In this document: positions 1-64,000 of the stretch, one piece after another
Position numbering within the stretch: position 1 is the first letter of the stretch
How the letters are laid out: the number at the start of each line of letters is the position of its first letter
Assembly: GCA_964017065.1 (NCBI GenBank)
Contig: OZ024785.1
Location: 1,259,142 to 1,323,141 of the forward strand
From: Haliclona indistincta
Lineage: Eukaryota > Porifera > Demospongiae > Haplosclerida > Chalinidae
Reading direction: 5' to 3'
Length of the DNA: 64,000 bases
Made by a program: the position numbers and the translations under genes
The notes under the pieces: model-generated
Database searches by the model: none
What the model saw: only the letters and a program-made list of their open reading frames with translations
What the model was told of the DNA's origin: nothing

Positions 1-211
1 AGCTTGACTCAAATCTTCTATCTGTATAATTTCCCAGAGACACTGACTAATAATAGTATTGCTGGTTTTACTACAACTGTTAGTATAATACCACCGGACT
101 ACACATCAACTGCTACTCTGAGTAGAGCACTGCTCTCTGATGATAACATTACACTGCAGTGTCTGATGAATGTAATGAATCTAGGCACTAAAGGATTGCA
201 TTCCAAACTCA
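1..211 (+). pseudogene. Fragment of an Ig-like receptor exon
   Basis: The plus-strand frame starting at base 4 carries the end of an Ig-like domain. It has STATL followed by an LL-DDN-ITLQC block, the same pattern as the Ig exons of the receptors at 42.9 kb (STATL..HNNTKIKC) and 50.0 kb (STATL..HNNTNLAC). It is cut by the window's left edge. No FN3, membrane or tail exon follows, because the minus-strand Roc/death-domain gene ends at 236. It is therefore either the remnant of a receptor copy or an exon whose partners were lost. The 3' boundary is a guess; no convincing splice donor was identified. Confidence 0.5.
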
Positions 212-235
212 CTATGGTGATCCAGTATTCAGAAG

Positions 236-3200
236 CTAGTCAATTTCTGACAGTGCTGTTTCAATAGCTTGTTTAGTACGCTCTCCTCCCTGACCATTCA
301 GCCATGCAGCCAGCATCTCTCGCATGCACTGTTTGACTTTGCTGTAATCAGCTTCAATTTCTTTTAAAGCATAATAATTCACTTCGAGCTGTAGCCCAAG
401 ATCAAACCAGTCACTGCTTTTACACTTCAGTGCTGTCAACAAATCTTTAAGATGTGAGATATCTGCATGTAGTAATATACAGAGTCACATTGACACACTC
501 ACTACAGCATACAGTACTCACCTAGTGTACCATCATCAGGTATGTTAGATAGATCAACAGTTGATACTGGTGATGCGGGAGGTACAGAGGGTGAAGCACT
601 AAGATCTGTAGGAACTGAAATGAGCATGGAAATTCGATATTAAGTCACAAAGTGAAATACAAAGCTAACCTTTTAGAACTGATTGTGAATGCTTGATGAC
701 AGTATCTGAGTCTAGTCCTGCTACTACCTATAGATATGATCATGCATGAGTCTTACCAACATGAGTGTTAACTCACCAGAGGATTTGTGCCTGCAAATAT
801 ACTAGTATTGTCCAAATGCTTTCTTAAACTTAAGTAGCTCTGGGGCTCCAATTGAGGCATCTGACACCGTTCTTCCACTACATAAATGTGGCGGGATACC
901 AGAATTAATGAATTCATGGCTTTAGCAAGTAGCTTTATTTTCTTGTCATGGGTAATAAAAATATTACCTGAACTAACATGAGCTTTCAATTCAACAGCTG
1001 CATGTGATGGTACAGTATAGGTAGCTGCTGCTAATGGTAATGCATGGATTATGATATCTATGATATCAATGCTACTAAATCACTTGATCACCTGTGACTG
1101 GACAGTATTTCTCTTCTATTTTATTAGCTACACTGTTCTCGTTCATATCCTTCAAAGCTATGATAAGCTCTTTCCAAGATGCATCAGGATAACATTTCTG
1201 CCACAAGTGGAGCATCTCAGCCTTCATTCTATCAACACCATCAGTACGGTGAGTGGATTCAATCTTGTGTAACTGGCTCATAGTCAGATCCAGATGTAAG
1301 CCAAGTAGATGCCACTCAGTAACATCCCTTACTGCTCTAACATAATCATTAACTGAGGGAGTAGAGGCTAAAGAAAACTTAACAACAATCTGTTCACATA
1401 ATAATCATACCCTTTGACTGTGACTCATCAGGTACTGTGAGATTTATATCACCTGAAATTAACCTGTACAAAACATTTGCTTGTCATGATATTCACAAGA
1501 TAACGTATTATAGCATAATCATGGAATCGATGACAAACTAATTTATTAACAAGCTTATTTATCTCACTTGTCAGCTAGTGTCTTCAGCTTGATTGCTCTG
1601 AGGGACTGAGCCAGTTCAACAGTATCTCCACCACTGTTATAAAACTGCTCAATGAGGTCATCTGGTACAACACCTGTATCTGGCATCATCTCCAGCTCTT
1701 TAGCAAGAGCTGTTATATTAGTGAGATGCATGGCTCTAGTGAGAGAAACTGCAATTTGAAGCTGATTTTCATCCTAGAGAAGTACAATAATAACAGTGTT
1801 ACTGTCGTATTATAGCTATACCTTAGAGACTTGTTTACTATCCTTGTCAACAGGGCAGAGCCAATATCGTTGACTATGAGTAGGCTTGAAGCTGTGATCA
1901 TTATGCTTACACTGAAGATAATCGCTCACAGTTTGCTCTTGACTAAATTCACAATATATATCTTGATGGTGTCTGAAAGAAGCCATCTGAGCTGGATCAA
2001 TGCACTGAGTGCAACAGAAAGCAAGCTGAGGATTTGCTTTTGGCAACCATTCAGAGATTGAAGTAAAGGACCTTTGCAACATCATGAAGACATTTCTGCA
2101 TGACATTCGAAAAGGTTCTTCTGATTCTTCTTTGCGAAAAAATTGAATTTCCACAGTGTCCGAGTACTCAGTGATAATCAACTTGTCCACCCTCCCATTA
2201 ACACGCATGGTGATTTTATTACACCAGATTCCAACACGAAAGAGAACTATGACACCTTTTTCACTAGATAGACAGGTTGCTAGTCGTACAAAGAAGCCAG
2301 GAGGAACGTAGCCAGAACTAAATACAATCTGAAGAGGAGATGCTCTTTTGACAAATGATTGTGGTGAATTAGCTGCGGACTGCACATCTACTGTACCAAG
2401 ACCATTATTGTGCTTCAACATCAGAGGAACAAAGTACTGCTTGCTGTTAGTTTCAGAAAAGTCAACCTGAATGTTAGCAGCCAGTTGGAACTTCTGTAAT
2501 AAATTCAAAATTGCATCAGGAGTGACATTAGTGCCCTTTAAGAGCGGTCTAAGCACTTCATTGTAGAGTGGCTCAGTAAGAATACCATAGTCACTAAACC
2601 ATGCACACATCTTCTTGTGCCTATCTTGATATTTCCACTTGCAAAAGAGTGTTCCAAACACATCAATCAGCCACTGGGGCTCTGGGATCACCACAGACTC
2701 AAGGCCATGCACATTAGGGTAGAACAACAGCACACCAAGCTCATGATAGAAATTGAGAGCACTGGGAACCTCCTTGATAGAAATAGAACATTTCCTAGCA
2801 CATATGTAAACTTCATCTAATTGCACGACTGGCTTTCCAACATAGAGCTGCAACACATTGCGGAATTCAACCCAACTGACTGGAGTATCTTCAGAAAGAT
2901 TGTCTCGAACAAATTTATGGATAGTCTCTCGAAGCTGGCCGATTCCTTTATCTTCTCTCTCTCCCGTTCCTGCAGTAGTATTGTCAACTATTATTCCTTC
3001 CAGTTCATCCATTAGAATGTTGGAGTAATCCTTTTCCATGACAACTGACAAAATCTTCTCTAGGCACTTCCTTTTAGATTGATCTGGTCTAAGCTGGTCA
3101 GCATGAGTGCCAACTAAGATTATCCTAGGATAAGAAGGTAGTTGTGCTTCACCACCTTCACCAAACCGAGCATGAATTGAAGCCATCCACATCTGAAGAA

Positions 3201-3888
3201 GGCTCAAAGCAGAGATATCCAATGTCTCTTTCATGTGACTATGTCCATCAATATTGACAACAACTTTACAAGGATCATCAAGCTCAAGAGAAGCATCAAA
3301 AACAAGTAGAAATACTGTTCTGGAGCTAAGAAAAGCAGGAAGAACACTGAGAAACACAGGTTGACCACCACAATCCCAGATGTGCAGCAACACCTTATTT
3401 TTGGAAGCATGAGACATAGATTCTACCATTTTTTCAACAACATTTTCTCTGTACTGTGCCAATGATTGATCACTTTTGTCAACACTTTCCTGACATGACA
3501 TGGACTGAACTCTATAAAACGTACAACAGAACAATGAACCAACTTATACCGCTAGTAAGAAATGCATGCTAATAGCTGAACAGTCAAATTACCTTCCTAA
3601 GTGGTGCACATTTGAGCTCTTTGCAGCTTGAGCAACTTCTTGAGTCTTATCTTCATTGGAAAGTTCTGTCCAGTGACTATATCGACCCTTCTCTGTTTTT
3701 ACCCAGTAGTACTTGACAGATCGAGTGCTAGCCAGAATAGTTGAGTTAGCTCTGTCAGGTAGCTGCTGATTCATCAAGCCATGTATCAGACTAGTCTTTC
3801 CTGCTGCTCCCAAACCGATCAACATGATACGACCATAAGACACCTCCACACTTCCTCTCTTCAGTGCTTGGGAATACACCTCAGACAC
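236..3888 (-). CDS. Roc-COR GTPase with two C-terminal death domains (ROCO-type)
   Basis: This is a multi-exon gene read on the minus strand. The exon 3593-3888 carries a P-loop (GLGAAGKTSL). It joins in frame to the large exon 1822-3511, which has the G3-like WDCGGQP and G4-like GTHAD motifs and then a COR-type region (FYHELGVLLFYP, PEPQWLIDVF). Further exons are 1568-1773, about 1409-1464, 1092-1367, 777-997, about 671-729, about 521-617 and 236-448. Exon 1092-1367 encodes a clear death domain (WHLLGLHLDL ... IEST ... LWQKCYPDASWKELIIAL). The last exon encodes a second one (DWFDLGLQLEV ... IEADY ... MLAAWLNG) and ends in TAG at 236-238. ROCO proteins are GTP-binding signalling proteins, and death domains recruit other death-domain adaptors. 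The 5' end is not fixed: base 3888 is a GTG just inside an exon, and the true start lies upstream across the microexon array. Confidence 0.85.
3593..3888 (-). other. P-loop (G1) exon of the Roc domain and its alternative 3' splice sites
   Basis: Two acceptors can open this exon on the minus strand. TTTTTTGAG leaves two bases before codon TCT. CTGAG, eight bases further on, opens in phase 0 at GTG TAT. The phase-0 choice joins directly to the upstream 15-nt exon. The other choice fits if a 4-nt exon (GAAA, followed by GTAAGA) at about 3940 is included, which gives GAA ATG TCT GAG. Both routes stay in frame, so the sequence alone does not decide. The donor at 3592-3591 (AAG/GTAATT) restores codon AGA with the first base of the next exon. 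Confidence 0.55.
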
Positions 3889-3999
3889 TCAAAAAATTGC
3901 AAAATGAGCAATCTTATACCTACATACAATTCTTACTTTCCTAATGAAATAAAATAATAGTTTTTTAGATACTTGATCCTTGAGCACAGCACAACATTA

Positions 4000-4135
4000 A
4001 ACTCACCTGTCTGATGTCATGCTAAGACAAAAGAAAATGAATTAATTCACAAGCAGTTTTACAATTCACTATAGATGACACAACTCACCTCTTTAGGCTA
4101 TTATAATAGTAGAAGATAAACAAGGAAAGAAGAAA
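4000..4135 (-). other. Two candidate microexons of 15 and 9 nt
   Basis: On the minus strand, TTTTCTTTTGTCTTAG is followed by a 15-nt stretch (CATGACATCAGACAG) and then GTGAGT, near 4011-4027. Further upstream, a pyrimidine-rich tract ending in ATAATAG is followed by the nine bases CCTAAAGAG and GTGAGT, near 4090-4100. Both lengths are multiples of three and both read through in phase 0 (HDIRQ; PKE) into the P-loop exon. They lie between the 3-nt array and the Roc exon and share flanking words with the array, so they look like diverged members of the same repeat series. Confidence 0.5.
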
Positions 4136-4189
4136 AATTTATTCCAAGCAGATGTTGATAGAATTTAATACATGCACACAATTACAGAC

Positions 4190-5299
4190 TATTTCAGTTG
4201 AACTTACCCACTGATGTTGATGTTGATGATGTTGATGATAGAGAAGGAGAAAGGAAAATTGTAATAATAACTTCAAACATGCACACAATAATTCAGTTTT
4301 ACTCACTTCCTGATGCTGATAATAGAGTATATAGACAGAGAAAGAGAATAGAAATAATCAAAAACCGTAACATGCACACAATAATTCTGCTTTACTCACC
4401 CACTGATGTTGGTGATAGAGTAGACAGAGAAGGAGAAAATAAATAATCAAACAGCGTACACAATAATTCAGTTTTACTCACATCCTGAGGTAGATGTTAG
4501 AGTAGACAGAGAAGGAGAAAAGAAATAATCAAACACCGTAACATGTACATAATAATTCAGTTTTACTCACCCACTGATGTTCATGATAGAGTAAACAGAG
4601 AAGGAGAAAAGAAATAATCAAAATTAATACGAAAATTGACGCAATAATTCATATTACTCACATCCTGATGTTGATGATAGAATAAACAGAGAAGGAGAAA
4701 AGAAATAATCGAACACCGTAACATGTACAAAATAATTCAGTTTTACTCACCATCTGATGTTGTTAATAGAGTGGACAGAGAAGGAGAAAAGAGATAACCA
4801 AAATTAATACGAAAATGGACGCAATAATTCGTATTACTCACATCCTGATGTTGATGATAGTAGACAGAGAAGGAGAAAAGAAATAATCAAACACAGTAAC
4901 ATGCACACAATAATTCAGTTTTACTCACCGGCTGATGTTGATGATAGAATAGACAGAGAAGGAGAAAAGAAATAATCAAACACAGTAACATGCACGCAAT
5001 AATTCAGTTTTACTCACCGGCTGATTTTGTTGATAGAGTAGACAGAGAAGGAGAAAAGAAATAATCAAACACCGTAACATGCACACACAGCATTACTCAC
5101 CGACTGATGTTGATAGAGTAGACAGAGAAGGAGAAAAGAAATAATCAAACACAGTAACATGCACGCAATAATTCAGTTTTACTCACCGGCTGATTTTGTT
5201 GATAGAGTAGACAGAGAAGGAGAAAAGAAATAATCAAACACAGTAACATGCACACAATAATTCAGTATTAATCACCGACTGATGTCGTTGATATAGTAG
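4190..5299 (-). repeat. Tandem array of about 85-90 bp units, each a putative 3-nt microexon (proximal block, 13 units)
   Basis: On the minus strand each unit has a pyrimidine tract (TTTCTTTTCTCCTTCTCTG), TCTACTCTATCATCAACAT, then CAG, three bases, then GTGAGT (once GTAAGT, once GTGATT), then an A/T-rich spacer containing TGTGCATGTTAC. The triplets from low to high coordinate are TGG, GAA, TGG, GAT, TGG, GAT, ATG, GAT, CCG, CCG, TCG, CCG, TCG. The acceptor and donor stay constant while the triplet varies, the spacing is always three, and none is a stop in phase 0. No other AG is available as an acceptor in a typical unit. It could be transcribed as 3-nt exons, act as recursive splice points, or be an untranslated minisatellite. 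The repeat itself is certain; its splicing role is inference. Confidence 0.75.
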
Positions 5300-5777
5300 A
5301 GGCCCTGACTAAGATTTGTATGCATTTAATTTAGGAGAGGATAACTCCACTGTTTTAGGGTAATTTGACCCCAAGGAATAAGATGTGATATGTGCCTTTT
5401 TGTCTATCCGCTGCGAAATATCCGAAATTGAACACGCCCATTTTATCGGCATTGTCACTAACAACAATTGGTCTATCTTCTTAACCATTCTACTTTCTGG
5501 CAACTGTTCTAAGGTAATATGACCCTAAGGAATGTATTTGGATGTGTGCCAAAACCAATATTCACTGCAAAAAGCAAAAATGGCTACACCTTTCTCTGAA
5601 ATGCATTAACGTCTCTATTCTAAAGAATTTGATTCTGATGGTTTGAAACAGTACAAGTACAGGGTATTAACAACAAAAAGGCACAATTTATCAACTTGAG
5701 GAGTCACTTAAACCTAAAACTTAGGCTGTATTTAGTATTACAAGAATGATGTTCACAAAAATGAAGTTTTCAGTGAT

Positions 5778-6380
5778 AGAGTTTTTGTAAGATTCACCTC
5801 CTTTACACTTGCAACACTTGATTCCAGCTACCCTGCAGCAACATCCATTCTTGTGGCCGCATTTGCCACATGTACAAGTATCAGGAAGGTCTTCAGGCTT
5901 GGAGATAACAATAATTATCATGAATTTTTTCTTCACAAAAGTGAAACCATACGACTCAGCGTTCATTTCTAAACTGGCATCTTTAATGGGGCTTGTATAC
6001 ATATACCTGTTGTTGATAATATATGCCCATTGAATATGCGTTCATGCATTAGCTGATGTGCAGAGAATTGTCTCAAAGTGGAATTGCTATTAAAAGCAGC
6101 AAGACACAGGTCATCAAATGTTTCCAAGTCTGTTCACAGCGTTTTGATATCTAGTGCACGAGTTGTGCGTTGTTGACTTGAGACACCTTACTAGAAAATT
6201 TTCTGCCATCTGTATCATACTCTCTGTCAACTCCAAGTTGGTAAAGTTCTGTATCAGTGTTAAATTGTTGTATATAGCTTTCATTGCTGCATGCATCGTA
6301 GAAATCTTGTTAGTTGTATCACATCCAGTCAGAGCCGGCATGGATCGAGTGCAGGAAGATAACCTGATTAGAATATCCAT
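5778..6380 (-). pseudogene. Mobile-element protein fragment (LTGCDTT / Cys-rich), left arm
   Basis: The minus strand encodes SMPALTGCDTTNKIS, a motif I recognise from uncharacterised mobile-element proteins common in invertebrate genomes. A broken stretch follows, then a Cys-rich C-terminus (CTCGKCGHKNGCCCR, then GIKCCKCKGG). The reading frame is not continuous across the arm. It mirrors the right-arm copy. No transposase catalytic core was recognised. Confidence 0.5.
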
Positions 6381-6559
6381 TATGGTACATCATCCTATCA
6401 TCAGCTTCCTCATGTGTCACATGATATCTGCACAGCACTGGGGGACAAGCTTGCAAGGTGTCTCCCTGCACTCCATGGTCTGACTGGATGTGATTCAACT
6501 AGCAATATTTCTACGAAGCATATAGCAATGAAAGCTATCCACAACAATAACATTGCCTA

Positions 6560-7040
6560 TGTTACAGAACTTTAACAACTCGGAGTTGACAGAGAGTATG
6601 ATACAGATGGCAGAAAATTTTCTAGTAAGGTGTCTCAAGCCAAAAATAGACTTGGAAACATTACTATGATGACTTGCTCTTGCTGCTTTTAATAGCAATT
6701 CCCTCAAAACGGACTTTGAGACAATTCTCTGCACGTCAGCTAATGCATGAATGCATATTCAATGGGCATATAAAATTATTATCAACAACAGCTATGTATA
6801 CGCAAGCCCCATTAAAGATGCCAGTTTAGAATTGAATGCTGAGTCGTATGGTTTCACTTTAATTTGTGAAGAAAAAAATTCAATTGTTCCTGATAATTAT
6901 TGTTATCTCCAAGCCTGAAGACCTTCCTGATACTTGTACATGTGGCAAATGCGGCCACAAGAATGGATGTTGCTGCAGGGTAGCTGGAATCAAGTGTTGC
7001 AAGTGTAAAGGAGGTGAATCTTACAAAATCTCTATCACTG
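6560..7040 (+). pseudogene. Mobile-element protein fragment, right arm
   Basis: This is the plus-strand counterpart of the left-arm fragment. It reads ELTESMIQMAENFLVRCLK and then, after a break, the same Cys-rich end near 6935-7030. The two arms therefore encode the same C-terminal piece pointing outward, as expected of a fold-back copy. It has frame breaks and is not functional on its own. Confidence 0.45.
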
Positions 7041-7558
7041 AATAACTTCAGTTTTGTGAACATCATTCTTAAATACAGCCTAAGTTTTATGTTTAAGTGA
7101 CTCCTCAAGTTGATAAATTGTGTCTTTTTGTTGGTAATACCCTGTACTTGTACTGTTTCAAACCATCAGAATCAAATTCTTTAGAATAGAGACGTTAATG
7201 CATTTCAGAGAAAGGAGTAGCCATTTTTGCTTTTTTTTGCATTTTTGCTTTTTTGGCACAAATCCCAATACATTCCTTAGGGTCCTACTACCTTAGAACA
7301 GTTGCCAGAAAGTATGTTACTAGTATGGTTAAGAAGATAGACCAATTATTGTTAGTGACATCGCCGATAAAATGGGCGTGGTCAATTTTGGGTATTTCGC
7401 AGCGGATAGACAAAAAGGCACATATCACATCTTATTCCTTGGGGTCAAATTACCCTAAAACAGTGGAGTTATCCTCTCCTAAATTAAATGCATACAAATC
7501 TTAGTCAGGGCCTAGACTAATAGAGTAGACAGAGAAGGAGAAAATAAATTATCAAACA

Positions 7559-8245
7559 TGGTCGTATACAATCGCGGGACTGGAACAGTGGAATGGAATG
7601 ACCTTTCAAAAATTTAGCATAAAATGTTCCAAAATTTTTATGTTATTGGGTAATCTTGTATCTCCACATGTAAAAATCAGCTGCTACAGCACTTCTTGCT
7701 ACAGTGACGATCGTGTGCACTGACGTTCTTCAGGCTACTCAGATGATTGATTAGCACTGCTACAGAACTTCTGAATACACAACTGATGATCAAGCAAGCG
7801 AGCATAATGCTGACGATGCAATATCGTCAGCAACATGCAATGCTGACGATTTAGCTCAGAACTGGTAGATAGAAGGTAACGCTAGTAGTCAATAGCAAGT
7901 TCAGCGAAAAGAAGGTGCCCGGCAGAACATCGTTAGAAGAGCCATAGTCTACTGTCAGTCTCACAGTTACCAGAATGTACTTATATATACAGCCTGAAGA
8001 ACGATCAGTGTGAACAATCGTCACAGTAGCAAGAAGTGCTGTAGCAGTGCTAATCAATCATCTGAGTAGCCTGAAGCACATACAGCGCACTCGATCGTCA
8101 CAGCAGCAAGAAGTGCTGTAGCAGCTGATTTTTACATGTGGAGATACACGATTGCGCAATCACATAAAAATTTGGAACATTTTATGCTAAACCTTTGTAA
8201 GATCATTCCATTCCACTGTTCCAGTCCTGCGATTGTATACGACCA
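7559..8245. mobile_element. Fold-back element with 7-bp target-site duplication
   Basis: The ends are perfect inverted repeats (TGGTCGTATACAATCGC ... GCGATTGTATACGACCA with one substitution), continuing for about 140 bp inward through the CAGCTGCTACAGCACTTCTTGCT block. The direct repeat TCAAACA flanks it at 7552-7558 and 8246-8252. This 7-mer is part of the array unit, so insertion into an existing unit is shown directly. The centre holds several smaller repeats around CGATCGTC and CTGTAGCAGTGC. There is no coding capacity. Confidence 0.88.
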
Positions 8246-8940
8246 TCAAACACAGTAACCTGCACACAATAATTCAGTTTTACTCACCGGCTGATGTTGA
8301 TGATAGAGTAGACAGAGAAGGAGAAAAGAAAAATAATAATTAAACACGGTAACATACACACAATAATTCAGTTTTGCTCACTATCTGATGTTCATAGAGT
8401 AGAAAGAGAAGGAGAAAAGAAATAATCAAACACCGTAACATGTACATAATCAGTCAGTTTTACTCACCCCCTGATTTTGATGATAGAATAGACAGAGAAG
8501 GAGAAAAGGAATAGTCAAACACAGTAACATGCACCTCAGTTTTACTCACCCACTGATGATAATGATAGAGTAGACAGAGAAGGAGAAAAGAACTAATCAA
8601 ACAGCGTAACATGTACACAATAATTCAGTTTTACTCACCCACTGATGATAATGATAGAGTAGACAGAGAAGGAGAATAGAAATAATCACAGAGTAACATT
8701 TACACAATAATTCAGTTTTACTCACCATCTGATGTTGATGATAGAGTAGACAGAGAAGGAGAAAAGAAATAATCAAACGCCATAACATGCACAAAATAAT
8801 TCAGTTTTACTCACCCTCTGATGTTGTTGATAGAGTAGACAGAGATGGAGAAAAGAAATAATAACATGCACACAATAATTTTCAGTACTACTCACCGTCT
8901 AATGTTGATGATAGAATAGACAGAGAAGAGAAAAAATTCA
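8246..8940 (-). repeat. Putative 3-nt microexon array (distal block, 8 units)
   Basis: The array continues beyond the two nested insertions with the same unit. Minus-strand triplets from low to high coordinate are CCG, ATA, GGG, TGG, TGG, ATG, AGG, ACG. Seven units have the CAG acceptor. The last (near 8895) has TAG, and its donor is still GTGAG. The array fades at about 8940, where pyrimidine-rich sequence gives way to AT-rich DNA and a TTCGCGAA-rich repeat. Confidence 0.75.
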
Positions 8941-8984
8941 AAGCAGCGTACATATAAGTACAATCAGTATTTAGACTAAATACA

Positions 8985-9150
8985 TACCGTATATCGGGAA
9001 ATTTTCGCGGGAGAAAAATTTCGCGAATGTGCAAGATAGAGCATTTCACGAATAAAATTTTGCGAATCAGCGTTATTGCCCTATCTTTGTCAACAAAACA
9101 AGACATTCGCGAATAATATTTTCGCGAATAGCCTGTAATTCGCGAAAGTT
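8985..9150. repeat. TTCGCGAA-rich dispersed repeat
   Basis: A stretch starting ACCGTATATCGGGAAATTTTCGCG contains several copies of TTCGCGAA and close variants. A related CCGTAAACG..TTTCGCG stretch occurs near 22570-22750. It looks like a dispersed non-coding element. An ORF through it on the minus strand is open but repeat-derived. Confidence 0.5.
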
Positions 9151-9419
9151 TTCTTCCGCTGGCAAACGGCGTTGTGTAAACAGCTAAAAACGCTGCAGCT
9201 GAATACGCATAAATTTACTCGTTTTTGGGTGATCGTTTTCGTGTGAACGTGTGAACTCACAACCATCGCTCAGTCAACGCCGCTATTTTCAAAAACTCTG
9301 CTTATGCCGCAGAATTCTCTGTGGTTTTTCAATCATTCCTCCGTCTTTTTTCCCTCTATCTACTCGCCCCCTCTCCTGGCACAAGAACTCCTTTCCTCTT
9401 TACCACTCTTTCGTGAGGA

Positions 9420-9557
9420 CATAATATCATCACAAATCCTCCTTCGAACACTCCGTGGTGTCCATTTGGAACAAAGTGCCCAATGACCTTATTAATCCTC
9501 TCATCTCCACGAGCTCCTTTAAGCGCTCACTCTGGAAATACCTCACTATATAACACT
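9420..9557 (+). pseudogene. LINE reverse-transcriptase C-terminal fragment
   Basis: One plus frame reads FEHSVVSIWNKVPNDLI, then STSSFKRSLWKYL and a stop. This is the usual end of LINE ORF2 proteins (WN.LP/VP..., SFK..L...L). Nothing upstream extends it convincingly. It is a 5'-truncated insertion or a remnant. Confidence 0.6.
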
Positions 9558-9559
9558 GC

Positions 9560-12230
9560 TTGAACCTTGTTTATATTTCTATTTTATTTTCTGGCCTTTT
9601 TGTGTATCTTTTTGTTTTGTTGTTATATTTATTAGGCTGGCCTTTATAATAGCTTTTGCTACATGTAGTTGGTCTTTAGCCTGTATGCTCTTGTTCTAGC
9701 ATCAAACATTTAGAGAAAGAACATTACGTTTAGTAGCTCGTTCATGACATTTGCATGGTCAAAACAGGTGTACAGCGCGTCTACTGCAGCCAATACTACA
9801 GCTAGCCTCGTACCCAGGCCTGCTTTGGCGGACGGCCTGGTAGTCTGGTACACACTGTTCGCGCATGCGTTTAATTATCCAACATCCGGTTAAAACAAGA
9901 TACTTACTGTACATTTCTCCGTGTTACTTGGCTAGCCACGCGATGAACAGAGCGCATAGTTGGTGTATAGCGAACTTTCGCGCAGCTGACGCTTGCTTTT
10001 AAGGTAAGTTTAGCTGCGGATTTAAGTCTAGTATACGCGATGTTGTGAGCTAGAAATAGCAAGCATCGTGCTAAAGTCTGTGGCTTCAAATACAACGAGG
10101 TACGAGGCTACAAATACTGCGTGATTTCTAGGCGAACGTTCGTAGCTTATGAATATTCATAATTAATTGATTCTGCCGTACGTTTCTACAATCTGATTGG
10201 ATCGCAGAAATCCTTGCGACTGGTACAACTACCATTGACGCCAGACCCTTCCATTGTAATGCAAAGGGCTGTGGCTGCCAGACTAGACATGTGATCTACA
10301 ATATTCTATATCGTGGCAGCACTACTGTAAACAGATCATGCAAGTTACCTTTGTACCATCTATAGTTAATGTGTTGGAGGCACACATCATAGCTATCATA
10401 TGTGGTATGGACTAGGCAGTGTGAAGTTATTCAAACTTAAACCACGTCAACGCGTATCTGACAAATCATCATGCATGCTATAATAGTGTCCGGAATTAGG
10501 AACCGTCCGAAACTATATGTAGGCAGGGCCCCTCCCTTTTTATGTACTTACCAAACTTGGCTTTGCCTTGGTCGCCATCATAGTACTCGAACTACTCACC
10601 TTTCTTTCAGCCCCCTGCCACAGTGACACTGTAGCGTAGCAGGGGGCACTGCGCAAGCGGCAGTGCAACTAAGTGCGGGAGTTTGGGGGTGTATATTAGT
10701 CGAATCACGCACGTCCAGCGCGGCAACAGATCTCAGTCAACCCGCAGTAAGCTTACTTTAATTACCCTGGGCGCGTAGGCGCCGGAGGGTTAAGCGTTTT
10801 GTTTCGTCTATACAGTGCTTCCAGTCTAAACATTCAAATTTACCACATTTCACCTACATGTAATGTTTTTGCTCATAAAAACTAAACTATAGATGTCACG
10901 GTTATATGATTTGGTGAGAGAGTTGATACATCCATCTAGAGTATGTATGTATAGTTAGGAAGACATGGGTTATTTCATCTCGAAGATATCAGCAGTTCAG
11001 TGGCTGTTGTTGGAAACACCAATTATCATTTATTTTTAGGCCATAAAAACTGCTATATTGTTAGTTAAGAAAAAAGACTTGGCAAACAGTTGAGTAACTA
11101 GTTCATCTATCATATAATGTAAAATGGGCGCTTGATGCTCATGGAAACTACAGTACAGTCCTAAACAAGGCCAAAATTACTCAAATTCTACAGGTGAGAA
11201 AGTTTTTAGACTCAAAAACGCGCAACTTCGGGAGTTAAGAAAAGATCGCTTGCAAGCAGGTAGCCACATGCCTTTACTATCCTCAGCGTTTCATTCGTGA
11301 CAGTAGCTTACACTGTACTCGAATACGGTGACCTGATAGCGGCAGCACTCGCCGCTTCTGGTCGTCTTTGCTATATCTTATGACGTAGACAATGACGTTC
11401 GTCATATCATAGAGTAGCCTCGCGGAGGCGAGGCTAATCATAGAGACAATGTACGGATATATACGGGTATCGATAAACGAGCGGAAACGGGTCATCGATA
11501 AACTACTTTCTCTAGATGAATCTCATTAACGCGACGAAGAACTGCAGAACAGCACTTTCTCGACGATCGCGTGCGCGCATGGTTTACTGAAGCTAAACTT
11601 ATAATTCCAACGCAAGTAAAAAGTTCAGGTATCTGGCTATCCATTGCACAAATCTGTGTTCTTAACTCACAAAAATGCGCAAATGCAAGCCTAAAAACTT
11701 CGGTGACTCCCAAAACACACGTTTTTGGTGCATTTCTGCACCGTACAACGTTATGCAAGGAATTTGAGCTTGAAAACTTGCTGTAGTGAAAGATGAGCCA
11801 TTCTGTGAGGTGTTTGTAAAGTGAATTTTCTTAACTCAGCCAAATGATCATTTCCAAGTCTAAAAACTTCAGCTACTGAGCTTAACCAGTGACTTATAAT
11901 TAATAGTTTATAACTTTTGCAATAGTTGGTTGTGAGCTGTCATATTTGATGCACATAATCTACAGTGTTATGCAATACTTCAGACCAGATTTGAGGATTG
12001 TATTAGCTTTGATATATTTTTTACAGCATAATATGTAAAAATATCAAAAGTGGACTCTCTAAGCGGGAAGCACTGTATCTTGCATGTGCATGGTCTTTAT
12101 AACAATGAGTTTTTGTACTTTTTCACGCAGTTGTCAAGCAAGTGAGTGCGGAATTTTTAAGTGATGAGTTCAAGCTAAAAGTTCTCAAAGACTCTTGCAG
12201 TACATTTAAATAGCTAGAATGTTTTCAGAA
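9560..12230. other. Non-coding interval with small inverted repeats
   Basis: No gene was recognised. Visible structure: an inverted-repeat element at about 9803-10111 (GCTAGCCTCGTACC ... GGTACGAGGCTAC); a GCCCCCTGCCACAGTG / GCAGGGGGC hairpin at about 10611-10647; a short perfect palindrome TAGCCTCGC/GCGAGGCTA at about 11414-11433; and GC-richer stretches near 10680-10800. The open frames at 11283-11786 are on both strands and show no family motif. Confidence 0.5.
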
Positions 12231-12254
12231 CTGTTTTGTTTTCCCACTATACAG

Positions 12255-12574
12255 TTACAGTTGGTGTTGTTATTAGTGTCTTGATAGTATCAGTGATCAG
12301 TACAGCTATTATCACTAGTATCATTGTGTGGTGTGTTATGAGGAGAAGGAGACCATCATCACATGCTACAGCAACTACTGACCATGATAAAGAACAAGTC
12401 ACTGAGCTAGCTACAGTGATCTATGACACACCTAATGTCATCAAGGAACACACCATCACTACTCAAGATAATGTAGCTTATGGAGGGACAATACCACTCA
12501 AAGAGAATGTAGCTTATGGAGGGACAATACCACTCCAACACAATGAGGCTTATCAACAAGTGTATATCAACTGA
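12255..12574 (+). pseudogene. Orphan transmembrane/tail exon of the receptor family
   Basis: An acceptor (CCCACTATACAG) opens an exon with a membrane segment (VISVLIVSVISTAIITSIIVW), then CVMRRRRPSSHATATTDHDK, VIYDTPN, two NVAYGGTIPL repeats and NEAYQQVYIN, then TGA. This is the complete last exon of the family, and the 3' flank also matches other copies. No signal, Ig or FN3 exons precede it within the roughly 3 kb upstream. It is probably the surviving end of a deleted copy, although a distant 5' exon cannot be excluded. Confidence 0.75.
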
Positions 12575-13082
12575 TGTATGGACGTACTGAGTGCTTGACT
12601 TGACTACATGTATAAAATAGTATTGTACTTGTTACTGTAGTGTCATACTGTTTTATTCATGCCTTGTATTATTATTTTCACTATTAAAAATTTGTTTAGC
12701 AAGCAAAAAATTCTACAAACTAGTAGATAGTGAGGTTTCTTTCAATGGACTATTAAACATGTGTAAAACTTTACTATCAAATACTAGTGATCACTGTGTA
12801 GATATAAAGTTAATCACTACATGCCCTCTCATTGTAGTGATGTATCCATGATGGAGAAATTAGCAAAATTAACACTACTGTACAAACGCGATTTTATAGT
12901 TTCGCGCCAAATTCTTATTAGAGCTCACTCACAGCCTCACTTGAAGATCGGGCCTCGTGTACAATGCCGCTAGGCAACTTGACATGCTTTGTGACGATTC
13001 ATGAATCCGCTGTCGAGAATCAGATAATGTATGAAGGTGAACGACAAAGAGAAGACATGTCAAAGTACATGTAAGGCACAGT

Positions 13083-13614
13083 ATTAATGTCCTACTCAGC
13101 TGGTGTGTAGGTGGGTGTGTCCTACTCAGCTGGTGTGTAGGTGGGTGTGTCCTACTCAGCTGGTGTGTAGGTGGGTGTGTCCTACTCAGCTGGTGTGTAG
13201 GTGTAGGTGGGTGTGTCCTACTCAGCTGGTGTGTAGGTGGGTGTGTCCTACTCAGCTGGTGTGTAGGTGGGTTTGTCCTACTCAGCTGGTGTGTAGGTGT
13301 AGGTGGGTGTGTCCTACTCAGCTGGTGTGTAGGTGGGTGTGTCCTACTCAGCTGGTGTGTAGGTGGGTGTGTCCTACTCAGCTGGTGTGTAGGTGGGTTT
13401 GTCCTACTCAGCTGGTGTGTAGGTGGGTGTGTCCTACTCAGCTGGTGTGTAGGTGTAGGTGGGTGTGTCCTACTCAGCTGGTGTGTAGGTGTAGGTGGGT
13501 TTGTCCTACTCAGCTGGTGTGTAGGTGGGTGTGTCCTACTCAGCTGGTGTGTAGGTGGGTGTGTCCTACTCACCTGGTGTGTAGGTGGGTGTGTCCTACT
13601 CACCTGGTGTTTCT
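13083..13614. repeat. 30-bp minisatellite (36-bp variants)
   Basis: There are about 17 copies of a unit GTGTGTAGGTGGGTGTGTCC + TACTCAGCTG, some with an extra GTGTAG. Because the unit is a multiple of three, both strands stay open and give spurious Cys/Trp-rich or His/Pro-rich proteins. Related arrays lie at 36.6 and 52.6 kb, each followed by TTTCTCCTCTT(C/G)AG-TGACTAGT. Confidence 0.95.
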
Positions 13615-13618
13615 CCTC

Positions 13619-14620
13619 TTCAGTGACTAGTCCAAGTGATGTATCATACTCATCAATGCTTCATATTACACACAGTAAGTTATATCTTGGGTTTATAAAC
13701 TATTTTCCTTTACTCTACTGTAGCTGTTCTTGTCTGAGTGATGTCCGTCCATCCTCTATTCCAATGACTAATACACTCAAAGTGACTTGCACATGTTGCT
13801 GTCAATATCATCCTGTGAGCCGTGTCGTAGACATTGATGCTTTCATTCATTGTCTTTATAACAAGCCCAGATTATTACTAGGATGTTCATCAGAGATACT
13901 TCATGGAGACCATCACATGGTTACTATGGTTACTATGGTTATCTGACTGATAAGATATTTAACTTCAGGTCTGTCCTCTCTACCTATCACTGTATTTAGT
14001 CTGCTCTTCTCAAGACAAGCTGTCAGTAGACACCAGCTGCAGGTCAGATACTATAGAGTGATTTGAACACTTTCCTCTTGTTCAGACAAATTGACTGATA
14101 GAACCAAAACACAAACAGTCATTTGTCATAGTGTCAATACACTTATAATAAATATCATTAACATCTACTTACGTGGTTTGGCTGATAATGTAAGCACCAT
14201 AATGATAAAATCATTTTTATTTCATCCTCCTTGAGGCTGCTTCTCATTGCTGCTCTTTACTTTAGGTGACAGAGCTGGTACATACAGCCAACATGTCACT
14301 AATACAGCTACTAATGTCATCACATGGAATCTCTGACTATAAACAGGTGATATTGTACATCTATCACACAACTATACTCTAATAGTGTTACTGTAGGTAA
14401 TGAAGAAGCGTATGGGACATCAATACAGAATATGATAGAGTGCTTCTCTTGCTCTGTTCAGGTCACATCTTTCTTGACTTCTCGATCGATTTCAAGTCAT
14501 CTTTAACCTGTCGATGTGCCTGTTCTGCTGTTCACAAACCCTTCATGTTATGAGTCATGGAACTGTGTGTAATGATGCTAACTCATACTAGCAAGTGAGT
14601 TCATTCTCTTGATTATGTTA
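13619..14620 (+). pseudogene. Degenerate exons of a duplicated, unidentified gene (copy A)
   Basis: Immediately after the minisatellite come exon-like blocks with splice sites. One follows CTCCTCTTCAG (VTSPSDVSYSSML..). One follows CTACTGTAG. A later one follows TTTACTTTAG (VTELVHTANMSLIQLL..SDYKQ). The same blocks recur at about 36.93-38.28 kb, and the first and second also at 52.74 kb, where RhoGEF-like exons follow. They may be 5' parts of that RhoGEF. Frames are broken in each copy. Confidence 0.35.
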
Positions 14621-14778
14621 GTATAGTCTACATTATTACTACCACAGTGAAGACACTAAAAGGAGAAATTCATAGATAAAATGACTTGAACTTGCAATTG
14701 GTCTTGGCTTCTTTATTGAGATAATGACATTACTCGGTTAGTAGATGAATTATTAATGTTTAGAATATATTCATGTGT

Positions 14779-14780
<2 letters not shown>

Positions 14781-14857
<77 letters not shown>
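14781..14857. repeat. (CT)n microsatellite
   Basis: An uninterrupted CT run of about 75 bp. The homologous position in the duplicate block (38448-38485) carries about half as many repeats, so it is length-variable. The reverse frame gives a spurious Arg-Glu run. Confidence 0.97.
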
Positions 14858-14860
<3 letters not shown>

Positions 14861-15174
14861 TAGTATCATCACTTGGTGTCTCCTCAGTTTAAAATCAAAT
14901 GTATGAAGTACAGATGTATGTGTGTTAATAGCTAGCAAGTAAGTTATTTCTCTTTGCGGCTTGATTATGTAATTATTATTTGTAGTATGGAGTAGGATAA
15001 CCATTTGAAGTTTGAACAATGAAGTAAATAAGTTCAGCTTCCATCCTACATCTCTCCTGCCCTTCCAAGAACAGATGTGAAGATGCTGTGACACACACAT
15101 GTCTCTCCTGAGGTCAGGTAAGATAGTGTACAGTAATCAGTTTGTATTGTCTGTCATGTGAACCCCACAGACGT

Positions 15175-15900
15175 TTAAGGTGGCGGTATACCCGTTTTTA
15201 TGAATATTAATGAGCGACTTTCTTTTATCTGCAGCTCGTGGCAGAGCAACGCTAGCAGCGTGAAACTCGCTCTGATGCATCAATGAGTGTGTCTCAATGT
15301 ATAATGCAGCTTGAAACGTTGCACAATATTCTACACCAAGGAATAATGTAGGAACAATCGACATCGTACGGCTACGCATTTTTCTAGCCAAAAATCTCTC
15401 CTGACTAACCGTGCAGCAAAGGTTACCAGCTGAAATTCGACTCTTGTAAACCATTTCTAGGTGCTGACGAAGAGTTTCCTGCATTTACTTTTTCTGATTT
15501 TAAGAAAAATACTTTTACATTCTAAATCATGGCTGATTTTGCAGTGACGTCCATGTTTGTCGATGCATAGAACAGCTACGTTCAGCGTGGGTCAACAAAA
15601 CTCTTCGTCAGCACCTAGAAATGGTTTATAAGAGTCGAATTTCAGCTGGTAACCTTTGCTGCACGGTTAGTCAGGAGAGATTTTTGGCTAGAAAAATGCG
15701 TATCCGTACGATGTCGATTGTTCCTACATTATTCCTTGGTGTAGAATATTGTGCAACGTTTCAAGCTGCATTATACATTGAGACACACTCATTGATGCAT
15801 CAGAGCGAGTTTCACGCTGCTAGCGTTGCTCTGTCACGAGCTGCAGATAAAAGAAAGTCGCTCATTAATATTCATAAAAACGGGTATACCGCCACCTTAA
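15175..15900. mobile_element. Inverted-repeat element with TTAAGGTGGCGG ends
   Basis: The arms 15175-15484 and about 15600-15900 are near-perfect reverse complements, with a spacer of about 115 bp. Ends are TTAAGGTGGCGGTATACCCG and its complement. The paralogous block at 39360 lacks it: there CTCACAGATGTTGG is uninterrupted. Here AGACGT and AGATGT flank the element, a probable imperfect short duplication. The 101-115 aa frames in the arms are mirror copies of each other, show no known domain, and are most likely incidental. Confidence 0.88.
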
Positions 15901-16520
15901 AGATGTTGTGTTGCTGGTCACATTAACAGAGCAGTCTCTAGTGCTTCATATAGTAAGAGTATGTAACCAAGTGCTTTGTTCAGTAGTGTGCTTTTTAAAC
16001 ACAATCTCCTTCCCGCCCATCCCCTCCAGTGAATAGAGTACATATGCATTAATTTTGTGCATTCAGTGATTATTTTTTAACAGACACTAGCTAAACGTGG
16101 TGAACTCATTATTCAGATCTTGGAATAGTACCATTACACAACAAACCAACAATACCTCCTCCTCCTATGGACAAGGTCATCTACTCTGATGCACGAGAGT
16201 ATAAACTAATGGTTAATTATTTGACCAGTACTGACTGCTTACGTAGTTACATCAAATGCCACAGAAAAACACATCAGTTAAATATTTTAGAGAATCCACT
16301 GATTTATGCAGATCTTAGAAATGCTCCTGGGAAACGACCAATGGCTGTACCATTGTCAACATATGAGTATATACTCAACTTTAGTTACTCTGGTTACATG
16401 TAACAGCTATTGAAGTGTATTGTTGTGGTGATTCAATATAACTATATTCATGAGTTGATATTATATGGGTGTGGTTTGGCATTGTACGACACACGGGCAC
16501 AGCATATATGTAGCTTGCAG

Positions 16521-18375
16521 ATGGAACACTTCATTGTACTACTGATCTGTCTACTGGTTATAGGTAACTTGTCATTATAATGCTAACTCGATGCTAAAAT
16601 AATATTCAAAAAGATACAGCTACTACTGCTGAGCCTCAGTTCAGTGATACTGTCACAATCCAGCCTATACAGCCAGCTAATGGATCAGCCTGTCCTGGAC
16701 AAGATGTCACTCTAAACTGTACTATTATAGAACACTACTCACAATGATGGCAATGGTTGATCTACCATCAATGACTTGGGCCTACCAGGGTACATATGCC
16801 ATCCGCAGTGATGGATCTACCTCAAGCAACTCACCCAATGACATCTTTGCTGCTACATTTATAAATAATGGAGATTATACAATTTTGTCAATCGCCACAA
16901 TATTCAATGTTACACTTGCTTATCATAACGATGTGATGCGATGCGAGTCACCACCAAATGATTTCAAAGCTGTCAGCATTTCAATAGCAGGTACATAATA
17001 ATTATAGCTAAGATACAGGGTAATAATAATAATTATTATTCAAAGGTGCAGCAATGTCTCCTTCAAATCTGAGTATCACTGCCAGCAAGCCACCAGTATC
17101 ACTAACATGGCTAGCTCCTCCTAATGGACCCACAGACTGTGTCTTCAACTACACTATCAATATCACTAACTACAGTAGCTCTAGCTCGTACTACAGTACT
17201 AGCAACACTGAGTCACTGATACTGACTGATGACCTGATCACTCGTGGACACAACTACTCATTTGCTGTGGCTGTTACTGACAGTACAGGACAACATGGAC
17301 CATGGAGGGATCAACTCACAGTCACATATGATGGTATGAGCATATTGTATCACCTAATGCATTATAACACTCATGATGTGGTCTGTCGCTGTAGTTCCTG
17401 ATAGAGTGAGCTTCGTAGTACTGTCACTACATCAATCAAACTTTTTGGTGACATGGCAGGTACAATTAACTACACAAGTAGTTAACATCACATTTTTCTT
17501 ATTCCAGCCTCCTCCACTGATAGCTGGTTTCCCAGTCCTTCACTATGTAGTGTCTTATAATACCAGTGATAACAGCACACTGATACACACACAAGTGAAC
17601 TCTTCTATGACTAGCTACACAGTGTCTGGTGTACCAGGAGTAACCTACTATATTACAGTGATTGCTGTCAATGCTGTGGGACCAGGACCTATCAGTGATT
17701 ACTCTATAGTGAATGGTGAAATGAACAAGTATCATAAATCACTCGTATTATCATAGGCTTGTTGTTATAGTGCCACTAACAACTGCAACACAAGTCTCAA
17801 CTAGTACTCAGCTAGTTCAAGCATACTACACTTCTAGTGAGTTTATTTTATCCATGTTTTCATAAGACTGCATAGCTTTAGACCAAGTACACATAACATC
17901 ATCTGAGACACAAGCAAGCTGTTTACAATCATCAATTCCTATGGACAGAAGCAGCTCTACAGTTATAGGTAAACAACAATATTGATGACACAACAATAAT
18001 GATTATACTTGGTGTGTCATCATGAGTTGTGTTTCTCCTTTCAATACAGTAACCACAGTATCCACTGTTCTTGTTAGTGTATTGATAATATCAGTCATCA
18101 GTACAGCTATTATCACTAGTATCATTGTGTGGTGTGTTATGAGGAGAAGGAGACCATCATCACATGCTACAGCAACTACTGACCATGATAAAGAACAAGT
18201 CACTGAGCTAGCTCCAGTGATCTATGACACACCTAATGTCATCAAGGAACACACCATCACTACTCAAGAGAATGTAGCTTATGGAGGGACAATACCACTC
18301 AAAGAGAATGTAGCTTACGGAGGGACAATACCACTCCAACACAATGAGGCTTATCAACAAGTGTATATCAATTGA
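16521..18375 (+). pseudogene. Ig-FN3-FN3 receptor, frameshifted in the Ig exon
   Basis: Exons: signal peptide 16521-16563 (MEHFIVLLICLLVI), Ig 16620-16990, FN3 17046-17333, second FN3 17395-17459 plus 17508-17715, Thr/Ser-rich stalk 17771-17836 and 17876-17968, membrane/tail 18050-18375. All junctions are phase-compatible except that the Ig exon has lost one base near 16729 (ATTATAGAAC, where the 40-kb paralogue has ATTATAAGAAC). TGA then follows at 16745-16747. Apart from this lesion every splice site looks usable and the tail (two NVAYGG repeats, NEAYQQVYIN) is intact. It could be a recent pseudogene, a sequencing error, or a gene with a restored allele. Confidence 0.8.
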
Positions 18376-18764
18376 ATAATTAATGTGCATGTACTCAGAA
18401 TTATTGTGAATGGTCTCTACCAATGTGTTTTATTAATTTATTATTTGCACTTCTCGATTGGATTGTATAACAGAGTCTTTGAATCAGATACGTAGTCTCT
18501 TTGAAGTCTCCTGAGTGACGGACAAATCTCCTCCCTTGATCCTTGACATTGCCTTGGGACCAGAAACACAAGACAATTCTATGGCAAAAAGGGCAAAGAC
18601 TCTCTGTTGCAGCCCAATTGGGAAATGGTTTCTATTTCTATCATGGGGTCGTGGGCTTTTAAGCCTACTCTGTTCAACTTTTTGTATGAGAAAATGTAAA
18701 TTTTTGTTCTGCAAACTGTTTTGCATTGTGGTTCCACACACACACACGCACACACATAGTAAAA

Positions 18765-18850
18765 ATTGTCACGTATTTCGTGATCCCCGCCCACCGTACA
18801 ATATCAGCGTCATATTGAACGTGCTTTAATTCCCATATAGCACGCTGACG
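18765..18850. repeat. Dispersed repeat shared with 37 kb
   Basis: The sequence from CACGTATTTCGTGATCCCCG to CCCATATAGCACGCTGA also occurs at about 37019-37108. One copy has a small internal difference. It is non-coding and probably an element fragment. Confidence 0.7.
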
Positions 18851-18974
18851 TTCGTACAGCTTGATCTAGTCAGCCGCGGCATATACTTTAAATCACTTAA
18901 TATTCATCACATTCTCACTGTATAATAATAATCATTTCTCATTCTGCTCTGTTCCTGTGCCTGTGAGTGAGTTA

Positions 18975-20215
18975 TTATGCCACGCGATAGTCGTGGCATA
19001 TTTAGGGTTGGGCGGAAAATAAGATGGCGGCTACACTTAGGCTAAACGTAATAATTCACGTATATCTTGGTTGTTGACGACATCAGGGGTATTTTAACTA
19101 CCTAGGGGCTATCCTAAGAGGTAAGCGCTTACAATGAGTTTACTAATAAAGACTATAAGGCAAGTTGCTATGGGCATGAAAAGATGGCGACTCGCCCGGA
19201 GGCACTACTACGGCACTGCCATATCTTCGCCGTACGGGCGTTTCAAGCTAATCTAACGCTCTGAAGCTCTTTGCACGATTTGTGCGATTACAAAGAGACC
19301 TTCAGAAGCAAAAGAAACCAGGTCTAAGGTGGTAAACCAGAGTTCACGTGGTCACCCGTTTGTTCATCTTCTTCTTATTCTTCTTCTTCTTCAGAGAGCC
19401 TAGCGCCGTGGCTAGTGAGCTATTCAAGACAAAACCTACACAGAAACTACACTAGTCGTTGGGAGCAGTGCACCTGATATCTATTTAAGCCTAAAACACT
19501 AGAAGAAGCGAGTATTTCCAGGAAAACAGCGATTTTTGGTCCATAACAGACTCCATTCCATCATTCTTTTTTAACTCCGTTACTAGGTTACGCCTACTCG
19601 CGCACGCCCGTGTATGCAATTATTCTAATACAAGCGCACCTTAATACAAATTGCTTGGAACGCGAGTGCTACCGCTGCTGTCACTAGAAGTGTTCACAGC
19701 AGACAACGAGCAAAATTAATCATCACTGTTACACTGGATTTGTTTCTTCAGGCCGGCTTGTAAGAATACTAGCTTAAGTTTAGCTAATGTTGCATGGTTA
19801 TTGGTACGTGTTGCATGCATGCAGTGCAGAGTCCGGATCGCCATGATGCAGTCAGCTGAAATACTTGGCTCTTTACACTGTATTAGCATAAGTGCCAACT
19901 AAGCCATTAATAAAAAAAGAAAAGAAACAAGTAATAAAAACATTTTAACAAAATGCAAGAGATTTAGGGTTGGTATATTTATCGAAAAAGTATGGAAACA
20001 AGATTTTGAAATGAAAAGGATTGTAACAATAGCAGTATAATGCTACCTCCCTAAATTAACTGCTTTCGATAGTTGTGGTTAATTTAATAGGGAGGTAGCA
20101 TTATACTGCTATTGTTACAATCCTTTTCATTTCAAAATCTTGTTTCCATACTTTTTCGATAAATATACCAACCCTAAATCTCTTGCATTTTGGTTAAAAT
20201 GTTTTTATTACTTGT
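18975..20215. mobile_element. 1.25-kb element ending in a large hairpin (copy 1)
   Basis: From GCATATTTAGGGTTGGGCGG to the hairpin at 19920-20210, this stretch matches 31590-32825 in opposite orientation. The hairpin arms read AAGTAATAAAAACATTTTAAC through GGGAGGTAGCATTATACTGC and back, with a loop around TTAACTGCTTTCGATAG. It contains a (TTC)n tract at about 19370-19393. No transposase frame is visible. The two inverted copies bracket the divergent receptor pair. Confidence 0.85.
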
Positions 20216-20431
20216 CATATTATGTGTTTGACTATTACGAAATCTTCGCTTCATTATTAATGAATTTGAGTACAATATGAAAATTTTGCACCAATGTTTC
20301 ACAAACTACTTGCCATTATACATCCTGATAGCCACTGCTTACATAATGACAGCAAAAAGATTCTTTTATTTACAACTCAATCTACTATAGTGTACAACAT
20401 AATGTTTGTTTCTGTGAAGATACATTAGCTA

Positions 20432-23400
20432 CTATAATTCTCTGTAGGTATAGAGATTAAAAAGTTAGTACAAAACTGGAGACAGCAAATCTAACTTACG
20501 AGATTTTGGTATCATTTGGTTCATCAATTTTGTCTGACTCTTTACTAGCATAACATCTTCCTGTAAATAATAATAAGTGCTAATAACAATTACAACAACA
20601 ATAATAAGTATTTACCTTTAATTTTCTTATACAAAGTACATACTATAACCATGGCAATAATTGCTGCAATTGCAACTAGAGCTAGGCCAAATAAACTTCC
20701 CAGAGCAACTGTAGTTGTAGTAGGACATTGAGCAAATGTAGTTGTAGTAGGACATTGAGCAACTGTAGTTGTAGTAGGACATTGAGCAACTGGAGTTGTA
20801 GTAGGACATTGAGCCTCTGTAGCTGTATTAGGAGTCGACTCTTGCTCTTGACAATCACCTGGAACCAATAAGATGAACACAGTAAATAATGTAACAAATG
20901 TTGTTTTGAAACAAACAATATTGTGTAACTAGTACAATAATTCAATCATTGTTGAGTGAATACAATTATTATCCCTGTGCTAATAACAAGCAGATACTGA
21001 GGTAATAATTATAATTATTGTTAACTAAGATATTTGTTTCTGTAAAAAATAAAAAATCCTCACAAGCATCTTGTAATATTCGTAACTGATTTGCATCTAT
21101 AAGATAAAAAGTTTTTAAAATCTAGGTTATAATCATAGAAACATACTTATTGAAACGTGATATTCAGTAGGATCATGTCCTAGATAATAAGTAAAGTTGA
21201 TGGTAGCATTGAATGGGACCAGTCCAACTGTATTAATGGATGCCATTCCTGATTCAAGACTACAATTATGACCATCAATGAAACAATCTTGTATTTCAGC
21301 AACTAATGCACCAGAAGACTCCTGTAAAAGATTAACTTAATACAACAGATACTATACACGAAATTCATTATGGGCTCTTTGTCCCTCATACTTTAATAAC
21401 GAAAGCCTTCTTAGGTTACAATGGTCAATATGATGCTCATGCTGTGCTCATTCACTGTCCTTATGCTAGAATTTATCAACTACCACCCTGTGCATGCATG
21501 CGCACGCACTTAAAAATGAGCCCCACCCACTTCTGCAGAGAATCTCACAGTCTACCTGTACTGCTGTTACTTAGCAAACAGCAGAGCGGCAATCCCAACA
21601 CAAGCTAGTCGTTGCTGTTCTTACATGACCTCCAGAACCCATGTTAAAGTCTATGTAAAGTCTCTAACATGTGCAGCAAATGTGAGCGGATTTGAGAAAA
21701 GGGGGGCACTTCGCTCCTGCAATTTTTGAATGCTCACCTGTTATCAAATGACTGCTACTCGGTCAAACATTAATGAAACTCAATGAATTTTTTTGTGTAT
21801 GTACTGCTTGCAGTATATCAAATTTTAGACCCTACTAAATTAATCATTTGGATGAATGACAGCAAATTTGTGTGCGTTTGAAATTGCAGGAGCTAAGTGA
21901 CCCCTTTTCTCAAATCCGCTCACAAATAATGAAACATCAACAATCAAATCCTAATAATAGTACAAGTATAATTATACCTGTCATTTTTGTTATCTATTTT
22001 CCACATTAATTCCAACTATAATTATGAGACACTCACTTGAAATACAAGTCTAATGTCGTATGTTATATTGCCGTTACCACAGAAATCACCAACAATAGCT
22101 GGTGGAAAGACAACAACTAGAGGACGAGCTATAAACAGAGATAAATTATTAAAGGTCAAGCACAAGAGAACTTACTAATATTAGGACTAAAGAAGACTGC
22201 AGGTCCATCTGTTCCAAGTTTATCTTGACATCTAACAGAAATGGCGGCTTTTTCCCGTTTTTCTTGTGTTGTTACATTTTGAAAAGTATAACTTGTTGTC
22301 TCAATAACATCATCATATCCCTCGGATGTAACTACGTGATATCTTTCACAACAAACTCCAGAGCCATTGGGGTTCCTCCATGATGCAGTAATATTGTTCT
22401 CACTGACACTACCAGTAATTTCATTGACAATATGGTTCACTATTGTATAAAAAAGTAGGTGCTGGTTAGTTAGGCACAAGGTCTGCATACATTTCATGCA
22501 CAATCATAATTTATCATCATAATTCTGTTCTGTTTAGCTACATTGTGTAGTTGCACATAAACTAATAACCGTAAACGTTGTAATTTCACAGTGTTAATAT
22601 TTTGTGAATTTGCTCTCAGATTGCAAATTTCGCGTTTTGGGTGTTGCCGTGTGTAAAAGGCTAAAATAATCGGTAAATTTTGCGATCAAACAACACACAA
22701 AATTCGTGAAAATTAGGCTACCACAAACATTTCTACGTCTACGGTATACAAATTAAGAATGACATCACTTTTTAGTTCTGTTCATAACTACATTGGTATT
22801 GTTCATTGAAAAAAACTGAATGGGAAGCAAGAACTTAACCTGTTGCAGAACCAATATTTCAATTCCTATTCTTTGAAAGACACATAAAACATTACATCAA
22901 CTGATTTGATCATCCTTTCTGACTAATAACTTGTCGGTAATAACATTACAGTAACTGGTGGGCCTGAACAAGTAACAAATTATAAACCTGAGCTAGCTGT
23001 TACTAATTCACAGCTACAGCAGCCAGTTCCCAGTGTACGAACTCATTTCTTGTATCAACAGTGATAAGTTTGCTTAGATCTAACTTTGAACCAAGTACGT
23101 TTCCGCAGCAATTTGGAAACCCAAATTCTGTATTACCGCATAGAAAGATGCTCCGCAGCAGTAGCCATCAGTTCATCCAGTCAGTCCTCAACTCGATCGA
23201 CAGCATTGACTGACTGCCAATTGAAGAATGATTACGTAATCTTTGAATTTGACGACTCTAGCTCATAATAATAAAAATTTCATCGACAATAGCACTTTTC
23301 TAGCACAATTTATCCGTATTCCGTATTTCCGTCTTTCAAAGCCCAAATTCCGTAGGAGGGTGTTAAACTATTAAAAATTAAACCACATGTCGCATTTCCA

Positions 23401-24095
23401 TTAGGTCAGTTTGGTGGTGAGCTGGCAACTGTGACTAAAGGACCTCCGTTTTCTGAGGACAACGACGACTAAATTTATCTGCAAGTTCCAAATTTATCTG
23501 CAAATTTATCTGCCTGTAGAATCGACGCCTTCTGCCTCGATTGCATCAAGTTCGGCCGACAACGACCTTTCTGTACGAGCCTCCCAGTTGTACAAGGAAT
23601 CACGATGTTGATTGAACCACTGTTGAGACTCCTGCTTCTACTTTGGTCCTAGCACCATTCACAGAAGATCCCTTTCTGATTTCTCCAGCGACGCTGGGGA
23701 GAAGGCAGGCAAGTGCCATTTCTAAAGTTCGTCTACAGATTGGCCTCCATAATGAAAAGGAGCATCAAAGTTGTGCCCAGATAAATGGAACCAGCTGATT
23801 CAAGACTGTACAGAGTTACTCAAAAAACAACTCAGATAGACTGTTAAAAACAAAAGTGTCAATGTTTTTGAAAATCAAGCAAACACCAGCAGGTGTGTTG
23901 TAAGTTTCCACAAAGACCTCATTTCTTTACGACCATGCAAACTAGTGCACAAGCTCGGCATTGTATTTGCAACCAGTGAAAAACCCCGGACCAGACTGCT
24001 GGTGGCAATCGAAGCCCATTAGACAAAATTTTCTTTCAACTACAGTTAAGAAACTGTCAAAAGCTTGGAACTTGGACACCTCGTTCATATCACAT

Positions 24096-24175
<80 letters not shown>

Positions 24176-27100
24176 ACATAATACACAATACACAGCATGA
24201 TCTTACCTCTCAAATACACTGTGTGAGAAGACTGATTTGATCCATCAGAACAAGCCACTTCTGTTCTTTGCGTAGCATTAATTTCAGCAGTCGCTGTCAA
24301 AGTATAAAGCCCAGAATGATTGCTCCGATTTGTGAGAGTAAATGCACTTCCACTTTTAGGAACAGGGGAACCAACTACTGTTGAACTATCAAAAGCATCA
24401 ATCACTGGTACTGAATTAATCGACCACTGAAGATAATAACCAGAAGCACTCATAGTAGTGCAACTGAAATGAGCCTTCATTCCACCACATATAGACACAT
24501 CGTTCAATGGAAATAAGTTAACTGCAAGGACAAAAAATTGGCAAAAATATGATGTACTAGTTAATGATGAACCTCTTAAGGTGGCGGTGCAAGGACTTAA
24601 TATTCAAATTATTCATAGTTGAATAACTATTTATAAACAAACCGATCTCCCATAAGAGTAAGGCAGAAATAATACACGGATGGTTTGTACACGTTTTCTC
24701 GACTTCTGAGCAAGAGATCGACGCGCTGTAAACGCAGTGCTATTCAGTAGCATCTTGCGCACAAACGTATAGAGCGAATTTTCGTAATAGCGCTTACTTT
24801 TTTTACAGCGTAGTTTTTTCTAGTGCACGAACGCTGCTTTGCTACCTTCGCGAACGAATATCGACAAATCGCTCTATACGTTTCTGCGCAAGATGGTACT
24901 GAATAGTACTGCGTTTACAGCGCGTCGATCTCTAGCTCAGAAGTCGAGAAAACGTGTACAAACCATGTAGCAGAAGCGAGGTCTTTTGTGCGTACCCGAG
25001 AGCGTCACCAGCTCGCCATAGTTGCACGGCAGGTAGTGTTAGACTTGGTCTAATCAATAAAAGCACTTTTGTGCATATATGCTAAGCAGAAAACAAGATG
25101 CAGCACATCAAAGTCCCCCATAAAATCATGCACCGCCCCCTTAATTGATTGGTACACTGTCATTACTCCGGAGCCTCAAATTAAAACAATGCACATTATG
25201 GATGCATTTACAATAGGAAGCATGTACCATACTGGCTGTCTGTTGGCTAATGTGATAACCTCTAGTATGTGATAATCTAGGCTCATACTAGAGTTTGCTA
25301 TCAACACAAGGTTCAAAGCTTTAAAATGATGTACATAGTTGCGTTACTGCAACATAGACGCGAACAGTGGGTAAGGAATTTCTATAACTTCTCGTATAAA
25401 TTAACGTGACGTCATGGGACGCCCATTCAATTATGTACACTTATGATAACTTTGCTGCGCTAAGCATACAATCCAGGCAGCCAACTTTTGTCTGCTGAAA
25501 GAGTATACCTATACTATTAGGGAGGCACGGTAGTGACTCCCTATGTAGGGATGAACGAGAAAAAAAGATGGCGGCTACATACAATGTATTAGCGTTCAAA
25601 CGCTGGATNNNNNNNNNNNNNNNNNNNNNNNTATGAAACGCTGATATTTCGCCTGGTGATGAATTGTATACGTCCAAAGACACTTAGATCTGCTCTCTGG
25701 CGTTGCCCCATCTTACAGTAGCAAGGAGATTGCTCGAAATTGTTACTAAAGTGACGAACCTGGAAACGGTGAAAATCGACTTTCGTCATCTTCGTTTTCT
25801 TTCTTTCTTTCTTCAACTCGCCTAGCGCCTTTACGCGAGCAGTGTCGAGACCAAAACACCCACGAACAGTCGTGAAATTCTCCTGGCATGTGCCTTTTGA
25901 ACTTAGTTTTTAGCGAAACGAAGATATACATTTGACGAGCTCACGATCACGAACAGTTGTCAGCTAAGTGTTTGACGCCATTATTGTGATTACGTAATAC
26001 GCACGTGACCAAACACACTTGTAGAGTATCGCCGTATGGAGAGTGCATATTGGCGTCTGGAGTCTTCGAAGAACAACTCACAGAGTAAGCTCGTGTAGTA
26101 TCACCGTTCTGCTGCTTGCCAAATAGCATCACAGCCATACAGAAAATTCTAAACCAGAGTGGGCGGGGCTTGTATGCTGTGCATCCAGGCTTCAGCATGC
26201 ATGAATGCATGAGCTAGTTTCAGTATTTAGGAGCTACAAGTTAAAAAGCAATTATCAAGAAAAGCAAACCAAACCAATGATGGAAACAAAAAAGAGATAC
26301 ATTATCTTGCCGAATTCGAACTGCACCAAAAATTTGAAACTCACTTGTAAAAGAAAAAAGGACACAAACAAGAAAATAAAAAGATTTCTAACGAAATCAA
26401 AAGGATGTAGGGATAAAGAAATCTGCTACTGGTCCACAATGTAAACCAACAAGGAGCAAGCTGGAATGGTAACACGATTGACTTGCTAACAGACCATAGA
26501 TCCCTACATCAGTGGCTGACTACAGCAGTTCTGCTAGTTGCTATTGACTGACACCTGACATGCATTGAATTGAATTTAGCTTGTGACAAAATAATTATAG
26601 TATAGTCAAAATGTTATGTACAGCCACTGATGTAGGGATCTATGGTCTGTTAGCAAGTCAATCGTGTTACCATTCCAGCTTGCTCCTTGTTGGTTTACAT
26701 TGTGGACCAGTAGCAGATTTCTTTATCCCTACATCCTTTTGATTTCGTTAGAAATCTTTTTATTTTCTTTTATCCTTGTGACTGCAACAGAAGAACTAAC
26801 AGCTTGTTTGTCTGACGTTCAAAGCATGTAAACTAAACAACACAATAGACAGCATATCAGGTTTACCTTTAAATACAATAGATACCACAAAGAAACTTGG
26901 CTAAAATTTAGGTATAACGTGTTTGCTTGTCCTGGTAATAGCAAAATCAGCGCTATAGTGGCTGGTTGAGAAGCGACCGTACATTTTCAAAAGTATCGTG
27001 ATTTTGACAACAATAAAATTATTATTGTGCATGCAAAATAATACTAATTCTAGAACGCATGATTTAAGGGACTACACGACGAACTAGAGAAACGGCTCAA

Positions 27101-28408
27101 TTTGCGTGCTGTTTTTTCTGGCTCACCATCTAGTACTCGACATGCAGCGACTTTACCAACTGCTGGGCGGTCCTAGGGTGGAGCTAGAGGGCCGAGGGAC
27201 GGGGCACCTTGCCTACCTCTTGCACCACAAGTGACCTTGCTGCGTTCTTAGCTGACCTCTGTAGCTCAATTCTTGTGCAAACCACGAAACTAATTAAATA
27301 TTCGCAGCCTTGTAACTGACAGACTGAACACTTTACGCAAAAACGCATGCATAGTGATACGTTTGCTCACCACGAGCCATTCAGTTCACAAATCCATTTT
27401 GGTAGGCGTGGCTTGCCCGCCTATTGAATTAAATTTTTACTCTTTGTACAGTGTTTGCTCCGCCCACAAGCAGATTTGTGAGTTTCTTTGATGATAGCTG
27501 TCTTTGACCAAGCTTTGTTTGCCCGAAGAAACGGAAATTGTCGTCATTCTGATGTTCGACGTGTAGTCCCTTAAGCCAGGAAAACCCGAACTTTTCTTTC
27601 TTGCTGCCCTTTGCACAATATAATCTACAGTGTCCTGGCTATTACTTGCCCGTTTTACAAGGAAAATGGGTGTACCCACACTCCAGTAGCACTTGCCGTA
27701 TTTGGAACAAAATTATTTCGTACTCGGCAATCACCAGAGACCCACATAGGGGTGGGTGGGTCGTGGGGAGGGCGGGAGGGCGTCAGGTGGCATTTTTTTG
27801 GCGCTCTGGCAAAAGGAGATGTATCTTCTTCCATCGCTCTTGCTGGTAGGGGATTTTTGCCGAAATCGTTTGTTCTCATTAAATATTCGCCCCTCTGTAA
27901 CTTACAGACAGAGACCTTTTTGCAAAATCCGATACATACGTTTCTTCCTTGTGTACCAAAGTTTATGTCTGAAATTTTTTGTGGGTGTGGCACACACAAC
28001 ATGCTCAGGAAACAAACGCAACTTTTCGTCATTGGGTGGGGCTTGCTACGCCCACAAGACGAATGGCGACTTTCTTGGGTGATCAGTGTGACTGACCAAA
28101 CCTTCAACTAACAGCAGAAACCAAAATATTCGTAATCCTGATGTTTGGGATTTCCACCCTTAAAAACCCAAACAACAATTAAGGCTACCTAAACCCAAAC
28201 AAGGCTACCTAAACCCAAACAACAAGGCTACCTAAACCCAAACAACAAGGCTACCTAAACCCAAACAACTTAGCTAGGCTACCTAAACTCAAACAGCAAA
28301 ATCCTATTTTTTATTATTAAACTTTTTACCTTGAGCTGATGTAATGGAACCCGAATAATTTAGAATGAAAGAAAGTGACAAACAAACCAGAATAGCTCGA
28401 AGCGCCAT
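20432..28408 (-). CDS. Divergent Ig/FN3 single-pass receptor with Cys-Pro-Thr stalk
   Basis: Minus-strand exons: signal peptide 28330-28408 (MALRAILVCLSLSFILNYSG), Ig-like 24207-24521 (CGGMKAHFSC ... YTLTATAEI ... VAC), FN3-like 22176-22439, 22037-22128, 21147-21321, stalk plus membrane 20616-20858, tail 20500-20560 and 20432-20441. The lengths sum to 1239 bases, so the model is in frame throughout and gives 412 aa. The stalk has four 9-residue repeats of the type AQCPTTTTV. The membrane segment is LFGLALVAIAAIIAMVIVC. The cytoplasmic tail is short (about 20 residues), has one Tyr, and lacks the NVAYGG module of the neighbours. Intron 1 (3.7 kb) is packed with transposable elements and a 23-base assembly gap. 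It is related to the cluster receptors by architecture only, not by close sequence. Confidence 0.8.
20704..20820 (-). repeat. 27-bp tandem repeat coding the receptor stalk
   Basis: Four in-frame units of AQCPTTT(T/P)(V/F) are encoded in the stalk exon next to the membrane segment. They form a Thr-rich, likely O-glycosylated spacer with one Cys per unit. Unit number is a likely site of length polymorphism. Confidence 0.85.
24098..24178. repeat. (CA)n microsatellite
   Basis: A near-perfect CA run within the intron just after the Ig exon of the minus-strand receptor. It creates spurious Cys-Val and Thr-His frames. Confidence 0.97.
24576..25144. mobile_element. Inverted-repeat element, TTAAGGTGGCGGTGCA ends
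   Basis: The terminal sequence TTAAGGTGGCGGTGCA is mirrored by TGCACCGCCCCCTTAA. Internally, GTTTGTACACGTTTTCTCG through TACGTTTGTGCGCAAGATG is also mirrored. The first 12 bases match the ends of the 15.2-kb element, so the two belong to one family or share termini. It sits in intron 1 of the minus-strand receptor. Confidence 0.85.
25609..25631. other. Assembly gap (23 N)
   Basis: A run of N within repeat-rich intronic sequence; true length unknown. Frames crossing it are meaningless. Confidence 0.99.
26350..26795. mobile_element. Large palindrome (fold-back element)
   Basis: Arms of about 170 bp, from AAATAAAAAGATTTCTAACG to GACCATAGATCCCTACATCA and back, flank a unique centre of about 100 bp. 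It is near-perfect over the arms. It lies in intron 1 of the minus-strand receptor and has no coding content. Confidence 0.85.
27064..27574. mobile_element. TTAA-bounded inverted-repeat element
   Basis: The ends are TTAAGGGACTACACG and CGTGTAGTCCCTTAA. TTAA at both edges suggests a piggyBac-type target duplication. A second TTAA-edged stretch abuts it (TTAAGCCAGGAAAACCC near 27571 to GGGATTTCCACCCTTAA near 28162), with partly similar interior (TTGCACAA..., AAATATTCG...). Three overlapping ORFs at 27.6-28.1 kb on both strands fall inside the second stretch and are rejected as genes. Confidence 0.7.
28180..28300. repeat. About 23-bp minisatellite
   Basis: About five copies of AAGGCTACCTAAACCCAAACAAC, some shortened, upstream of the minus-strand signal-peptide donor (within intron 1). 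Confidence 0.9.
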
Positions 28409-28710
28409 ATTTACTGCACTATCGCGGTTTGGCAATATGCATAGCCTCGCCTCTGAAGCACTGAACTGACCTTGGGAACTGTACCGATGGAGCCACTGCC
28501 GAATACTAGCTCGTCCTTGGCATCCTCATCTACATCCATGCACTGTACTTTACATGTACGTGCTTCAAAGGTGCATGCATGGCAGCGTCACTCGTCACGC
28601 CTATCTAAAATCTATGCTACATATAAATAGGCGGATAACTATAGGCCGACACTATAACTGTCTACTGAACTTGCATTGATACCGTGAAGTGAACTTCGCA
28701 ATTACTAATA
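28409..28710. promoter_or_regulatory. Shared divergent promoter region
   Basis: The start codons of the minus-strand receptor (28408) and the plus-strand receptor (28711) are 302 bases apart and face away from each other. A TATAAATAG box sits at 28622-28630, about 80 bases before the plus ATG. No clear TATA was found for the minus gene. The arrangement implies shared or mutually influenced transcription; this is inferred from spacing. Confidence 0.65.
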
Positions 28711-30518
28711 ATGCTTCTCTTTCTTCTTGTTCTGAGCAATTATTGGTTCTGTAATGCTGGTAAGTAAACAAGCAATTACACATGTGATATACATGTGATT
28801 TGTTCTAGTTACTCAACAGAGTACAGTTGACATGGTCACACTCATCCCTGTTCAGCCAGCTAGTGGAGTATCAGCCTGTCCTGGACAAGATGTCACTATC
28901 AACTGTACAGTTGTTAGAATGCCTGCTTCATCTACAGTCATACAACCATCATTGAATTGGTTGTATATCGGTGGAATTAATATCAGATATACAGATGGTT
29001 ACCTAACGGGCGAACCAGATAATGGAATTTTCACTGCTGCATTTTATGCTGGAGACTATACAGTGACATCAACTGCCACAATATTTAGTGTTCCACTATC
29101 TCATCATAACAATGTGATGGAATGTCAGTCACCTATAGCCAGCAATTCAGTTACCATATCATTGTCAGGTTTCTAATTATTATCAATATTTTGATTTTGC
29201 ATTAATTTTAATAAATTATAGGTGCAGCAAAGTCTCCTTCAAATCTGAGTATCACTGCCAGCAAGCCACCAGTATCACTAACGTGGCTAGCTCCTCCTAA
29301 TGGACCCACAGACTGTGTCTTCAACTACACTATCAATATCACTAACTACAGTAGCTCTAGCTCGTACTACAGTACTAGCAACACTGAGTCACTGATACTG
29401 ACTGATGACCTGATCACTCGTGGACACAACTACTCATTTGCTGTGGCTGTTACTGACAGTACAGGACAACATGGACCATGGAGTGATCAACTCACAGTCA
29501 CATATGATGGTATGTACAATGTATGTATGTCCATTATTGTGTTGCTTGCAGTTTATAGTGCCGTAAAGTTTAATGCAACACTGACTCCATCAGGCATACT
29601 TGTTAAATGGCAGGTTAGTTATTTTCAAGGTTGACAATTAATAATTTCCCGACTGTACTTTCTATTTATGTCCTACATGACAGCCTCCTCCACTGATAGC
29701 TGGTCTCCCAGTCCTTCACTATGTAGTGTCTTATAATACCAGTGATAACAGCACACTGATACACACACAAGTACTGAACTCTTCTATGACTAGCTACACA
29801 GTGTCTGGTGTACCAGGAGTAACCTACTATATTGCAGTGTTTGCTGTCAATTCTGTGGTACAAGGAGATATTAATGATTACATCATAGTGAACGGTAAGC
29901 AAAGCTTCTGGCATTCTGGTTTATTATAATTATGATTTTTTACTATCCAGTGCCTCCACCTTCTGTAACAGCAATATCAACCAGTGGCCAACTACAAATG
30001 CAGTCTAATATTTTAACTACCTTGGCCACTGCTCAAGTTAATATTTCAACTTCAGGTTAGTATGGGTTCAATAGTCATTGTTTGCTAATGTTTGTAGCTA
30101 AAGATGATTATGTTTTTCCACTACAGTTACAGTTGGCGTTCTTGTTGTTGTATTGATAGTATCAGTGATCAGTACAGCTATTATCAGTAGCATCATTGTG
30201 TGGTGTGTTATGAGGAGAAGGAGACCATCATCACATGCTACAGCAACTACTGACCATGATAAAGAACAAGTCACTGAGCTAGCTACAGTGATCTATGACA
30301 CACCTAATGTAATCATAGAACACACTATCACTACTCAAGAGAATGCAGCTTATGGAGGGACAATACCACTCACACAAGTCACTGAGCTAGCTACAGTTAT
30401 CTATGACACACCTAATGTCATCAAGGAACACACCATCACTACTCAAGAGAATGTAGCTTATGGAGGGACAATACCACTCCAACACAATGAGGCTTATCAA
30501 CAAGTGAATATCAACTGA
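28711..30518 (+). CDS. Intact Ig-FN3-FN3 single-pass receptor with repeated-tyrosine tail
   Basis: Seven exons: signal 28711-28759 (MLLFLLVLSNYWFCNAG), Ig 28809-29168 (CPGQDVTINC ... VMECQS), FN3 29222-29509, second FN3 29552-29613 plus 29684-29894, stalk 29951-30055, membrane/tail 30127-30518. The lengths sum to 1467 bases, giving 488 aa with no lesion. Almost all exon borders are phase 1, the pattern that allows domain shuffling. The membrane segment is VLVVVLIVSVISTAIISSIIVW, followed by CVMRRRRP. The tail carries the block from VTELATVIYDTPN to YGGTIPL twice, then NEAYQQVNIN. YDTP fits the pYDxP class bound by Crk-type SH2 domains, and N-x-x-Y occurs before each GG. It is likely a surface receptor signalling through phosphotyrosine; the ligand is unknown. 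Confidence 0.9.
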
Positions 30519-30879
30519 TGCCTGAATGTACTGAGTGCTTGACTTGACTACATGCATGTATAGTATTGTACTTGTTACTACTGTACTGTTTATTACAAAC
30601 TAGTAGATGGTGTGGTTTCTTTCACTGGACTATTATATGTGTGTAAATAGTGCTACAGAAGTGTCATACTGTTTTATTCATGCCTTGTATTGTTATTTTC
30701 ACGTTAAAAAATTGTTTAGCAAACAAGGAAATTCTAAAAACTAGTAGAAGTGCAGTGGTTTCTTTCAATGGACTATAAAACGCGTACGTGTGTAAAACTT
30801 TACTATCAAGTACTAGTGATCACTGTGAAGATATGAATTTATTCACTACATGCCCTCTCATTGAAGTGATGCGGAGTTG

Positions 30880-31060
30880 TCCAGCATGGGTCATGGATGC
30901 TTTTGCCACCACACACCCCAGGAATGTTGTTGGTTAACGTTGGTCCTACGTCAAAGGTCGAATTGATCATCGAGTGCCCGTTGAAAACCATTGAGACACA
31001 TTCATCAGCTCTGATTTGTAAACCCAGATCTTTGCACTTTCTAACAACAAGAGTAGATTG
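30880..31060 (-). pseudogene. Reverse-transcriptase fragment (LINE, possibly R2/NeSL-like)
   Basis: The minus strand reads CKDLGLQIRADECVSMVFNG, then STFDVGPTLTNNIPG. This matches the RT palm region of site-specific-type LINEs, where LGL.V...KC.SLVF.G is followed by a short loop and T.NI. It is broken on both sides and only about 60 codons are recognisable. Confidence 0.5.
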
Positions 31061-31589
31061 GACATGGTCCAGTAGAATCGGCCATCATTGCTTGCAATAC
31101 GTTTTTCCGGTATGCGATGTTGACCTTCTGCCTGTGGTAGCAGATGATGTTTTAGAGCACCAATGCAGTTTAATATCTTCTCCAAGACCCATAGTAAACT
31201 ATTTGTAGATTTAGGTTCGTTTTCGTACGTAAACAGCATATGTTCGAAAAATGTATTACATTTCTGGCAATGCAGTGATTCAACTTGAAAAATGAGAACA
31301 ATTATACCCATTGCTAACAAACACAGGGAGCATGCAGCATGTCAAAATTTCCTCTGGACTAGGAAACTGTTTATCAGCTGAACAGAAAACAGAATGAGTG
31401 TATCAATGGTTTCTCCTGGTCATGATAGGGTCATTATCTTTCTTGCTGGTTTGAAACTCATCACAAGTTCACCTTGAATCTCTTAGAGCTTAATTCTCTG
31501 CCTTTTCTTCCATATCTCTTTCACACGAGCCTTGATTGCCTCTATCTCGTGTGCAATAACATCAGTATGCACAAATTAAAAAATAAAGT

Positions 31590-32825
31590 AATAAAAACAT
31601 TTTAACCAAAATGCAAGAGATTTAGGGTTGGTACATTTATCGAAAAAGTATGGAAACAAGATTTTGAAATGAAAAGGATTGTAACAATAGCAGTATAATG
31701 CTACCTCCCTATTAAATTAACCACAACTACCGAAAGCAGTTAATTTAGGGAGGTAGCATTATACTGCTATTGTTACAATCCTTTTCATTTCAAAATCTTG
31801 TTTCCATACTTTTTCGATAAATGTACCAACCCTAAATCTCTTGCATTTTGGTTAAAATGTTTTTATTACTTGTTTCTTTTCTTTTTTTATTAATGACTTA
31901 GTTGGCACTTATGCTAATACAGTGTAAAGAGCCTAGTATTTCAGCTGACTGCATGCACTGCTGGCGATCGACTCTGCACTGCATGCATATGCAAGACGTA
32001 CCATGCAACATTAGCTAAGCTTAAGCATTCTTACAAGCCTGAAGAAACAAATCCAGTGTAACAGTGACGATTTGCTCGTTGTCTGCTGTGAACACTGCTA
32101 GTGGCAGCAGCACTCGCGTTCCAAGCAATTTTACTAAGGTGCGCTTGTATTAGAATAATTGCATACACGGGCGTGCGCGAGTAGGCGTAACCTAGTAACG
32201 GAGTTCAAACAGAATGATGGAATGGAGTCTGTTACGGACCAAAAATCGCTGTTTTCCTGGAAATACTCGCTTCTGCTAGTGTTTTAGGCTTAAATAGATA
32301 TCAGGTGCACTGCTCCCAACGACTAGTGTAGTTTCTGTGTAGGTTTTGTCTTGAATAGCTCACTAGCCATGGCGCTAGGCTCTCTGAAGAAGAAGAAGAA
32401 GAAGAAGAAGAAGAAGAAGAAGAAGAAAGAAGATGAACAAACGGGTGACCACGTGAACTCTGGTTTACCACCTTAGACCTGGTTTCTTTTGCTTCTGAAG
32501 GTCTCTTTGTAATCGCACAAATCGTGCAAAGAGCTTTAGAGCGTTAGATTAGCTTGAAACGCCCGTACGGCGAAGATATGGCAGTGCCGTAGCAGTGCCT
32601 CCGGGCGAGACGCCATCTTTCCATGCCCGTAGCAACTTGCCTTATAGTCTTTATTATTAGACTCATTGTAAGCGCTTATCTCTTAGGATAGCCCCTAGGT
32701 AGTTAAAATACCCCTGATGTCGTCAACAGCCAAGATATACGTGAATTATTGCGTTTAGCCTAAGTGTAGCCGCCATCTTATTTTCCGCCCAACCCTAAAT
32801 ATGCCACGACTACCGCGTGGCATAA
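31590..32825. mobile_element. 1.25-kb element with hairpin (copy 2, inverted)
   Basis: This is the reverse complement of 18975-20215, including the hairpin (31590-31880), the microsatellite (here (GAA)n, 32388-32427, longer than in copy 1) and the end GCCCAACCCTAAATATGCC. Differences are scattered point changes and repeat-length changes. Confidence 0.85.
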
Positions 32826-33261
32826 TTATAGCTGAACGCACTGGATCTTATAATTTAGCTCCATCACCAGTCTTGTCTAGTATGCTCAGATCGCCTCGTC
32901 TCCCTCAACATCGCCCTCTCCTAGTGCACCATCAAGCAGAGAGCTGTCTTCTTGATCAATCTCTTGGAGCATCACTTGGCTCAGCATTCATTGTTGGAAT
33001 ATTCTCCATGCTAGCTGTTCTTCTCTCTCAACAATTGCACTCGACTTCTGCTTCACCCTCGCTCGCTCGCTCGCGGAAGCGCGCATGCGTAAAGTGATTT
33101 GGCGAAATTTTTATTTTGAACCAATTGTGAATTCAGAGCTGACGTCTACAGCCCTCTCTTCAGCAATGGCGGCTAGAACACATAATGTTACAGCACTCAC
33201 TACCCAGGTGTGTCGTCTCGTCTCATAAGGTTCTTCTGAGTATGTTTTATATAATAATATT

Positions 33262-33811
33262 TTGAACGACTTTAGCTCAGACTACAAATCTAGACTATTG
33301 TCTTTGAATCTTTTACCATTATCTATGGTCTTAGAGCTAAGTGACATTATATTTTTCTTAAAATCTTTCCGTTCTCCCTCTTCTGCATTTAACATCATGG
33401 ACTATGTCAGTTTCTGTGATTCGTTAAACACGCGCTCTTCATCAAGCCATAAACTTAGACATTCTCGTTCTTCCTCTACTCTCTCCTCTCATTTTTATTT
33501 TAGAAGACTACCTCGGATATGGAACCGTCTTCCTGTCTTCGATATTCTAAACCAGTCTTTATCAGCCGTTATTCCTCAAATCAAATCTTATTTTTGGACT
33601 CATTTCGTCGAATATTTTGACACAAACTACACCTGTTCTTGGCACATTTCATGTCCTTGTTCTAAATGCATTACTTCTTTCTCTAATTTTCTACTTCCTA
33701 ACTATACCAGGCAGTCTCACTTTGCGTGAGGCTGACCCTCAGCATTCTTCATAATTATTATATCATTCTTTCATTTTGCTCACTACTATCCTGTAATGCT
33801 GTAAAGCCAGA

Positions 33812-33845
<34 letters not shown>
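33262..33845 (+). pseudogene. LINE 3' end with (AAT)n tail
   Basis: The plus frame encodes the last part of a LINE reverse transcriptase: DYKSRLLSLNLLPLSMVLEL and DIIFFLKSF, then FYFRRLPRIWNRLPVF and IPQIKSYFWTHF. It ends at 33729 and is followed by a (AAT)n run at 33811-33845, typical of some LINE 3' ends. It is 5'-truncated near 33250 and oriented like the receptors. Confidence 0.8.
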
Positions 33846-33847
<2 letters not shown>

Positions 33848-33849
33848 TA

Positions 33850-33990
33850 GTTAGACAGTGCATCCGAGGATCTACGCGATTTAGAAGCCCGAGAGCCGTT
33901 GCTATATAGCGTCCGAGCGTAGCGAGGGCGCTATGGTAACGGCGCGAGGGCTTCTACATCGCGTAGATCCGATTGGATGCACTGTCTAAC
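33850..33990. mobile_element. Short inverted-repeat element (MITE-like)
   Basis: GTTAGACAGTGCATCC at the left is mirrored by GGATGCACTGTCTAAC at the right, with GGATCTACGCGAT/ATCGCGTAGATCC and AGAAGCCC/GGGCTTCT inside. It lies immediately after the LINE tail. No coding capacity. Confidence 0.85.
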
Positions 33991-34474
33991 TGATTTAGAC
34001 CATAGCAACAGCAAACAGAAACGACGCGAACGACGAGCAAGGACACGCGAGCGTTGTAAAAATTATTCAGTAGAACTCCGCTCACAGAACCGTAATCTGC
34101 GCCGTGTGGTGGGATTCCACTATAGAGTCGCGGTAGTGGCGGGATTCCACTACGAGAAATAGAGACCCGCAGCTACGCAACCTGATTGGTCAACATCGCT
34201 TAGCTGTGGTCTAATAACACTTAGGTCAAAGACATGGCTATTAGAGCTGGTTATATTCATATGGGGTGTGGTTTCAATATTTAAAGATCTTGTGAGTTCT
34301 GCGAAGCAAAGAACGAGCTCATCTACATCTTCGAAGATAAGTCTCGTTACTACAAGCCTATTTAGCCTTGAACACTGCACGCTATATACGTTGCGCACGC
34401 GCATCAACATTTCAACTAGCCAAGCCAGCCCGGACATGCCCGGGCCTGCAGCCGCCGTTATGGTAACAACAAGA

Positions 34475-35978
34475 AGAATGCACCATCTTCCACGTTGCTT
34501 ACCGCTGTAAAAGCAAACGAGACCTCTGGGAGTGCTCTTCAACCAAAAGTAAAGATATGTTCAGGAATATATTCATTGTGTTACTTACAAATTTCAGGTT
34601 CTTGTACAAAAGGCACCATTGTCCCAGCAACCTGGTCTGAGTACCAAGCATATTCAACCATCTACAGCCATTCAACCATCATCAGCTGCCACCAGAGACA
34701 TTGCTGCTACTGGTGAGGAAAAAGAAATAAAAAGGTAAAAATCTGTTGTTAATAATACATGTAAATAACACTTGTACTTATTGTAATAGTTGGTGTATAA
34801 ATGATTTTGAAATTGGGCGACCACTAGGAGAAGGTGTGTACACATGCATGGCTTGTCTAATAATTAAGTGATTGACCTTTCAAGGAAAATTCGGGAAAGT
34901 ATATTTAGCTAGAGAAAGAAAGACTAAGTTTATCATTGCTCTCAAGGTATATGGCGAGTGATGATTGAGAATCAATGGTATTATAGTACACATGTAGGTT
35001 CTGTTCATATCCCAACTCCAAGGTCCAGTTGGACATTAGCTGAGGAGAGAGGTGGAAATCCAAGCTCACTTGAGGTATTCTGTTTCCTCTTAGTATTGTC
35101 AGCTACCATCTCTAATTTTTTTAGACACGAAAACATTCTGCGGCTGTACGGCTGTTTCTATGACAATATGAGAGTGTATCTTGTACTAGAGTATGCTCCC
35201 AAAGGAGATCTTTCTAAACTAGTACAGAAGTATGGTCATTTTAGTGAACAACAATCTGCTACTGTGAGCATATTATTGCCAAACCTCTCACTCTCTTTAT
35301 TCCAACATGTATAGTACATTACCCAGCTCGCCAAGGCACTAAGATACTGTCATTCAAAGAAGGTCATTCATCGTGACATCAAACCAGAGAATCTACTTCT
35401 CGATCGAAAGGTACTGCAATCATACTGTATCTGATGAGAAGGTACATGATGTACCACACTAGGGTAATATCAAGATTGCTGGTTCAGTGCATTCACCATT
35501 GTCCAGGTAGACACACACACAAGTTATGTATTGTAATGTATTTGTATACCACACACAGACATACCACAATATGTGGCACACTAGACTACTTACCTCCTGA
35601 GATGGTGCTGAATCATTCATATGATGGAAAGGTGCATTGATACTAGTAAAAGTAGCTTAAATGATTCTGTATAGGTTGATGTGTGGAGTCTTGGTGTGTT
35701 GTGCTACTAGTTTCTAGTCGGGAGGCCTCCGTTTGAGGTGGAGGAATCAACTGGTCAGACTTGTAAAAGAATTGTGTCTGTCGACCTGAAGTTCCCAAAG
35801 TATGTTTCACCTGGGGCAAGAGACTTCATCTCTAAAGTAAGATAGTCACAGCCATATCTTTATTATTAGTGAGTTCTCTTTGTTTAGCTGGTTCAATATA
35901 ATCCTGAAAAACAACTGTCTCTTGATAATGTCTTGACTCATTCCTGGATTGTGGAGAACACCAGTCAACCTCACTAGC
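34475..35978 (+). pseudogene. Aurora-type protein kinase, decayed but with introns
   Basis: Ten exon-like blocks follow the Aurora family order: [116 protein letters not shown] and C-terminal THSWIVENTSQPH. Catalytic Lys (ALK) and HRD are present. Lesions: in-frame TAG at 35037-35039 (where the family has Gln after H), in-frame TAG at 35708-35710 (where the family has Glu), and loss of nine bases at about 35480, which removes the metal-binding DFG. Splice sites remain good, so this is a duplicated rather than processed pseudogene. The N-terminal exons (34480-34540 and 34600-34735) encode a Ser/Gln-rich linker. Confidence 0.88.
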
Positions 35979-36576
35979 TGCATCCCAGCAGTAATGAACT
36001 GTCATGCATATTGTATTATTCTTGTACTGTTGAACTATTCTTGTATACTGCCCCTGCCTTCTATCTCTATCTTCATAATGTTTTTCTTCAACTAACCGTG
36101 AAGATTGGATGATGATTACATGGTCTCTGTAGTCAGTGAATTATGGAACTAGACAGTCTGTTTGATGGGCATCTGAGTCCTGCACTGGTGGGTGTACTTT
36201 GTGTTCAATAATTTTCTGATCACAGTGCTGATAACTGAGTGCTGATAATGATATTGGTACTAATGATCGATCACTGTGAAGATATGAAGATATTCACTAC
36301 ATGCCCTCTCATTGAAGTGATGTATCCATGATGGAGAAATTAGGCAAAATACGGCTGTAAAAACGCGTTTTTATAGTTTCGCGCCAAATTCTTATTAGAG
36401 CTCACTTGAAGGTGGTGCCTCATGTGTACGCTAGCCCGAGCGCTTGCCTACTGGCTATGGCATTACTAGTCATTGATGTGCTGTAGGTTGCTGTACGTGT
36501 TATCATCTAGATCATACATTTGGAGATCTTTACACAGAAGTGAGTTGCTGTTGGTTGAGATAGCTGTTGATACATG

Positions 36577-36925
36577 TGTGTAGGTGGGTGTGTCCTACTC
36601 AGCTGGTGTGTAGGTGGGTGTGTCCTACTCAGCTGGTGTGTAGGTGGGTGTGTCCTATACTCAGCTGGTGTGTAGGTGGGTGTGTCCTACTCAGCTGGTG
36701 TGTAGGTGGGTGTGTCCTACTCAGCTGGTGTGTAGGTGGGTGTGTACTATACTCAGCTGGTGTGTAGGTGGGTGTGTCCTACTCAGCTGGTGTGTAGGTG
36801 GGTGTGTCCTACTCAGCTGGTGTGTAGGTGGGTGTGTACTATACTCAGCTGGTGTTTGGTAGGTGGGTGTGTCCTATACTCAGCTGGTGTGTAGGTGGGT
36901 GTGTCCTACTCAGCTGGCGTTTCTC
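36577..36925. repeat. 30-bp minisatellite, second array
   Basis: About eleven copies of the same unit as at 13.1 kb, with TATACTCAG variants that shift the frame between units. It is followed by TTTCTCCTCTTGAG instead of ...TTCAG, so the acceptor used in the sister copies is altered here. Confidence 0.93.
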
Positions 36926-36929
36926 CTCT

Positions 36930-38280
36930 TGAGTGACTAGTTCAAGTGATGCACCACTCATCAATGCTTCTTAAAGTACATGAGTGGGCGAAATCAAAGG
37001 CACCGCTCTTCCTGTAAATCACGTATTTCGTGATCCCCGCCCACCGTACAATAATTATCATCATGCAGCGTCATATTGAACGTGCTTTAATTCCCATATA
37101 GCACGCTGAGTCAGCCATTCACAAGAAATCGCTTGTCGCAAATAGCTGCTGCCTGGGCATAATAGTTTAAACCACTTAATGTAGGTAAGGAGTGCTCTAC
37201 GTGATTTATGGCACTCGGGCTGTGGTCTCGTGCCATAAATCACGTAGAGCACTCCTTACCTACATTAAGTAATACATATTACACACAGTAAGTTATATCT
37301 TGGGTTTATAAACTATTTTCCTTTACTCTACTGTAGCTGTTCTTGACTGAGTGATGTCCGTCCATCCTCTATTCCAATGACTAATACACTCAAAGTGACT
37401 TGCACATGTTGCTGTCAATATCATCCTGTGAGCCATGTTGTAGACATTGATGCTTTCATTCATTGTCTTTATAACAAGCCCAGATTATTACTAGGATGTT
37501 CATCAGAGATACTTCATAGAGACCATCGCATGGTTACTATGGTTACCATGGTTACTATGGTTACCATGGTTACTATGGTTACTATGGTTAACTAACTGAT
37601 AAGATATTTAAGCAGGTCTGTCCTCTCTACCTATCACTGTATTTAGTCTGCTCTTCTCACAGAACAGAAGACAACCTGTCAGTAGGCACCAGCAGCAGGT
37701 CAGATACTTTATGAGATTGATTTGAACACTTTCCTCTTGTTCAGACAAATTGTCTGGTAGAACCAAAACACAAACAGTCAGTTGTCATAGTGTCAATACA
37801 CTTATAATGAATATCATTAACATCTACTTACTGTGGTTTGGCTGATAATGTAAGCACCACAATGACAAAATCATTTTTATTCCACCCTCCTTGAGGCTGC
37901 TTCTCATTGCTGTTCTTTACTTTAGGTGACAGAGCTGGTACATACAGCCAACATGTCACTAATACAATAATGTCATCACATGGAATCTCTGACTATAAAC
38001 AGGTGACATCTATCACACAACTATACTCTCTCATAGTGTTACTGTAGGTAATGATGAAGCTACATATGATGCCTGATGAAGTATGGTACATCACTACTGA
38101 ATATGATAGAGTGCTTCTCTTGCTCTGTTCAGGTCACATCTCTCTTGACTTCTCGATCGATTTCAAGTCGTCTTTCACCTGTCGATGTGCCTGTTCTGCT
38201 GTTCTCAAACCCTTCATGTTATGAGTCATGGAACTGTGTGTAATGATGCTAACTCATACTAGCAAGTGAGTTCATTCCTG
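36930..38280 (+). pseudogene. Degenerate duplicated exons (copy B)
   Basis: This is a paralogue of 13619-14620, carrying the same exon-like blocks (SIPMTNTLKVTCTCC; the VTEL..SDYKQ region). It is interrupted at about 36975-37270 by a dispersed repeat and a perfect palindrome. A (TGGTTAC)n-like ATGGTTACT run at 37530-37590 is expanded relative to copy A. It is not translatable as a whole. Confidence 0.4.
37174..37270. mobile_element. Near-perfect hairpin element
   Basis: The arms run from TTAATGTAGGTAAGGAGTGC through TCTACGTGATTTATGGCAC and back, around a GGGCTGTGGTC loop. It is inserted in the copy-B block and absent from copy A. Confidence 0.9.
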
Positions 38281-38441
38281 TTAGTATAGTCTACATTGTT
38301 ACTACCACAGTGAAGACACTAAAAGGAGAAATTCATAGATAAAATGACTTGAACTTGCAATTGGTCTTGGCTTCTTTATTGAGATAATGACATTACTTGG
38401 TTAGTAGATGAATTATTAGTGGTTAGAATATATTCATGTGT

Positions 38442-38447
<6 letters not shown>

Positions 38448-38485
<38 letters not shown>
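38448..38485. repeat. (CT)n microsatellite, duplicate copy
   Basis: A CT run of about 38 bp at the position homologous to 14781-14857. Confidence 0.95.
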
Positions 38486-38489
<4 letters not shown>

Positions 38490-38517
38490 TAGTATCATCA
38501 CTTGGTGTCTCCTCAGT

Positions 38518-39089
38518 TTAACCCTTTAGGGCCTATAGCGGATTTAGCCGTCATAATTGACTCCACCTACTGTAGACGTCATAAATAGTGTGAAAAGTGC
38601 TCTAGAAAGGTCAAATAAAGTTTAATTGCAAAAGCCAACTTTACCTGAAAAAACCCACTGTTTTTCGCCGCGCCCTCCCCACTAAAGTATATAGAACGGG
38701 GGGTTTTAAAGGGGCAGAGCCCCTCGCCGCTTTCAGCATTTTTGGGGCTTCAGGATGCCCGTAAATGCATACTTGGGCAAAGAATATGGTCTAAACTATG
38801 CTGTTTGCTCACCTGGACACCACCAGGTTTTTGTATCAGTCACCAGGGCTAAACGAAGACCAAAATTGGCTGAAAAATGACGAGGTCGCAGCACTTAAGC
38901 GGCTTCAGTTCCGAATTGGGAGTGGCCAACTCAGAGTTTAGTACATGGTCGTAAACTTTGACATGCCAGGAAAAAACAGTGCTAGTTTGGAACAGCTAGC
39001 GTACTGCATGTTGTAGAAATCGCAAGACAAACTGTCAGTTTAGAGCAAGCCAAATTTTCGTCAAAATAATTCAGTCACTAAAGAGTTAA
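38518..39089. mobile_element. piggyBac-type MITE with TTAA duplication
   Basis: The ends are TTAACCCTTTAGGGC and (mirrored) CACTAAAGAGTTAA. TTAA at 38518-38521 and 39086-39089 is the target duplication. The paralogue at 14880-14895 shows the empty site (CTCAGTTTAAAATCAAATG). The interior has no transposase frame. Confidence 0.88.
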
Positions 39090-39794
39090 AATCAAATGTA
39101 TGAAGTACAGATGTATGTGTGTTAATAGCTAGCAAGTAAGTTATTTGTCTTTGCTGCTTGATTATGTAATTATTATTTGTAGTATGGAGTAGGATAACCA
39201 TTTGAAGTTTGAACAATGGAGTAAATAAGTTCAGCTTCCATCCTACATCTCTCCTGCCCTTCCAAGAACAGATGTGAAGATGCTGTGACACACACATGTC
39301 TCTCCTGAGGTCAGGTAAGTTAGTACAGTAATCAGTTTGTATTGTCTGTCATGTGATCCTCACAGATGTTGGTGAACTCATATGCTGATCTTATAACAGT
39401 GCCATTACTCGATAAACCAGCAATACCTCCTCCTCCTGTGGACAAGGTCATCTACTCTGATGCAAGAGAGTATAAACTAAAGGTTAATTATTTGACCAGT
39501 ACTGACTGCTACGTAGTTACATCATATGCCACAGAAAAACACATCAGTTAAATATTTGGAGAAATCACTGATTTATGCAGACCTTGGAAATGCTCCAATG
39601 ACTAATGGCTGTATCATTGTCAGCATGTGATCAAGTTGTATACTCAACTATAAACTCAAATTTAAAGTAGTTAACAGCTATTGAAGTGTATAATTTATGT
39701 GTGTTGATTTACTATAACTATATTCATGAGTTGAGGCTATAATTATTAATTTTGGGGTGTGGTTTGGCATTGTACGGCACAGCATAGCTTGCAG

Positions 39795-41574
39795 ATGGAA
39801 CACTTCATTGTGCTAGTCTGTCTACTGGTTATAGGTAACTTGTCATTATAATGCTAACTCGATGCTAAAATAATATTTCAAAAAGATACAGCTGCTGCTC
39901 AGACTCATGCAGTTCAGTGATACTGTCACAATCCAGCCTATACAACCAGCTAATGGATCAGATGTCACTCTAAACTGTACTATTATAAGAACACTACTCT
40001 CAATGATGGCAATGGTTGATCTACCAACAATGACTTGGGCTTGCAGGGTACATATGGCATCAGCAGTGACGGAACTACCACCAGCAACTCACCTCATGAC
40101 ATCTTTACTGCTACATTTAATGGACATTATACAATTTTGTCAATCGCCACGATATTCAATGTTACACTTGCTTATCATAACAATGTCATGCAATGTCAGT
40201 CACCACCAAGCGAGTTCACATCTGTCAGCATTTCAATAGCAGGTACATAATTAATAATTATTATTATTATTATTATACCAAATTTTCAAAGGTGCAGCCA
40301 ACTCTCCATCTAGTCTGAGTATTAGTAGCAAGGCACCAGTATCACTAACATGGCTAGCTCCTCCTAATGGACCCACAGACTGTGTCTTCAACTACACTAT
40401 CAATATCACTAACTACAGTAGCTCTAGCTCGTGCTACAGTACTAGCAACACCGAGTCACTGATACTGACTGATGACCTGATCACTCGTGGACACAACTAC
40501 TCATTTGCTGTGGCTGTTACTGACAGTACAGGACAACATGGACCATGGAGTGATCAACTCACAGTCACATATGATGGTATGAGCATTATTATCATCTTTC
40601 ATGATACTCTCCTTTATTTCAGTTCCTGATAGAGTGAGCTTCGTAGCTGTACAGACACTACATCAATCAAACTTTCTGGTAACATGGCTGGTAGAGTTAA
40701 AAATTAACTACTTTTACTTAATAACATCAGGTTTTCCTTATTCCGGCCTCCTCCACTGATAGCTGGTTTCCCAGTCCTTCACTATGTAGTGTCTTATAAT
40801 ACCAGTGATAACAGCACACTGATACACACACAAGTGAACTCTTCTATGACTAGCTACACAGTGTCTGGTGTACCAGGAGTAACCTACTATATTACAGTGA
40901 TTGCTGTCAATGCTGTGGGACCAGGACCTATCAGTGATTACTCTATAGTGAATGGTGAAATAAACAAGTATCATAAATCACTCGTATTATCATAGGCTTG
41001 TTGTTATAGTGCCACTAACAACTGCAACACAAGTCTCAACTAGTACTCAGCTAGTTCAAGCATACTACACTTCTAGTGAGTTTATTTTATCCATGTTTTC
41101 ATAAGACAGCTGCATAGCTGTAGACCAAGTACACACAACATCATCTGAGACACAAGTAAGCTGTTTACAATCATCAATTCCTATGGACAGAAGCAGCTCT
41201 ACAGTTATAGGTAAACAACAATATTGATGACATAAACAAATGATACTTGCCTTGTGTCATCATTAGTTGTGTTCTCCTTTCACTACAGTAACCACGTATC
41301 TACTGTTCTTGTTAGTGGAACAGTGTTGGTCATCAGTACAGCTATTATCAGTAGTATCATTGTGTGGTGTGTTATGAGGAGGAGGAGACCATCATCACAT
41401 GCTACAGCAACTACTGAACATGATAAAGAACAAGTCACTGAGCTAGCTACAGTGATCTATGACAAACCTAATGTCATCAAGGAACACACCATCACTACTC
41501 AAGAGAATGTAGCTTATGGAGGGACAATACCACTCCAACACAATGAGGCTTATCAACAAGTGAATATCAACTAA
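39795..41574 (+). pseudogene. Ig-FN3-FN3 receptor pseudogene with several lesions
   Basis: A paralogue of the 16.5-kb copy with the signal exon at 39795-39837. Lesions seen: an extra base at the start of the Ig exon; a 15-base deletion removing the first Ig cysteine (CPGQ missing before DVTLNC); a one-base loss near 40048 (GCTTGCAGGG against GCCTACCAGGG); a CAG-to-CGG change at the acceptor of the second-FN3 exon (40745); and a one-base loss in the membrane exon near 41289 (ACCACGTA against ACCACAGTA). The tail still encodes DKPN instead of DTPN, one NVAYGG and NEAYQQVNIN. Several independent breaks make a sequencing artefact unlikely. Confidence 0.88.
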
Positions 41575-42940
41575 TGTGTCTCAGTGTACAAATGAATTAA
41601 TGTACACTTTTATGATTCTGTATGTAACTATCAGATAAATTTTGTTCTGTAAACTGTTTGACGGTGTGGTTCATTACACACATGCATATACACACATGGT
41701 AACAATTATTGTGACAGCACTAGAATTCTTTTTTCTGTAGCTGAATATGACAGTCTTTACCACAAATGTTGTGACACCTTCAGCCCTAGAACTACTGATA
41801 AGCATACTAGACATGCTTTGACTATACAGAGCTACTGCTGCTATTAGAAGAGCTACTTGTACATAATGAGAAATACAGCTGCAGCAATACCACTGTACTC
41901 AGTATTGCTGCTAGACTTAGCTGCTTATCGTTTGCAGAATATGTACGTGCATGCTTGGACAATGCAGATACAGTGGTTGCAATCAGAAGACCTAGCAATG
42001 CTGACCACATTAAGTTCAGCTGGGCGTGCCTATAATCACCCGCATCTTGCTTGAGCTGTCGATGCTTGACGATCGCACGATTGGTTTCTCCGCACTCACT
42101 GTGCTACCTTGAGTACAGAATTGTCCTACAAGCTGCTAAGAAGACTGGTAGACAGTTTTGTCTTCAGCGAAGTCCGCCAATGCTGAGAGAGTCCAGCAAC
42201 GCCATTCAAGGTAATTTTGCTCATTAATAATTTCTTATGAGCATGCAATCAACCTGGCTTCAACACATACATTGCAGCAATGCTTTTTTACGCCAAGCTA
42301 GTCTGAAGACTGTGACTTGTGTGGTATGCTTGTACTGGTTTAAGGGATGTTAAAGTATCATTAACTGGAGGAGCATCTGTGCACCATTTGTTGCCACGCC
42401 GCTATCTATTTGTAACTCATGTTGCACTTCTTTATGAGTATATTTTCCTGTAAAGTTGTCCACAATTGGAATCAAAGTCTAGATGATACTTGATATTGCT
42501 AGTATCTTGCTTGATACTGTATATTATCACTAATTTTTGATCTCAGTTGCTGTCACCTCAATCAAACAAGCTAAAATGCATGACAAAAGTAATAAATTTG
42601 GTTTTATCTGGAATTATCCATTGTTATCTGAAATAATTAAGTCAACATGCATGCAGCTCACACATTTTGTGTGATGATTGTGGTGTCTGCAGACAGTATT
42701 CTTCAGTAAGGTATTAGTTGAGAGACATTCTATCTTATTCACTTCAAGATAAACTTTTACTCAGCGTCGTAGTAGAGTGGATTGGTAGCTTGTGTGGGTG
42801 AATCGTGATGTTCACTCTATGACGAATTAAGTAGAGCAAGTTATCAGTATGCATGGCAGTGAGGATAAATACATAGCCCACAACTATAAGCCTGCAAATC
42901 CTAATCGCCATGTGAAATGAACTTATGAATTGATTACTTA
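41575..42940. other. Inter-receptor spacer, duplicated at 48.33-49.3 kb
   Basis: Blocks such as CAGCCCTAGAACTACTGATA, GGGCGTGCCTATAATCACCC and CTTGAGTACAGAATTGTCCT recur after the 45.9-kb receptor. The last is inside an exon-like stretch that ends at a donor (CAAG/GTAATT here, CTAG/GTAAGC there) and differs by indels summing to three bases. It may be a 5' untranslated or leader exon of the following receptor, but no start could be supported. Confidence 0.4.
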
Positions 42941-43020
42941 CCACTACTATGAATAGGTCTTATGAAAATCCTAAATTTCTGACATTCTGTTGTGAATTCC
43001 CCATCATTATGCTCTTGAAA

Positions 43021-45202
43021 ATGTCTATGATGATACTAGGATTGAGTTTCTTGTTCAAATTAGCCCAAGCCACTTTAGGTAACTGTCAATGGTACAGGTT
43101 AATAATTACAGAGTTGTATGTTGATGCAGTGGTACTCACACAAACAACTCCTCTCAGTGGTGTTGGTGTGTGTCCAGGACAAGAACTCATATTTTCATGT
43201 AATTCATCAATATCAAATGACGTTATTTGGACTCTGCAAACAATTGAAGATGGTAATTTTAGCGGGTCTGCAGTTGGATTTAACGACTCCATTATATGGA
43301 ATTTCAGAATAAAGATTGTTGGACGCGTTACAATATTTCCATTTAGTATAGTGTCTACAGCCACTTTGAAGAATGTGCTTTTTTCTCATAACAATACCAA
43401 AATTAAGTGTACTTCTCTTGACACCAACTCCATATCAATTTCCAGTGAGTCGAGATCAGTGTTAACATTAGGTGAGTTGAATTGCTCTTTGGTTATCACA
43501 CTAAATGCATGCATATGCCGGTATAGTTGTCAGTAAAATTAATCATAATTTATATTTATTGGAAAAAGGTCTCACTTCTCATCCATCTGATTTGATTGTT
43601 ACTGCTCAAAATGGGTCATCAGCCATGCTGTCATGGTCACCACCAGCCGTTGACAACAACTGTTCATTCTGTTATGTTGTCAATAGTCATATCAATGGCA
43701 GTTTAGTAGTTCAGCAGCACAGAACCAACATAACTACATCACTGGTTGTTACTGGGTTGACTATTGCTACAATATATCAGTTTGCTGTGGCTGTTGAAGA
43801 TACTGACTTGACAACAGGTCCATGGAGTGAGATGGTGAATATATTATGGGATGGTAAGTGACTTTGTAATGAAGTAATCTAATATTCATGATTCATACAG
43901 TCCCACTAAAAGTTAATAATGTGTCTTTTGTGATGAAGATGAATACTATTGAAGTAAACTGGGCGGTCAGTTTTTAACTAATATTATATTGTTAATATGA
44001 TTATTGAGTACCTGTATAGTTACAGCTGGGGATCGATACACCACGTCCTCCTATTATCCATTATATAATAACACATAATATCACGGCAGTATCAGGAGAT
44101 ACAATGATGCATACTGTCATTAGTCCTATGGCAGTCATATCTCTCAATGGAGTGCCATCAGGAAACTATTATGTTGAAGTTGCTGCTGAGAATATTGTTG
44201 GATTAGGAGAAAGTATTTTGATGTTAACTACTGGTATGTACATGTATATGTTGTGCATAACCATGGATTGTAGAATGTAGATGAGTTAAAGTAAAAAATA
44301 AAGATGATTTCAAAAGGATTTAGATTAGGAATGAGGATATCGGCCACTGACTAAGCAAGGACTAGAATTTTTTTATTCCTCAGTAACAGAACTATCAGCA
44401 GCAACAACAATAAAAAAGTACTCATCCAGTACTTTCTTGACATCATCGGTGCAACAAATTATACCTTCTTCATTGCAGTATGTTGAGACCACTACAGGTG
44501 AAATTCATTTTTATAGCCGCTTATACAGGCAGTTTTTATCATGCACTATGCATTCAATTTTTCCTAAAACCTGGTGAGGATCTTGTGTACCATTTTGACA
44601 AACCACCTGTCACAATAGCATCAGTAACTTTTGCTGCAAACGACCCACTAGGCTCTTGAGACTCCACAGGCACATCAAGGATCTTCACCAGGTTTTAGCA
44701 CTATAGCATTTGTAGATACCTTTTGCAAATAAAAACAGTTAAAATCTGGTTAAAATTGTATTGTCTGTTTTTCAGTTAATATAGACCAACCAAGTAGTGA
44801 AAACACTTTCAATGGTGAGATAAAGAATTTACCCAGGCAACAGTGAAATAATGCTTTTGTACTTTTATTACAGCTATTACTACAGTATCTGTGGTTCTTG
44901 TAAGTGTATTGATAGTATCAGTGATCTGTACAGCTATTATCACTAGTATCATTGTGTGGTGTGTTATGAGGGGAAGGAGACCATCATCACATGCTACAGC
45001 AACTACTGACCATGATAAAGAACAAGTCACTGAGCTAGCTACAGTGATCTATGACACACCTAATGTCATCAAGGAACACACCATCACTACTCAAGAGAAT
45101 GTAGCTTATGGAGGGACAATATCACTCAAAGAGAATGTAGCTTATGGAGGGACAATATCACTCAAAGAGAATGTAGCTTATGGAGGGACAATACCACTCT
45201 AA
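43021..45202 (+). CDS. Ig-FN3-FN3 receptor, type B ectodomain, tail truncated by a stop
   Basis: Exons: 43021-43078 (MSMMILGLSFLFKLAQATLG), 43112-43471 Ig (CPGQELIFSC ... NTKIKC), 43569-43853 FN3, 43901-43965 plus 44026-44233 second FN3, 44384-44497 and 44776-44814 stalk, 44874-45202 membrane/tail. The sum is 1458 bases (485 aa), in frame. The first intron would be only 33 bases and is itself open, so it may be retained. The tail has three NVAYGG repeats, but CAA has become TAA at 45200, removing the NEAYQQVNIN end that is still readable downstream. VMRGRRP replaces VMRRRRP. The ectodomain is closest to the 50-kb gene. Confidence 0.82.
44569..44700. mobile_element. Small inverted-repeat element in a receptor intron
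   Basis: AAAACCTGGTGAGGATCTT at the left is mirrored by AAGGATCTTCACCAGGTTTT at the right. It lies in the intron between the stalk exons of the 43-kb receptor and does not affect splice sites. Confidence 0.8.
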
Positions 45203-45936
45203 CACAATGAGGCTTATCAACAAGTGAATATCAACTGATGTGTGAATGTACTGAGTGCTTGACTTGACTATACATTTATAAAACTTGTTACAGTAGTGTT
45301 TATTATGCAAACTAGTAGATAGTGTGGTTTCTTTCAATGGACTATTATACTAGTGTAAAACTCTAATATCAAGTACTAGTGACAACTGTGAAGATATGAA
45401 GTTATTCACTACTTGTCCTCTCACTGAAGTGATGTATAAATGAAGACACTACTGTACAAACGCGTTTTTCTTGCTGCAGTCTCTTCTCAGTTAACACTTA
45501 AAATAATAGCAGGAAGTTCAAAAGAAGCGACTGATTTATGGAGATCTTGGAACTGCTCCAGGAAGACGACCAATGGCTGCACCATTGTCATCACATGATC
45601 AAGTTGTGTACTCCAAAGTTAAATCAAATAATTATGAATTTGTTTGATTTTGAATAGTTTTACCATAAATTGACACTGCTGATAGCTATTAGCGCTAGCA
45701 TGCATACAATTTATGATTATGATGTTGCAGTGACAAGCATCATTTCATGAGGATGTATGTACTATAATTTTTTATCCGTGTGTCTATAAATTAAAAGAAA
45801 CTAAATAGATCTAGGAGCCCATAGAAACAAGTTTTGGGTTTGTTTCTATGGGCTCCGGATAGATCTTAAATGTATTCATGAGATTATGCCTGCCAATGGG
45901 TGTGTCATGTATTCATAGAGAACTAGAGAACGTATC

Positions 45937-47805
45937 ATGTGGCTCAAAACGAATGGTTCTGTGCTAATATATCTATCCCTGACAACAAGTAAGCTATCAT
46001 ACATGTATTCAGAGCTCTGACTGTGTGTCTTCATCAGATCTAGTGACAGCTCAAGATACTGTCACAGTTCAGCAAACTGAGCCAGCTAGTGGAGTATTAG
46101 CTTGTCCTGGACAAGATGTCACTATCAACTGCACTATTGTTAGAGAGACTAACATACCAGGAGTTGAACAACCAACAATGAATTGGCTATACAGAAATAT
46201 TAGGTTCACATACAGAGATGGAGTTTTACAACCAAATTCTGATCCACTCAACAACGGTGTCTATACTGCTGAATTTAGCTATTCACACTTTTATGTGAAC
46301 TCAATTGCCACAATTTTAAATGTTCCATTGTCTCATCATAATAGCAGTATTCAATGTTTTGTATCAGGTAGTAATTCTAACCAAGTCAAGACAATAAAAA
46401 TAGCAGGTCAGTTTAAAAGTAAATGTGTGATTTCAATAATGTAGTATGATTTAATGCTACTCAAAGGTGCAGCAATGTCTCCTTCAAATCTGAGTATCAC
46501 TGCCAGCAAGCCACCAGTATCACTAACATGGCTAGCTCCTCCTAATGGACCCACAGACTGTGTCTTCAACTACACTATCAATATCACTAACTACAGTAGC
46601 TCTAGCTCGTACTACAGTACTAGCAACACTGAGTCACTGATACTGACTGATGACCTGATCACTCGTGGACACAACTACTCATTTGCTGTGGCTGTTACTG
46701 ACAGTACAGGACAACATGGACCGTGGAGTGATCAACTCACAGTCACATATGATGGTATGTATTCAGTTTACACGATTATTTTCCTGATCATGCATTCACT
46801 TTTAATTGGTGTGTTAATGCAGTTCCTGGTAGTGTGAGCTTTATGATACAGTCACATCAATCAAGCTTAATTTTGACATGGCAGGTATGATTATACATGT
46901 AATTGAAATTTTTAATATTTCCTTCCAGCCTCCTCATCCACTGATAGCTGGTTTCCCAGTCCTTCACTATGTAGTGTCTTATAATACCAGTGATAACAGC
47001 ACACTGATACACGCACAAGTGAACTCTTCTATGACTAGCTACACAGTGTCTGGTGTACCAGGAGTAACCTACTATATTACAGTGTTTGCTGTCAATGCTG
47101 TGGGACCAGGACCTATCAGTGATTACTCTATAGTGAATGGTGAAATAAACAAGTATCATAGATCACTCGTATTATCATAGGCTTGTTGTTATAGTGCCAC
47201 TAACAACTGCAACACAAGTCTCAACTAGTTCTCAGCTAGTTCAAGCATACTACACTTCTAGTGAGTTTATTTTATCCATGTTTTCATAAGACTGCATAGC
47301 TGTAGACCAAGTACACATAACATCATCTGGGACACAAGTAAGCTGTTTACAATCATCAATTCCTATGGACAGAAGCAGCTCTACAGTTATAGGTAAACAA
47401 CAATATTGATGACACAACAAAATGATACTTGGTGTGTCATCATTAGTTATGTTTCTCTCTTCCGCTACAGTAACCACAGTATCTGTGGTTCTTGTTAGTA
47501 TATTGATAGTGTCAGTGATCAGTACAGCTATTATCACTAGTATCATTGTGTGGTGTGTTATGAAGAGAAGGAGACCATCATCACATGCTACAGCAACTAC
47601 TGACCATGATAAAGAACAAGTCACTGAGCTAGCTACAGTGATCTATGACACACCTAATGTCATCAAGGAACACACCATCACTACTCAAGAGAATGTAGCT
47701 TATGGAGGGACAATACCACTCAAAGAGAATGTAGCTTATGGAGGGGCAATACCACTCCAACATGAACAGATTTCACAAAACCCTCGGCCGTGTTGCACAT
47801 TGTAA
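45937..47805 (+). CDS. Ig-FN3-FN3 receptor with interrupted C-terminus
   Basis: Exons: 45937-45988 (MWLKTNGSVLIYLSLTT), 46038-46406 Ig (CPGQDVTINC ... SIQCF), 46467-46754 FN3, 46823-46884 plus 46929-47139 second FN3, 47195-47260 and 47300-47392 stalk, 47471-47805 membrane/tail. The sum is 1476 bases (491 aa), in frame. The tail has VMKRRRP, YDTPN and two NVAYGG repeats. After LQH the frame then runs into foreign sequence (QISQNPRPCCTL, stop). The lost end (AYQQVNIN, TGA) reappears at about 48299-48332, so an insertion separates it. It is likely still expressible with an altered end. Confidence 0.8.
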
Positions 47806-48298
47806 AGTTAGCGTCTTGGTTACGGTTTGCAGAAGGAGCTTTGCAGCTAAAGCCAACCTGCTTGCTATTGAAACTGCACTGCTAACCAGAAGACAGCAAA
47901 GTGCTGAACCACAGGACAAGGTGTGTCAAGTGGGCGTGTCCGTGAACACTGAGTAGGTAGCGGTAGGTAGCCATTGATAGGCTTTTTCTTGCAATATCTA
48001 CGCACCCCTATAGCTGTCCTGAAGTTTAGATGGAATCTACATGTACCCAGATAGTCAACTATGGGCGATTTTGTCGTCAGAGAGGTCCAAGATGGCCGTC
48101 AAGGTGAGCCAGCTAGCCATAACTCGAGAACGAAAGCACTTTAGCAAAATCCACGAGTCAAATTGCAAGCCCTTGCGATGCTTATCATGTCATAACTTTA
48201 TCAGCGCGTAAAAGTGATCGCTGTTCTCTGCAGCTCGATGGACAGCGAATTGCAAACCAAGTACCGTAACCCTCGCGCATGCGCCGAGGGTTAATTAA
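47762..48298. mobile_element. Insertion splitting a receptor tail
   Basis: Compared with sister copies (CTCCAACACAATGAGG), about 530 bp lie between CTCCAACA and AATGAGG. ACCCTCGGC near 47781 and GCCGAGGGT near 48283 look like inverted termini. The extra bases outside the left terminus are unexplained, so the exact boundaries are uncertain. No transposase frame. Confidence 0.65.
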
Positions 48299-50050
48299 TA
48301 ATGAGGCTTATCAACAAGTGAATATCAACTGATGTGTGAATGTACTCAATGTACAAAATTGAATTAAAGCACATTTTTATGATTCTGTATGCAATTATCA
48401 GAGTCAAGAGTTCATTAAGTAAGAGTATGCAACAGTCAATATACCCGTTGGACGGCGTTGGACATTTTCTACATAACAACTTTAAACAGCAGAAAGCATT
48501 AGGGCTGCGATGAACTCTTGTCAGAGTATAATTATTTAGTATAAATTAATGGTAACAATTTTACTGGTTGCCCAGTGCCCATGCACAGACTACATTTATT
48601 TACCACATTCTCACTGTAAAGTAAGTGAGGTGGAATTTCAGGTGGAGTAGATCGGTGCAGTTTAATGTGACAGCACTGGAATTCTGTAGCTGAGTATGAC
48701 TGTCTTGACCACAAACTAAGTGATGTGACACGGCCTTCAGCCCTAGAACTACTGATAATCATTAGACTTAGCTGCTTATAGTTTGCAGAATACATGTATG
48801 TACGTGTATGCTTGGACAATGCAGATACAGTGGTTGCATCTAAGCAATCGTGTTGACCACATGAAATTCATCTGGGCGTGCCTATAATCACCCGCACCTT
48901 GCTTGAGCTGCTTGGCGATTGCACGATTGGTTTCTCCGCACTCGCTGTGCTACCTTGAGTACAGAATTGTCCTACAAGCTGCTAAGAAGACTGTGGTAGA
49001 CAGCTTTTGTCTTCAGCGAACTCCGGCAATGCTGAGCGAGTCCAGCAACGCCACTAGGTAAGCTTACTTTTCTTATGAGCATGCAATCTCTTGTATCTAC
49101 CTGGTCTACCCATACATTGCATGCTTCTCTACACCAATCTAGTCTGAAGACTATAGGGCTTAGTGTGACTTATGTGATGTGCTAGCTTGTACTGGTTTAA
49201 TGGGCGTGATAATTAGTTTAGAATACTCATTAACTGGAGGAGCTACATGTAGATGCTACAGCATCTGTGCATCATTTGTTGCTACACCACTATCTAGTCC
49301 ACTAGCTACTGATTTAAGAGAGTATAATACCTTTGATTGTTTGCGGATCCCATAACTGACAAGGAATATTCAAAATAGGTTTTTTTAGCTTTCTTGCAGA
49401 TGCTAGACAATTTTTCAGATAAAATGACACCAAAGTAGCGTATTTGGTGTTCCTTTCAAAAACTTGACAGTTAGTTAGTCTCACGGTCCAGACGTGTAAT
49501 AATCCCGAGGGCTATTCACACATTTGATTTCATGAGTGTTTTCCAAGGCAGGCATGAGATAGCTAATGTGGTAACAATGATATGCTCATCAGGTGCAGAC
49601 ACTATTCGATAAAATCTGTATTCAAATGCATTCGCATTTCACACTTCTACTCTACTATAATGTCACTCTCTCATTACATCATGAGCTCCTGTTCATCATT
49701 ACTTGAATGGGTCTACATGTTCAAGTCATTAATATTATGAGGGACACTGGCACTTCAGTCAGTAATGTTTACAGTGGAGGGTCCAGATGTAATGATTTTA
49801 AGGATTGTATTATAGTATCAGTCCACATTAAGTGAGCGTCCATATACTATTATAAGGGTATCCACAACGTACAAGGGATGAAAATTCAACAATATATCAG
49901 TCTAATTTCTTTATATGCGAGTTACGCTCTGTTTACTTCTAAATATAATTTTGTTTCATTGCCAATCTACCATCCCTATGTATTTGATTATATATTTTTC
50001 TATCCAGTTTGTGACAGACTTACGAGGCAGTAAATCTCCTAGTTACCAGT

Positions 50051-51967
50051 ATGCATGTGTACGTAATGCTTTTTCTTCACTTACTGTTATTAACAACTAT
50101 TGTGGAGTCCAGTACAGGTGAGTCCGCAGTGGTGACCTATACCGTACTTACTTCTGTCTTCAGTAACACTGACGCAAATCAGTCCTCATGGTGCAACAGT
50201 GTGTCCAGGACAGGATCTAGTATACAACTGCACTTCAACAGTATCTGCAAACGTGTTTTGGATATATTTTGGTGAGGACGGAATTGCATTGTTGCAGCTA
50301 AATACTGTAGGCAAATCGGAGAACTTAAATATATCCTTTGGACCATTTACTGTAAGAGTACTTCAGAGGACATTTGATCCAACTATTAGTGCTGTGTCTA
50401 CCGCTACATTGAATAGTGCTCTTCTCTTTCACAACAATACTAACCTTGCATGCACTGGTGTGGGTGTTATGAATGCTAATGATGATGCTACCATTTTAAT
50501 ATCAGGTAAGTGTCATCATTAAACATCCAGCTTTAATATTCTTCTTTTTATTAGGTGCGGTTTCCAGACCAACTAACCTCACTCTTGTTCCTCAAACTTC
50601 TACATCAATTTCCTTAACATGGTCATCACCTGATAATAACTGCACATTCTCATATGTTGTCAATGGTAGCAACAATGGTTTAGTAACTCAATACAGAACA
50701 AACACTACATCACTGATAATTACTGGCTTGAGTGTTGCTATGATGTATCACTTTGCTGTTGCTGTTGAAGATGCTAATTTAACAACAGGTCCATGGAGTG
50801 AGGTGGTAGACATTTTATGGGATGGTGAGTACCTATCACATCTTAATTATTTATTATAGAAGTGCAGTTCCACAGCTAGCAGCCTTTAACATCTTTATAG
50901 TGACTATGATGGACTTCCTGTTCATAAACTGGACAGTAAGACTATATAATGTGTACAGCAACTCGTGTTAGATTTGTAACAGGTCCCTCAGATAGAGAGT
51001 ACATTGGTCACTCATTATATATTAACACACAATCTCACAGCAACAGGAAATACAACTATCATTAATAATGCCATTCCAGTAGTTAAAGTATCTCTTGATG
51101 GAGTACCACCAGGTCACTATTCAGTCAATGTGGCTGCTGTGAATATTGTTGGACAAGGAACAAGTGCCCAAGAAACAGTTACTGGTAGCACACTGCATAA
51201 CATAACCAATCATAATCGTTTCACTTTGTTTTTAATTGTACAGTGATATCATCAACCTCTGCTGGTATTGCAGTAACATCAACGTACTCAGCAAAGTATT
51301 CTCCTATTGAGAATGGATTTCCTAGGAGCTCATCGAGAGGTGATCCCAATGCATCTACTGCTGGTGTGTCATCTTTAATCATTTCATTATGTACATTATA
51401 GCTAAAACAGCTAGACATCCATGCTTTAAATTGTTGCATTTTTTAGATACGTCGTCTGTGACATTGACTTCTATGTCTGAGTTGACACCTTCACTCCCAA
51501 CAATACCAATGCCAGGTGACTATAATTGCAGAGTTGAGTTCTGTGTAATTATTACCTCATCAGCTAGTGGCAGCACTACTACTGTAATAGCAGCTTCACT
51601 TGGAGTAATAGTTGTCATATGTATAGCTCTTGTGTTAACAATCACAGGAGCTATTGTGTGTTTAAGAAATAGAAGTCTCATTAAGTATTGTGATATGAGG
51701 AGAAGGAGACCATCATCACATGCTACAGCAACTACTGACCATGATAAAGAACAAGTCACTGAGCTAGCTACAGTGATCTATGACACACCTAATGTCATCA
51801 AGGAACACACCATCACTACTCAAGAGAATGTAGCTTATGGAGGGACAATACCACTCAAAGAGAATGTAGCTTATGGAGGGACAATACCACTCAAAGAGAA
51901 TGTAGCTTATGGAGGGACAATACCACTCCAACACAATGAGGCTTATCAACAAGTGTATATCAACTGA
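50051..51967 (+). CDS. Intact Ig-FN3-FN3 receptor, type B, with a different membrane segment
   Basis: Exons: 50051-50117 (MHVYVMLFLHLLLLTTIVES), 50164-50505 Ig (CPGQDLVYNC ... NLACTG), 50555-50824 FN3, 50901-50935 plus 50983-51184 second FN3, 51244-51363 and 51447-51515 Ser/Thr/Pro stalk, 51564-51967 membrane/tail. The sum is 1509 bases (502 aa), no lesion. The membrane segment (IAASLGVIVVICIALVLTIT) is unrelated to that of the sister copies and is followed by CLRNRSLIKYCD. From MRRRRPSSHATATT onward the tail is almost identical to theirs at nucleotide level, with three NVAYGG repeats and NEAYQQVYIN. The exon 50901-50935 is shorter than in sisters, so the second FN3 domain lacks part of its first strands. 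Confidence 0.88.
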
Positions 51968-52077
51968 TGTGTGAATGAACTGAGTGCTTGACTTGACTAC
52001 ATGTATAAAATAGTATCGTACTTGTTACTGTAGTGTCATACTGTTTTATTCATGCCTTGTATTATTATTTTTACATT

Positions 52078-52083
52078 AATAAA
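52078..52083 (+). terminator. Polyadenylation signal of the 50-kb receptor
   Basis: AATAAA about 110 bases after the TGA at 51965-51967, within a 3' flank conserved between receptor copies (the 12.6-kb copy has ATTAAA-like sequence here). Confidence 0.6.
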
Positions 52084-52611
52084 CTTGTTTAGCAAGCAAA
52101 AAATTCTACAAACTAGTCGATAGTGTGGTTTCTTTCAATGGACTATTATACTAGTGTAAAACTTTACTATCAAGTACTAGTGATCGCTGTGTAGATATGA
52201 AGTTATTCACTACATGCCCTCTCATTGTAGTGATGTATCCATGATGGAGAAATTAGCAAAATCAACACTACTGTACAAACGCGATTTTATAGTTTCGCGC
52301 CAAATTCTTATTAGAGCTCACAGCCTCACTTGAAGATCGGGCCTCGTGCGGCCTCGTGTATGCCGACAGGCAACTTGTGATGATTCATGTAACCGCTGTC
52401 GAGAATCAGATAATGTATGAAGTTGAACGACAAAGATGAGACATGTCACAACACGTCAAAGTACATGTAAGTCACAGTATAACTACTATAGCTGGCTACA
52501 TTACTAGTCATTGATGTGCTGTAGGTTGCTGTACGTATTATCATCTAGATCATACATTTGGAGATCTTTACACTGAAGAGAGTTGCTGTTGGTTGAACTA
52601 GCTGTTGATAC

Positions 52612-52735
52612 ATGTGTGTAGGTGGGTGTGTCCTACTCAGCTGGTGGGTGTGTCCTACTCACCTGGTGTGTAGGTGGGTGTGTCCTACTCAGCTGGTGTG
52701 TAGGTGGGTGTGTCCTACTCATCTGGTGTTTCTCC
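52612..52735. repeat. 30-bp minisatellite, third and shortest array
   Basis: About four units of the same repeat as at 13.1 and 36.6 kb, followed by the same TTTCTCCTCTTCAG-TGACTAGT junction. This shows that the array is part of a duplicated block and that its copy number varies. Confidence 0.9.
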
Positions 52736-52739
52736 TCTT

Positions 52740-53700
52740 CAGTGACTAGTCCAAGTGATCCACCATACTCATCAATGCTTCATATTACACACAGTAAGTT
52801 ATATCTTGGGTTTATAAACTATTTTACTTTACTCTACTGTAGCTGTTCTTGACTGAGTGATGTCCGTCCATCCTCTATTCCAATGACTATATACACTCAA
52901 AGTGACATGCTCATGTTGCTGTCAATATCATCCTGTGAGCCGTGTCGTAGACATTGATGCTTTCATTCATTGTCTTTATGATCAGGTTATTGTTGACCAT
53001 GTGTACTAGTGTGATCAGGTGATCCACACAATGTGTTAGAGATACTAACATGATACCTGATGGAGTATGGTACATCACTACAGAATATGATAGAGTGCTT
53101 CTCTTACTCTGTTCAGGTCACATCTCATCAGTGTCTTGGTGATCTCAGTACAGAAAGCATCTTGTTTTCCCACTTTACTCTCTCTCCACAGTTCACTCAG
53201 ACGGCACTCGTTGATGCCTACAGCAACTTTATTCAACATTTCGTACGAGTCAAGGCAGCTCTTACCAAGCACACCAGTCCAGCTCTTGCAAAAGCTTTAG
53301 AAGTGAGTTGCTATGGAGATTAATAGCTTCACACAGTAGATGCTTATGTACATAGTGTGTGGGAAATACAGTACCACTACACCAACTTAAAGCTACTATT
53401 TATCTTGGAATGTTTCCTATAGCAACATGCAGGCAAGAGTCTGCAGAGGGACGTTGTCATTCAATGACCTCAACCTGTTCAGCGTATTCATCGTTATATG
53501 CTGTTTATCAAGGATATACTAAACCCTCACACAGACCAAGGCAATCCGGACCACGCCCATCTTGAAGATGCACTGGAAGAGCTGACAGCACTAGCAGAAT
53601 GTGTTAATTAAGCCGAGCGCCAGTCCAGCTTGTGCAACCAACAACAAGAGCTGCTGATTAAGGACTTGCTGAGGTATGCAATATTGCTGAATTTCTTAAC
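52740..53700 (+). pseudogene. RhoGEF (DH-domain) gene remnant
   Basis: Exon 53192-53302 reads FTQTALVDAYSNFIQHFVR and on to SPALAKALE. The exon from 53433 reads QRDVVIQ, then PQPVQRIHRYMLFIKDIL, HLEDALEELTALAECVN, AERQ and QQQELLIKDLL. The QPVQRI.RY.L..K core and the following AL..L...A..VN are the conserved DH-domain signature of Rho guanine-nucleotide exchange factors. Two in-frame stops are present: TGA 53465-53467 just before PQPVQRI, and TAA 53609-53611 where family members have Glu/Asp after VN. The two exons also do not join in phase. It is a pseudogene. Upstream blocks at 52740-53120 match the degenerate exons at 13.6 and 36.9 kb. Confidence 0.8.
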
Positions 53701-54039
53701 ACTTAGCTTGAAAATGTGTATTGAGCTTTTAAATGTAAAATGTTAGACATCAACAAAACATAATAATTTACACGATGTAATGCTCTTATAGGTGCTAACT
53801 AGTTGTGTGTTTCTGTCTTCAGTGCCTGACAGTGTGTTAGTACGACATGACACCATCACAGAGATTGTGGTGAGGGGCTGGTCTATGTGTGTTAGTACTA
53901 CATGACACCATCACAGAGATTGTGGTGAGGGGCTGGTCTATGTGTGTGTGTGTACAGTGTCATTACTGTGTAGTGTGGTAAGGAAGGAGCACTAATGTTG
54001 TTCTCTGATGATGTGGTGTGTTCCTCAACTCACAGGAAA

Positions 54040-54450
54040 AGTGGATCAGGATTCAAGAGAAACTCATTGATGTGAGCTAGTGCTTCTTAACCTGTTTACT
54101 GATATACGTATGTCTTGCTGTCCAGAAATATAAACTGAGTTCAGCCGATCATCAATGTGTGAAGTGGTCCTGTTCACTGTTAGCCAAGGTCTAGTCCGAG
54201 GTCTAGTCAGATGCTTGTGTCTCTATTCAATTTATTCTGTTTTCACTGCAGTTCATTGTTCGAGCGATGACGCTACAATGCATAGTGGACAAGCTGCAAA
54301 AGGGCGAAGAAGCTCTACAGCAGAAGCTCTTGCTATCCTCCTCTCTTCACTCGCAGCACCATGAGGTGCCTTCTTCTGTTCAAGAGCTGCTACCTGTGAT
54401 AAGAGGTAACCTTGTCAGCAGGAAGCGTGAAATGGGAAGGGTCTGCTAGT
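54040..54450 (+). pseudogene. Possible further exons of the RhoGEF remnant
   Basis: Exon-like frames are bounded by splice-like sites: EKWIRIQEKLID before GTGAGC (about 54043-54073), and FIVRAMTLQCIVDKLQKGEE with EVPSSVQELLPVIRG after TTTTCACTGCAG (about 54252-54405). The sequence is helical and charged, and I do not recognise the family. The orientation and position fit a continuation of the DH gene. Confidence 0.3.
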
Positions 54451-54460
54451 GAGTTACTGG

Positions 54461-55575
54461 TATCACACTATCTCTACTGTAGTCCTGTCTGTCTCAGTGA
54501 GGCATGTCCTGATATTTACTAGTATCACACTATCTCTACTGTAGTCCTGTCTGTCTCAGTGAGGCATGTCCTGATATTTACTAGTATCACACTATCTCTA
54601 CTGTAGGCCTGTCTGTCTCAGTGAGGCATGTCCTGATATTTACTAGTATCACACTATCTCTACTGTAGGTCTGTCTGTCTCAGTGAGGCATGTCCTGATA
54701 TTTACTGGTATCACACTATCTCTACTGTAGGCCTGTCTGTCTCAGTGAGGCATGTCCTGATATTTACTAGTATCACACTATCTCTACTGTAGGCCTGTCT
54801 GTCTCAGTGAGGCATGTCCTGATATTTACTGGTATCACACTATCTCTACTGTAGGTCTGTCTGTCTCAGTGAGCCATGTCCTGATATTTACTAGTATCAC
54901 ACTATCTCTACTGTAGGCCTGTCTGTCTCAGTGAGGCATGTCCTGATATTTACTAGTATCACACTATCTCTACTGTAGGCCTGTCTGTCTCAATGAGGCA
55001 TGTCCTGATATTTACTAGTATCACACTATCTCTACTGTAGGCCTGTCTGTCTCAGTGAGGCATGTCCTGATATTTACTAGTATCACACTATCTCTACTGT
55101 AGGCCTGTCTGTCTCAGTGAGGCATGTCCTGATATTTACTAGTATCACACTATCTCTACTGTAGTCCTGTCTGTCTCAGTGAGGCATGTCCTGATATTTA
55201 CTAGTATCACACTATCTCTACTGTAGGCCTGTCTGTCTCAGTGAGGCATGTCCTGATATTTACTAGTATCACACTATCTCTACTGTAGGTCTGTCTGTCT
55301 CAGTGAGGCATGTCCTGATATTTACTGGTATCACACTATCTCTACTGTAGGCCTGTCTGTCTCAGTGAGGCATGTCCTGATATTTACTAGTATCACACTA
55401 TCTCTACTGTAGGCCTGTCTGTCTCAGTGAGGCATGTCCTGATATTTACTAGTATCACACTATCTCTACTGTAGGCCTGTCTGTCTCAGTGAGGCATGTA
55501 CTGATATTTACTAGTATCACACTATCTCTACTGTAGGCCTGTCTGTCTCAGTGAGGCATGTCCTGATATTTAATG
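54461..55575. repeat. 62-bp minisatellite, about 18 units
   Basis: The unit runs TATCACACTATCTCTACTGT-AG, then a variable triplet (GCC, TCC or GTC... ), then TGTCTGTCTCAGTGAGGCAT and GTCCTGATATTTACTAG. Units are 95% or more alike by eye. Each contains a pyrimidine-rich acceptor-like CTCTACTGTAG. It lies on the distal side of the RhoGEF remnant. Confidence 0.95.
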
Positions 55576-55609
55576 CACATTTCCTGTTTGACTTGATGAC
55601 GTCACTAAA

Positions 55610-56990
55610 ATATGGCAGTTACTAAATACTTCCTCCGTACGTTTCTTTTCCAACTGGGTTTTCTCATTGTTATCTCTCAGATTTTCCACCAATTCTGTCC
55701 TTTTTTCCTCCGTGTGAGTGTCCTCCTCTTTATTGTGCTCATTTTAGGCTCCACCCTCTGGCTCCCTCCTCTGGCGGCTCTCTCCTACTACCGCCTGTAG
55801 CTGGTCCACCGTCATTGCCATTCTTGCCTTACGAGGTCACCCTTGCTTTCTCTCTTCTACCTCCTCTGCTGACATAGTGAAGTGGGTGTGTGACTCCTCC
55901 AAAGAGTCCGGTCCTATGATCTGTTGTGAAGCCTACAGCTGTTGGAGCCATTGTAAGTGTGTTAGCGTCTCTGAGTCTGTTGCTTCCAGTTTCCCTTTTG
56001 TCTTCAGTTGTTGCTCTTTCCTCTGTTAAATCTAAGACTTGTTCTATAGAATCTTCAATCTCCTCTATTGAATCTGAACTCTCTCTTTTGTCTTCCCAGT
56101 GTCGTGACCTTTCAGTCAGAGACATGTTGTCAGACAGACATTACAAGTTCTTGTACTGTATCATGTGATCATGCCTACCTCTGTACTCATCTGCCTATTT
56201 TATGCATGCTAGCATTCTGTCAGCTGGTCTGTCTGTTCTGCAATGATATTTTTATGCTACCGGTTTTATTTCTCTGTCAACTGCATGCCATCACGATAGA
56301 GCGAACCCTGCTTGTACAAGATATTATACCCAGCTTACCTCCCTTTCCTGTCCTCTTCCACCCTCCTGCCCAACTTATCCATCTAAGCACGAGCCTTCCC
56401 TTCCTATTTCTACTATCTCTAATATTCCCCCACTTTCTTCTTCCTGTCATTCTTTGTCTGTGTCCTCTCAGCCATTCCTCTAAACCCATTCTTCTCTTTC
56501 CTCTCCCTCTTTTTTATCCAAACGCTGCCTTCCCCAAAACCTCCTTTCCTCTCCCGTCCCGCTCTCTCTTGTCAGCCTCGCCCCTCATTTGCTCATCCAC
56601 CTCTCCTCTCCCCCCCACTCTCTCTGCCTCCCTCATCACTCTCTGCCCCAAGCCCCTCCCTTTTCTCCCAATTCTTGCCCTCTTTAATTACCAACTCCTT
56701 CTCGTCTTCCTCCATCCATAATTCTCCCCCACCCCACTACCCACTCCTTCATTGCCTGTGTCTTCCCTAGTTCTTCATCTAGTCCATTATCACCCTCCTC
56801 TGTTATCAAAGCCTCCTCATCCTCCCCTGCCCGCAAATCTCCCTCTCCCCCAGGGCCCCACCCCTCTTCCTCTCCTCTTGTACTTATATAGCAAAACACT
56901 TATCTGACCTCTTCCTCCTAGCTCTCGCTCATCCCACAAACCTCCCTCCTCCCCCTCTTCCCCCTCTCCCTCCCTCACCCACCCACCCTC
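55610..56990. other. CT-rich region, possibly LINE ORF1/5' part
   Basis: The plus strand is strongly pyrimidine-rich (56300-56990 especially). Long open frames on both strands here follow from the base composition. Ser/Pro/Leu-rich frames could be a degraded LINE 5' part, because endonuclease sequence starts at 56996. No gene is called. Confidence 0.35.
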
Positions 56991-56995
56991 TCTAT

Positions 56996-57400
56996 TTCAG
57001 ATCAATGTCCGTAGTATGTTCCTATCTTTAGCAAACTCTACAGTCTAGGTCATATCTATGATCCAGATGTTATCAGTTGAATCTTGGTTAGTCCCTGAAA
57101 TCTCTAATGATGAAATCAATATCCCTAACTACTCTATTTTTCGTCTTGACCGCTCTCGTCATGGAGGTGGTATTCTTGTCTATGTTAAATCTTCCTTACG
57201 TGTTACCCCTATTCAATCCCCCAATACCAATCTTGAGTTTTTGTTCCTCTCTCACACCATCTCTCCTTCTCCATAGCCACTTTCTACCGTCCACCCTCTT
57301 CTCCTTATGATCTATCTCCTTATCGGTTCATTCTCCAAATTAAATCACTCTATTCTCCTGAATCTAATTTTATTTGGGTGTTAATTTCTCTAATTCTTAT
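56996..57400 (+). pseudogene. LINE endonuclease-domain fragment
   Basis: The frame (with breaks) reads QINVRSMFLSLANS, then VISVESWLVPEISNDEI, YSIFRLDRSRHGGGILVYVK, LEFLFLS and a FYRPPSSPYD region in a shifted frame. This is the AP-endonuclease order of LINE ORF2 (N-V-R, E-T/S-W-L, R.DR...GGG..YV, YRPP). At least one frameshift falls near 57255. RT does not follow. It is a 3'-truncated or decayed element. Confidence 0.75.
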
Positions 57401-57419
57401 TCTTCTCTCTTTTACAAAC

Positions 57420-58240
57420 AGGAAAGATTCATGTGAGTATAACCACAGGATCCTGGACACATTCTACTAGACTAAGAGGTGCTGATTATGAGAAGAATAA
57501 GATCAAAGTACTGTATTCTCTAAAATACATATCAGAATCTATGGTAAATGAGACATTCATCCACTGCTCGTGTATTTCTTCCTCTTCCATTCACTCTTTG
57601 TCTTGCTTGCTCCTCTTCAGTGTTGATGCCTTTACGGAGAAATCCACCCAGTCCTGTTAGCAAGGGCAAGGGAAACTCAGCTGCAGTATCACTGTCCGTC
57701 AGAGAAAAACACAGTAAGTGATCAGATGCAACAAGCTGTACTGGTGTTGTTTCTTGCTTGTCTCATCTGCCGTCGTCTATTATTAATTTTTTCTTTATTC
57801 AGAGAGTGCTAATTTGCCTCCATCTCCTACCGCTAACTCTCTTAGATCAGGTACGAACAGAAAAATAATCCTTTCTCTTCCTCCTGCTGTTCCCTTGCCC
57901 TCATTTTTATCTTACCTTACCAATGTCTACTATATTATTCACCTCTTGGTACAGAATGTTCAGCCAGTCTTACATACTAGTAATGACCTCCTGAGATAAG
58001 GACACATTATAATGGTATCACTGTACCATCTATGAACCATACACATGCTCTCGTTTATTGACCCACGCTCTAATAAATTTGGTATCTATAAATTGGTATG
58101 TCTCAACTACATGTGGTATAGTATCTCACTCTCTTCCTTCCTTCCTTCAGGACTGGTCTCGATCGTATCTCTACTATCACTCACAGCAGTGCTGATACGT
58201 TGCTATGGTGATCAATACTCACTCACAGTAAGTCACTAGT
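57420..58240 (+). other. Possible exons of an unidentified gene
   Basis: Exon-like pieces with splice sites: GADYEKNKIKVLYSLKYISE before a GTAAAT donor (57422-57541); LMPLRRNPPSPVSKGKG after CTCTTCAG (57620-57710); ESANLPPSPTANSLRS between TTATTCAG and GTACGA (57803-57850); and DWSRSYLYYHSQQC after CCTTCAG (58150-58228, with a stop). The low-complexity Pro/Ser content suggests a disordered region. I recognise no family, and the last piece has an in-frame stop, so this may be another decayed gene. Confidence 0.25.
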
Positions 58241-60360
58241 TATGATGTGTGAGTTTAGTAATAATTATGATGAGTTGCACACTTGAGCATTTTGTGAACC
58301 TTGTATAGCTTCTGATGTATTTTAGAGTGTGTTTGATTATTCTGTTTGTCTATCTTCTCAGTCTCTTAACACTTTAGTTAGTGTCTAGTACAGTTTGTGG
58401 CTCCGTGGAGCAATGTGGCATACTCTACACACATGTTATATGTGCTCTATTTGGAGCTAGCTAGTCTTGTAGTCTTGTCTTATAGCTAGTCTAGGTATAC
58501 TCACTCTTTCTTCCAAAATCAATGTTACCCCCATTTTCACCAAAACGTTACAGTTTTGGTTGGAACGAGTGTTGAAAAAATCGCGTTGCTAAAATGGCTC
58601 TAGACACCAACAATGCAGCGATGTGATTAGCACGTGCAGTATCTTGTATCATGATCGTTGCTGACCCAATTTAATGTTATTCAGTAAAAATGGGCGTTGT
58701 AATCGATTTTATATCATGTCTGAATGAGGTGCTGCTGCTGGCAGTGTGGCTCACACCAATAACAAGAGCTTTGACACACGTACACGAGCTATGTTCTGTT
58801 AGCTACTTGTTTCATGGGAAACAACCAAAACTCATAATTGCTCGTAATCTCGGGCATTTCTAATACCTGTATAAAATTATGTTCAAAAATCTGTGGTTTC
58901 TTTTGCTATCTACAGAATTCATTGTGGGCGTGTACCTGTATCATAGCTTCTTTCTCATTATAATTATTCAGCATGAACATTCCATCATGCCCCTTGTTGT
59001 AATCCATTATACTTGTTATTAATGAATGATTTTTTTTTAACATAGAGAAGCTGTCAGTTCACTAGTGTGTTCCTCCGGCAAGTTCTGTTGTGCTACTTTC
59101 AGGCAATAATGAAAGAGCTCAGTGTTATTCATCATAAACTACACATAATTCACTATACACAGTATAATGTAATAAACTATGTTTGATTTGATGGAGTATG
59201 AGAATGTTTTATGAAATCTGAAGTGAATGTGCAACACAGAAAGTAATATAATAGTGTATGACTCTACAACAGGAACTTGCTGAATACCATTCAAAGATTC
59301 GTATGCAGCTATGAGGTAAGAATCAACTGTGAAGATGTTACTTACAAGTCTAACTATACTAGGCTAGCCGCTCCGTCTCTCTTGAATTCGTGTCTGATGA
59401 ATCATACAGCTTGGTGTTCATAAGAGCACTTTTTAAAATATTTAATGCACAAAGAGGAATGAAGCCTAGGTAGGTAATAGCTAATTTTAACAGGCGTCCA
59501 AAATATATAATTAATAAGGAGAATAGATTTAAAAATAATACTAAACAGGTAAAAGCAGGAAGAGACTTCCAATGGGAAATGACGTATGATATAACACACG
59601 TTGAGCTACTGAGTTCTTCTACTTGCTGAGGAGGATCCAGTTGCATTTAGCAAGAATATGAAATGGACCAGACCTTAGTGATCAATGTGCCAGCAGACAT
59701 AGAACAGATTCTAATTTATTAACAAGTGGACTGATGAGGGTCTTACACTACACAACAGTAATCCAATGTAGCTAACACCACACTCTTAAAGATGTTACCT
59801 TTGGTCTCAGGGGTAGCTTGACTTCTGGTTCCCTTGCAAGTGTATGTACACACGCTAGTTTGACGTTTTTAAATTTCCCGCGTTAGAATAATTATCATGT
59901 GCTTTGCCACGTGGGGGCATGAGCCAACATAACAAACCCGTGTGCAGTCCAGTCCCGCTCCACGTACAGAAGGTGAGTTGAGGGTGTCAGTAGCGCTGTG
60001 TAGCTCTAAGTTGGCCTTAATTAGGTAAACACGCTCTAGCTAATTTCAAATAGAAACGAGTAATATACAGTTCAGGGTGCAAACTGTCCAGAATGTGCAT
60101 AATAGTATTGTTTACTCTGAATAGTGTGTTCAAGTACTACTACAAATCAGCTGCTAATATAATTTATTACAGTGTATTATGATAATTATATTGCTTTGTA
60201 TAACAATGTACTATTATTACTATTGGTGCATTCATTTCTTTCATTGAATTCACACTATACATGCTCACATGTTATGCTACATTTGGGTATGATACTGTAC
60301 ACTGTGTTGAACACAACTTCTTGTTAATTGTGCAATCTCTTTATCTTGTCCAGGAAATAC
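58240..60360. other. Interval with no supported gene
   Basis: AT-rich sequence. A short exon-like piece (QELAEYHSKIRMQL) ends at a GTAAGA donor near 59313 but has no partners. Minus-strand frames at 59.36-59.65 kb overlap each other and show no domain. GC-richer sequence at 59860-60000 (CACGTGGGGGCATG, CCCGCTCCACGTACAG/GTGAGT) could be a promoter or leader exon for the kinesin fragment that follows. Confidence 0.4.
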
Positions 60361-60367
60361 AACTATC

Positions 60368-60650
60368 ATGGATGCTGTCCAAGTGGCAGTTCGGTATGCT
60401 ACTATTGCTGTCTCACTATGTTCTTTTATGCTCTGTGCTATTCTCCAGTATACGACCACACAATGCTTCTGAGCAAATGGAAATGTACAGTGTATGCACA
60501 TTTGTAACACCAGGTGAACTGATTGTTGTTGAAGGGAGTGAAGGAGCACAGAAAAAGTTTACATTCGATCATGTATTTGATGTCGGAACTGATCACCAGG
60601 AAATCTACAGTGTCTGTGTGAAGAACCTTGTCGAAGGGTTAGCCTATAAT
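60368..60650 (+). pseudogene. Kinesin motor N-terminal fragment (KIF21/KIF4-like)
   Basis: ATG at 60368 opens MDAVQVAVR. A 55-base intron (60394-60448, GTATGC...CTCCAG) completes codon CGT and continues IRPHNASEQMEMYSVCTFVT, then PGELIVVEG, KKFTFDHVFDVGTDHQEIY and VKNLVEG. This is the start of a kinesin motor (VAVRIRP, C..VTPGE, F.FD.VFD....Q..IY), most like the KIF21/KIF4 group. It ends before the P-loop GQTGxGKT: sequence after VEG (LAYNGITVGHS) no longer matches, and the frame stops at 60707. It is a truncated fragment. Confidence 0.78.
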
Positions 60651-60888
60651 GGAATCACAGTGGGTCATTCTTGTAACATTATTCCTACACAGTTGTCCAA
60701 CCACTGAAAATAATGAACCTCAAGAACAATCAAACTCTAGTGTTTAGCATTGCAACGTACTACCCAATCAGCTGTCATGTACAGTATGTTCAAATTCCAC
60801 AATTTAACCATTATCTATGATTTAACAATCCTGTATAAAAACAAACTACTCACACACTATAGCTATGCTGTTTCACTTGCTAACTGGC

Positions 60889-63800
60889 CTACTTAGCTAT
60901 CTTGAATTGTATCAGGTATTTTGGGTAGGCCTGAGAGTCTCTCATAGCCACAAATATGGTGGGGCTACTGGTATTGTCCACAAGTGTGTCATAGGCAATG
61001 CCTAATTTGTCAGGTATCATGGGAGCTGTTTTCATAGATGAAGCTCCTTTAGTGTACTGGGATACTAGCAGTGAGCACACCAGTATATACTTTTCTCCAT
61101 TGGAGTCAGGAGCAGAGTATTTGTCCTGTGCGGAGTAATCACTGTTGCGAGCGAAATAAACACCTTTACCTAAGTAAGCAGCTGCATAGAAACATGAATA
61201 ACTTAACAATTCAACAGTTTGTTCTTACCATTTGCCTCAGAAGCAAAGATCCTGTTAAATCCTGTTTGACAGATTAGATCTAGGCTATCCTTCTTAGTGC
61301 CGTGAAATAGCATTTCTTCCTTCACATCTGCTCCAGTAGTTTTACGCCATATTGTCTTGAGAGCCTCGTACCGCATATATTCACCAGGATTTTGAATTCG
61401 TTGAACCCTAGAGATGGTAACCTTGTCCTTATTCTTTCCAAGTGTCTGCTTAAAATGTTGTGTAGCATCATCGTACTCAGCTGTTCCTTCTTTCACTTCA
61501 ATATAAGCACATACTTTGGGATTCCCTTTGTCATCTGTTGGTTGAGCAGTCCAAGTAGATGGATATGGAAGCGCTAGAATTGATGATGATTCTTCATGCA
61601 TTGTTGCACTAAACTCACTTGGAGTAGCCCTCTTCTCTCGCTTTACAACTCGTGTAATGCCTGTATTGTCAGTCTCAATCATATTGCTGCCCTGGATACT
61701 AATGACTAATGGTACATCATCAATAACTGTCTCTATAGACGACAGTTTCTTCTGATATGCCTTTTCTAGTTGAAAGCAGACTTCTGGCGAGTATGAAGAA
61801 TGAGCACCACCATAATTTTCAATGTAAATCCATTCATACATTAGAAGTTCTGTAGTTATTGTACGAAGATTCAGCAACTTTCGTTCAATTTCATTGACAG
61901 CTCTACCTACTGAAGTTGATTCACCCTCGACTAGTAGCCGACCTAACTTCTTCTGAAAACTAACGGCTACACACCTCTGTTGGCCTATGTCAAATATCTC
62001 ATCTAGGTCATCTTGACCAAGAAGTGATGCCAGATTTTTTAATTCAACTGTGTTGGTTATAAGGTTATCAGCAACAATTTCTCTCAATCTCTGCTCAATT
62101 CGGTCGATTGCACTAGATTCTGTGCAGTATATCTCGATTGTAGCACCACATTCTTCGACCTGAACTTTGGGTTGATACTGCTGAGTATGCCGAGCTGAAG
62201 GCTTTTGAGTTATTGCAATACTGACACCCTCCTTCTTAGGCGCACGAGCAAACAGTTGCTTTGGAGACCAGCCACGTCCTCGAAGAGATGAAGAAGATAC
62301 ATCTGATGAAAAGAACTTGAAGAAAACATCCTTAAAACTATTAAACATTCTGTCATCACGAATAACGATATGAATCTCATTAAGAAACTCGGGACTACTT
62401 TTTGCAAATTCCCTAATGGCTTCAAGCATTGGTTGGCCTGACTCTGCCACGCTATATCCACCTTCTCCAAGACAGAAAACAGGAAGAGAAATAGAAGTTA
62501 CTTTATCTGTTTCTGCTTGAGTAAGACAATTTTGTATAACTGACTTGACCAGTTGGGTTTGGCTTGTAGTTGGTGGTGTGCCGGATTTCTTCTTCTCAAC
62601 ATACGCATGATATACTCTATGGCACTTGAGCCTACCACTTGCTACAAGTGAAATGATCCTAGCATCCTTAAGAGTAGCGCCTCCTTGAACTAATGACGAG
62701 CATAATGTCTGCATCATAGGACCAGCTTTCTGACTGATAGCTTGTGATATGCGATTAGCTGATAGTGTCATATCCACAGATGTGCTGTTCACTATCACGT
62801 CTGATTGCTCATTGGAGATGTCTCCCTTAATAACGAAGACCTGTAATGTCTCTTTAACCGATAGAGATTGGGCTAAATTAGCTGCTTTAGCAACTCTAGC
62901 CTCATGCTCTTGCTTGAAAACTTTGTGATCTCCATCACGAAAGATAACAAATATAAAAGATTGAATTGCAGTACGATTCTGTGCATGGAACGAAACTACT
63001 TCATCAAAGAGAATCTTTGCAGACACACTACATGGGTAGGCAAGATTTGCAACCCCAAGAGAAGGTATGGCAATAGATGAAGCTCCTTCATTCTTTGCTG
63101 TACGAAGAATAGTCTTGATTGTATCTCGATAAACCTGAGAAAAAATTAGTTAATAAATTAAAAATTATAAGCAACAATACTAGCAGGAGCTCATAACGAG
63201 AGCCCTTCTCATTGCTTCTAATCCTACTCAGTAGCTAATCTTACCCTTTCTGAGTCTGGTAATCGATAATCAGGCAAAGAGACATGATAAAGTGATTTGG
63301 CTTTAAGATTCTTAGCAGAGGTAACAGCTACTTGACGATGTTCCAGAGGTCGATAGAGTTTAGCTTCTTCCTGAAGCTTGTCTCCACAAGCTCTCAAGAA
63401 TGCCTTAGATAGTTCTCCTTTACTCATGTCTAACTCAGGATTGGTAGAATTGACATACACATCGGCCTATGGGAATTTAAACAACATAAAACTAAATTTA
63501 ATAGAAAAATTGCTTACGTCAACTTCCAAAATGCTTCCTTTAACAATTTTCACTGCCTTCTGAAGTGAGCGGCTTAGGTCAGCATTTGAAACTGGAGTGT
63601 TATTTGCTTTATGATCAATTGGCATTGGCAGAAATATGTAATACTGTTTTGTCTTCATTCTCTCTTCAAATACTTGCTTGCAAGACGCATTCTCAACAAA
63701 GACCGATACATCAGCAGAATCAACAGTCATATTGTCTAATGCTTCCAGAACTTTCTCTGCATATAGATTTATTGGGCATTTAAACGGGAATGCTGTGAGA

Positions 63801-64000
63801 GGAGTAATAATGATTCTTCGATATCCAGACATGAACTGTATGACTTGGGGCAATGCTTCAGAAATAACATTCTCAAAAGCCTTAGGGTTTGCTGAATAAG
63901 TTGGAACAACTACGTGTACTAGCAAGGAGCAGGGAAGAGTGCCATGTGAGCAAGTATGTACAGTACCATTCAATAGTTTCCTTTGAGATAGTTGCTGTAA
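60889..64000 (-). CDS. Macro-domain PARP (PARP14-like mono-ADP-ribosyltransferase), 5' incomplete
   Basis: Minus-strand exons: about 63519-64000 (open at the edge), 63245-63466, 61229-63134, 60889-61181. Order of domains: a partial macro-type fold (LLVHVVVPTYS, IIITPLTAFPF); a macro domain (EVDADVYVNSTNPELDMSKG, then SIAIPSLGVANLAYP); another macro domain (IKGDISNEQSDVIVNSTSVD, ISLPVFCLGEGGYSV); a region with KH-like/RNA-binding character; a WWE-like stretch (YEWIYIENYGGAHSSYSPEV); and the PARP catalytic domain (EEMLFHGTKK, then GKGVYFARNSDYS, AYPKYLIQF). The His and Tyr of the catalytic triad are visible. The third position does not look like the Glu of poly-ADP-ribosylating enzymes, so mono-ADP-ribosylation is expected. 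PARP14-type proteins act in stress and innate immune signalling. TAG at 60889-60891 ends the protein. Confidence 0.9.

Follow-up and report, generated by a model that had tools for sequence, protein, structure and literature searches.

A gene with a split triplet array

The window, the whole stretch of 64,000 nucleotides of Haliclona indistincta DNA that was analysed, contains a minus-strand gene with the following features, given in the order of the predicted transcript:

10552..10578, minus strand: first coding exon, ATG GCG ACC AAG GCA AAG CCA AGT TTG (MATKAKPSL), then GTAAGT; phase 0
8288..8898, minus strand: array block 1, eight candidate one-codon units, introns of 78-91 nt
5294..8246, no strand assigned: two adjoining foldback (long inverted repeat) elements, inverted arms 88-99% complementary
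4208..5278, minus strand: array block 2, 13 candidate one-codon units, introns of 79-96 nt
4089..4097, minus strand: 9-nt exon CCTAAAGAG (Pro-Lys-Glu), splice sites in 9/9 aligned family members
4007..4021, minus strand: 15-nt exon CATGACATCAGACAG (HDIRQ), in 9/9 aligned members, one with a GTTAGT donor
3937..3940, minus strand: 4-nt exon GAAA, in 9/9 aligned family members
3593..3887, minus strand: Roc P-loop exon (GLGAAGKTS), Pfam Roc 2.4e-05, with a score (25) below the curated cut-off (27)
1822..3511, minus strand: exon with the remaining Roc and COR-A, Pfam COR-A 1.8e-11, Roc 8.7e-07
1568..1773, minus strand: following coding exon, frame open across the junction
1075..1404, minus strand: open frame with a Death domain, Pfam Death 2.1e-08
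236..484, minus strand: open frame with a second Death domain, Pfam Death 1.1e-06

A sequence-only reading had described 21 units composed of an AG acceptor, three bases and a donor, and both the sequence and a motif scan agree with it: all 21 are found on the minus strand between 8898 and 4208, each with AG, three bases and GT. The acceptor is CAG in 20 units and TAG in the first, and the donor is GTGAG in 19, GTGAT in the ninth and GTAAG in the last, which matches the earlier count. Read 5' to 3', the triplets are ACG AGG ATG TGG TGG GGG ATA CCG in block 1 and TCG CCG TCG CCG CCG GAT ATG GAT TGG GAT TGG GAA TGG in block 2. The units repeat in tandem, with a mutual similarity of about 81-82%. 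A strict scan for [CT]AG-N(k)-GT[AG]AG on the minus strand (4150-8950) returned 20 matches at k=3, one each at k=7, 9 and 11 and none at any other k within 0-12; the window array thus holds no strict k=0 motif, that is, no zero-length ratchet point at which the acceptor abuts the donor (AG/GT).

The array had also been taken as a single tandem row with a pyrimidine tract in each unit. The number of units stands but the continuity does not: a foldback insertion of about 3 kb, with arms spanning 5294-7519 and 7558-8246, splits the row into 8 + 13 units, extends the intron between units 8 and 9 to 3,009 nt and interrupts the pyrimidine tract of unit 9. Nor does the array directly adjoin the Roc P-loop exon as claimed, since the 9-nt, 15-nt and 4-nt exons intervene. 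The GAAA exon and the TG of the next exon together give Glu-Met, and a [CT]AG-N4-GTRAG site also lies at most 1.5 kb upstream in 17/21 remote loci. A 21-nt exon in place of GAAA was ruled out by eye, as it broke the frame into the P-loop exon. Exons similar to the MATKAKPSL-type first exon occur in four aligned family members, the window included. The first exon, the tiny exons after the array and the insertion are additions to the sequence-only reading, as are the arrays elsewhere in the genome.

From the ATG, the predicted reading frame continues without a stop for 769 codons, through the 21 triplets, all in phase 0, the 9-, 15- and 4-nt exons and the 2.2 kb that cover Roc-COR and the exon after it. 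The protein would begin MATKAKPSL-[TRMWWGIP SPSPPDMDWDWEW]-PKE-HDIRQ-E-MSEVYSQALKRG...; joining exon 1 straight to the 9-nt exon is in frame as well. The gene has the ROCO arrangement of a Roc GTPase followed by COR, both Pfam Roc and COR-A scoring above their cut-offs in a 575-aa frame. The predicted N-terminus had four matches among 5.8 billion proteins, the array being absent from the three examined, and this collection seemingly holds unspliced predictions for the family. No spliced N-terminus was found among homologues in public proteins, and no relatives were found in IMG/VR and GTDB contigs.

Spacing and variability of the triplets

The 3-nt spacing, reported as constant, is AG-3-GT in all 21 window units and holds across the window's family when sites are anchored on the pyrimidine tract, where 366 of 372 matches show AG-3 nt-GT or GC. 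One exception lies at a block edge; among the five others, one is cut by the window insertion, two have lost the acceptor AG (C3:1716662 and C6:10472128), one has a changed donor and one is not a unit. The same anchoring in the ZU5 genes gave 214/223, some of the nine others being non-units. This count is the unbiased one: the 337-unit set used for column entropies was chosen by the AG-3-GT motif and the invariance of AG and GT in it is partly by construction. It comprises the units with full flanks among 341 retained, with the window's ninth unit outside it, and four candidates (C10:6598665, C3:1716662, C3:1739942 and C6:10472128) omitted from the 341.

In these 337 units the first two triplet positions are close to random (T1 1.90, T2 1.93 and T3 1.06 bits) and the intron columns range from 0.2 to 1.0 bits; T1 and T2 reach 1.90 and 1.92 bits in the set of 24 array groups. 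Change is therefore not even along the unit as in a neutral minisatellite, and the units have the form of 3-nt microexons, AG-NNN-GT with flanking intron signals. In the window's family, units whose introns are about 2% different carry different triplets in 77% of 351 pairs, whereas in one remote gene (L024) pairs with near-identical introns differ in only 7% of 236. The triplet is GAG in 58/337 units and AAG in 18/337, so that AG then abuts GT and a zero-length splice site is possible there; in most units, neither AG nor GT occurs within the triplet.

Stop codons and coding content

Not one of 964 triplets from the 24 array groups is a stop codon (the count leaves out sites past base 7200 of L064, four units, and past base 5500 of L066, the latter cut dropping one TGA candidate beyond the array end, within a GTGAGTGAG stretch). 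Column shuffles predict 38.1 stops when pooled and 30.6 within arrays, and reached zero in 0/5000 cases each; for TAA and TGA only, leaving TAG out, 19.3 or 14.2 are expected and none is observed. Because units duplicate, triplets are not independent; when repeats of a triplet within an array are collapsed to one (287 triplets), 7.9 stops are still expected, with zero in 1/5000 shuffles. In the other two phases, which span the junctions, there are 87 and 33 stops per 940 codons. The absence of phase-0 stops and the open frame are those expected of frame-preserving, coding microexons.

CAG is nearly missing as well (2/964), hence competition with the acceptor could explain the missing TAG. Of the 64 triplets, 22 are missing from a set of 738, mainly C-ended or NGT, while GAA, CAA, AAA, AGA and CGA are common. 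Residue usage differs between arrays: the array-specific content is 0.996 bits, and none of 500 shuffles exceeded 0.390, a difference to which unit duplication contributes.

Arrays in other genes

The same architecture precedes the Roc P-loop in 20/27 ROCO paralogs, with upstream inspection covering only 1.5 kb for seven of the paralogs (L019, L023, L026-L030) and for L036-L038. The array-bearing relatives include some that are 48-58% identical and have strongly diverged introns, and arrays are also present in three ZU5-Death genes. Rows range from 8 units to 111 consecutive triplet units in one gene (L024) and are up to about 10 kb long, with introns of about 70-100 nt. In remote loci, where units were likewise selected by motif and their triplets counted afterwards, a scan of spacings placed 399 sites at k=3 in 11 ROCO loci, no other k between 0 and 20 exceeding nine, and 71, 97 and 52 sites at k=3 in three ZU5 loci, where no other k between 0 and 24 exceeded one. 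By eye, a phase-0 ATG exon lies ahead of the array in L031 (MATRETSPDSDE, then GTTAGT) and in L024 (MAAQQP, then GTGAGT). Several arrays reuse few residues, Glu, Met and Lys in L024 and runs of Pro or Ile elsewhere.

Once the splice signals are removed, the intron consensus of the ZU5 arrays resembles that of L031 more than all 500 composition-keeping shuffles do, and likewise L024 resembles the window's family; other pairs were not above all shuffles (e.g. L031 or L020 with the window's family, ZU5 with L018 or L020). The view that the introns of the Roc-COR and ZU5 families are unrelated was dropped on account of the ZU5-L031 similarity, which suggests, but does not prove, a common origin for array introns of different gene families. 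Genome-wide, TCAG-N3-GTGAGT has 2136 matches against 770 for a reversed-pattern control, an excess to which the C1 family and simple repeats of GTGAGT contribute; single sites with spacings of four (491, control 286) and two (511, control 426) were counted in the same way. Searches with pair patterns likewise have simple repeats among the matches listed. Of the recurring TCAGCTGGTGAGT sites on C1, the one region inspected (L062) was judged to show ordinary exon ends and no array.

Discussion

Stop avoidance, phase, an upstream ATG exon and recurrence in other genes all support the proposal, first made from the letters of the window, that the units are microexons. We consider it likely that the array is coding and that a Roc-COR protein with Death domains owes its variable, low-complexity N-terminal segment to this row of one-codon exons. 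A unit would then consist of one short intron and a single-codon exon. Each intron of about 70-100 nt has a donor, a pyrimidine tract and an acceptor of its own and could be recognised alone, by intron definition, and splicing of these short introns is probably stepwise: removing one intron would make a further codon the last of the upstream exon, right before the next GTGAGT donor, which would be used next, so that one codon is gained per step. Such a ratchet would merge two ideas that had been opposed but are not exclusive, since a ratchet with a 3-nt offset itself adds one codon per step. On this reading, inclusion of the units may be nearly complete and the resulting segment may have a function. 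Because all exons of a row are 3 nt long and in phase 0, units may be duplicated, lost or skipped without a break in the frame, and the array may thus act like a minisatellite, with the number of copies determining segment length and unit duplication making the segment grow. Several observations weigh against this explanation. The protein searches revealed no spliced N-terminus, a direct splice from exon 1 to the 9-nt exon keeps the frame, acceptor competition could account for the missing TAG, two units of the window's family lack the acceptor, the triplets are not independent, and GAG or AAG units may offer a zero-length site. The acceptor of the P-loop exon, GAG in eight of nine aligned members and CAG in one, is a weak site. 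In HeLa cells, according to the accessible part of one report, the exon junction complex represses donors 3 nt past a junction (PMC6224609), which is where the array donors would lie.

Fixed spacing by itself could result from tandem duplication. Chance and plain tandem inheritance were nonetheless rejected in view of the contrast between triplet and intron variation, the near-exclusive k=3 and the recurrence of the pattern where introns have diverged. It is extremely unlikely that the array is a neutral intronic minisatellite removed whole, with the splice-like motif as a passenger of duplication: its tandem units are alike, a direct splice across it is in frame and the intron consensuses of several arrays point to shared ancestry, but duplication fails to explain a near-random triplet between conserved AG and GT, the lack of stops, or an exact 3 nt kept where introns diverged and changed length. 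A constraint acting on nucleotides only, by which splice-site competition purges CAG, TAG and GT-containing triplets and coding content is immaterial, fits the rarity of CAG and the missing C-ended and NGT triplets; we hold it very improbable as TAA and TGA are missing too (14-19 expected) although GAA, CAA, AAA, AGA and CGA are common.

The geometry of the units also resembles recursive (ratchet) points, here with a 3-nt spacer and with triplets never kept in the mRNA; stepwise removal is plausible and GAG or AAG units place AG right before GT. We nevertheless give this version very little credence, because triplets that are not translated would not be expected to lack TAA and TGA or to keep to phase 0, most triplets lack the internal AG or GT that would make a zero-length point, and short introns in rows of at most about 10 kb need no ratchets. 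The ratchet alternative is thus disfavoured in its triplet-free form and compatible with the data as stepwise splicing that adds codons. Finally, the triplets may be translated by choice, one unit or a variable subset per transcript being used, in a regulated or stochastic manner, so that a gene would yield a range of segments differing in length and sequence. Any unit can replace another without a change of frame and the introns are near-identical, so that skipping would cost nothing, and the triplets of the window's family mostly differ between almost identical introns; arrays that reuse few residues, however, offer little diversity and suit serial reading, and near-identical introns in L024 mainly share their triplet. 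We regard choice as rather unlikely.

Beyond the window, we lean slightly towards one-codon exons being a gene architecture found in at least two Death-domain families (Roc-COR and ZU5), in which segments of up to 111 residues would be assembled codon by codon; the unit may have a single origin and have spread between families, slippage driving variation in length and sequence. As far as the accessible text of two reports goes, gene prediction and read mapping readily overlook very short exons (PMC8831610, PMC7821500), and similar arrays may therefore hide in other genomes. If RNA data confirm the one-codon exons, they would be an extreme case of gene splitting, with stretches of certain signalling proteins encoded one codon per exon; the smallest useful exon would then be the regular exon of part of a gene, present in dozens to more than 100 copies. 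Confirmed arrays would provide a direct test of how the spliceosome handles an acceptor and a donor 3 nt apart and of why exon junction complexes fail to block donors beside fresh junctions. They would also make the order of neighbouring intron removal and the accuracy of serial splicing measurable, each error being an in-frame missing codon, and would reveal a route of protein-repeat evolution in which nearly all of the repeated DNA is intronic.

No tandem arrays of 3-nt exons were found in a literature search, most subscription papers being outside its reach. Single 3-nt exons are known, and the accessible parts of the sources describe micro-Ex8 of Drosophila homothorax (PMC7392893) and a 3-bp exon of human RPS24 that stands in a row with exons of 18 and 22 bp (PMC12686416). 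As here, the exon is exactly one codon and in frame; in those genes, however, one 3-nt exon lies beside longer ones, whereas rows of 8 to 111 exons are all predicted to be 3 nt here. The micro-exon genes of Schistosoma, as described in the available text, have 10-20 exons per gene, mostly of 15 bp (6-81 bp according to the main text, 3-81 bp according to the abstract), with introns of 0.1-5 kb, and share with the arrays serial tiny exons, mainly multiples of three, and variable products (PMC10526429). They differ in that all row exons are 3 nt here and introns of about 70-100 nt form the tandem repeat. The window gene is not of the Schistosoma type, in which serial exons of 6-81 bp and long introns make up most of the gene: apart from its 3-nt exons and introns of 78-96 nt (save the one cut by the insertion), it consists of large exons.

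In the Prdm9 zinc-finger array and other coding minisatellites, the repeat itself is coding and copy number sets protein length. The arrays resemble these in that the copy number of a tandem repeat would determine protein length and some positions are highly variable, but here intron sequence makes up about 97% of a unit. Recursive splicing points, in the parts of the literature accessible to us, usually leave nothing in the mRNA, although RS-exons are occasionally kept, and serve long Drosophila introns (PMC8605326, PMC6224609). The arrays, too, are probably spliced by reusing, step by step, an upstream exon that grows, with the difference that introns are short and each step would leave one codon behind.

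Architecture of the array and of the window gene

The array runs in two blocks, of 8 and 13 units, upstream of the Roc P-loop exon. The features needed here are:

8898-4208, minus strand: array of 21 units, about 89 bp each (sequence reading and motif scan)
5294-7519 and 7558-8246: inverted arms of two adjacent foldback elements, between the two blocks
10578-10552, minus strand: shared upstream exon (alignment of four members and open frame)

Each unit is built as a pyrimidine tract, CAG, three bases and GTGAG; all 21 units described in the sequence-only reading are present, the exceptions being one TAG acceptor (first unit), one GTGAT donor (ninth) and one GTAAG donor (last). The foldback elements (5294-8246) sit inside the pyrimidine tract of unit 9, which they cut, and stretch one intron to 3,009 nt; the remaining introns in the row measure 78-96 nt. 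The same reading had placed the array, in sense, just 5' of the P-loop exon: it is indeed upstream but does not adjoin it, as exons of 9, 15 and 4 nt intervene, with splice sites in all nine copies (upstream parts aligned). These nine copies of the P-loop exon, the window's among them, are at least 91% identical, and a weak point of the model is that the acceptor of this exon is GAG in eight of the nine.

On the other side, four aligned members including the window share an exon 5' of the array (ATGGCGACCAAG..., then a GTAAGT donor in phase 0). Joined, the window exons give an uninterrupted frame of 769 codons. Roc and COR-A lie downstream of the array, as do two open frames that contain Death domains. 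Because the 5' exon ends in phase 0 and the joined frame is open throughout, the triplet phase is fixed as 0 from both sides. A search of 5.8 billion proteins with the predicted N-terminus as query yielded four hits, and no spliced N-terminus was seen in the three read, although the collection seems to contain unspliced predictions for this family. In intron 1, a conserved stretch (10286-10408) shows by eye an apparent complementarity of about 18 bases with another conserved segment that some paralogs (loci L050 and L052) have close to where the array begins, the second half seemingly missing from the window's own copy. Such pairing may cause looping-out of the intron, or the stretch may be the end of a mobile element.

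Elsewhere in the window, 36-bp repeats (108-bp in one place) with frames reading ENVAYGGTIPLK lie within a cluster of receptor-like genes and vary in copy number from place to place. Other features are:

12461-12553, 18262-18353, 30266-30479, 45089-45217, 47683-47757 and 51818-51946: ENVAYGGTIPLK repeats
13088-13610, 36576-36917 and 52621-52729: 30-bp minisatellite GTGTGTAGGTGGGTGTGTCCTACTCAGCTG, three places
54454-55572: 62-bp tandem repeat, 18 copies, 97% matches
61203-63149, minus strand: 648-codon frame, which we take to resemble macro domains and the start of a PARP-type catalytic domain

Arrays elsewhere in the genome

One window unit matched at least 427 places in its own genome, and the main clusters, fetched in parts, yielded 337 units with full flanks. 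In remote ROCO paralogs (P-loop exon 48-58% identical) arrays occupy the corresponding position; their introns have diverged, and their median periods lie at 84-102 bp. Arrays were found in 20 of 27 such loci (L009-L035), the remaining seven having been read only 1.5 kb upstream. At one array-bearing locus, L024, MAAQQP is followed by 111 units in series, 109 of which read Glu, Met or Lys, with one further match beyond a gap. Changing the gap in the search pattern led to a second family on C8, whose genes carry ZU5 and Death domains. The three arrays read there repeat with a median period of 72 bp and have, by count, 71, 100 and 55 units. After the L066 array comes, as judged by eye, an ordinary exon whose frame is open in the phase of the array, and the L065 array also precedes ZU5-like and Death-like frames (by likeness to those of L066); for the L064 array no continuation was found in the 6 kb read (L068), and it is assigned to this family by its place and its similar introns. 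Across the genome, two paired-unit patterns matched 810 and 653 times and their reversed versions 39 and 32 times; these counts include simple repeats.

Window-family arrays at C3:1.716-1.742 Mb and C10:6.562-6.566 Mb have no listed P-loop match within several kb downstream and are perhaps broken genes or pieces of larger ones. At C1:16.4-19.0 Mb a site TCAGTAGAGTGAGT recurs many times with 4-nt spacing.

When consensus introns of different arrays were compared with splice signals removed, likeness beyond composition was found between L024 and the window's family, between L031 and the ZU5 arrays, and among the remote ROCO arrays; the remaining pairs showed none. This likeness suggests that the arrays have a single origin and have spread between gene families, keeping the 3-nt exon while the introns changed in sequence and length.

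Constraint on spacing and triplets

Spacing by itself is weak proof because tandem duplication copies it. In an unbiased count anchored on the pyrimidine tract only, the window's family gave 372 matches, of which 366 continue with AG, three bases and GT or GC; for the ZU5 arrays the corresponding figures are 223 and 214. The first two positions of the triplet score 1.90 and 1.93 bits in the window's family (versus 0.2-1.0 in intron columns) and 1.90 and 1.92 bits in the ZU5 arrays (versus 0.04-1.4 in surrounding columns). With k the number of nucleotides between AG and GT, k=3 accounts for 399 sites in the remote ROCO loci, where no other length from 0 to 20 exceeds 9 sites; in the ZU5 loci it accounts for 71, 97 and 52 sites, and no other length from 0 to 24 occurs more than once.

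No stop codon occurs among 964 triplets from 24 array groups, versus 38.1 expected by column shuffling when pooled and 30.6 within arrays. TAG may be absent through acceptor competition, because CAG is nearly missing as well (2 of 964). For TAA and TGA alone, 19.3 or 14.2 are expected; with each triplet counted once per array the expectation is 7.9, and zero was reached in 1 of 5000 shuffles. The two other phases across the junctions contain 87 and 33 stops per 940. Anchor constancy beside variable triplets, near-exclusivity of k=3, absence of stops and the phase contrast go beyond spacing alone. Residue content is array-specific (0.996 bits versus a maximum of 0.390 in 500 shuffles), unit duplication contributing to this value. 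The predicted segments show low complexity, whether acidic, basic and proline-rich, Glu/Met/Lys or Gln/Glu/Arg in type, or hydrophobic in parts of two ZU5-type arrays. In these Death-domain signalling proteins they may act as variable linkers, helices or membrane segments.

Proposed splicing route and comparison with known systems

Exon definition over 3 nt is implausible, as factors on the acceptor and on the next donor would collide. Each array intron is short and complete, which would suit intron definition, and stepwise removal, probably the route taken, would avoid the collision: each removal of an intron would leave a new codon at the end of the upstream exon, with the next donor directly after it, a process amounting to ratchet splicing with a 3-nt offset. 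Skipping one unit would keep the frame, so splicing errors would be tolerated and units would be free to multiply.

The mRNA usually keeps no trace of ratchet points (PMC8605326). Donors immediately 3' of a junction are repressed by the exon junction complex in HeLa cells (PMC6224609), a repression that would need to be overcome here at every step. Single 3-nt exons are described in homothorax (PMC7392893) and RPS24 (PMC12686416). The micro-exon genes of Schistosoma have tiny exons in series as here, but these are mostly of 15 bp and separated by long introns (PMC10526429). Searches of an open-access library listed no description of a tandem array of one-codon exons; the units would be microexons in kind and, if RNA confirms them, would constitute a new gene architecture.
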